A stretch of 31,785 bases of DNA, from positions 1 through 31,785 of the IMG/VR virus record IMGVR_UViG_3300010373_000105. One strand, given 5' to 3'. Both the position numbers and the translations under genes were made by a program. Position 1 is the stretch's first letter; the number at the start of each line of letters is the position of its first letter. The notes under the pieces are model-generated. The model saw nothing but the letters and a program-made list of their open reading frames with translations, was not told the origin of the DNA and did no database searches. This stretch comes from a virus. Of the stretch, positions 1-31,785 are shown in pieces.

Positions 1-59
1 ATCCAATCGTTGCTGCGATCCGGAATCGGCGGGAAGACGTGCTCGGTCTTGAGTTTCAT
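1..59 (-). CDS. Small conserved phage protein, N-terminal part only
   Basis: The first 19 codons of a leftward gene are visible before the window ends; they begin MKLKTEHVFPPIPDRSNDW. The VFPPIPDRSNDW stretch resembles the start of a very short acidic protein often seen in the early regions of proteobacterial phages, where related versions read roughly YPPIPxRxxDW. That comparison is from memory and no function is known. The ATG (59-57) overlaps the TGA of the gene upstream as ATGA, so it is probably translated by coupling. An AAGGG about 10 nt upstream could also serve as ribosome site. The rest of the gene lies outside the window. Confidence 0.6.
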   Translation of the reverse strand, partial: MKLKTEHVFPPIPDRSNDW

Positions 60-172
60 AACGGCGTACCCTTGAAGGCGCAATAGGCGCGGATTAGAGC
101 GGCGAGACAGGCGACCGCACTGATGGCAGTGAGGGTGAGCAGCAGCCGCTCCTTGGGCGTCAGGAGCGTCAT
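56..172 (-). CDS. 38-residue single-span membrane peptide
   Basis: This small gene encodes 38 residues starting MTLLTPKERLLLTLTAISA and ending CAFKGTPL. A short charged N-terminus (PKER) is followed by one hydrophobic span of about 20 residues (LLLTLTAISAVACLAALI), then a short polar tail. Both ends are coupled: the ATG overlaps the TGA of the upstream gene (ATGA, 172-169), and its own TGA overlaps the ATG of the next gene (59-56). That precise fit argues that it is a real gene although very short. Function unknown. It belongs to the leftward early operon driven from the promoter near 566-592. Tiny membrane proteins in such operons are sometimes lysis inhibitors or exclusion factors, but nothing in this sequence shows that. 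Confidence 0.6.
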   Translation of the reverse strand: MTLLTPKERLLLTLTAISAVACLAALIRAYCAFKGTPL

Positions 173-537
173 GAGGCCGCCCGCCAGCGGCGTGCATCGG
201 TTGCGCCATCCTCTGTCGCCTCGTACTCCTCACGCCGCGCGCATTCCGCCTGCACGTCGTGGAAGATCGCGCACCGGCAGGCGCCCTCGATCAAGCCCGG
301 CAGGATCGTGGCCGGGTTACGGCCGCTGCCTTTGAGTTCTACGAAGTATTCGAGATGCTTGGCGAGCTGGTCGGTGACACCGACCGCACGCACGCGGCAG
401 ATGAGCTGCACCGCATCGTCATGTAGTTCGGGAAGGTCGGCAGCCGTCCAGCCGCCGCAGTGAGGCTGCAGGTCGCTGAGCGATTGAATCAGGATCGTGA
501 AGGAAACTTCGTCGGCGTTGCGCTGCTGGCTGTACAT
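169..537 (-). CDS. Hypothetical protein, first gene of the leftward early operon
   Basis: This gene encodes 122 residues starting MYSQQRNADEVSFTILIQ. It has an excellent ribosome site, GGGAGG 5-6 nt upstream of the ATG, which supports the start at 537. The centre contains several cysteines (CGGW, LICRVR, CRCAIF, ECARRE) without the spacing of a clear zinc finger. The C-terminus is charged (RREEYEATED) and probably helical. I do not recognise the family. It is the first gene downstream of the repressor-controlled promoter at 566-592, with a leader of roughly 20 nt, so it should be expressed early or on induction. It is coupled to the 38-residue membrane gene through ATGA. Confidence 0.7.
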   Translation of the reverse strand: MYSQQRNADEVSFTILIQSLSDLQPHCGGWTAADLPELHDDAVQLICRVRAVGVTDQLAKHLEYFVELKGSGRNPATILPGLIEGACRCAIFHDVQAECARREEYEATEDGATDARRWRAAS

Positions 538-565
538 GGAACCTCCCGGATTCGATGGGAGGCAG

Positions 566-592
566 CGTATACCCGTCTTTGGGTAGTGTCAA
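566..592 (-). promoter_or_regulatory. Leftward early promoter (PL-like)
   Basis: On the minus strand a perfect -35 box TTGACA (592-587) is followed, after 15 bp, by TATACG (571-566) as the -10 candidate. Transcription would start near 559, giving a short leader into the gene at 537. The spacer contains a whole operator (571-584) and a second operator abuts the -35 box. The 15-bp spacer is short for sigma-70; read with a 17-bp spacer the -10 would be TACGCT. The same geometry is present in the rightward promoter at 1030-1056. Confidence 0.7.
571..584. promoter_or_regulatory. Repressor operator 1 (in the PL spacer)
   Basis: ACCCGTCTTTGGGT is an inverted repeat of form ACCC-N6-GGGT. It lies between the -35 and -10 of the leftward promoter, so a bound repressor would block RNA polymerase. 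The same pattern occurs at 592-605 and 1038-1051, which makes chance unlikely. Confidence 0.75.
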
Positions 593-605
593 CCCATGTT
601 TGGGT
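592..605. promoter_or_regulatory. Repressor operator 2 (upstream of PL)
   Basis: ACCCATGTTTGGGT has the same ACCC-N6-GGGT form as operator 1. Its centre is 21 bp from that of operator 1, about two helical turns, so dimers bound to the two sites would lie on the same DNA face and could cooperate. It touches the -35 box of the leftward promoter. Confidence 0.75.
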
Positions 606-650
606 ATTTATTTCGAGGGAGGATCGCCAAGGGGGAACTGGATTATGTTA

Positions 651-992
651 CTAGGCCGCGCGTGACCCGGGGGGAGGGGATCGGCGTCGGTGAAGCTTGG
701 CAGGGCGCGGAAGCTCCAGGCCTGCATGGTCCTTTAGCAGAACAAGCTCATAAACGGTAGTCCCGAGATGATGGGCTAAGTCGGCAAGGGTATCCGTACT
801 CGGCCCGTGCTTGGCTTCCACTATCCGCTGCATGGTTGACAGCGTGATCCCCGTGGCCGCACGAATTTTCGAGTAAGCGGTAGAGATGGCAAAGTCTGGG
901 TACTTGCGGCGTACCTCTGCGTAGACATTCCTCGCCACCGCCTCGCGCACCGTTCTGGCGGCGTGAGAGACAATTTTGCGGGAACGTGGCAT
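651..992 (-). CDS. HTH transcriptional repressor, CI-like immunity protein
   Basis: From the ATG at 992 this gene encodes 113 residues. Residues about 38-84 form a Cro/CI-type helix-turn-helix (SKIRAATGITLSTMQRIV, then a second helix region around STDTLADLAHHLGTTVYEL). A basic, proline-rich tail (HRRRSPPPGSRAA) follows. There is no LexA-type S24 peptidase domain with a cleavage site, so ordinary RecA-stimulated self-cleavage is not expected; induction must work another way. The position fits a prophage repressor: it is divergent from the Cro-like gene at 1066, with operators on both sides. The longer reading frame starting at 1079 would overlap the rightward promoter, so I prefer the internal ATG. 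A run of six G lies about 13 nt before it, which is a poor ribosome site. Confidence 0.75.
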   Translation of the reverse strand: MPRSRKIVSHAARTVREAVARNVYAEVRRKYPDFAISTAYSKIRAATGITLSTMQRIVEAKHGPSTDTLADLAHHLGTTVYELVLLKDHAGLELPRPAKLHRRRSPPPGSRAA

Positions 993-1029
993 GCGCGCAC
1001 CGTACCCCCCAAAATTGCGCAAGTGCGGG

Positions 1030-1056
1030 TTGCTTTCACCCAATCTTGGGTATACG
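1030..1056 (+). promoter_or_regulatory. Rightward early promoter (PR-like)
   Basis: TTGCTT (1030-1035) and TATACG (1051-1056) are separated by 15 bp. The spacer contains an entire operator (1038-1051). The -10 context GGGTATACGCT is identical to that of the leftward promoter, so the two look like copies of one repressible promoter module. Transcription would start near 1063, only about three bases before the ATG at 1066. Confidence 0.65.
1038..1051. promoter_or_regulatory. Repressor operator 3 (in the PR spacer)
   Basis: ACCCAATCTTGGGT is the third copy of the ACCC-N6-GGGT inverted repeat. It sits between the -35 and -10 boxes of the rightward promoter, as operator 1 does at the leftward promoter. 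Confidence 0.75.
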
Positions 1057-1065
1057 CTCTGCAGC

Positions 1066-1260
1066 ATGACAGATTCCATGTTTGCCTACGTGCTCGCTGA
1101 GCTGAAAGCCAGGAAAGGCTCATGGCCGGAGGTCGCGGCAGGGAGTGGAGTGCCGCGACGCACGCTCGAAAAGATCGCGAGCGAGCAGACCAAGAACCCA
1201 GGCGTGCGGCACGTTGAGCGGCTCGCTAAATATTTCCGCGAGCGGCCCTGCCAAGCATGA
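1066..1260 (+). CDS. Cro-like HTH regulator
   Basis: This gene encodes 64 residues starting MTDSMFAYVLAELKARKGSW. Residues about 10-58 match a small Cro-type helix-turn-helix: WPEVAAGSGVPRRTLEKIA supplies the turn and recognition helix, followed by a helix around VRHVERLAKYF. It is the first rightward gene, divergent from the repressor, the place of cro in lambda-type switches. No Shine-Dalgarno sequence precedes either ATG (1066 or 1078), and the predicted transcription start is about 3 nt before 1066, so the message may be leaderless. The ATG at 1066 is chosen because it fits the promoter. The stop overlaps the next gene as ATGA. Confidence 0.75.
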   Translation: MTDSMFAYVLAELKARKGSWPEVAAGSGVPRRTLEKIASEQTKNPGVRHVERLAKYFRERPCQA

Positions 1261-1523
1261 GCCTTCCTCTCAAAGACCTGCGTACCGCAGTACCCGAGGC
1301 CACCGACGTTTGGCTCGAAATCGAATCTCGTGCCAGCGGCGTCGACAAAGCGGCCGTGGTGCGAGAAGTGTTGAACGATTGGGCGAAGTGCAAAGCTCAC
1401 GCTTTCAAGGTCGCACATCGCTTATTGAGGGCCAACGGAGCGCAGACGGATTGGCTCGGAGATGACTCCGTTGACGAGGTAATTCCCGCGGCAGTTGCCG
1501 GAACGACGCGTAAAGCCAAGTAA
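1257..1523 (+). CDS. Small ribbon-helix-helix-like early protein
   Basis: This gene encodes 88 residues starting MSLPLKDLRTAVPEATDVWL. The first half resembles a ribbon-helix-helix/Arc-type fold: a short strand (KDLRTAVP), a helix, then SGVDKAAVVREVLNDWA as second helix. Small proteins of this kind commonly follow cro in phages of Burkholderia and relatives (family knowledge, from memory). A DNA-binding or regulatory role is possible but not shown. The ATG overlaps the stop of the Cro-like gene (ATGA at 1257-1260), so it is coupled to the rightward operon. Confidence 0.7.
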   Translation: MSLPLKDLRTAVPEATDVWLEIESRASGVDKAAVVREVLNDWAKCKAHAFKVAHRLLRANGAQTDWLGDDSVDEVIPAAVAGTTRKAK

Positions 1524-1547
1524 ATAAAGCCTTTTCGGAGGGTCTCC

Positions 1548-1703
1548 ATGTCCAACGTACATGACATAACCCCAACCAAATCTCCTCGCAACTATCATGC
1601 CGAGCGGGAACTAGGTCCAGGGGGCGCTCTCATGCTGGGGTTATTTTTGAGCGCGGCCTTTTGGGTCGGGCTCTGGCGCGTGGCTGAATGGATGCTTGGT
1701 TGA
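1548..1703 (+). CDS. 51-residue membrane microprotein
   Basis: This short gene encodes 51 residues starting MSNVHDITPTKSPRNYHAER. A hydrophilic N-terminal half is followed by one hydrophobic segment (GALMLGLFLSAAFWVGLW) and a short end (RVAEWMLG). The ribosome site is strong (GGAGGG about 7 nt before the ATG). The stop overlaps the ATG of the replication gene (TGATG, 1701-1705), so it is positioned to be translated with that gene. Function unknown. A single-span early membrane protein could tether replication to the membrane or affect the host envelope; both are guesses. Confidence 0.65.
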   Translation: MSNVHDITPTKSPRNYHAERELGPGGALMLGLFLSAAFWVGLWRVAEWMLG

Positions 1704-2539
1704 TGGCCCGCATTCGCACCATCAAGCCCGACTTCTTTCGACACGAAGCGCTCTATGAGGCTGAGCGCAAAACCAGATTACCTCTTCGCCTGGCGTTCGC
1801 CGGGCTTTGGACAGCCTGTGACAGGGTTGGGCGCTTCCGCTGGCAGCCACGGGTGTTAAAGCTCGACGTTCTTCCTTTTGATGAACTCGACTTCGAGAAG
1901 GTGCTCGCGGCGCTCCGCGATCACGGCTTTCTCGTGCAGTACGAGTATGCGGGTGAGCAGTTCGGACATATACCGAGCTGGGGAAAACACCAGCACATCA
2001 ATCAACGCGAGGCGGATTCAGTTCTTCCTGCACCCGATTTGGAGGGTTCCATAACGTGCGTGCACGTGCATGCACGTGGGGAAGGGAAGGGAAGGGAAGT
2101 GGAAAGGAAGGGGAAGGAGACAGATGTCGAGCCGAAGCTCGACGTCGGTCCGGCCGATCGCATCTTTGCGTACTGGCAGCGCGAGCACCGGCATCCAGAC
2201 GCGAAGCTCACGACGGACCGACGGGCGATCATCCTGCGAGCGCTCAAGGATTACAGCGAGGCGCAGCTCTGCGAGTCAATCGGCGGATATCGGAATTCTC
2301 CGCACCATATGGGCCAAAACGAGCGCCGGACCGTCTACGACGGGATCGAGCTTTTCTTGCGCGACGCCAAGCGAATCGACGCCGGTCTGCAGTTCGCCAG
2401 AGCCCCGCCTTTGGCTGCTAAGTCTGCGGTGGAATTGGCACGAGAACGATTACGGGGAGTGAGCAATGGGCGAGTGGTCAGCGAACAATCAGGAACGGGC
2501 GAGGGCAGTATGGGACAGGCTGCTGGGCTGCTTCGGTGA
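1703..2539 (+). CDS. Phage replication initiation protein (replisome-organiser type)
   Basis: This gene encodes 278 residues starting MARIRTIKPDFFRHEALYEA. The opening IRTIKPDFF and the following LPLRLAFAGLWTACDRVGRF are typical of a family of phage replication proteins with a winged-helix N-terminal domain (residues about 1-110). A low-complexity charged linker follows (residues 118-145, rich in R, G, K and E), then a second helical domain (about 150-230, containing SEAQLCESIGGYRNSPHH). By analogy with lambda O and DnaD-like proteins it should bind the origin and recruit the helicase loader encoded next. The ATG at 1703 overlaps the preceding stop; an upstream ATG in frame at 1688 lies inside the microprotein gene and is less likely. 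The linker is encoded by a striking repeat tract at 2054-2120. Confidence 0.75.
   Translation: MARIRTIKPDFFRHEALYEAERKTRLPLRLAFAGLWTACDRVGRFRWQPRVLKLDVLPFDELDFEKVLAALRDHGFLVQYEYAGEQFGHIPSWGKHQHINQREADSVLPAPDLEGSITCVHVHARGEGKGREVERKGKETDVEPKLDVGPADRIFAYWQREHRHPDAKLTTDRRAIILRALKDYSEAQLCESIGGYRNSPHHMGQNERRTVYDGIELFLRDAKRIDAGLQFARAPPLAAKSAVELARERLRGVSNGRVVSEQSGTGEGSMGQAAGLLR
2054..2120 (+). repeat. Palindromic plus purine-rich tract, candidate replication origin
   Basis: The stretch starts with overlapping GTGCAC/GTGCATGCAC-type palindromes made of alternating purines and pyrimidines (2054-2077). It then switches to an almost pure purine run of GGGAA repeats (2078-2120, interrupted only at 2100). 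It lies inside the replication-initiator gene, as lambda ori lies inside gene O, and encodes a charged linker. Inverted repeats next to a strand-asymmetric tract are consistent with initiator sites plus an unwinding or regulatory element, but the tract is not AT-rich. Simple low-complexity linker coding is the alternative. Confidence 0.35.
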
Positions 2540-3080
2540 CCCACTCCTCAAGAAATTCGGCGCCGAGCCGCCCGAGGAGTGGGTACTGGCACTGGGCAGC
2601 CTCGATTCTCGGCAAATCGCAAGGGGCATGCGCCGAATCGTCTTCGGCTGGAAAGGCCCGCCCCCCAGCCTCCCAGACTTCATGCGACTGTGCCGCAGCG
2701 TCGGGGAGGATGACTTTGACGAAGGGCCGCGACCTCTCGAGAGGCTGAATCGTGATGATGGTCACGAGGATCCATGGCTGATGACCGCGAACCGGCATTT
2801 GCTCGCTCACCTCCTTCGTGTGGTGGGAGAAAATCCGAAATGCTACGGCCACCCTGACGAACCTGGTTTTGTCGACAACGTGCAAGCCCTCGTTACGGCA
2901 AAGAATCTGTGGGTTGCTGATATGCGTGATTTAGCCACCCACCACCCGGGCTGCATCGTAGACCCCGCGATTCAGCGTGCGTGCTGGGCCGACTATCTCG
3001 GAGCTGCGCTTCGAGTACCGCTGTCAGCGCGCATGGAATCCCCGAGCGCTCAAACGCCAGCGGATGCTCCAAGATCATGA
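2466..3080 (+). CDS. Lambda P-like helicase-loader candidate
   Basis: This gene encodes 204 residues starting MGEWSANNQERARAVWDRLL. The pattern WDRLLGCFGDPLLKKFG ... EEWVLALGSLDSRQIARGM ... WKGPPPSLPDFMRLCR resembles the lambda P family: small proteins that bring the host replicative helicase DnaB to the phage initiator. It follows the initiator gene directly, as P follows O in lambda. No phage helicase or polymerase gene is visible, so replication presumably uses host machinery. A good ribosome site (GGGGAG 7 nt upstream) supports ATG 2466, which gives a 74-nt overlap with the initiator gene. The C-terminal third is less conserved-looking. Confidence 0.65.
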   Translation: MGEWSANNQERARAVWDRLLGCFGDPLLKKFGAEPPEEWVLALGSLDSRQIARGMRRIVFGWKGPPPSLPDFMRLCRSVGEDDFDEGPRPLERLNRDDGHEDPWLMTANRHLLAHLLRVVGENPKCYGHPDEPGFVDNVQALVTAKNLWVADMRDLATHHPGCIVDPAIQRACWADYLGAALRVPLSARMESPSAQTPADAPRS

Positions 3081-3130
3081 GCAGAAGCTTCTCCATGGCA
3101 AAAGCCGCTAGCAAAAAACATACCAAATGA
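3077..3130 (+). CDS. 17-residue basic mini-ORF coupling two genes
   Basis: MSRSFSMAKAASKKHTK fills the otherwise empty 46 bp between the P-like and RusA-like genes. Its ATG overlaps the upstream TGA (ATGA, 3077-3080), and its TGA overlaps the downstream ATG (ATGA, 3127-3130). The RusA-like start has no clear Shine-Dalgarno sequence of its own, so passage of ribosomes through this mini-ORF may be what starts its translation. The peptide itself is strongly basic. A remnant of a longer gene is the main alternative. Confidence 0.45.
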   Translation: MSRSFSMAKAASKKHTK

Positions 3131-3474
3131 TCGCACTCACCATTCCCGAACCGACCCCCTCAGTCAACGTCTTCCATGGCCGGCACTGGAGTCGCAAGTT
3201 ACGCGAGCGCCAGAAGTGGGGCTGGCTCGTACGGGCCGCGAGACTTCAAGCGCATGTGTTGCCCTCGCATCCGGATTTCGTACGCATGCGCATCGAGCGC
3301 TTCGGAGCGCGCATCTTGGACCGGGATAACTTCATCGCCGGGGCCAAGTGGCTCATCGACGCTTTGGTTGCAGAAGGTTTTGCGAGCGATGACAGCCCCG
3401 AGCATCTGATCGTTGAGTACACCCAGAAGGTCGGTAAACCCCATCGCACGATTATCGAGGTGAGTACCCCATGA
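3127..3474 (+). CDS. RusA-type Holliday junction resolvase
   Basis: This gene encodes 115 residues, close to the usual size of RusA family proteins (about 120). The opening IPEPTPSVNVFHGRHWSRK matches the typical N-terminal strand and basic loop. The catalytic pattern is present: D65 and D67 in LDRDN, K74 in GAKWLIDALV, and D88/D89 in FASDDS. RusA enzymes are dimeric, metal-dependent nucleases that cut four-way DNA junctions. In phages they resolve recombination or replication intermediates before packaging. The gene lies at the end of the replication cluster, a usual place for rusA in lambdoid phages. It lacks an obvious ribosome site and is probably coupled to the mini-ORF upstream. It overlaps the next gene by ATGA. 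Confidence 0.88.
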   Translation: MIALTIPEPTPSVNVFHGRHWSRKLRERQKWGWLVRAARLQAHVLPSHPDFVRMRIERFGARILDRDNFIAGAKWLIDALVAEGFASDDSPEHLIVEYTQKVGKPHRTIIEVSTP

Positions 3475-3875
3475 GCCGCGTGATTCACCCGCACCGTCAA
3501 TCCCGCTTGGACATCGAACTCGACCTGATGCCAGCCGATCGTATCTTGCAGCGCTGGAGCCGGTCAGTGGGGAACGAGAAGCCCTCTGAAGGGTGGGGCG
3601 AGCAGCGCTCCCTTGCCACTCCACTGCCCCCGGATGCGGCCATACTGGTCGATCAATACGTGTGCTGTCTCAGGGATCAGCCCAAGCATTTCGTACACGC
3701 GTGGTATCGGGGCCAGGACCCGAGTAGCGCCATCGCCAAGCGCTTCCGGATGAGTCAGGACGGGGTATATCTCTACTGGCGGGCGGTGCTCTGGGCGGCG
3801 CGGGATCAGTTCGCCAAGTGGCCGGAGGTGGCGCACCTGATGCAAAAACACATCGAGGCGCTGGAGGCCGCATGA
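3471..3875 (+). CDS. Late-gene regulator candidate (Q-like / sigma-region-4-like)
   Basis: This gene encodes 134 residues starting MSRVIHPHRQSRLDIELDLM. A basic N-terminal part with RILQRWSRSVG leads to a C-terminal helical domain: VDQYVCCLRDQPKHFVHAWY, then AIAKRFRMSQDGVYLYWRAV, which reads like a helix-turn-helix of the sigma-70 region 4 type. Small proteins of this form between rusA and the terminase genes commonly act as late-operon antiterminators or activators (Q-type), though sequence families differ. Here it lies about 300 bp before a strong terminator (4184-4212) that precedes all late genes, which fits such a job. Assignment rests on position and the HTH-like segment. ATGA overlaps join it to both neighbours. 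Confidence 0.5.
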   Translation: MSRVIHPHRQSRLDIELDLMPADRILQRWSRSVGNEKPSEGWGEQRSLATPLPPDAAILVDQYVCCLRDQPKHFVHAWYRGQDPSSAIAKRFRMSQDGVYLYWRAVLWAARDQFAKWPEVAHLMQKHIEALEAA

Positions 3876-4171
3876 CTGCCAGCGAATGGTTTGAGTTGGC
3901 GAGGGGCATCAGGAGAACCGAAGTGACCAAACGTGAAAAAGAACGTAGGGCCAAACTCGAATCTGAGTGGGGACAACTCTCGCTAGAGAGTCTTCTGCTG
4001 GAACTTGAAGCCCGCGGGTTTGAGCAAGGCTACTGTGGTGAGCCTAGATCTGCCAGCGATGCAAAGCATCTTCGGGACTGGATCTGCGAAAAATTCGCGA
4101 AAATCCGTGAAGGCAGCGCCTCTTGCGATCCATCCCATGAGGTAGTACGCTTTAGCCTCCACGCTCCCTAA
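3872..4171 (+). CDS. Hypothetical protein, end of the early operon
   Basis: This gene encodes 99 residues starting MTASEWFELARGIRRTEVTK. The first half is strongly charged and helical (TKREKERRAKLESEWGQLSL); the second half contains LLELEARGFEQGYC and WICEKFAKIREG. I do not recognise the family. The ATG at 3872 overlaps the TGA of the regulator gene (ATGA), so I prefer it to the longer frame from 3818. The gene ends just before the terminator at 4184 and closes the early transcript. Confidence 0.6.
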   Translation: MTASEWFELARGIRRTEVTKREKERRAKLESEWGQLSLESLLLELEARGFEQGYCGEPRSASDAKHLRDWICEKFAKIREGSASCDPSHEVVRFSLHAP

Positions 4172-4183
4172 CTGCCCCTTACG

Positions 4184-4212
4184 AAAGCCTCGGCCATCCG
4201 GTCGGGGCTTTT
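4184..4212 (+). terminator. Hairpin terminator between early and late operons
   Basis: AAAGCCTCGGCC (4184-4195) pairs with GGTCGGGGCTTT (4200-4211) as a 12-bp stem with two G-U pairs and the 4-nt loop ATCC. A short U run follows. It lies in the 60-nt gap between the last early gene and the first late gene. It could terminate early transcription unless a Q-like factor lets polymerase through. Confidence 0.65.
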
Positions 4213-4231
4213 GCGCATCTGGAGACACGAT

Positions 4232-4510
4232 ATGGCCCGACTCACCATGGCAAAGCGCGCGAGCATGCCCAAGTCAGACTTTGCTGGGGGTGGCCCGAAG
4301 GGTAAGAAGGGCTTCCCTCTCAGCGATCCTACGCACGATCGCGAAGCCATCTCAGGCGCCACCCGTAGCTATAACGCCGGGAACATCAGCGCCGGTAAGG
4401 AAGCCAGCATCAAGTCCAAGGCCCGACGCAAGCTTGGGAATCCAGGGGGTGGGGCGAGTCATCCGCAGAGCCATTCAGAGTTCGAGGCGCTCGGCCGGCG
4501 GAAGTATTGA
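4232..4510 (+). CDS. Small basic hypothetical protein (DUF6582-like)
   Basis: This gene encodes 92 residues starting MARLTMAKRASMPKSDFAGG. The pattern MPKSDFAGGG, then GFPLSDPTHDREAISGAT, then a lysine-rich helix ending KARRKLG, resembles the small phage and bacterial family labelled DUF6582, in which an 'ALPxxxFA...yPi.D..HA..AL' motif recurs. No function is established. GGAG lies 7 nt before ATG 4232, which supports that start. It is the first gene after the terminator and therefore the first gene of the late transcript. It overlaps the next gene as TGATG. Confidence 0.65.
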   Translation: MARLTMAKRASMPKSDFAGGGPKGKKGFPLSDPTHDREAISGATRSYNAGNISAGKEASIKSKARRKLGNPGGGASHPQSHSEFEALGRRKY

Positions 4511-4701
4511 TGCCTGAGAACGCACAAGTGCAGGGAGCCGATGCCGAGATGCCGATCGAGGACCGGCTCGCGGCATTCGAAGCGCGCCTTGATGTGCTGG
4601 AAAGGAACTTGCAAACCATTTGCGATGCCCTGGCCAAGCTCGCCCCCGAAGAGCCCGATATGACCCACGACGAGTTTGAGGCGCTGGGTAAGACGCCCTG
4701 A
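4510..4701 (+). CDS. Small acidic coiled-coil protein
   Basis: This gene encodes 63 residues starting MPENAQVQGADAEMPIEDRL. The centre (IEDRLAAFEARLDVLERNLQ) has a clear heptad pattern and should form a coiled coil; the C-terminus is acidic. The ATG overlaps the upstream stop (TGATG). It lies directly before the terminase small subunit gene. I do not recognise it; an accessory packaging factor is possible only from position. Confidence 0.6.
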   Translation: MPENAQVQGADAEMPIEDRLAAFEARLDVLERNLQTICDALAKLAPEEPDMTHDEFEALGKTP

Positions 4702-4703
4702 AC

Positions 4704-4949
4704 GTGGCCACTCGCTTAAACCCCCGTCACCAGGAGATGGTGCGGCACAAGATCCAAGCCAGTCAGCTCATCAACGCACTTCAGGATCATGTGCTTAAGG
4801 ACCGTGAAATGTCGAAGTCCCAGGTTTCGGCGGCCTTGGGCCTTTTGAAGAAGTGCGTAGCTGACCTGCAGCATACGACGCTCACGAATCCAGACGGGTC
4901 AGCGCTCAATACCGAGCCCATCCGGGTGATCTTCGGCAAAGATGCCTGA
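4704..4949 (+). CDS. terS: Terminase small subunit candidate
   Basis: This gene encodes 81 residues from a GTG at 4704, starting MATRLNPRHQEMVRHKIQAS. The segment RHQEMVRHKIQASQLINALQ and then SKSQVSAALGLLKKCVADLQ looks like the short helical terminase small subunits found in Bcep22-like and related podoviruses (from memory). These recognise the packaging start site and hand DNA to the large subunit. The gene immediately precedes and overlaps terL by 8 nt, the standard arrangement. At 81 residues it is short compared with classic TerS proteins of 140-180, so recognition could be shared with the neighbouring coiled-coil protein. No strong ribosome site is seen for the GTG. Confidence 0.7.
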   Translation: MATRLNPRHQEMVRHKIQASQLINALQDHVLKDREMSKSQVSAALGLLKKCVADLQHTTLTNPDGSALNTEPIRVIFGKDA

Positions 4950-6210
4950 TGTTCACTTCCCGCCGAACCTAGAGCGGCTCTTTGAGCCCGCGCCGTACAA
5001 GGTCCTAAGGGGCGGTAGGGGAGGGGGCAAGAGCTGGGCGGTAGCGAGGGCGTTACTGCTCCTGGGGCTGCAGCGCAAGATTCGCGTGCTCTGTACGCGC
5101 GAGACACAGAAGTCGATTCGAGAGTCGGTTCACCGGCTGCTGGTAGACCAGATCGCCCGCTTGGGGTTGGCTGGCTACTACGGTATCCAGCAGGTACAGA
5201 TCACCGGATTGAACGGCACGGAGTTTATCTTTGCCGGTCTTTCGGATCAGACCGCGGCCAGCATCAAATCTTTCGAAGGCGTGGATATCTGCTGGGTCGA
5301 GGAAGCCCAGGTCGTCACGGACAACTCATGGACGATCCTCCTGCCCACGCTCTTTCGCAAAGAGGGGGGCAGTTGCGAGGTATGGATTACCTTCAACCCA
5401 GAGCTTGATTCAGACCCCACGTGGCGGCGGTTCGTCAAGGATCCGCCCCCCGGGACGATGCACTTCACGTGCAACTGGGACGACAATCCGTGGTTTCCCA
5501 AGGAACTCGATGAGCTGCGCTGTCACGATGAGCGCACCTTGCCGGCGTACGAGTACGAATGGATTTGGAGTGGTAAGTGCAAACCAGCGATTGCAGGGGC
5601 CATCTACGCCGATGAGATCGCGCAGATGGAGCAGGAGAAGCGCATCTGTGCCCTGCCGTACGACGCCTACCATCTCGTCTACCCGGTAGTGGATATCGGG
5701 TGGAACGACACGCATTCCATCGGATTCTGGCAGCGGCACTTCTCGAGCCTGCGGTGTATCGACTACTTGGAGGACGATCACAGGACCTGGGACTGGTATT
5801 CCAAGGCGATGCGGGAGAGGCAGTACAGCTTTGGCTGCATCTTCCTGCCGCACGATGGTGGCCACGGGAACGTGCAGACCGGCAAGACCGATCAGACGAT
5901 CCTGGAGCAGCTCGGCTGGCGGGTGACGGTCTTAGAGCGCAAAGAGACCGAGCAGGGCATACGCGATACCCGCATGGCGATGCGCCAGATGGCCTTTGAT
6001 GGGGAGAAATGCTCGACCCTCATCGAGCACTTGCGTCGCTATCGGCGGGTCATTCCCCCGGGGACTGGCGAGCCTGCCAAACCGCTCCACGATGAGCATA
6101 GTCACGGCTCGGACATGGTGCGTTATGCCGCTCAGGCCGCGCAGCAGATGGATGATGAAATCGGCATGAACCTGCCGCCGCTTAAGTACGGCAATTCGGG
6201 GCTGATCTAG
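4942..6210 (+). CDS. terL: Terminase large subunit
   Basis: This gene encodes 422 residues, a usual length for PBSX/Terminase_3-type large subunits. The N-terminal ATPase has a Walker A motif GGRGGGKS (residues 24-31) and a Walker B with catalytic glutamate in DICWVEEAQ (115-123). The C-terminal RNase H-like nuclease starts around VVDIGWNDTHSIGF (249-262), with D251 as first metal-binding acid, and ends around HSHGSDMVRYA, where D391 is the likely last acid. The enzyme pumps DNA into the prohead and cuts the concatemer. The gene overlaps terS by 8 nt, and its TAG shares one base with the GTG of the next gene. Confidence in the assignment is high. Confidence 0.95.
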   Translation: MPDVHFPPNLERLFEPAPYKVLRGGRGGGKSWAVARALLLLGLQRKIRVLCTRETQKSIRESVHRLLVDQIARLGLAGYYGIQQVQITGLNGTEFIFAGLSDQTAASIKSFEGVDICWVEEAQVVTDNSWTILLPTLFRKEGGSCEVWITFNPELDSDPTWRRFVKDPPPGTMHFTCNWDDNPWFPKELDELRCHDERTLPAYEYEWIWSGKCKPAIAGAIYADEIAQMEQEKRICALPYDAYHLVYPVVDIGWNDTHSIGFWQRHFSSLRCIDYLEDDHRTWDWYSKAMRERQYSFGCIFLPHDGGHGNVQTGKTDQTILEQLGWRVTVLERKETEQGIRDTRMAMRQMAFDGEKCSTLIEHLRRYRRVIPPGTGEPAKPLHDEHSHGSDMVRYAAQAAQQMDDEIGMNLPPLKYGNSGLI

Positions 6211-6425
6211 TGAAAGTCTCAGACTTCGCGTTGCCCCCTGTAACGCAGGCCGAGGCCGAGCGCGCCGAGCACTCCGTCTGTCCCTATCACCGCAAGAGCC
6301 CGCGCAACTGGTGGCGCGAGGGACAAGCCTATTTCTGTCCCGTGGGTCGACAGCTCTGGCGCTACACCGAGAAACGCGTGGGGATGTACGCCCCGCTCCC
6401 TTATTCGCATACCGGAATCGTATGA
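6210..6425 (+). CDS. Small protein with Cys/His residues
   Basis: This gene encodes 71 residues from a GTG that shares one base with the terL stop. The centre contains CPYHRKSPRNWW and then YFCPVGRQLWRY, a spacing that hints at a small metal-binding knuckle (CxxH ... C), although a fourth ligand is not clear. Similar very short proteins with cysteines and tryptophans occur in early and late regions of many phages. Function unknown. It lies between terL and portal and is coupled on both sides, downstream by ATGA. Confidence 0.6.
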   Translation: MKVSDFALPPVTQAEAERAEHSVCPYHRKSPRNWWREGQAYFCPVGRQLWRYTEKRVGMYAPLPYSHTGIV

Positions 6426-6619
6426 CCATCCGCACTGAACTCGATGTCGAGGACCTCAAGGCCCGCGTGAAGACGCTGGAGAAGGCCGTAGGCGGGCGCG
6501 TATCCCAGGTGGCCGATAAGGTGGGGGTAGCGACGAAAGACGATCTGGACGCATTCCTTGCGCGCCTACGGGCATTTGAAGCCGACCTCTCGTCCATCAA
6601 GAAGCGATTGAAGCTCTGA
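6422..6619 (+). CDS. Small coiled-coil protein
   Basis: This gene encodes 65 residues starting MTIRTELDVEDLKARVKTLE. Heptad-like helices occur at both ends (VEDLKARVKTLEKAV and LRAFEADLSSIKKRLKL). The ATG overlaps the upstream TGA (ATGA) and the stop overlaps the portal ATG (TGATG). The longer frame from 6311 would overlap the previous gene by more than 100 nt and is not preferred. Unrecognised. A role alongside the portal or terminase is suggested only by place. Confidence 0.6.
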   Translation: MTIRTELDVEDLKARVKTLEKAVGGRVSQVADKVGVATKDDLDAFLARLRAFEADLSSIKKRLKL

Positions 6620-8865
6620 TGGCCGAATCTCGCATGAGCGACGATGATCTTCTGGTGCTCATTGGCCGTGAAGAGAAGTCAGCGCTCGGCTCTCCTATCG
6701 CAGCTGGGGCCGTCATCGGGACGATGTACGCCTCTGCCGCCCAGGAGATGACGACGCTGCAGGTCGATCGCTACAACGCCTTGAACGCCTATTGGGCAAG
6801 ACCCATGGGCAATGAGGTCGAGGGGCAGTCGGCGGTGGTGATCCCGGTGATTCGGGATTCGCTCGAATGGATCGCCGCTCAGCTGATGCGCGTATTCGAC
6901 GATGCGCGGACTCCCGCGGTCTTCGAGGCCGAGGACGAAGGTGATATTCAGCTCGCCGAGCTTGAAACGGAAGGCGTGCGGCACGTCTTCATGTCCGAGA
7001 ACGATGGTCATACCATCATCCAGGACTACATCAAAGACGCGTTGCTCTTACGCAACGGCTACATCAAGGTCTGGTGGGACCCCACTGCGGTTACCGTTCG
7101 TGAGCGCTATACGGGCCTCACCCAGGAAGAAGTTACCGACCTTATCGCCAATCGCGACGAGGTCGAGATTCTGGAACAGCGGGAGCGGCAGGTCGATATG
7201 CCGGCCAGTCCGGATGCCCCTCCTGCGCAGCCTCCGGTGGCTCCTAATGCGCAGCCGCCTTCCATGCCGCAGGTATCCGCCCCAGGCGCCGGCAATGAGT
7301 CTCCTGCGGCCCCTCTCACTGTCTTCGACATCACCATCCGGGTGAAGAAGGCGGACGGGCGCCTGCGCATGGCCTGTATCGCCCCGGAAGACGTGCTCGT
7401 ATCGAACAAGGCGACGAGTGCGAACCTCGATGATGTGCCCTTTGTCGAGCACAAGAGCACGATGACCCGCTCGGAGCTGATCTCGCAGGGGTACGAGAAG
7501 GACTTCGTTGATAAGCTCGTGCCGGGCAAGCGCGAATGGCTCGATATCGACGCTTTAGCCCGCGACATCGTCGCCGATCAGCTCTCGATCCCAGAGATGA
7601 GCGAGTCTGAGAGAGCCTCGCAGGAAATCGAGGTGCGGGATGTGATCCTGCGCGTCGATTACGACCGGGATGGGCTCACGGAGCTGCGGCACATCTGTGT
7701 CACTGGCGATAAAATCGCCGACAACGAAGAGATCGAGGAATGTCCCATCGCCTCCGGCTGCGCCAAGCGCATGCCGCACCGGCACACCGGGATCAGCCTC
7801 TACGATGACCTGCAGGACCTTCAGGCCATCAATAGCCAGCTCGCCCGCGAGTCGCTGAACAATCTCAGACTCGCGAACAACGCACGCACGGTCGTGGACT
7901 GGAAGAACTGCAACCTCACCGACCTGATGACTTCCCGTGCCGGTGGTGTCGTTCGCGTGAATGGCCAACCCCGCGCTGTCGTTGAAGCGATGCAGCACCC
8001 TTCGAACCTCACCGATCAAGTGCTGCCGATGTTCGAGCAGTTGGACAAGTGGCGGGAGTTTCGGTTGGGGATCGGGCGCGATACGCTCGGGCTGGATCCG
8101 GATGCGCTTCAGGATGTCACTGCGACCGCTCACCTTGCGGGACTGTCGTCTGCCACCCTGAAGCTCGAAATGATGGCGCGCTGTCTCGCGGAAGGATTGC
8201 GCGATGCGATGATCAAAGCGCGAAACCTGCTCGTGCGGCATCAGAAGCAGCCGCTTTTCTTCAAGCTCCGGGGCAAGTTTCAGAAAGTGGACCCGCAGAG
8301 CTGGAAGCCCGATCGTTCTGCCATTGCAGTGAACGTCGGCTTGGGCTCAGGCAACCGTCCCGAGCAGCGCCAGAACCTGATGCTACTGCAGCAGGGGATG
8401 GAGAAGGCTGCCGCGGTGGGACTGGTGGGTCCGAAACAGGTCTACAACGCCTTCCAGCGCTGGGCCACGATGCTAGGGGAGGATCAGCCCGAGCAGTTCG
8501 TGATGGACCCGGACAGCCAGGAGTTCAAGCAGTGGATGGCGCAGCACCCGCCCCAGCCCAACCCTGCCGTTGTGGCCGCTCAGACGCGCCTACAGGCGAC
8601 GCAGGTACAGGCCCAAGCGGGACTACAGAAAGCGCAGATACAGGAGCAGGGAGCTTCCCAGCGCGCCCAGGCCGAGGTTTTGCACGGGGCGCTACAGGGT
8701 AGCGAAGACCGCGGAGTCGATATGGCCAATATCGACAGTCAGGTCACGCGAGACTTACTCAAGATCATCGCGCAGATCGTCGCCGCGCAGTACAAGCAGG
8801 ACCCCAATGCGAATGCGGGTCAGGTGCTGCGAAGTGACTTGGCATCGCTTGAGGGCCGGGCATGA
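6619..8865 (+). CDS. Portal protein
   Basis: This gene encodes 748 residues, in the size range of the large P22- or SU10-type portals of podoviruses. The protein forms the dodecameric ring through which DNA enters and leaves the capsid. The N-terminal part (RYNALNAYWARPMGNEVEGQ, then SAVVIPVIRDSLEWIAAQLM) is typical of the family. A proline/alanine-rich stretch at about residues 193-233 looks like a flexible surface linker. The crown and clip regions follow, with DVILRVDYDRDGLTELRHIC at about 338-357. The C-terminal 100 residues are glutamine/alanine-rich and helical (RLQATQVQAQAGLQKAQIQE), consistent with an internal barrel domain. The place after terL and before scaffold and capsid genes agrees. 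Confidence 0.9.
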   Translation: MAESRMSDDDLLVLIGREEKSALGSPIAAGAVIGTMYASAAQEMTTLQVDRYNALNAYWARPMGNEVEGQSAVVIPVIRDSLEWIAAQLMRVFDDARTPAVFEAEDEGDIQLAELETEGVRHVFMSENDGHTIIQDYIKDALLLRNGYIKVWWDPTAVTVRERYTGLTQEEVTDLIANRDEVEILEQRERQVDMPASPDAPPAQPPVAPNAQPPSMPQVSAPGAGNESPAAPLTVFDITIRVKKADGRLRMACIAPEDVLVSNKATSANLDDVPFVEHKSTMTRSELISQGYEKDFVDKLVPGKREWLDIDALARDIVADQLSIPEMSESERASQEIEVRDVILRVDYDRDGLTELRHICVTGDKIADNEEIEECPIASGCAKRMPHRHTGISLYDDLQDLQAINSQLARESLNNLRLANNARTVVDWKNCNLTDLMTSRAGGVVRVNGQPRAVVEAMQHPSNLTDQVLPMFEQLDKWREFRLGIGRDTLGLDPDALQDVTATAHLAGLSSATLKLEMMARCLAEGLRDAMIKARNLLVRHQKQPLFFKLRGKFQKVDPQSWKPDRSAIAVNVGLGSGNRPEQRQNLMLLQQGMEKAAAVGLVGPKQVYNAFQRWATMLGEDQPEQFVMDPDSQEFKQWMAQHPPQPNPAVVAAQTRLQATQVQAQAGLQKAQIQEQGASQRAQAEVLHGALQGSEDRGVDMANIDSQVTRDLLKIIAQIVAAQYKQDPNANAGQVLRSDLASLEGRA

Positions 8866-9188
8866 ACGCGCAGGAAGAACTGCAGCGCTTGGAAGACGAA
8901 CGTCGGCGCGGTCAGGAAGCGGAACTACTCCTGAAGCACCCGCTATTGCTCGAAGCCAAAGCCGCCTTCTTTGATGATCTTGCTACCCAGCGCCAAGGCG
9001 TGCCGATTCGCGATACCGAGCTGCATACGAGGCTCGTGCTCGCCGAGCAGGTCGCAGCGCGGGTCTTTCAGTACCTCGAAGCGGTGATGCAGCAGGGCGC
9101 AGCTGCGACGTTGCAGTTACGGGATCGCGAGCGCTTTACCGAGCGCTTGCAGTACGCGATGCAGCACGGCTTGAGAAACGCATTCTAA
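8862..9188 (+). CDS. Small helical protein between portal and scaffold genes
   Basis: This gene encodes 108 residues starting MNAQEELQRLEDERRRGQEA. It is almost entirely helical and strongly charged at the N-terminus, with HPLLLEAKAAFFDDLATQR and RFTERLQYAMQHGLRNAF toward the C-terminus. Short proteins of this type between portal and scaffold recur in podoviruses with SU10- or Bcep22-like head modules, but I know no function. The ATG overlaps the portal TGA (ATGA). A head-assembly accessory role is inferred from position only. Confidence 0.65.
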   Translation: MNAQEELQRLEDERRRGQEAELLLKHPLLLEAKAAFFDDLATQRQGVPIRDTELHTRLVLAEQVAARVFQYLEAVMQQGAAATLQLRDRERFTERLQYAMQHGLRNAF

Positions 9189-9195
9189 ACCCCGA

Positions 9196-9222
9196 GGGCT
9201 GGCGGCAAAGTATCGCCGGCCC
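9196..9222 (+). other. Intergenic hairpin before the scaffold gene
   Basis: GGGCTGGCG (9196-9204) and CGCCGGCCC (9214-9222) form a 9-bp stem with one G-U pair and a 9-nt loop. No U run follows, so it is not a standard terminator. In the 71-nt gap before the scaffold and capsid genes it could be an mRNA processing or stabilising element, or a weak pause site. Confidence 0.4.
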
Positions 9223-9259
9223 CATTTCCTCGCTCACGGTAACTCCAAGGTGAGAAACC

Positions 9260-10339
9260 GTGCCAGATCAGCAGCAAGCGCCAGTCACAGACTCAAGCGC
9301 CCCGCCAGTCAATATCGAGAGCCCCGACGAGGCCAGCTTCCAGTCCCTGTTCGATCAGGGCGCATTTGCCCCGACCGATGAGAAGGGCAATACGCTGCCG
9401 AAGGAGGACGAGCAACGCTTAGAGCGCGAAGCGCAGGGCGGCGAGCAGGCCAAGGAGCCCGAGCCCGAAAAGCCCGAGGAAGAGGCCACACCCGAGACTG
9501 AGCCGGAGGGCAAGGAATACGACTCCCTCGACACTTACCTCACGGAACAGAAGCTCGATCGGGATGCGTTCCTAGAGCTTCCCGTCGCCGTCAAGATCGA
9601 CGGCAAGGATCAGCAGATCACGTTGAAGGAGGCGATCGACGGCTACAACCTTCGCTCCGTCTCCCAGGCTCGCATCCAGCAGGCGACTGAAGAGCGCCAG
9701 CAGTTTCAGATCGAGCAAGCCAAGGTGCGTCAGGCCCTGGGGGTGCGCATTCAGGATGCCGAGGCGCTTTTCAAAGCGGCACTCGATCAGCACATGGGTG
9801 ATTTCAACCAGATCACCCCTCAGCAGTGGCAGCAGCTTCGGGCCGATAACCCGGGCGAATACGCTGCCCTCACGACCCAATGTCAGCAGCGCCAGCAGGC
9901 GTTGCAGCAGCTTTTGCAACAGGCTGCCCAAGCGAGGCAGGCGGAAGCCGAGCAGGCCCAAAAGGCCCAGCTCCAAGCGATCCCGGCCGAGCGCGAGAAA
10001 CTGTTGCAGGCGCGTCCGGAGTGGCGCGACCAGGCGAAATTCGAGTCCGCAAAGACTCAGATCGTCAGTGCCGCACGGAAGCTCGGGTATACCGATGCCG
10101 AGTTGCAAAGCTTGACCGACCATCGACACCTTCTGGTGCTCGATCTGGCGGCGAAACAGCTCCAACTCCAAGCCTCTGCTCCCGGTGTGATGAAGCGTGT
10201 CAGGGCGGCTCCCAAGATGGCAGCCCCCGGTGCACGTCAGACGCGCGACCCCAAGCGCGACTCCTACACCAGCGCTCGTGATGCCTTCATGCGTACCGGT
10301 AGCGAAGCTGCCGCCGCTGAGGCGTTCGAGCACTTCTAA
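9260..10339 (+). CDS. Capsid scaffold protein
   Basis: This gene encodes 359 residues from a GTG with AAGGTGAG just upstream. The protein is acidic at the N-terminus (EKPEEEATPETEPEGKE at about residues 70-90) and then carries the recurrent motif VAVKIDGKDQQITLKEAIDGY (about 114-134). A long glutamine/alanine-rich coiled-coil region follows, residues about 145-260. The C-terminus is basic (GVMKRVRAAPKMAAPGARQ), as expected for the part that binds the coat protein. Such scaffolds guide coat assembly and leave the prohead. The position directly before the major capsid gene fits. No protease motif was seen, so this is not an obvious protease-scaffold fusion. Confidence 0.85.
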   Translation: MPDQQQAPVTDSSAPPVNIESPDEASFQSLFDQGAFAPTDEKGNTLPKEDEQRLEREAQGGEQAKEPEPEKPEEEATPETEPEGKEYDSLDTYLTEQKLDRDAFLELPVAVKIDGKDQQITLKEAIDGYNLRSVSQARIQQATEERQQFQIEQAKVRQALGVRIQDAEALFKAALDQHMGDFNQITPQQWQQLRADNPGEYAALTTQCQQRQQALQQLLQQAAQARQAEAEQAQKAQLQAIPAEREKLLQARPEWRDQAKFESAKTQIVSAARKLGYTDAELQSLTDHRHLLVLDLAAKQLQLQASAPGVMKRVRAAPKMAAPGARQTRDPKRDSYTSARDAFMRTGSEAAAAEAFEHF

Positions 10340-10348
10340 GAGGCTCCC

Positions 10349-11344
10349 ATGACCGTCCCCACCAATACCCAGCAGACCTACACCCAGACCAATATCCGGG
10401 AAGACCTCTCGAACATGATCTACAACGTAGATCCCTTCGAGACTCCCATCCTCAACATGGCCAAACGGAGCAAGGCCGAGAACATCCTGCACGAGTGGGA
10501 TACCGACCAGCTCGCTGCCCAGGACCTCACCAACGCGCAGATCCAGGGCGATGACGCCACGGCCGTAGCGCTCACCCCCACCGCTCGCTTGGGGAACTAC
10601 TCGCAGATCCTGCGCAAAGTGGTTTCCATCGCCGGCACCTCCCAGGCCGTGCGGGCCGCGGGCGGATCGAACAAGATGGGCTATCAGCTCCTGAAGAAGT
10701 CAAAGGAGCTGAAGATGGACATGGAAGGTGCGATCACCAATAACCACGCACGCGCGGCAGGTACGGCGACCACGGCGGGGTTCATGGGCGGCATTGCCTC
10801 CTTCCTCACCGTCAACTGCGTCTTTCAGACGGGGGGTACCCCTTCCGGTGCAAATCCCACGGGCGTCACGGCTGCGGGCTCTGAGAGCTTCGGCAACGGC
10901 ACCACGACTCGCACGGATAACTCGGCGCTTGCCGCGCTCACCGAGGCGCAGGTGGAGACCCTGGCACAGGATGTGTACGTAGCGAGTGCGAAAAAGGTCC
11001 CCTACCTCGTCGTCTCGGCCGTGATCAATCCGGCCATCTCGAAGTTCACAGGTGTCGCCGGCACGCGTTTCAATCAGGTCGAGGACAAGACCTTGAAGAA
11101 CGTGATCGATGAGTACGAGACGGATTTCGGCACCATCAAGGTCGTTCCGAGCTTGAAGCTCGCACGCAGCAAGGACGTATACGGAATCAACCCCGAGTAT
11201 CTGAAGGTTGCCTACCTTCGGCCCTTCCAGACTGTCCCGCTCGCCAAGACCGGCGACTCGGACAAGAAGATGCTCATCGTGGAGTGCACGCTCGAAGTCT
11301 GTAACGAGCGGGCGCTGGGTGGAATTTTCGATACTGCGGGATAG
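10349..11344 (+). CDS. Major capsid protein, SU10 type
   Basis: This gene encodes 331 residues starting MTVPTNTQQTYTQTNIREDL. The following NMIYNVDPFETPILNMAKR and HEWDTDQLA match the start of the SU10-type major capsid protein family (DUF5309), HK97-fold coat proteins of many podoviruses. The middle contains MGYQLLKKSKELKMDMEGAI (the spine-helix region) and then a variable loop around residues 140-190. The C-terminal half includes FNQVEDKTLKNVIDEYETDF, and the end ECTLEVCNERALGGIFDTAG is also family-like. A ribosome site (AGAGG) lies before the ATG. A strong terminator follows the gene at 11379, as expected for the most abundant virion protein. Confidence 0.93.
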   Translation: MTVPTNTQQTYTQTNIREDLSNMIYNVDPFETPILNMAKRSKAENILHEWDTDQLAAQDLTNAQIQGDDATAVALTPTARLGNYSQILRKVVSIAGTSQAVRAAGGSNKMGYQLLKKSKELKMDMEGAITNNHARAAGTATTAGFMGGIASFLTVNCVFQTGGTPSGANPTGVTAAGSESFGNGTTTRTDNSALAALTEAQVETLAQDVYVASAKKVPYLVVSAVINPAISKFTGVAGTRFNQVEDKTLKNVIDEYETDFGTIKVVPSLKLARSKDVYGINPEYLKVAYLRPFQTVPLAKTGDSDKKMLIVECTLEVCNERALGGIFDTAG

Positions 11345-11378
11345 CGTAAGCGCTTGATTCTTTCCGTGAGACGAGTTT

Positions 11379-11406
11379 GGGCCACCCTCTGGTGGCCCTT
11401 CTTTTT
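11379..11406 (+). terminator. Rho-independent terminator after the capsid gene
   Basis: GGGCCACC (11379-11386) and GGTGGCCC (11391-11398) form a perfect 8-bp stem with a CTCT loop, followed by TTCTTTTT. It lies 35 nt after the capsid stop and probably lowers transcription of the genes downstream relative to the coat gene. Confidence 0.85.
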
Positions 11407-11416
11407 GGAGGGCTAA

Positions 11417-11719
11417 ATGGCCTTTTGGACCCCGATTTCCCCGTGGCGGCTCCGTGCTGGAACCGCCCGTACCGTTGCGATTGGCGCGACGTCCGCTTCA
11501 TCGACCGCGATGGAAGCGGAAACCCGAGCGGTCATGATTACCGCTTCATCTAACTGTCACATCAGCATCGGCCCCGCGCCGCAGACCGCAGTCGCCACCG
11601 GCACGCCAGTACTCGCCGGCTGGCCGCCCATCATCCTAGCCTGTGGCAAGGGGGATGTGATCGCGACGATTCAAGATAGCGCGGCCGGCACGCTTTCGAT
11701 CACTGAACTGACCCACTAG
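11417..11719 (+). CDS. Small structural protein, possible capsid decoration
   Basis: This gene encodes 100 residues starting MAFWTPISPWRLRAGTARTV. The composition (alanine, threonine, serine; beta-rich) and segments such as GTARTVAIGATSASSTAM, PQTAVATGTPVLAGW and GDVIATIQDSAAGTLSITEL resemble the small beta-sandwich proteins often encoded right after the coat gene. In several phages these decorate the capsid (family knowledge by analogy, not by specific match). GGAGGG precedes the ATG, placed just after the terminator. The TAG shares one base with the GTG of the glycosidase-like gene. Confidence 0.55.
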   Translation: MAFWTPISPWRLRAGTARTVAIGATSASSTAMEAETRAVMITASSNCHISIGPAPQTAVATGTPVLAGWPPIILACGKGDVIATIQDSAAGTLSITELTH

Positions 11720-13989
11720 TGACGAAGGCGGTAGCGGTCAAGAGCTGGACGCTCAATACATGGACGGACGGCACGAAAAGGAGCTATCCGCAGGGCGCGC
11801 AATTTCCCTTCACCGTCGGTAATTCTGGCGGAGTGACCCCTGGGGATGGTAACTCCCCGCCCACCTATCAGGACCAGATGCAGAACTCCCGTGGTTTCAT
11901 GACCACGGCTGATCTGACGGTACATGCCGCCTTGGATGCAAGTGGGTGGCCGACCACCGATTTTCAGACCCTGCTGACTGAAACGCAGAACTACAGCATC
12001 GCTCCTAACTGGAACTCTGGCGGCTATGCATGTGGATTTACGAGCAAAGGAACCGGTACGGAAACCATCACCCCCACAGGCGCAACGGTGAGCGGTCAAT
12101 CGTACAACTCCGGTACCAAGCAGGTCACCTTCACGCTCACCCCCACCGTCTCTGCTAGTGTCTTTGGATTTAAGGTAACAGGGACCACGGGCGGCGCTAC
12201 GAACGTCTTTGCGATGCTCCCGGCCTATGCGGCGAATACGCCCAGAAATGCTGGCGGCAGCGCTTCAAATCTCTACACGACAGAGTACAAAAACAAGCTC
12301 TCGGCGATGCCGTTGCAGCGAAACCAGATCTGGTGCCTTTGCATCTGGAATCTCTCCACGAATAGCTGGAGCACGCACCACAGCCCCACCAATAGCCCAG
12401 TCGGAAGTCCCGGATACACCGGGGGCTGGCGCGGTAGTGGGACGATTGGGAACGGCTCGGAGGGATATTCGGTCGAGGACTTCGTCACGCTCTGTAATCA
12501 GACGAGTTCATACCTTTGGCAGTGCAATCCCTACTTTGATGACGGCACGTATGCCGGTGGGGCTGCCACTTATATTGTCAACAATCTCACTGCCGAGTTT
12601 TCGTTCTACGAACTCGGCAATGAGGGATGGAACACCGGGGATGGCGGCATTGGTTCGGCCATGCTGACGATCTCGGGCCAGTTCATCGCTGCCAACCCGG
12701 GCGTGATCGACTATGACGGCGCCTTTTCCACGACCGCGAGCGGCACTTCAGGCACGAATACGATTACCGTTACGTCCGTTCCGGCGACTTGGGCGGTCAA
12801 TCAGACCATTAGCAGCAATTCTCCCGGAATCCCCCAGCCGACCGGCATTCAGGCGATATCAGGGACGACGGTCACGTTGACACAAAATCTCACTGCGAAT
12901 CTGACGGGCGCCTCGGTGGCATCGCAGAACGCGGCGATGGTGCGCCGCTTATGGGCCAAGCAGCACACTGCCATGGCAGCTCAGATTTCAGCCGCTGTCG
13001 GCAGCAATTACGGCACCAAGGCCAATATGGTGCTGTGCTGGCAGACGGGCAACACATCGAACATCGCCGGGATGCTCGCCTACATCGCCACCAAGATTGG
13101 CACCGTCAGCAGCTACATTCACTATCTCGCCATCGCGCCGTACATGACGCGCAACAATTCCGCGATTCCCTCTGATGGCGTCAACCACATCAACGTAAAC
13201 GACACTGTCGCGAATATCCAAGCGCAACTCACGACTAACGGTACCTATCGCGGCTACCTCGCGCAGATGGAGCAGCTGCTGATTTTGGCTCTTTCTTATG
13301 GCCTAAAGGGCACACTGACCTACGAGTGCGGCTGGGAAACGGCAGGCGAGACGACGGTCGCGGCGAGCTTGGGCGCCGCTATCATGGACAGCGGCATGGG
13401 CGCGGTGACGACGAACTATCTCACCCACTCCGTCTATGAGTGCGGCGCGCAACTTGCGAACAATACGAGCTTTGGGGTTGTTAATTCCAATAGCGTACTC
13501 GATCCGAATTATGGCATGTCGAACGATCCGAACACGTTCGTGACCAGCGGCTCGCCACGATTCAATGCACTCTCGGCATTCCAGTCGAGTCCACCAGCGA
13601 GGGCGCGCAATGTGGTCGCGGCCAGCGGTGCGACGATTGATCTGATCAATTACGCAGATAATGCCGTCGGGCTTTCGAGCACCTATCCGAACCTCGGCGG
13701 CAAAACAGTCTTCACGGCGTCGAAGCCAACGGGTGGTAGCGGCAACCCCGTGCACATTCACGCGCCGGTGGCCGGCACCTACTCGCTCTCCTGCACGTTC
13801 GCGAATACGGCGAGCGGCACGACGACGGGCCTTGAATGCAATGGAGCCACGCTCGCTGGCGTCTCGGTACCAAACGGCACGCCGACCGTCGCCCTCGGGA
13901 CCATAACGCTAGTACAGGGTGAGAACTATGCGGTTATCTGGGCAACGAATCAGACTGGCTGCATACCTAAGAGTCTGACCTTCACATGA
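11719..13989 (+). CDS. TIM-barrel glycosidase-like virion protein with possible CBM
   Basis: This gene encodes 756 residues from a GTG. The order is: an N-terminal region; a beta domain at about 105-165 (ETITPTGATVSGQSYNSG); a barrel-like part with YELGNEGWN (E302 as candidate acid/base); an inserted Ig-like bead at about 337-402; IHYLAIAPYM at about 473-482; and TYECGWET, with E536 as candidate nucleophile. A C-terminal domain from about 630 (AGTYSLSCTFANTAS ... GTITLVQGENYAVIW) resembles CBM6/35-type carbohydrate-binding modules. The GNE strand followed by a second glutamate is the hallmark of retaining clan GH-A enzymes. It probably binds or cleaves a surface polysaccharide. Its place between capsid and adaptor genes is unusual and suggests display on the head. 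The exact GH family cannot be named. Confidence 0.65.
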   Translation: MTKAVAVKSWTLNTWTDGTKRSYPQGAQFPFTVGNSGGVTPGDGNSPPTYQDQMQNSRGFMTTADLTVHAALDASGWPTTDFQTLLTETQNYSIAPNWNSGGYACGFTSKGTGTETITPTGATVSGQSYNSGTKQVTFTLTPTVSASVFGFKVTGTTGGATNVFAMLPAYAANTPRNAGGSASNLYTTEYKNKLSAMPLQRNQIWCLCIWNLSTNSWSTHHSPTNSPVGSPGYTGGWRGSGTIGNGSEGYSVEDFVTLCNQTSSYLWQCNPYFDDGTYAGGAATYIVNNLTAEFSFYELGNEGWNTGDGGIGSAMLTISGQFIAANPGVIDYDGAFSTTASGTSGTNTITVTSVPATWAVNQTISSNSPGIPQPTGIQAISGTTVTLTQNLTANLTGASVASQNAAMVRRLWAKQHTAMAAQISAAVGSNYGTKANMVLCWQTGNTSNIAGMLAYIATKIGTVSSYIHYLAIAPYMTRNNSAIPSDGVNHINVNDTVANIQAQLTTNGTYRGYLAQMEQLLILALSYGLKGTLTYECGWETAGETTVAASLGAAIMDSGMGAVTTNYLTHSVYECGAQLANNTSFGVVNSNSVLDPNYGMSNDPNTFVTSGSPRFNALSAFQSSPPARARNVVAASGATIDLINYADNAVGLSSTYPNLGGKTVFTASKPTGGSGNPVHIHAPVAGTYSLSCTFANTASGTTTGLECNGATLAGVSVPNGTPTVALGTITLVQGENYAVIWATNQTGCIPKSLTFT

Positions 13990-15218
13990 GCATAGGTTTA
14001 GGCACTGCGATCTCGGTATACGGTGCCACATCAGGCACCGCATTCGCCTCCAGCGTCCCGGCAGGGGATGTTATTGTCGTCTTTCTCAAGGCCACGACCG
14101 CAGCGGCTCCAACGGTCACCGACAACGTCAATACCGGCAACTATACCGAACTCAACTCATTCGCCGACTCGACCAATGGGCGGTGGATGTACGTTTTTTT
14201 CAAGCAGGCCACGGCTACCGGCACGCCGACAGTCTCAGTTTCAGGCCCCTCCGGCAATATCGTCATTGTCGATTTCACCGGATTTGTAGGTACCCCCACC
14301 GCGGACCCGACGCCAAACGGAGGCAATGGGTCGGCTTCTTCAGCGACTTACTCTATTACGCCGGTTGATACGGGCTTTAACAATTGTCTCATTCTTGGGG
14401 GAACCTCTCAAACCTCTAATAACCCAGCCATCGCGAGTGGATGGACGGCGGCAGGCGCGGCTGGTGGTGGCCCGCTGAAAGGTCAATACGCTGTCATTGC
14501 CACCTCTGGGACGAATACCCCATTCACGGGAGCCCTAGATACCACCACAGCCTATGATGCGGTCACGGCCGGCATCTACGATGCCCCCGCCGCAGCGACT
14601 CCCACGGTTACCTCAGTCAACGGCGGCTCTGCCTTCGCCGAGAACGCGACCAATGTCGCAGTAGTCGGGACGAACTTCGCCTCCGGGATGACGAGCCAGC
14701 TCGTGCAGGGCTCCATCTCGGTCGCTCAGCCGACGACGTTCACGAGCGCTACCGCTGCGACCTTTAACGCCACCGTCGGAACGCAGCTCGCGTACACGGA
14801 CGCCACCTACGTCACGACGTATAGCGTCACAGTCAGCGGCCAAACCAGCACCGGTATCGCAGCGACGATTACCCCGATTACGGGGAACATCTTTGAGACT
14901 CTAGCCTCGGTCAACGCTGTCTCGGCCGATCGGATCACGGCGACGCCTGATCTCGTCGCGGGGGATCAGCTCGAAGCTTCGGGTAATGCCACGGGAACGG
15001 CCGCTATCCCGACGGGACTTTCGCTCAACAACGATGCCACCTACCAGTTTGCGAGCGGGGATACGCCCGCTAACTTCTGGGTGCGCGCTTACGACTCGGT
15101 CAATCACGTCTGGGGCGCGTGGGCCGAGCAGCAGGTCGTGCCCAATCCTCTGCCGGCATCAACCGGTGGGGCACCGTTTTTCTCACTCGCTCCGGGACTC
15201 TTTCCGACTTTGAACTGA
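13986..15218 (+). CDS. Multi-domain Ig-like structural protein
   Basis: This gene encodes 410 residues, with the ATG overlapping the glycosidase stop (ATGA). Residues about 1-200 form a serine/threonine/glycine-rich beta domain (SVPAGDVIVVFLKATTAAAP, later NIVIVDFTGFVGTPTADPTP). Residues about 203-298 read like an IPT/TIG Ig fold: TPTVTSVNGGSAFAENATNV, then VVGTNFASGM. The last 110 residues contain LEASGNATGTAAIPTGLS and FWVRAYDSVNHVWGAWAEQQ, another beta sandwich. No enzymatic motif is seen. Coupled to the glycosidase-like gene, it is likely a partner: a head fibre, capsid decoration or adhesin. The location before the adaptor gene supports a head rather than tail-tip role, but this is inference. 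Confidence 0.6.
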   Translation: MSIGLGTAISVYGATSGTAFASSVPAGDVIVVFLKATTAAAPTVTDNVNTGNYTELNSFADSTNGRWMYVFFKQATATGTPTVSVSGPSGNIVIVDFTGFVGTPTADPTPNGGNGSASSATYSITPVDTGFNNCLILGGTSQTSNNPAIASGWTAAGAAGGGPLKGQYAVIATSGTNTPFTGALDTTTAYDAVTAGIYDAPAAATPTVTSVNGGSAFAENATNVAVVGTNFASGMTSQLVQGSISVAQPTTFTSATAATFNATVGTQLAYTDATYVTTYSVTVSGQTSTGIAATITPITGNIFETLASVNAVSADRITATPDLVAGDQLEASGNATGTAAIPTGLSLNNDATYQFASGDTPANFWVRAYDSVNHVWGAWAEQQVVPNPLPASTGGAPFFSLAPGLFPTLN

Positions 15219-15225
15219 GGCCAAC

Positions 15226-15555
15226 GTGCACAAAATCACCTATCACGAAGAGAGCGACGGCACGCTAGTGCTCAAGTACTCAGGGGATGTGCAGAACCTG
15301 GTGGATGCCTGCGCAGAAGCGGCACGGGGCCAGCGCGAGAGCCCCAGGCCGATCTCAGATGCCCGCATGAACATGCGAAAGACGATGAGCTTAGATCCTG
15401 TCGTCATGATGCACATCGCCAATACGCACGGCATTCCGTATTCGGATATGGAGGCAATCTTCAAGGTTGCCCGTAGCAGGGACTACTCGCGCTTCAGGTG
15501 CATGGATGACAAGACATTCTTTCGGGACCGGACCGTCAAGATTTTCGGAGCTTAG
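15226..15555 (+). CDS. Hypothetical protein before the adaptor gene
   Basis: This gene encodes 109 residues from a GTG with a GAGG ribosome site, starting MHKITYHEESDGTLVLKYSG. It is polar and mixed alpha/beta. The second half, MNMRKTMSLDPVVMMHIANT, then GIPYSDMEAIFKVARSRDYS and RFRCMDDKTFFRD, is basic and distinctive but not familiar to me. It lies 4 nt before the adaptor gene in the head-to-tail joining part of the operon. No function can be given. Confidence 0.65.
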   Translation: MHKITYHEESDGTLVLKYSGDVQNLVDACAEAARGQRESPRPISDARMNMRKTMSLDPVVMMHIANTHGIPYSDMEAIFKVARSRDYSRFRCMDDKTFFRDRTVKIFGA

Positions 15556-15558
15556 TCT

Positions 15559-16218
15559 GTGGCGCAAATCGTTGATTACGCTTCACTGAAACAGGCGCTT
15601 TTGGACTTCACGCACCGCGCGCAGCTGGGGAGCTATTTCGACTACTTCACGCAGGATGCCGAGGATTTGATCTATCGGACCGTGCTCGAACTCAACGAAG
15701 GCCAAGGGCTTTCCTGGATGGAGGCGAGCCTCTCGGGAACCATCGACGCCAACGGGCATCTGGCTGTCCCGAGTGATTATCTTGCAATGAAGGGCGCGCA
15801 GATCGATGCGGCCGGGGGACAGTTCAACCTCGTGATGCGCGACTCGCAGTGGATCTATGCGAACTATCCCATGCGTCTCGCTCAAGGAATACCGAGCTTT
15901 ATCGCAAGGGAGCAGGGTAACTTCATCTTCGGCCCCTTCCCGGATTCGAGTTATGCGATCGTGGGGACGTACTTTCAGAGGGCCACGGGACTTTCATCGA
16001 CTAATACCACCACGTGGATGGTGACGAACATCCCGCTAACCCTCTTGGCCGGCTGCCTCTATTCGGCATCGAAGTTCGTAAAGGACGCTGCCGCCGCTTC
16101 GGCCTATCTCGCTGAGCTTACCCAGCGCTTGACCGGCATCATCGATGCGGACAAGGCCAATCGTATGGGCAATGACCTTCAGATTGCCCCCGCTGACCCC
16201 GCTCCCGCAGGCTGGTAA
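15559..16218 (+). CDS. Head-tail adaptor protein
   Basis: This gene encodes 219 residues from a GTG. YASLKQALLDFTHRAQLGSY, LIYRTVLELNEGQGLSWMEA, GHLAVPSDYLAMKGAQI and later PLTLLAGCLYSASKFVKDAA fit the adaptor family that includes the SU10 adaptor and, more distantly, the T7 gp11-type proteins. These form a helical ring below the portal and connect it to the tail nozzle. The C-terminal helices (LAELTQRLTGIIDADKANRM) are typical. The gene precedes the nozzle genes as expected, overlapping by one base (TAATG). Confidence 0.78.
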   Translation: MAQIVDYASLKQALLDFTHRAQLGSYFDYFTQDAEDLIYRTVLELNEGQGLSWMEASLSGTIDANGHLAVPSDYLAMKGAQIDAAGGQFNLVMRDSQWIYANYPMRLAQGIPSFIAREQGNFIFGPFPDSSYAIVGTYFQRATGLSSTNTTTWMVTNIPLTLLAGCLYSASKFVKDAAAASAYLAELTQRLTGIIDADKANRMGNDLQIAPADPAPAGW

Positions 16219-17402
16219 TGCCAAGGCCCTATACCATCCGCTTCGGGCCCTGGACGCCCGATCTTCAGGACGTCGCGGTAGAGATGCCAAATCAATGGAG
16301 TGATACGGAACTACCGGTTGCGGACTGCCAGAACGTCTATTGGCAGGATGCCGCGTATCGGTGTCTACCCGGGTTGGCTTCGATTGGCCCCTCGCTTGGA
16401 ACGCCGATCCTCGATGCATTTACCTGGTACGACAACACCCAGCAAAAGGAAGTGCTCTTTGCGCTGACCGCCAACGGCGCTTTCACGATGATCGATCAGG
16501 TGTGGAGCGCGATCTCGACGGAAACGAACGAAAGCGCTGTCGGCCTTGCGCTCAGCGTGCAGCTTGGCTTGCCCCAAGCGCTCGCGACCGCGATGTCGCC
16601 CACCTCGCAATCCGTAAGCGGTACAGGATCATCGAATACATTTTCGGCTCTCTCGGCGGTCATCGGTTATGGAACGGCCACGAGCTACAGTTGGTCGTTC
16701 ACTGGCATTACAGGCCCCGGTAGCTGGAGTATCGCAAGCGGGGCCGGGACGGCGACCGCTACGCCCGAAGTGACCGGCTCGACTTCAGGGAGCACGAGTA
16801 GTGCAACCTGCGTGTGCACCATCATCTTTAGCGGCCTGGCCTACGGGGTGAGCGCAACGCTCTCCTACACGCAGAACACTCCCTCGCCACTCCTTCGTGC
16901 CTACACCTCCGGAAGTGGCACGGAGACAGTTCCCCCTGGCTACGGCACTCTCGTTATCGAGGCGTGGGGCGGTGGCGGTGGTGGGTCGGTCTCCGATGGG
17001 ACTGCCTCATGGCTCGGAGGGGGCGGTGGGGGCGGTTATTCGCGCTCTTCCTACTCGGTGGGTGAAGGCCAGACGCTCAACTATCAAGTTGGCGCGGGCG
17101 GCGGGGTCAATCTGCACGATAACGGCATTGCCGGGGGCGCTTCATCGGTTTCATCAGGCTCGCTCTCCATCACTACCATGACCGCTAATGGCGGCTCTGG
17201 CGCCTCTGGCAGTGGGATAGGAGGTGCGGCCTCAGGAGGTAATCAGGCGAATGCATCCGGGGGCAATGGGGTCCTCGCGGGCGCTGGCGGCTCCACTACT
17301 GCCGGAGTTCACGCCAACACCGGCCCCACCAACGGCGTGGGCGGCAACTATGGCGGCAATGCAGGAACTGCCGGTATGGTCAGTTTCTACTACACGGCTT
17401 GA
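16218..17402 (+). CDS. Tail nozzle protein, N-terminal piece with Ig and Gly-rich insert
   Basis: This gene encodes 394 residues. Residues 1-113 (MPRPYTIRFGPWTPDLQDVA ... CQNVYWQDAAYRCLPGLASI ... DAFTWYDNTQQKEVLFALTA) look like the start of a podovirus tail nozzle, a beta-propeller ring protein. Then the family pattern is broken by a PKD/Ig-like domain (about 120-225, with SYSWSFTGITGPGSWSIASG) and a glycine-rich domain (about 232-394) with long Gly runs (AWGGGGGGSV, GGGGGGGYSRSS) ending GMVSFYYTA. Glycine-rich domains of this type occur in phage receptor-binding and tail proteins. The frame stops at 17400-17402 exactly where a nozzle would continue. The rest of the nozzle is in the next frame, so this looks like a split gene. 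Confidence 0.65.
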   Translation: MPRPYTIRFGPWTPDLQDVAVEMPNQWSDTELPVADCQNVYWQDAAYRCLPGLASIGPSLGTPILDAFTWYDNTQQKEVLFALTANGAFTMIDQVWSAISTETNESAVGLALSVQLGLPQALATAMSPTSQSVSGTGSSNTFSALSAVIGYGTATSYSWSFTGITGPGSWSIASGAGTATATPEVTGSTSGSTSSATCVCTIIFSGLAYGVSATLSYTQNTPSPLLRAYTSGSGTETVPPGYGTLVIEAWGGGGGGSVSDGTASWLGGGGGGGYSRSSYSVGEGQTLNYQVGAGGGVNLHDNGIAGGASSVSSGSLSITTMTANGGSGASGSGIGGAASGGNQANASGGNGVLAGAGGSTTAGVHANTGPTNGVGGNYGGNAGTAGMVSFYYTA

Positions 17403-18817
17403 ATATGGGTGGTTATAACGCAAGTTTCTGGTCGTTCGCGCCGATAGGGCCGTACCTCGCGGTGATTCCATATACCACCAATGCTGCCGTGACAGGCCCC
17501 TACCTCTGGTCGAATGCGGGAGCCAACAGCAAGCTTCAGGTGCCTGCTGGAGCGCCGGGCTGCCGGGTGGGAGCGACTGTCGGGCAGTTTCTGATGCTCG
17601 GTGATCTTTTTGAGCAGCAGACGCAGGCGTTATTTACCCCCACGGGAAGCCAAAGTAGCTTCTCCGGGACGCTCTCGGCACCGGTTGCTGATGGCGGCAC
17701 GATCTACGATCAGAACGGCGCGCTCTCGGGAACGATGGCGAATGGCAGCATCACGGGAACGGGCGATCTCGCTTCGGGCACGGTGAACTATGCCACGGGG
17801 GCCATCACGCTCACCTTCGGGACCGATCCTCCCTCGGGCGATATCGTCACGGCGAAATACACGCAGGTCGTTCCTTATCGGGTGTGGTGGAGCGCCATAG
17901 GGGACCCGACTAATTGGCCAACCCCGGACACGGATGCGGCCATTGCAGCGCAAAGCAGCTTCGAGGATTTAAATCCCGATTCGGGCCAGGTGATGTTCAT
18001 TGCGGGATATCCACTCTACGCGCTCATCTTCCAACGCTTCGGGATCACGCGGGCGAATTATGTAGGCGGGGATACGGTCTTTGACTTCGCCCCTTACGAG
18101 TTCACCCACGGGGTGATAGCCCATGGGGCGGCCGCTCAGGTCAATAGTCTCGTATTCTTCCTCGCGGATGACGGATTTTTCGTCACCGACGGTGCGAATG
18201 TGATCCCGATCGGGACGGACGCCGAGAATTCCCAAGGAATCGACAACTGGCTCTGGGCGAACATCAACATGGGAGCGCTCGAAGCGATCCGCTCGGGCTA
18301 CGATGCCGCCAAGCGGTGCGTGTTCTTTGCGATTGCGACGGGCACCAATACGCTCCCTGATACGCTGCTCTCCTACAACCCGCTGGCCCGAAAGTGGACG
18401 CGCTCACTTGTCGCCTGCGAGACGATATGGAGCGCCGATAACGGCACGGATGCGTTTCCACCGACCCGGCAGCTTCTCGGGATCATCGATCAGACCCATA
18501 CGCCGAATACGCTTTCTGGCTCGCCCCTTACGGGTTATCTGGAGAGCGCGGACATCTACTTCGTGGATGGCTCAAGAAGGCTTACCGTCGGTGTGCGCCC
18601 GAATGTGAGCTGTACGGATGATCCGCTCTGTACGGTAGGGGCGCGTGATTCGCTGGAAGATGCCGTTACATATGGCTCCGGCGCCACTCCCGATGCTTTC
18701 ACGCGCATAGCCGATGCGCTCTCATCGGGCATGTACACCCGCGTGCGCATCCAAAGCGATTCTGCAACGGCCCTTAAGGGCGGCACGCTTTATCTGGAAC
18801 AGGATTCACCGGTATGA
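17399..18817 (+). CDS. Tail nozzle protein, C-terminal piece
   Basis: This gene encodes 472 residues from TTG 17399, which overlaps the upstream TGA, or 470 from ATG 17405. GYNASFWSFAPIGPYLAVIP and then VGQFLMLGDLFEQQTQ continue the nozzle pattern. YRVWWSAIGDPTNWP is a hallmark of the propeller, followed by FIAGYPLYALIFQRFGITRA, FAPYEFTHGVIAHGAAAQ, VFFLADDGFFVTDG and GIDNWLWANIN. Between FTPTGSQ and VPYRVWW lies an extra beta module (about residues 80-157, with SGTVNYATGAITLTFGTDPP) of a kind seen in fibre and baseplate proteins. The C-terminus (RVRIQSDSATALKGGTLYLE) is beta-rich. No good Shine-Dalgarno sequence precedes the start, so expression depends on coupling to, or frameshifting from, the previous gene. 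Confidence 0.75.
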   Translation: MNMGGYNASFWSFAPIGPYLAVIPYTTNAAVTGPYLWSNAGANSKLQVPAGAPGCRVGATVGQFLMLGDLFEQQTQALFTPTGSQSSFSGTLSAPVADGGTIYDQNGALSGTMANGSITGTGDLASGTVNYATGAITLTFGTDPPSGDIVTAKYTQVVPYRVWWSAIGDPTNWPTPDTDAAIAAQSSFEDLNPDSGQVMFIAGYPLYALIFQRFGITRANYVGGDTVFDFAPYEFTHGVIAHGAAAQVNSLVFFLADDGFFVTDGANVIPIGTDAENSQGIDNWLWANINMGALEAIRSGYDAAKRCVFFAIATGTNTLPDTLLSYNPLARKWTRSLVACETIWSADNGTDAFPPTRQLLGIIDQTHTPNTLSGSPLTGYLESADIYFVDGSRRLTVGVRPNVSCTDDPLCTVGARDSLEDAVTYGSGATPDAFTRIADALSSGMYTRVRIQSDSATALKGGTLYLEQDSPV

Positions 18818-18999
18818 AGGTGCAGACGAGTCAGGGGCTCATTGAGCGCGCGGAGCTAGAGGTCAAAGACCTCATAGAGGAATCAGACAACGCGCGTATC
18901 ACAGTGACGATATGGCGGTACAAGGGGGCGTTGGTGAGGCGAGATGTGCACTTGAACGTGCTGCGCTCACCCGAGATCGGGGTAAAACATGGCGAGTAA
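18814..18999 (+). CDS. Small hypothetical tail-region protein
   Basis: This gene encodes 61 residues starting MKVQTSQGLIERAELEVKDL. It has alternating charged and beta-branched residues (ARITVTIWRYKGALVRRDVH), suggesting a small beta-sheet protein. The ATG overlaps the nozzle stop (ATGA) and the end overlaps the next gene by 11 nt. Short proteins of this kind commonly follow the nozzle in podoviruses, but no function is known to me. Confidence 0.6.
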   Translation: MKVQTSQGLIERAELEVKDLIEESDNARITVTIWRYKGALVRRDVHLNVLRSPEIGVKHGE

Positions 19000-19423
19000 T
19001 GTTTCTGCGGTTTGCGCGAGCTTCAAGGCGGAGATTCTCCAGGCCATCCACAATCTGGCTGGCGGTGCAGATGCGCTCAAGGCATCGCTCTACTACCAGA
19101 ACGAGGGCTTGGGGAGTGCCACGACCGCTTATAGCGCGACAGGTGAAGTCTCTGGCGCCGGCTATACCGCGGGGGGCAAAGCCGTCACGAATAGTACAGC
19201 GCCCGCGGTGAGTGGAATTACCGCTTACTGGACGCCATTTAGCATCCAGTGGACTGGACTTACCATATCATCGACCTTCGACTGTTGGTTGTTATATAAC
19301 TCATCGAAGGCCAATCGCGGCATTCTCGTGCTGACATTTCCGGGGCAGACGGTGAGTTCCGGCACGTTCACCATCACGATGCCCGCAAACGCTCCGAGCA
19401 CGGCTCTCATTCAGGTGAGTTAG
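18989..19423 (+). CDS. Conserved phage structural protein of unknown role
   Basis: This gene encodes 144 residues starting MASNVSAVCASFKAEILQAI. The order 'A.C.SFK.E.L.A.H', then ALKASLYYQNEGLGSATTAY, then TGEVSGAGYTAGGKAVTN and a closing beta segment (GTFTITMPANAPSTALIQVS) follows a recurrent phage family I know from many tail modules of marine and soil phages. The family is beta-rich and associated with virions, but its exact role (decoration, tail or fibre component) is not settled. It overlaps the preceding gene by 11 nt and lies in the tail part of the operon. Confidence 0.65.
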   Translation: MASNVSAVCASFKAEILQAIHNLAGGADALKASLYYQNEGLGSATTAYSATGEVSGAGYTAGGKAVTNSTAPAVSGITAYWTPFSIQWTGLTISSTFDCWLLYNSSKANRGILVLTFPGQTVSSGTFTITMPANAPSTALIQVS

Positions 19424-19435
19424 CAAGGCATTAGG

Positions 19436-19855
19436 ATGAGAATGTTCTGTCTCTCACCGCTTGATGTCACGACCGACACCATCTGGGAGGACATTCGCGA
19501 GCACTTCGAGCGCTTTGCCCGAAAGACCGGCGAGATCACTCCCGAGCAAGTGCGTCAAGGGGCTGCGGACTCCCGTTTTCAGGTGTGGGGGCTTCAGGAC
19601 GCTGAACGTGTACATGCGGTCGCGGTGACGGAGATATCGGAAACCGCGGCGGGGCGCCTGTGCACGGTGCGCATCGCCTGTGGTGGAGCGCCCGTGCCTA
19701 TCCAGGAGCGGCTATTGGATGAGATTGGCCGCTGGGCTATGCAGATGCAGTGCCATGCCATGCGCATCGTCGGGCGGCGGGGGTGGTTGAGACGCTTCCC
19801 GCGCTTCAAGCAGACCGCCGTCGTGATGGAGTGGAATCTATGCCAAACGCACTGA
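19436..19855 (+). CDS. GNAT-fold-like phage protein
   Basis: This gene encodes 139 residues starting MRMFCLSPLDVTTDTIWEDI. It follows a pattern common beside ejection-protein genes of podoviruses: an N-terminal helix, a central strand around VHAVAVTEISETAAGRLCTV, a helix LLDEIGRWAMQMQCHAMRIV, then GRRGWLRRFPRFKQTAVVME. This is the layout of a small acetyltransferase (GNAT) fold, although the acetyl-CoA loop is not convincing. Family members are often annotated as acetyltransferase-like, with no proven activity. It overlaps the following gene by 16 nt. Confidence 0.6.
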   Translation: MRMFCLSPLDVTTDTIWEDIREHFERFARKTGEITPEQVRQGAADSRFQVWGLQDAERVHAVAVTEISETAAGRLCTVRIACGGAPVPIQERLLDEIGRWAMQMQCHAMRIVGRRGWLRRFPRFKQTAVVMEWNLCQTH

Positions 19856-20934
19856 TGGGTCCCCAGTACATCCAGGGCGGCCTCCTTGGGACGGCGCAGA
19901 ACTATGGCTACCCGATGACATCGGGGCTCCTGGGGGCGCTTACGCAGTCACAGGCCCCGGATTACACGCAGCAGGCGTTACAGCTCGCCGGCAATCCCCA
20001 CGCGGGACCGTATTCGACGGCCGGCAATCTCGTGCAGCCGGGCAGTTCCATGCCGGGTGGCGTGCCTGGGAGTTCTGGCGCGAGCTCCGTTGCGGGCGGT
20101 CTACTCGGTACGCTCGCCAAAAATCCCGCTCTCGTGAAGTCGGGCGCGAATCTAGTCTCTGGACTCTTCGGTAACGGCCTCGGTGCTTACGGTTCGGGAG
20201 CCGCCGCCAATGGCGCTGTCACTTCGGCACTCGGCGGCGCGGGCGCGCAGACCGCTCCAACCGCCGCTTCCATCCAGGCTGCAAATGATGCAGCACTTGC
20301 GGCCAATGGTGGGACAGCAGGAGCGGGGCTCCTCAGCATGGGTGCTCTCGGCTCGGGTGCTGCCGCAGATGCGGGGACCACAGCGGCCCTGGGCACCGTG
20401 GCGGCCCAAACCGCCCCGGAGGCTGCCACTATCGCAGCGAGCAATGCGGCGGCACTCGGAGGCTCTACTGCTGCCGCAGGCTCGGGCGCGGCGGCGGCCT
20501 CGGGCGGCGCGGCGGGAGCCGGTTCCGCTGGTCTCGGAGCGGCCGCGGGCGCGTTGGGGCTTGCGGCTCTACCGCTCGCCTTGGCCGCATTTGTTCCTTA
20601 CAACTCGGGTCTTTCAGTAAGCGACATAAACAACATGGAGCAGCAAGTGGGTAACGCCACGAAGGCAAATGGCGCTCCGATCAACGCAGGTTATGCGATG
20701 AACCCTGATGGCACGATCAATCAGGCGAACGCCCAGGCGCTCACGAGTCTTTACACGCTTCTTGGGGACAACCCGGAAGAGTTCATGAAAGCGGGCGGCA
20801 CTGGCCCTGTGGATCAATTTCTCACCGGCTTGGGCTATGGAGGTCTTCTCAGTGGAGGCACTCCCATTACAGCCCCAGCTCCCGGTGGTCGAGGATGGAT
20901 CGGCGGCAACTCTCGTGGCACCGTGAGGAAATGA
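19840..20934 (+). CDS. Ala/Gly-rich virion protein, ejection-protein candidate
   Basis: From ATG 19840 this gene encodes 364 residues (MPNALMGPQYIQGGLLGTAQ); the longer frame to 19750 would overlap the previous gene by over 100 nt. The protein is extremely rich in alanine and glycine, especially residues 80-240. A hydrophobic stretch (GALGLAALPLALAAFVPY) lies at about 234-251. The C-terminal 110 residues are more ordinary, with ANAQALTSLYTLLGDNPEEF and FLTGLGYGGLLSGG. It is the first of four consecutive genes that resemble the internal virion (DNA-ejection) proteins of podoviruses by composition and position. Ejected proteins with hydrophobic parts can form a channel in the cell envelope; that role here is inference. 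Confidence 0.6.
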   Translation: MPNALMGPQYIQGGLLGTAQNYGYPMTSGLLGALTQSQAPDYTQQALQLAGNPHAGPYSTAGNLVQPGSSMPGGVPGSSGASSVAGGLLGTLAKNPALVKSGANLVSGLFGNGLGAYGSGAAANGAVTSALGGAGAQTAPTAASIQAANDAALAANGGTAGAGLLSMGALGSGAAADAGTTAALGTVAAQTAPEAATIAASNAAALGGSTAAAGSGAAAASGGAAGAGSAGLGAAAGALGLAALPLALAAFVPYNSGLSVSDINNMEQQVGNATKANGAPINAGYAMNPDGTINQANAQALTSLYTLLGDNPEEFMKAGGTGPVDQFLTGLGYGGLLSGGTPITAPAPGGRGWIGGNSRGTVRK

Positions 20935-20935
20935 G

Positions 20936-21706
20936 ATGAGTCAGAACGGCAATACGCCCACCCAGACAAGTAGCACCACAGGTCCCTCCTGGGCGCTCCC
21001 ATACGAGCAGTATGGCCTGGGGCAGGCTCAGGCACAGTACCAGGGCGTCAATTCCCCTCAGCAGTTGGTTGCGGGTTTCAGTCAGCCGCAAAATCAGGCG
21101 ATCTCGGGGATTCAGCAGCTCGCAACGAATAATCCGACACTCGGGGCGGCGCAGCAGTACACGCAAAACGTATTGAGCGGTAGTCCCGCAAACAACCCCT
21201 ACCTCAATAGCGAGTTCAATCAGGCGGCGAACACGGTCCAGAATCGGCTGGAGAGCGAGTTTGCGGGCTCCGGACGGAACATCATCGGATCAGCTCCCGT
21301 GCAGTCTGACGAACTCAACAACTTGGCGACTCAGCTCTATGGTGGCGCCTATAACACCGGGGTTCAGCAGCAGGAGAACGCCGCTGCCCAGGCCCCCAAC
21401 GTCACCAACGCCCAGATGGGCCTGCAGCAGGGTCTTTTTGGAGCGGGCCAGCAGATTCAGAACTTGGGGCAACAGTATATTCAGGCGCCGCAGACCTTCC
21501 TACAGAACTACCTCAATCAGGTGAACCAGGTGCCAGGCCAGTCCAACGTCGCGCAGACCCCGCTCACCAATTACCAGCAGGCAGCCCTTGCGGGGACGGG
21601 AGCTAATATGGGGAGCAACGTCGGCTCACTCCTCGGGAGCTATTTCGGCGGCTCGGGTAGTAATGTCGGCGGATTGTTGGGCGGACTTGCGGGAAGCTTC
21701 CTGTGA
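20936..21706 (+). CDS. Gln/Asn-rich virion protein, ejection-region family
   Basis: This gene encodes 256 residues starting MSQNGNTPTQTSSTTGPSWA. The order PSWALPYEQYGLGQAQAQYQ, then VAGFSQPQNQAISGIQQLAT, then NPYLNSEFNQAANTVQNRLE and ESEFAGSGRNIIGSAPVQSD matches a recurring podovirus virion family. In it, a 'PW..pylk.g...A..ly' start precedes a glycine/serine loop with 'G..GSsr'. The C-terminus is Gly/Leu-rich (GSLLGSYFGGSGSNVGGLLG). It sits between two other ejection-protein candidates. It is likely a virion component acting during DNA delivery, but no activity is known. Confidence 0.65.
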   Translation: MSQNGNTPTQTSSTTGPSWALPYEQYGLGQAQAQYQGVNSPQQLVAGFSQPQNQAISGIQQLATNNPTLGAAQQYTQNVLSGSPANNPYLNSEFNQAANTVQNRLESEFAGSGRNIIGSAPVQSDELNNLATQLYGGAYNTGVQQQENAAAQAPNVTNAQMGLQQGLFGAGQQIQNLGQQYIQAPQTFLQNYLNQVNQVPGQSNVAQTPLTNYQQAALAGTGANMGSNVGSLLGSYFGGSGSNVGGLLGGLAGSFL

Positions 21707-23394
21707 GCGCGCCAAACTCAGGTGGGGGCTTCGTACAGGGACTGCTACAGTCCCTGCAGCCTTGGATGACGGGCTCGAGTCCTTCAGCGCTCGATAACCG
21801 ATTCCAGCAGTATGGCGGGACTCAGGGCCTCCTCGATGCGATGCTGCAGGGGAATACACCGGGGAATCTCGGGCGCGGGCTCGAAGGCGTACAGGCTCAG
21901 GCGCTTCAGAATGCCGGGGCTCGCCAGCAGCTCGCGCAGGGAAATGTGAAGACGCAAGAATCGGCGATGATGTTGCCGTTCATGCAGCAGTATTACCGCA
22001 GCATGATGGGCGCTCCTGGGACTGCGCCCCAAGGCGCGCCGGCACAAGGTGCCGCGCCGCAGTCCGCTCCCGCGCCGGCTCCTGGCGGTGCGATGCCCGT
22101 AGGGCCGTATTCTGCGCAGCCCCAGGCCCCGGGGGCTTCTCCATTCAGCGCCCCGACGCCTCAGCAGATCGCGGGTATGCCCGTCAACGGCATGCCTCCA
22201 CAGATGCTCACATTCGGCGGGATGATGAGCGGCCAGAGTCCGTTGGATATCGCGCAGAAGCTTCGCACCCAGCAGATGGCGCTCGCACAGCAGCAGTACG
22301 GGCCTGCTGTCGCATCCATGGATACGGCGATGAAGGCACAGAGGCCGACTCAGTATGTATCGGCCGACCCGCGCCTAAAAGCCACCTGGGCGCAGATGGC
22401 GCCGCAGTTGGGCTTTGATCCGGTGAAGGACTTTACTGACCCGAACGTGCGCACGGCGCTCGCCTTCGCCCGAAACGGCATCGCGAGTGCCATCGGACAG
22501 CCGACCGTCGCACCGCCTGTACAGATGGTCCAGCTTGCAGGCCCGCTCAACTCGCTCTATAGCCGAAATCCCCTGACCAATGCGCTGACGCAAGTCAGGC
22601 CAGAAGAGCAATTGAAGCCCGTGGTCGGTCCCAACGGGCAGGTCTCGTATCTTCCGGCCTCCCAGGCCAGCAGTCAGACGCCATTCAACCAGCAGACTTA
22701 CGTCAATCCGACGACGACGAGCGGAATGGCGAAGTTAATCGCCGACTATGATTATCCCCCGCTGACAGGCATGGCGGCACGAAGCGCTCAAGGTCAGGCG
22801 ATCATGGCAGCCGTCAAGCAGCAAAATCCTGACTACGACGCCACGACGTACACGACGAAGAATACCGCGCGCATAAAGTTCGCTGTCGGCAAACAGGGCG
22901 ATATCGTGCGTTCGCTCTCGGTTGCGACGAATCACCTCGATCAGCTCTCGCAAGCGGCTGACGCGCTAGATAATGGCAGCATCCCGGTTTTCAACCGTGC
23001 CGCGAATGCCATCGGGGCTCACTTGGGCCATACTCCGCAAACCACGTTCGATTCAATGCGGGAGATCGTCGGGGATGAAGTAGTCAAGGCCGTAGTCGGC
23101 ACTTCTGGCGCCGAGAGTGATCGCGAAGCCATCAAGGAAGCTTTCAACTCCGCCCGCTCACCGCAACAGATCAAGGCCGTTATCGAGCATTACGAGGGCT
23201 TGATGGGAGGACAGCTCCAGGGACTGAAACAGCAATATCAGAAATCCACCGGCCTCAAAGATTTTGACAGCTTCACCTCAACGCTCGCGCAGCAGAAATT
23301 GAGCGCAGCAGGTGCTCAACCGCAGACGGCCTCCGCCCTCACGGTAGGGCAGACGGCCAATGTTGGGCAGTTCAAAGTAACGCGGATGAAATAA
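21703..23394 (+). CDS. DNA-ejection (internal virion) protein candidate
   Basis: This gene encodes 563 residues from GTG 21703, which overlaps the previous TGA (GTGA). Residues 1-170 are Gln/Pro/Ala-rich with low complexity (PQGAPAQGAAPQSAPAPAPG). The middle and C-terminal parts are helical and better structured (SLSVATNHLDQLSQAADALD, then AIKEAFNSARSPQQIKAVIE). Phage proteins with this type of C-terminus, located between nozzle and tailspike genes, are DNA-transfer proteins such as those of P22-like phages. No lytic transglycosylase motif was found. The stop overlaps the next ATG (TAATG). Confidence 0.65.
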   Translation: MSAPNSGGGFVQGLLQSLQPWMTGSSPSALDNRFQQYGGTQGLLDAMLQGNTPGNLGRGLEGVQAQALQNAGARQQLAQGNVKTQESAMMLPFMQQYYRSMMGAPGTAPQGAPAQGAAPQSAPAPAPGGAMPVGPYSAQPQAPGASPFSAPTPQQIAGMPVNGMPPQMLTFGGMMSGQSPLDIAQKLRTQQMALAQQQYGPAVASMDTAMKAQRPTQYVSADPRLKATWAQMAPQLGFDPVKDFTDPNVRTALAFARNGIASAIGQPTVAPPVQMVQLAGPLNSLYSRNPLTNALTQVRPEEQLKPVVGPNGQVSYLPASQASSQTPFNQQTYVNPTTTSGMAKLIADYDYPPLTGMAARSAQGQAIMAAVKQQNPDYDATTYTTKNTARIKFAVGKQGDIVRSLSVATNHLDQLSQAADALDNGSIPVFNRAANAIGAHLGHTPQTTFDSMREIVGDEVVKAVVGTSGAESDREAIKEAFNSARSPQQIKAVIEHYEGLMGGQLQGLKQQYQKSTGLKDFDSFTSTLAQQKLSAAGAQPQTASALTVGQTANVGQFKVTRMK

Positions 23395-25235
23395 TGGCGA
23401 CCTATCAGATAAGCGGCCCGGGCGGTGCCGTCTATCAGATCGAAGGCCCGGAAGGCGCAGACCCTTCGGCGCTTGTGGGCGCGATCAATGGACAGTCCAC
23501 GAAGGCTCCTTCCCCGAATGCGCCCCAGGGCGCTCTAGGGGAGGTAGCGCTCGCGGGCCGTGATGTTGGTGAGGGGGTACTCGATACGCTGGCGGCACCG
23601 CATGACCTTTCGACCGCCATCACGAATTGGGCGCGTCCCGGGATCAATCGACTTCTAGGGACGCACCTGCCACAAGTGACGCCCTTTAGCGCAGGACTTT
23701 CCAATGCGCTCACCTCGGCCGGCGCTCCAGTGGCGAGCACACCCGGTGAAAAGCTTGCGGCCTCCGCTATCCAGGGGACCGCCGGGGCACTCACTGGCTT
23801 AGGAGCCATGGGACTGCCGGCAAGGGCAATCGCGAGTCTTCCGGCTCTACGGGCCGCTCTTGCCGGCACAACCGGCGGAACCAGCGCGGGGGTGGCTCGC
23901 CAGGCGGGCGTTGGGCCGGTGGGTCAGTTTGCGGCGGGTCTCGCCGGGGGGTTAATGCCTGCCGGTATTGAGGGAACGCTCGCGGCCGGCTCGCGGCTCG
24001 CCGATCCCTTCACCCGCGCGGGCCAGGCTCGGATTGCGGGAAACGCGCTTTCCCAAGCGGCTGAGAATCCCTCAGCGGCAGCTCAGAATCTCTTGAGTGC
24101 ACAGCCGCTAGTCCCCGGCTCGATGCGCACTGCGGGCGAGGCATCGGGCGATACCGGTCTCCTGGCGCTGGAGAAAGGCATCCGCGCGCGCAATCCCGGC
24201 CCCTTCGGCACGCGAATCTCTGAGCAGAACGCAGCCCGGCAGGCCGAACTCACCAATGTGGGTGGAACGCCGGCCGATATCACTGCCGCGCAGACGGCGC
24301 GTGACGCTACCACGGCTCCCATGAGGCAGGCCGCCTTTACCCACCCAAACAACGCCGTGCCGGCGCCTGTTGCCGACGTACACAGTACGATAGATTCGAT
24401 TCTCGCGTCCCCATCTGGCGCCCGCGAGACCATCGCCAAGACGATGAATTGGGCGCGCGGGCTCATCGGGGACAATACCGATCCTGAAACGCTCTACGAG
24501 GTCCGCAAGGACCTGCGCCTTGCCCAGCAGGGCAAGCTTCAGCCGAGTTCGGAAGGGGCGCCAGCGGCCTCCACGCTCGCCCATGCGCGCGGTCAACTGG
24601 GACAGGTGATCAATTCCCTGGACGACGCCATAGAGTCTTCGGCTCCCGGCTATAAGGCATATCTCGCGCGCTATGCCGATATGTCTGAGCCTATCGACCA
24701 GATGGGGGCCATTCAGGAGTTGCAGCAGAAGGCATCGAGCGGTCTTGATACCGCAACGGGACATCCGTTTCTGTCTGCCCCATCATTTTCTAGGGGGCTC
24801 GCGAGCACGCTTGATCAGGGTCGGCTCACCCCCACTCAGACGGCGCGCTTAAACGCCATGCGTGAGGATTTGCAGCGGGGTAGCGCTTTGAGCAGTCCGA
24901 CGGTGAAAACCCCCGGCTCCGATACGTTCCAGAACTTCATGCTCGGGCGCAAGATCACAGGGGGGCTTACCGGACATGTCCCATTGATCGGCAAGTACCT
25001 GCGGGGGGTCAATGACTTCGTGGATCAGCGCGTTAATCAGGAATTGACCAATGCCATGCTCAATCCGCAGCATGCGGCCTCACTCCTTGGGCGCGCCACG
25101 CCGACGAGCCCCTTCGTACACGCGATGGGGATTGCGCTGCGCAACCGCGCGCTTCCAATCGCATCGGCCCCGTTACCTGCGCTGAGTTCTTCTCAGTCGT
25201 TACGAGCGAGATTGCCCGGGCTCTTGGCCCGGTGA
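23394..25235 (+). CDS. DNA-ejection (internal virion) protein candidate
   Basis: This gene encodes 613 residues. It begins with a short repeat-like unit (YQISGPGGAVYQIEGPEGAD) and DPSALVGAINGQS, a module known at the start of several phage internal virion proteins. Glycine/alanine-rich, weakly hydrophobic stretches follow (SAIQGTAGALTGLGAMGLPA and VGQFAAGLAGGLMPAGIEGT, about residues 123-200), then a long helical region to the end (TLYEVRKDLRLAQQGKLQ, LGQVINSLDDAIESSAPGYK). The amphipathic middle would suit membrane passage during ejection. It is the last gene before the reversed membrane gene, whose 3' end overlaps its last 43 nt. Confidence 0.65.
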   Translation: MATYQISGPGGAVYQIEGPEGADPSALVGAINGQSTKAPSPNAPQGALGEVALAGRDVGEGVLDTLAAPHDLSTAITNWARPGINRLLGTHLPQVTPFSAGLSNALTSAGAPVASTPGEKLAASAIQGTAGALTGLGAMGLPARAIASLPALRAALAGTTGGTSAGVARQAGVGPVGQFAAGLAGGLMPAGIEGTLAAGSRLADPFTRAGQARIAGNALSQAAENPSAAAQNLLSAQPLVPGSMRTAGEASGDTGLLALEKGIRARNPGPFGTRISEQNAARQAELTNVGGTPADITAAQTARDATTAPMRQAAFTHPNNAVPAPVADVHSTIDSILASPSGARETIAKTMNWARGLIGDNTDPETLYEVRKDLRLAQQGKLQPSSEGAPAASTLAHARGQLGQVINSLDDAIESSAPGYKAYLARYADMSEPIDQMGAIQELQQKASSGLDTATGHPFLSAPSFSRGLASTLDQGRLTPTQTARLNAMREDLQRGSALSSPTVKTPGSDTFQNFMLGRKITGGLTGHVPLIGKYLRGVNDFVDQRVNQELTNAMLNPQHAASLLGRATPTSPFVHAMGIALRNRALPIASAPLPALSSSQSLRARLPGLLAR

Positions 25236-25492
25236 CGATCTCTTAATCGCTCAATTCCAGCGCAGATGATCCAAGCGAGGGTGCCCATCACGGCTATGCC
25301 AGCAAGTCCGATCACCATATCGGGGACTGCCGTATACAGAAGCCAGAGCAGGAGGGCACCTACCGCACACCCGGATATCTTCCAAACCTTGGGAGGTATC
25401 AGTGTGGCAATGCCGACGACGACCCAAAATGCGACCCAAGCTACCCACGCTAAAAACAGGAATGCGGCTACTTCGATGGCGAGTCCGACCAT
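25193..25492 (-). CDS. Reverse-strand small membrane protein, exclusion candidate
   Basis: This gene encodes 99 residues on the strand opposite to the whole late operon. The start is MVGLAIEVAAFLFLAWVAW. Three hydrophobic spans are visible (about residues 3-30, 38-56 and 58-78), with aromatic-rich segments and a PPKVWK loop between the first two. The C-terminus is basic and cytosol-like (ERLRDRHRAKSP). A weak ribosome site (GTGGA) lies about 9 nt before the ATG. It is located between the ejection proteins and the tailspike, the position of the immI/sieA region in phage P22, whose membrane protein SieA blocks superinfection. An independently expressed gene with a similar role is a reasonable guess, not a proof. 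Confidence 0.6.
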   Translation of the reverse strand: MVGLAIEVAAFLFLAWVAWVAFWVVVGIATLIPPKVWKISGCAVGALLLWLLYTAVPDMVIGLAGIAVMGTLAWIICAGIERLRDRHRAKSPGNLARND

Positions 25493-25527
25493 GATTTTGT
25501 ATCCACTGACAGACGAGTATCTCTAGC

Positions 25528-27414
25528 ATGGCCCTCGCCGGTACTCAAAGCAACCGACCACGTCTCCCGGCTCTTCCCCAGGGGCTCCCGAAGACCCAGC
25601 AGGACTGGGACCGGCTCGTGAACGTCTTCCAGCAGTGGCAGCAGCAGTTGCAGCTCCCCGGACGCACCGCAGCCGAGATCGCAGCGGGGGTGACGCCGGT
25701 CAACTTCGCGTATGCGCCGGGGAACGTGCTCCGCTACGGAGCAGATCCAACCGGGGTGAACGACTCGACCACCGCCATACAGGCAGCGCTCAACGTCGCG
25801 AACCAGGGAGGCATTTACGGCTGTTACGCACCGGCCGGGTCATATAAGACAACCGTCACTCTGACGGTCTACCCGAATACCGTCCTGCGCGGAGATGGCC
25901 GCGCGACCACAGTCATAGAGTACACCGGCACGGGCGATGGCATCCAGTCTATCCAGTCGATAAACGCCTCGACTGCGGTGCGTATCGAGGTGCGTGACTT
26001 CGGCATCACTTGCACCAACGCGACGAGCGCCGGCGGTGCCTACGTGGACGTGGGGGGATCGTACTGGGCACTGCGCAACGTGCGTACCTCGGGGTTCAAA
26101 TTCGGGGTCGTCCTCGACCAGAGCGAGATCTGCGCGATCCGCGACTGCGAGTTCCAGATCCCGGCGATTGCGAACGCGACCGGTTGCTGGCTGGTCAACG
26201 GCGCCGATCATACGGTCGGTGCCAACGGTCTCTACACCAATCGCGTGACCATCGACGGCTGTCAGTTCAATGCCGCCACGGGGGCCACCAATTACGGCAT
26301 CGTTGACGACGGCGGCACCAACCACACCATTTCTAACTGCAACGTCAACGCGCCATCTTTCGGGATGCGCTTCGCCAATGTATTCGGGCTCACGCTGATC
26401 GACAATGAGTCAGAGTCCTGTCCTTCGGTCGATGTGGATTTTGAGGAGACGACCGCTGGTATTGGGTTGCTGAGTTCCACCTACGCCGGGCCAGTCGTCG
26501 GCTTTAAAGCGCTCGGAAACGTCTGGATATCGACCGGCATATCACATAACTTGCGCCTCGCATCCGCGCGAAATGGTGTCGTAAGTGGCAACGTGTTCGG
26601 CCAGGCGGTAGGTGCATGCATCAGCTTCTTTGGCGGCGCGACGAACCCTTGCAGCGGCATCGTCATCGAAGGTAATGAGAAGCTTGTCACCGGCACCGGC
26701 AAGACGGCCGCACCATTCTTTTCGGCCTCCACGCTAGCAATCCTGCGCGCCAATAAACTGCGCCAAGTACCGCAAACCTACGTCTCCGGCGCGCTTGCCG
26801 CCACGGGCAGTCAGATCGTGACGCCCGAGACGATGGAAAATATCAAAGTGGGCACTCGGCTCATGGCGCGTAACGCGGATGGGAGCAATACTGAGCAGAT
26901 CAGCATCACTGCCATCACTAGCACCCAATTAACGGCAACATTTGCGAGCGTCAAGGCCGCGAACTGGGTACTCCTCGGGATCACCGGATGGGACGAAGAA
27001 GAGGGCACCTGGACGCCTGTGCTCGCGGGTGCCACGACCGCTGGGGCTAACACCTACGCTGCGGACACCTTCGGCAAATGGCAACGCCGTGGCAACTTCG
27101 TGCACGTCTCCGGCGTGATCGACATTTCGGCCAAGGACGCCTCGATGAGCGGTTCGTTAGAGATCACGGGACTGCCATTCGAGGCCAGCAACGTCACGAA
27201 CTACAACGGCATGGCTGCGGTGAGCCTCTTCAGCGGATTCACTTTCGCGACGGCATCCACTCAGATGGGCGGCTTTATCAGCAATGGCGGCACGAATATT
27301 CAGCTGCGCCGATCCGGTAGCGGCGTCGCGCTCACGCCTGTCGCGGCAACCGATATCGCGAGCACCACCTGTAGCCTCTACTTCGAGGCGACATACTCCA
27401 CAGATTCTGCCTGA
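25528..27414 (+). CDS. Tailspike, pectate-lyase-like beta-helix
   Basis: This gene encodes 628 residues. Residues 1-62 are a short N-terminal virion-binding part, proline and glutamine-rich. VLRYGADPTGVNDSTTAIQ (67-85) is the classic entry of the Pectate_lyase_3 beta-helix superfamily used by phage tailspikes. A right-handed beta-helix follows (to about 450), with regular strands such as VRDFGITCTNATSAGG, CQFNAATGATNYGIVDDG and ISNCNVNAPSFGMRFANVFG. From about 490, GTWTPVLAGATTAGANTY begins a C-terminal beta-sandwich module common at spike ends, ending ITGLPFEASNVTNYNG ... TTCSLYFEATYSTDSA. The spike should bind and perhaps cleave surface glycans, fixing host range. Catalytic acids cannot be assigned by eye. 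Confidence 0.85.
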   Translation: MALAGTQSNRPRLPALPQGLPKTQQDWDRLVNVFQQWQQQLQLPGRTAAEIAAGVTPVNFAYAPGNVLRYGADPTGVNDSTTAIQAALNVANQGGIYGCYAPAGSYKTTVTLTVYPNTVLRGDGRATTVIEYTGTGDGIQSIQSINASTAVRIEVRDFGITCTNATSAGGAYVDVGGSYWALRNVRTSGFKFGVVLDQSEICAIRDCEFQIPAIANATGCWLVNGADHTVGANGLYTNRVTIDGCQFNAATGATNYGIVDDGGTNHTISNCNVNAPSFGMRFANVFGLTLIDNESESCPSVDVDFEETTAGIGLLSSTYAGPVVGFKALGNVWISTGISHNLRLASARNGVVSGNVFGQAVGACISFFGGATNPCSGIVIEGNEKLVTGTGKTAAPFFSASTLAILRANKLRQVPQTYVSGALAATGSQIVTPETMENIKVGTRLMARNADGSNTEQISITAITSTQLTATFASVKAANWVLLGITGWDEEEGTWTPVLAGATTAGANTYAADTFGKWQRRGNFVHVSGVIDISAKDASMSGSLEITGLPFEASNVTNYNGMAAVSLFSGFTFATASTQMGGFISNGGTNIQLRRSGSGVALTPVAATDIASTTCSLYFEATYSTDSA

Positions 27415-27457
27415 TGGGCGTGGAAACAGTAATAATTAAAGGAACGGGGCAAATCAA

Positions 27458-27814
27458 ATGGTCAAGAGTTTCACAGAAGAAGAATCCTCGGCAGATGATC
27501 CGCTGCGCGAGCATACGTTCGATATCGGTTCCGGTGAGTTGCAAAGACGCATGTCAGAGGTCGCGCGCATGGCGGCTGAGGCGGCCATCAATCGGATACC
27601 GCTGCCGCCAAATTCAGGGCGCATCACGCAGGAGAGCGGCGTATGGGTGCGCTGGGCGCTCGGGCTCGCCATTGTGGCGATCATTGCGGCATTCGGGGAC
27701 TACATCAGCACCACGCGCACCCTTGCCGCCATGGAGCAGGGGCAAGCGGACATGCGTGCTCAGGTGTCGCAGATTTATCTTTGGATGGCGCCGCGATATA
27801 CGGGCAGCCATTGA
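27458..27814 (+). CDS. Single-span membrane protein
   Basis: This gene encodes 118 residues. A hydrophilic, acidic N-terminal part (FTEEESSADDPLREHTFDIG) contains a helix RRMSEVARMAAEAAINRIPL. One transmembrane segment lies at about 67-85 (WALGLAIVAIIAAFGDYIST), followed by a short helix (LAAMEQGQADMRAQVSQIYL). It is the first of a run of small membrane genes between tailspike and endolysin. A short coiled-coil tail after the membrane span is seen in some holin-like or spanin-like proteins, but I recognise no family. AACGGGGC upstream is a moderate ribosome site. Confidence 0.6.
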   Translation: MVKSFTEEESSADDPLREHTFDIGSGELQRRMSEVARMAAEAAINRIPLPPNSGRITQESGVWVRWALGLAIVAIIAAFGDYISTTRTLAAMEQGQADMRAQVSQIYLWMAPRYTGSH

Positions 27815-27820
27815 TGCCCG

Positions 27821-28288
27821 ATGAGCAAAAAGCACCGCATTCAATGGCTCAAGAAAGCGCTTCACATGTCAACCCCGATCCTTGCTGACCCGAAGCTACC
27901 TGAGCGGCCTTCATCCGCTCCCATGCAGACCAATCCTGACAACTCGCCGAATGAGGCCGTGACAACTCATCCCAACGGGATTACCCAAGTCGTGCGCAAC
28001 TTCTTTGGCGGCGGCACGCGGGCGCAGGATACAGTCCTTGCGATTGCCATCGTTGTCATCGTGCTACAGACGATACTGCTTTGGGGAGCTTACAAGCATC
28101 AGGACACGCAAGGCTGGGTGGCCGAGTACGAACTGCATCATTTCGAGTCCACGGAATTTTCTGAACTGAAGGCCCGTGTGGATACGAACGCGGCGTTGAT
28201 TCAGGCTTTTGGCATAGCAAACGAGGTGACCTATGGGCGGCGGCGGAATAATCATTCAGAACAGCGTAATAAAGACGGCGGTAACTGA
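27821..28288 (+). CDS. Single-span membrane protein
   Basis: This gene encodes 155 residues from ATG 27821. An in-frame ATG at 27866 (MSTPILADPKLPER) is an alternative start; neither has a strong ribosome site. The N-terminal 65 residues are polar and proline-rich, then NGITQVVRNFFGGGTRAQDT leads into one membrane span at about 86-104 (VLAIAIVVIVLQTILLWGAY). A helical, charged tail follows (ESTEFSELKARVDTNAALIQ). The N-in, C-out layout is possible. No family recognised. The last 56 nt overlap the next gene in another frame. Confidence 0.55.
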   Translation: MSKKHRIQWLKKALHMSTPILADPKLPERPSSAPMQTNPDNSPNEAVTTHPNGITQVVRNFFGGGTRAQDTVLAIAIVVIVLQTILLWGAYKHQDTQGWVAEYELHHFESTEFSELKARVDTNAALIQAFGIANEVTYGRRRNNHSEQRNKDGGN

Positions 28289-28424
28289 TCCTTCGATATA
28301 CGGTGTGTTACCGCACGCCTGTCAGAGCGAAGTGACTGCGATCTGCGCAAAGGCTCCCGATCAGTGGACCGAAGGAGATTACGCCTACCTGGTTTCCATG
28401 CTAATGGTGGCGCGGCATTGCTGA
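28233..28424 (+). CDS. Small hypothetical protein
   Basis: This gene encodes 63 residues starting MGGGGIIIQNSVIKTAVTDP. Supporting signs are a good ribosome site (GAGGTGA about 6 nt upstream) and coupling of its stop to the next ATG (TGATG). It overlaps the previous gene by 56 nt, which is unusual for this genome. The second half (LPHACQSEVTAICAKAPDQW then YAYLVSMLMVARHC) has three cysteines and a mild hydrophobic end. Function unknown. Confidence 0.5.
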   Translation: MGGGGIIIQNSVIKTAVTDPSIYGVLPHACQSEVTAICAKAPDQWTEGDYAYLVSMLMVARHC

Positions 28425-28789
28425 TGAGCACGGTTGACATACCCGTTGGCGGCTGGCAAGTCGCAGACGCCATCGGGTGGATAGCGCTCAGCATCGTTTT
28501 CTGGCTCTCTCGTCGCACCGTCGAGCGCCTCGATACTCTCAAGGAGACGGCGGTGACGCGAGATGAGCTAGAGCGGTACATGAACGACAACCGCTCAGAG
28601 CGGCGCGAGATGCACACCGAGAATATCTCTGCGCTGGAGGATATCAAGGCGGACTTGAAGGCCATCGAGCCCGGCGTGTTACGCACCCGGCTCGATCAGA
28701 TCGCGCTGGAAGTCGATCGCCTTCGCATGTGGCGACACCGGGTGGACCCGGATGATGATCGTAGGGACCCCGCCAACCGAGCGCGATGA
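28424..28789 (+). CDS. Membrane-anchored coiled-coil protein, possible i-spanin
   Basis: This gene encodes 121 residues from ATG 28424, which overlaps the upstream TGA; the longer frame from 28364 lies inside the previous gene. One membrane span is at about 12-28 (VADAIGWIALSIVFWLSRRT). A long charged helical region follows (RDELERYMNDNRSERREMHT, then ALEDIKADLKAIEPGVLRTR and LEVDRLRMWRHRV). An N-terminal anchor plus a coiled-coil domain is the layout of inner-membrane spanins (Rz) but also of many other phage proteins. I found no embedded Rz1-like lipoprotein frame, which weakens that reading. Confidence 0.55.
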   Translation: MSTVDIPVGGWQVADAIGWIALSIVFWLSRRTVERLDTLKETAVTRDELERYMNDNRSERREMHTENISALEDIKADLKAIEPGVLRTRLDQIALEVDRLRMWRHRVDPDDDRRDPANRAR

Positions 28790-28790
28790 C

Positions 28791-29027
28791 ATGACCAGAT
28801 CCGATCTTCTAATCGCTATCATTCCGGCCTCCGTGGCCGCTATCGGGTCGTGGCTCACTTCATGGTATGCGGCAAGCAAGGTGAAGGAGGTTCACGTGCT
28901 CATCAACAGCCGCATGAGTGAGCTTTTAGAGATCACGAGAACCAGTTCCTTCAGCGCTGGCAGGAAGGCCGAGACAGACAAACAAGAAGCATTTGCAGCC
29001 GGTGAGCGGGCCGAAAAGTATAAATAG
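28791..29027 (+). CDS. Small single-span membrane protein
   Basis: This gene encodes 78 residues from ATG 28791 (or 91 from ATG 28752). MTRSDLLIAIIPASVAAIGS contains the start of one membrane span (residues about 5-24). VKEVHVLINSRMSELLEITR follows, a segment I have seen in many small phage and bacterial proteins of unknown role, and then an alanine/glutamate-rich helix (AFAAGERAEKYK). It belongs to the cluster of small membrane genes upstream of the lysis genes. A holin-like or accessory role is possible. Confidence 0.55.
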   Translation: MTRSDLLIAIIPASVAAIGSWLTSWYAASKVKEVHVLINSRMSELLEITRTSSFSAGRKAETDKQEAFAAGERAEKYK

Positions 29028-29040
29028 ACTGGAGATTCAC

Positions 29041-29229
29041 ATGATTTCGATGCTACTCGTGGCGTTCATAGTGTTATGTATTGTCGGTCTAATCCTCTGG
29101 GGCGTGAATCAAATCCCCGGAATTCCGCCGATCATCAAAGTGGTCATCTACGTTGTGGTCGGGGTGATTCTGCTGCTGTGGCTGCTCTCTTTTGTGCAGG
29201 GCGGTCACATGAACACGGGACACTTCTAG
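29041..29229 (+). CDS. Two-span membrane protein (Thivi_2564-like)
   Basis: This gene encodes 62 residues from ATG 29041, with GGAG 6-9 nt upstream. Two hydrophobic spans (about 3-21, ISMLLVAFIVLCIVGLILW, and 32-52, KVVIYVVVGVILLLWLLSF) flank a short loop, GVNQIPGIPPII. The shape and the loop-then-second-span pattern resemble the short bacterial and phage proteins called the Thivi_2564 family. Two-span proteins of this size can act as class II holins, so it is a second holin candidate alongside the gene at 30467. The longer frame from 28993 overlaps the previous gene and lacks a better start. Confidence 0.6.
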   Translation: MISMLLVAFIVLCIVGLILWGVNQIPGIPPIIKVVIYVVVGVILLLWLLSFVQGGHMNTGHF

Positions 29230-29238
29230 GGAGGGCGC

Positions 29239-29742
29239 ATGAGAAGATTGGCTTTCATCGCTCTGTTACTTCTCGTGACGAGCGCTCATGCCTCCAAAGT
29301 CAAGGTGGTCTGGACCAACCCCACACAGAACACCGACAACAGTACCATCACCAATCTCGCTTCGGTCACGATCGAATGGGGCGCCTGCTCAAACGGAACT
29401 ATCAGCCCCGTGCAGGCCAAGGAAGCCGTCCCAACGACGGTGGCCGGAGCGGCCATGAGCACCTTCGCCTATCCCGTCGCGCTTTCCCCGGCCTGTATTG
29501 CCGCCTACGCGACCAATACCCAAGGGAGCAATAGCGCTCTTTCCGTTGTAGTCAAGTGGACGCCCCCGCCAAGGCTCGGGCAACCCATTTCCGATGTCAT
29601 CTATCTTCACTGGAGTTCCAATCATGCCTCGCATCACGAAAATCGCCGACATCGGCGTACCGGTTCCGTCGCCCGCGCCAGACCCCACCATGATTCTCGT
29701 CGTGTACTACGGCCTGAAGGGCTATACGCCTTCCTACGCTGA
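29239..29742 (+). CDS. Exported FN3-like protein with odd C-terminal extension
   Basis: This gene encodes 167 residues, with GGAGGG before the ATG. The start MRRLAFIALLLLVTSAHAS is a good Sec signal peptide with a likely cut after AHA; no lipobox is present. The mature part to about residue 120 (KVKVVWTNPTQNTDNSTI ... AAYATNTQGSNSALSVVVKW, then TPPPRLGQP) reads like a fibronectin type III domain. From about residue 125 the protein turns into a His/Arg-rich tail (HASHHENRRHRRTGS), which looks like read-through in the frame of the next gene's start. The last 119 nt overlap that gene. A secreted or periplasmic phage protein is unusual; its role is unknown. Confidence 0.6.
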   Translation: MRRLAFIALLLLVTSAHASKVKVVWTNPTQNTDNSTITNLASVTIEWGACSNGTISPVQAKEAVPTTVAGAAMSTFAYPVALSPACIAAYATNTQGSNSALSVVVKWTPPPRLGQPISDVIYLHWSSNHASHHENRRHRRTGSVARARPHHDSRRVLRPEGLYAFLR

Positions 29743-29989
29743 CACGAACCGCATCGAGATTGGCGCCGTCTCGACTCTGGGCACCAAGACCGTCAACGAT
29801 GTCGTCTGCTACGACGACCCGATCGGAACCGAGCTGCCGACCGATACCCCATCTGGTACGTACGACTTTCACTTCACGTTGGAGACGGCCGACAAACTGA
29901 ACGAGGGCGACTTCTCGCCCGCGTACAGCACGACACTGGATGTCGTCACCCCTCCTACTTTGGGCCAACCCGTCGCCATTATCGTATAG
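29624..29989 (+). CDS. FN3-like beta-sandwich protein
   Basis: This gene encodes 121 residues from ATG 29624, with TGGAG 8 nt upstream. It begins MPRITKIADIGVPVPSPAPD and contains VVYYGLKGYTPSYADTNRIE and YDFHFTLETADKLNEGDFSP. It ends TPPTLGQPVAIIV. The final TPPxLGQPxxxI stretch is shared with the end of the FN3 domain of the gene before it, so the two look like related beta-sandwich modules. It has no signal peptide. It may be a virion surface or fibre-associated protein. The longer frame from 29594 is not preferred. Confidence 0.6.
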   Translation: MPRITKIADIGVPVPSPAPDPTMILVVYYGLKGYTPSYADTNRIEIGAVSTLGTKTVNDVVCYDDPIGTELPTDTPSGTYDFHFTLETADKLNEGDFSPAYSTTLDVVTPPTLGQPVAIIV

Positions 29990-30053
29990 GCGTCTGGTTG
30001 TCCCGATTGCACTGGCTAACGCGAGTGCGTGACTGGTTTCGGGGGGTCTTCGG

Positions 30054-30470
30054 ATGAGCTTTTTCGAGGCGGCCTTTACCTTGGTTGTCGGGATAGAGGC
30101 CGGCCTCGTTAGCGACCCGGCTGACCCGGGGGGTCTAACAAAATACGGCATCAGCAAGCGCGCCTATCCCGACCTAGATATCGCCAATCTCACCTTGGAG
30201 GATGCCAAGGCGATATATCAGCGGGACTACTGGGATAGGTGCGGGTGCGATTCCCATGGATGGGAGAGGGCACTATGCCTTTTCGACTGTGCGGTGAACC
30301 AGGGCCAAGGATTCGCACGTTCGCTCAACATCAAGGCCAATGACACCGTGGAGTTCATGAGCCAGCGGGCTCTACGGTATGCGGGCACGGGGGAGTTCGA
30401 GCGCTTCGGGCACGGATGGATGGTGCGGCTCTTCAAAATCATGAAACAAGCTCAGGTAACCCCGCAATGA
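30054..30470 (+). CDS. Endolysin, GH108 muramidase
   Basis: This gene encodes 138 residues starting MSFFEAAFTLVVGIEAGLVS. GIEAG (E15 as candidate catalytic acid), then DPADPGGLTKYGISKRAYPD and DIANLTLEDAKAIYQRDYWD are characteristic of GH108 (ZliS-type) lysozymes, which cut the glycan strands of peptidoglycan at cell lysis. DCAVNQGQGFARSLNI follows, as in the family. The usual EGG motif reads EAG here. At 138 residues it is shorter than most (about 165-180) and lacks most of the C-terminal peptidoglycan-binding region. No signal peptide is seen, so release should depend on the holin. It overlaps the next gene as ATGA, a compact lysis cassette. Confidence 0.85.
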   Translation: MSFFEAAFTLVVGIEAGLVSDPADPGGLTKYGISKRAYPDLDIANLTLEDAKAIYQRDYWDRCGCDSHGWERALCLFDCAVNQGQGFARSLNIKANDTVEFMSQRALRYAGTGEFERFGHGWMVRLFKIMKQAQVTPQ

Positions 30471-31018
30471 ACCTTAAAACGATCGGGAAGGACGCCTGGC
30501 AGGTCCTGCAGACGGTCGCCCCTACCCTGGCCGCTACGGCGTCCGGACCGTTTGCGCCCCTCGTGGGGCCGCTGGTGGCCAAGATTTTCGGCTCCGCGGA
30601 CCCCAAGGCGCTCGAGCCGGCGCTGCTCACGGCCACTCCCGAGCAGCTCTTGGCGCTCAAGCAGGCGGATGACGATCTACAGATTCAGCTAAAGCAGCTG
30701 GGGATCAGCGAGGAGAAGCTGGCCTTTGACGATACGGCAAGCGCCAGGAGCATGGAGGTTGCCACCAAGGACGCCACGCCAGGCCGGCTCGCGTGGCTGC
30801 TTATCGGCGGCTTTCTCGGGCTCGCGGCCTTCGAGTGTGGCGCGATGATCTTTTGGCCCAAGCAGTGGGCGGCGCTTCCCGGAGATGCGATGGGCCTCAT
30901 CGGGATCATCTTCGGCTACTTGGCAAGTGAGGCGAAGCAGGCCGCTGGGTTTTACTTCGGGAGTTCCGCAGATTCGCAGGACAAAACGCGCACGCTCTCG
31001 GAGATTGCGAAATCATGA
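30467..31018 (+). CDS. Holin-like membrane protein
   Basis: This gene encodes 183 residues from ATG 30467, which overlaps the endolysin stop. The N-terminal part (TIGKDAWQVLQTVAPTLAAT, then GPFAPLVGPLVAKIFG) is amphipathic. A charged helical middle (LLALKQADDDLQIQLKQLGI then FDDTASARSMEVATKDATPG) leads to two membrane spans (about 107-127 and 140-157). The end has the recurrent FYFGSSADSQDKTRTL motif found in a family of phage and GTA holins of about this length. Holins set the time of lysis by opening the inner membrane. Placement directly after the endolysin agrees. Confidence 0.7.
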   Translation: MNLKTIGKDAWQVLQTVAPTLAATASGPFAPLVGPLVAKIFGSADPKALEPALLTATPEQLLALKQADDDLQIQLKQLGISEEKLAFDDTASARSMEVATKDATPGRLAWLLIGGFLGLAAFECGAMIFWPKQWAALPGDAMGLIGIIFGYLASEAKQAAGFYFGSSADSQDKTRTLSEIAKS

Positions 31019-31554
31019 CCGTGAACCACACCTTTTTGGTCCTGGCATGCATAGGGCTACTCGCGACGATCGCAGCCCAGGACTGGCTTTATCCGGTATT
31101 TAGAAACGAAACGATCAGCTCAGGGCTCACGGGGCCGTTCCATGCCGCGCTCGATGCCGCCTACATCCCCGTGGCGCTTGCCGTGATACTGGGCTTCCTC
31201 GACCATCCCCTGATGGAAGCGCTGGCGGTGATCTCGGCCCTAGCCCTCATCCTCGTGGCGGTGACCAATACCGCACGGGTATGGGTTGACCGCATTACGA
31301 AAGGCAAGCATGCGCTTTGGCACAGCCGCGCCACCCTCGTGGTATTCGTCTCGGTGCTGGCTCTGGAGGCTGTAGGCGACCATGGGTGGCATTGGGGAAT
31401 CACCGCGGGCAATGTATTCGCGCCAGCGGCGATCTACGCATGGTTTCACTATCGACCGACGAGCATCGGCGGGGTAGTGGTCGCGGCGAGTCCGGCTGCA
31501 GAGAAGGCATACGTCGCCGGCCTATGCGTATGGCTCATCGTGTGGGCGTTGTAG
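31015..31554 (+). CDS. Polytopic membrane protein of the lysis region
   Basis: This gene encodes 179 residues starting MTVNHTFLVLACIGLLATIA. About five to six hydrophobic spans can be drawn (residues near 6-22, 46-62, 66-87, 106-122, 127-143 and 163-179), with short charged loops such as RVWVDRITKGKHALWHSR. It overlaps the holin-like gene by ATGA, the last rightward gene of the operon. I do not recognise the family. A lysis accessory or envelope-modifying role would fit the place; neither is shown. It ends 12 nt before a convergent gene. Confidence 0.6.
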   Translation: MTVNHTFLVLACIGLLATIAAQDWLYPVFRNETISSGLTGPFHAALDAAYIPVALAVILGFLDHPLMEALAVISALALILVAVTNTARVWVDRITKGKHALWHSRATLVVFVSVLALEAVGDHGWHWGITAGNVFAPAAIYAWFHYRPTSIGGVVVAASPAAEKAYVAGLCVWLIVWAL

Positions 31555-31565
31555 GCTCGGATGAG

Positions 31566-31785
31566 TTATCCGCGCGACGATTCCAGCTCTGGCGGAATAG
31601 GTTGTGCCCCGTAGCGCCGCGGATCTCCTGGCTGGTACCAGGGGTTGATCTTATACAGGTCGAGCTTACCTTCCGCGGCAAGTAGATTCTCAGCCATCGT
31701 CGGCGGGTAGGCAGGCATGATTGACCCGCTGACGCATTGGTATTTCAAATAGGCTTCTAGAGCCTCGGTCATATCCTTCGCGCCG
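31566..31785 (-). CDS. Convergent hypothetical gene at the window edge
   Basis: At least 68 residues are encoded from an ATG at 31772, but the frame stays open to the edge (GAKDM), so the true start may lie outside. The sequence (MTEALEAYLKYQCVSGSIMP, then LYKINPWYQPGDPRRYGAQP and PELESSRG) is proline-rich toward the end and of ordinary composition, which supports a real gene. It converges on the lysis operon with a 12-nt gap, and no terminator hairpin is visible between them. Unrecognised. It may belong to an accessory or lysogenic-conversion region. Confidence 0.5.
   Translation of the reverse strand, partial: GAKDMTEALEAYLKYQCVSGSIMPAYPPTMAENLLAAEGKLDLYKINPWYQPGDPRRYGAQPIPPELESSRG

Follow-up and report, generated by a model that had tools for sequence, protein, structure and literature searches.

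The beta-helix tailspike depolymerases are phage-encoded proteins that act on polysaccharide. The gene described here would resemble them in both respects, but is predicted to encode a barrel rather than a beta-helix, lies at another place in the genome and belongs to a phage that has a separate protein of the beta-helix type. By position, its closest described counterparts are found in the interval between the major capsid protein (MCP) and head-tail adaptor genes of two phages. In SU10, the gene between MCP gp9 and adaptor gp11 encodes gp10, a small Ig-like protein that is not an enzyme and was seen neither in the virion map nor on the capsid of that phage (PMC9509320). In the cultured Sinorhizobium phage phiM5, the slot is occupied by gp14, an SGNH/GDSL hydrolase of the esterase/lipase type whose sequence record carries the annotation 'detected in phage particle proteome'. 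It is this annotation that constitutes the particle evidence for gp14 (for the phiM5 proteome study, see doi 10.1016/j.jsb.2017.08.005, as cited in PMC10386132). Like our gene, which is predicted to encode one, the gp14 gene specifies an enzyme from the MCP-to-adaptor slot of a related phage, but its product has an unrelated fold and reaction and is no glycosidase.

By structure, the best matches are GH79 enzymes, Burkholderia heparanase (5bwi) and Acidobacterium capsulatum beta-glucuronidase (7psk/3vny), (beta/alpha)8 barrels with a glutamate pair after strands beta4 and beta7. By sequence, the relatives belong to an unnamed bacterial family, exemplified by Shinella WP_306035508 and Gloeothece WP_013334405, with the motifs VEYSNEvWN and VAYEGGqH. 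A search for papers on glycosidases borne on phage heads found none in the library consulted; the Peru-2 paper describes tailspikes and no capsid enzymes.

A variable slot in the head module

The window analysed here is the entire virus record, 31785 bases, from a soil-type short-tailed phage with an SU10/LUZ24-type podovirus head module. The genes relevant to this account are as follows, L004 and L005 being relatives with MCPs 68% and 69% identical, respectively, to that of the window.

4942 (start): terminase
6619 (start): portal, phrog_1216
9260 (start): scaffold, phrog_3927
10349-11344, + strand: SU10-type MCP (PF17236 1.9e-82, phrog_1328)
11417-11719, + strand: 100-aa protein beside the MCP, at the SU10 gp10 position; homologue kept in L004
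11719-13989, + strand: glycosidase-like accessory gene (the target), overlapping both neighbours
13986-15218, + strand: another accessory gene in the slot (410 aa), absent from L004
15226-15555, + strand: 109-aa gene ahead of the adaptor, with homologues in L004 and L005 (translations compared)
15559-16218, + strand: SU10-type head-tail adaptor (PF24175 4.7e-19, phrog_2941)
25528-27414, + strand: separate beta-helix tailspike (PF12708 9.8e-10, phrog_2234 tail spike)

The target is an intact ORF of 756 amino acids with a GTG start. Its start codon shares one base with the stop codon of the upstream gene (TAG/GTG, 'tagtg'), and its end shares four with the downstream gene (ATGA). Its GC content, 0.58, is similar to that of the adjoining genes (0.58-0.63). 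Its position within the head module, ~11.5 kb upstream of the tailspike, agrees with the gene order on which the original prediction was built. The 100-aa protein may, from its position, have a role in capsid decoration; the 410-aa protein has no family match in Pfam or PHROGs.

Between MCP and adaptor, related phages differ widely. In L004 the 100-aa gene is followed directly by the 109-aa gene and the target is absent, whilst L005 has four other genes in the slot (9421-12538); across 25 related contigs the interval ranges from 0.3 to 5.4 kb. Because L004 lacks the target and the contents of the slot vary among relatives, the target is an accessory gene. With homologues in both L004 and L005, the 109-aa gene probably forms the far border of the variable slot. 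One L005 slot protein, of 569 amino acids, contains what on inspection looks like a LamG-type part, and its C-terminus weakly matches gp77, the GP4 fibre-tail adaptor (E 0.004).

The same slot houses the family in a second, unrelated head lineage. In L104, L107 and L109, with a phrog_371-type capsid protein, a phrog_12985 adaptor and an Hc3 head closure protein (phrog_578), a family gene again lies between MCP and adaptor; L109 retains both glutamate motifs, and a tailspike encoded apart from the family gene is present in L104 and L107. In L082 the family gene is immediately ahead of a phrog_2941 adaptor. In other phages the family gene has different places among the late genes, for example between portal and scaffold (L076), close to lysis and tail-fibre genes at a distance of about 13 kb from the adaptor (L088), before the tape measure (L106) and upstream of the terminase (L097). 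The suggestion that this is an uncommon design thus survives in part: of the named SU10/LUZ24-type relatives inspected, the majority have small genes at most, or nothing comparable, in the slot, but two head lineages have the family gene.

The match between phiM5 and the window is seen in the MCP (40%) and the adaptor (5e-7). Proposed homology of phiM5 gp15 and gp13 to the window genes at 15226 and 11417 was unsupported by BLASTP, so that the parallel rests on MCP, adaptor and gene order.

Downstream of the adaptor, the nozzle-type gene at 16218-18817 looks split. L004 has a single ORF of 477 amino acids, of which residues 1-56 match a part of ORF 16218-17402, where a Gly_rich_2-like domain follows, and residues 170-472 match a part of ORF 17399-18817. 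This may be a true split, a frameshift or an assembly error.

Predicted fold and catalytic glutamates

A single-sequence AlphaFold model of the target was useless (pLDDT 30). An alignment-based AlphaFold (AF2) model (mfbf1d2fe3fc3; pTM 0.72) shows a (beta/alpha)8 barrel with eight strand/helix repeats and pLDDT above 80 for most of the core (residues 50-575); the N-terminus, the insert at residues 334-396 and the tail are poorly modelled. The features of the protein map to the gene as follows.

11800-13587, + strand: predicted catalytic (beta/alpha)8 barrel with insertions, residues about 28-623 (AF2 model; VIA-align 27..629)
11962-12216, + strand: predicted beta-sandwich between barrel strands 1 and 2, residues about 82-166 (pLDDT mostly >85)
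12622-12624, + strand: Glu302 codon (NE motif; putative acid/base that follows barrel strand 4), invariant in 95/95
12694-12906, + strand: beta4-alpha4 loop insert, residues about 326-396 (low pLDDT), long in the phage subset
13324-13326, + strand: Glu536 codon (YE motif; putative nucleophile that follows barrel strand 7), invariant in 95/95
13591-13986, + strand: C-terminal CBM-like beta domain, residues about 625-756; the L107 equivalent matches CBM_35

The two motifs singled out in the original prediction are present: the second glutamate of YELGNEGWN is residue 302 and that of TYECGWET is residue 536. In the model, E302 stands just past barrel strand 4 (296-300), preceded by N301, and E536 just past strand 7 (531-534). 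Model and alignment thus agree with the proposed two-glutamate layout of clan GH-A, with an Asn-preceded glutamate after beta4 and another after beta7. Six positions (E298, E302, W304, N305, Y535 and E536) are invariant in the 95-row alignment and N301 is found in 94 of the 95 rows. Seven rows came from a scan with patterns containing the catalytic motifs. The other 87 relatives were recruited with the patterns RFMDW and PWFxMPH, free of either glutamate motif, and in these the invariance of E302 and E536 is therefore no selection effect. The target also keeps Tyr475 but is divergent in other respects, with Ser at column 571, where 86 of 95 rows have Trp, and Tyr at column 598, where Trp is found in 91 of 95.

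Foldseek alone gave weak matches, the best (E 7.9e-3) to GH79, and none below 1e-3 in its viral library. When the candidates were realigned with VIA-align, enzymes of GH79, GH51, GH164, GH44, GH39 and GH5 scored Z 17-20 over about 270-330 residues (rmsd 3-4.3). The top match was GH79 heparanase (Z 20.4), and 5bwi and 7psk/3vny aligned with Z 18-20 and rmsd 3-4 over about 290-310 residues, at only 11-14% identity. As several families score alike, the fold evidence supports clan GH-A but no single family: GH79 is not singled out, since GH51, GH164, GH44 and GH39 enzymes score no more than about 1-3 Z units apart from it. That the target has the clan GH-A fold is very probable.

At the sequence level, no Pfam match to GH5, GH51 or GH79 was found at E up to 1, nor to GH44 or GH164, and for these five the similarity is in the fold; for GH79, no GH79C members were recovered for a profile. 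GH39 (PF01229) failed as a sequence-level assignment, with no Pfam match and hhalign probabilities of 0.1-0.2 against 21 GH39 proteins, although the GH39 fold is similar to the model (Z about 18). A right-handed beta-helix of the tailspike depolymerase kind was also considered for the target and rejected: the model is a barrel, and it is the gene at 25528-27414 that encodes a beta-helix protein in this phage.

A family common to bacteria and phages

On its own, the target protein has no match in Pfam (E up to 1), PHROGs, NCBIfam or PDB sequences, and none among named phages; in viral contigs its sole match is a near-identical partial contig (98% over 59 aa). A permissive plasmid search gave sub-significant matches that lay inside residues 182-306 and in every case stopped at the NExWN motif. 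The full-length plasmid relatives have the whole architecture in common with the target, in that LDxxGWP, GxxVEDmvxLxN, NExWN, LAIAPY and YExG follow one another as they do there, and pairwise BLASTP of the target against the Shinella protein WP_306035508 gave 2e-8. A jackhmmer search from the target gathered 80+ members over residues about 40-620, and profile scans found at least 80 bacterial loci and about 40 viral loci. The target is therefore homologous, across the entire catalytic region and with both motifs, to an uncharacterised NExWN/YEGG family. Among the at least 80 bacterial loci most are cyanobacterial, the others including proteobacteria, Myxococcota, Planctomycetes and Chloroflexota.

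The catalytic regions of three bacterial members have no match in Pfam or NCBIfam, and the family alignment profile found no solved relative among PDB sequences; nearly all of its matches there were antibody chains, which aligned to the beta-sandwich insert and were taken as noise. The family is large, widespread and common to bacteria and phages, and no entry for it was found in Pfam, NCBIfam or PHROG or among solved structures. One further candidate, EVC30_047 of Rhizobium phage RHph_Y1_11, was set aside: it has no family-profile match and reads like an SGNH-type hydrolase, and the shared part looks like a phage beta domain.

Bacterial members resemble the target in having the beta-sandwich after barrel strand 1 (at about residues 82-166 of the target in the alignment) and in the VEDmvxLxN, NExWN, LAIAPY and YE motifs. 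They differ in their short beta4-alpha4 loop, in mostly lacking the CBM-like tail and, in some cases, in possessing a signal peptide (Shinella) or RTX repeats (Thioclava). The segment corresponding to residues 308-400 is 93 amino acids long in the target and 112-142 in seven phage relatives, as against 31-41 in 74 bacterial relatives; a tail of 75-132 amino acids is found in the target and six phage relatives. The C-terminal CBM-like domain claimed originally is only tentatively upheld: the L107 tail gives a CBM_35 match at 3.6e-5, whose 24.5 bits fall just short of the 28-bit Pfam cut-off, and beta strands are modelled in the target domain at low confidence. In the tree, the target groups with L082, L071, L105, L108, L104 and L107, with SH-aLRT of only 84-85 and long branches.

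Some phage members carry additional sequence. The first ~630 residues of the L107 protein (6117-8003) read like a GH5-type barrel (LRGTNQGTW; ALELLPEP) ahead of the family barrel, with INQLG where the nucleophile glutamate is usual, together with a LamG-like part; GH5 is not reported there by Pfam. In L076 (6459-9943) the N-terminal motif MT-AGLLSFGR-V-AS is found both in the family protein and in the product of the next gene, and might serve the two for docking. In L104 (4126), L108 (6395) and L109 (7632) the protein starts with a few basic residues and a linker rich in proline ahead of the barrel, possibly an anchor.

In bacteria, two members (L069 and L068) lie in exopolysaccharide-type clusters on alphaproteobacterial plasmids, and genes adjoining some members encode polysaccharide export, O-antigen ligase and RfbA functions. 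These neighbours point to exopolysaccharide as what the family acts on, without naming a substrate, and bacteria may use the family at least partly in exopolysaccharide gene clusters.

A probable role in crossing the host sugar coat

From what is directly observed (the gene, its position, the conserved glutamates, the predicted fold, the family and the accessory status), we favour, with some reserve, the reading that the gene encodes a clan GH-A glycosidase acting on host polysaccharide, an accessory protein probably carried on the particle, at head or neck, beside the tailspike. As an accessory late gene inserted between capsid and adaptor genes, it would supply an enzyme that cuts host surface or matrix polysaccharide (exopolysaccharide or capsule) by a double-displacement (retaining) mechanism, with E302 as acid/base and E536 as nucleophile. 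The C-terminal CBM-like domain, and perhaps also the beta4-alpha4 insert, may hold the sugar chain, and the product would complement the tailspike in passage through the host sugar coat. That the target is an active enzyme is likely, and well supported because the fold, the placing of the glutamates and the clan GH-A structural matches agree.

Whether the product is part of the virion is a separate matter, for which gene order and phiM5 gp14, the best argument by analogy, make a reasonable case; presence in particles is on balance probable. Several observations count against the favoured reading, namely the family genes placed elsewhere in other phages, the divergence of the target, the failure to see SU10 gp10 on the capsid and the want of any recognisable virion-anchoring domain in the target, whose barrel begins at about residue 28. 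The original prediction had gone further and put the enzyme on display at the head. As stated this finds no support here, as the slot could equally feed the neck, and a place on the capsid surface is rather unlikely. Equally doubtful is a fuller version, in which many copies attached to each capsid would let the head clear polysaccharide while the tailspike works at the tail, and the slot would be a docking site for swapped enzymes (a glycosidase in the target phage, an SGNH hydrolase in phiM5).

An active glycosidase might instead work outside the virion, being made late, freed at lysis and diffusing into the matrix, there freeing progeny or opening the biofilm. The several late-region places of family genes, including that near lysis and tail-fibre genes in L088, are in keeping with this, as is the lack of a visible anchor; no signal peptide is apparent on inspection of the target N-terminus, which fits lysis release as well as packaging. 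The overlapping gene starts within the head cassette, the reuse of the slot in a second head lineage and the virion annotation of the phiM5 slot enzyme all speak the other way, and we regard release at lysis as less likely than a place on the particle.

Less plausible again is an inactive virion lectin, its barrel and CBM-like domain holding the particle at the cell surface. Glycan binders of the Ig/CBM type are known on phage capsids (mycobacteriophage Douge, PMC13033339), the target has a CBM-like tail, and its divergent sequence has replaced two family-conserved aromatic residues; it has nevertheless retained both catalytic glutamates, the Asn before the acid/base and Tyr475, and a purely binding role is improbable. 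An auxiliary metabolic gene supplying the host with sugar during infection, the category in which soil-virus glycoside hydrolases are often listed (PMC6172770), is very improbable for a gene that lies in a head cassette, away from metabolic genes, that shows no export signal on inspection, and whose slot in phiM5 holds an annotated virion protein.

For the family, the finding brings a predicted fold, two probable catalytic residues and a role that can be tested. For podoviruses, it draws attention to a slot in the head module into and out of which enzymes appear to be swapped; in one cultured phage the slot enzyme is annotated as a virion protein. Both the passage of phages through exopolysaccharide and the question of whether soil-virus glycosidase genes listed as metabolic are sometimes parts of the particle are touched by it.
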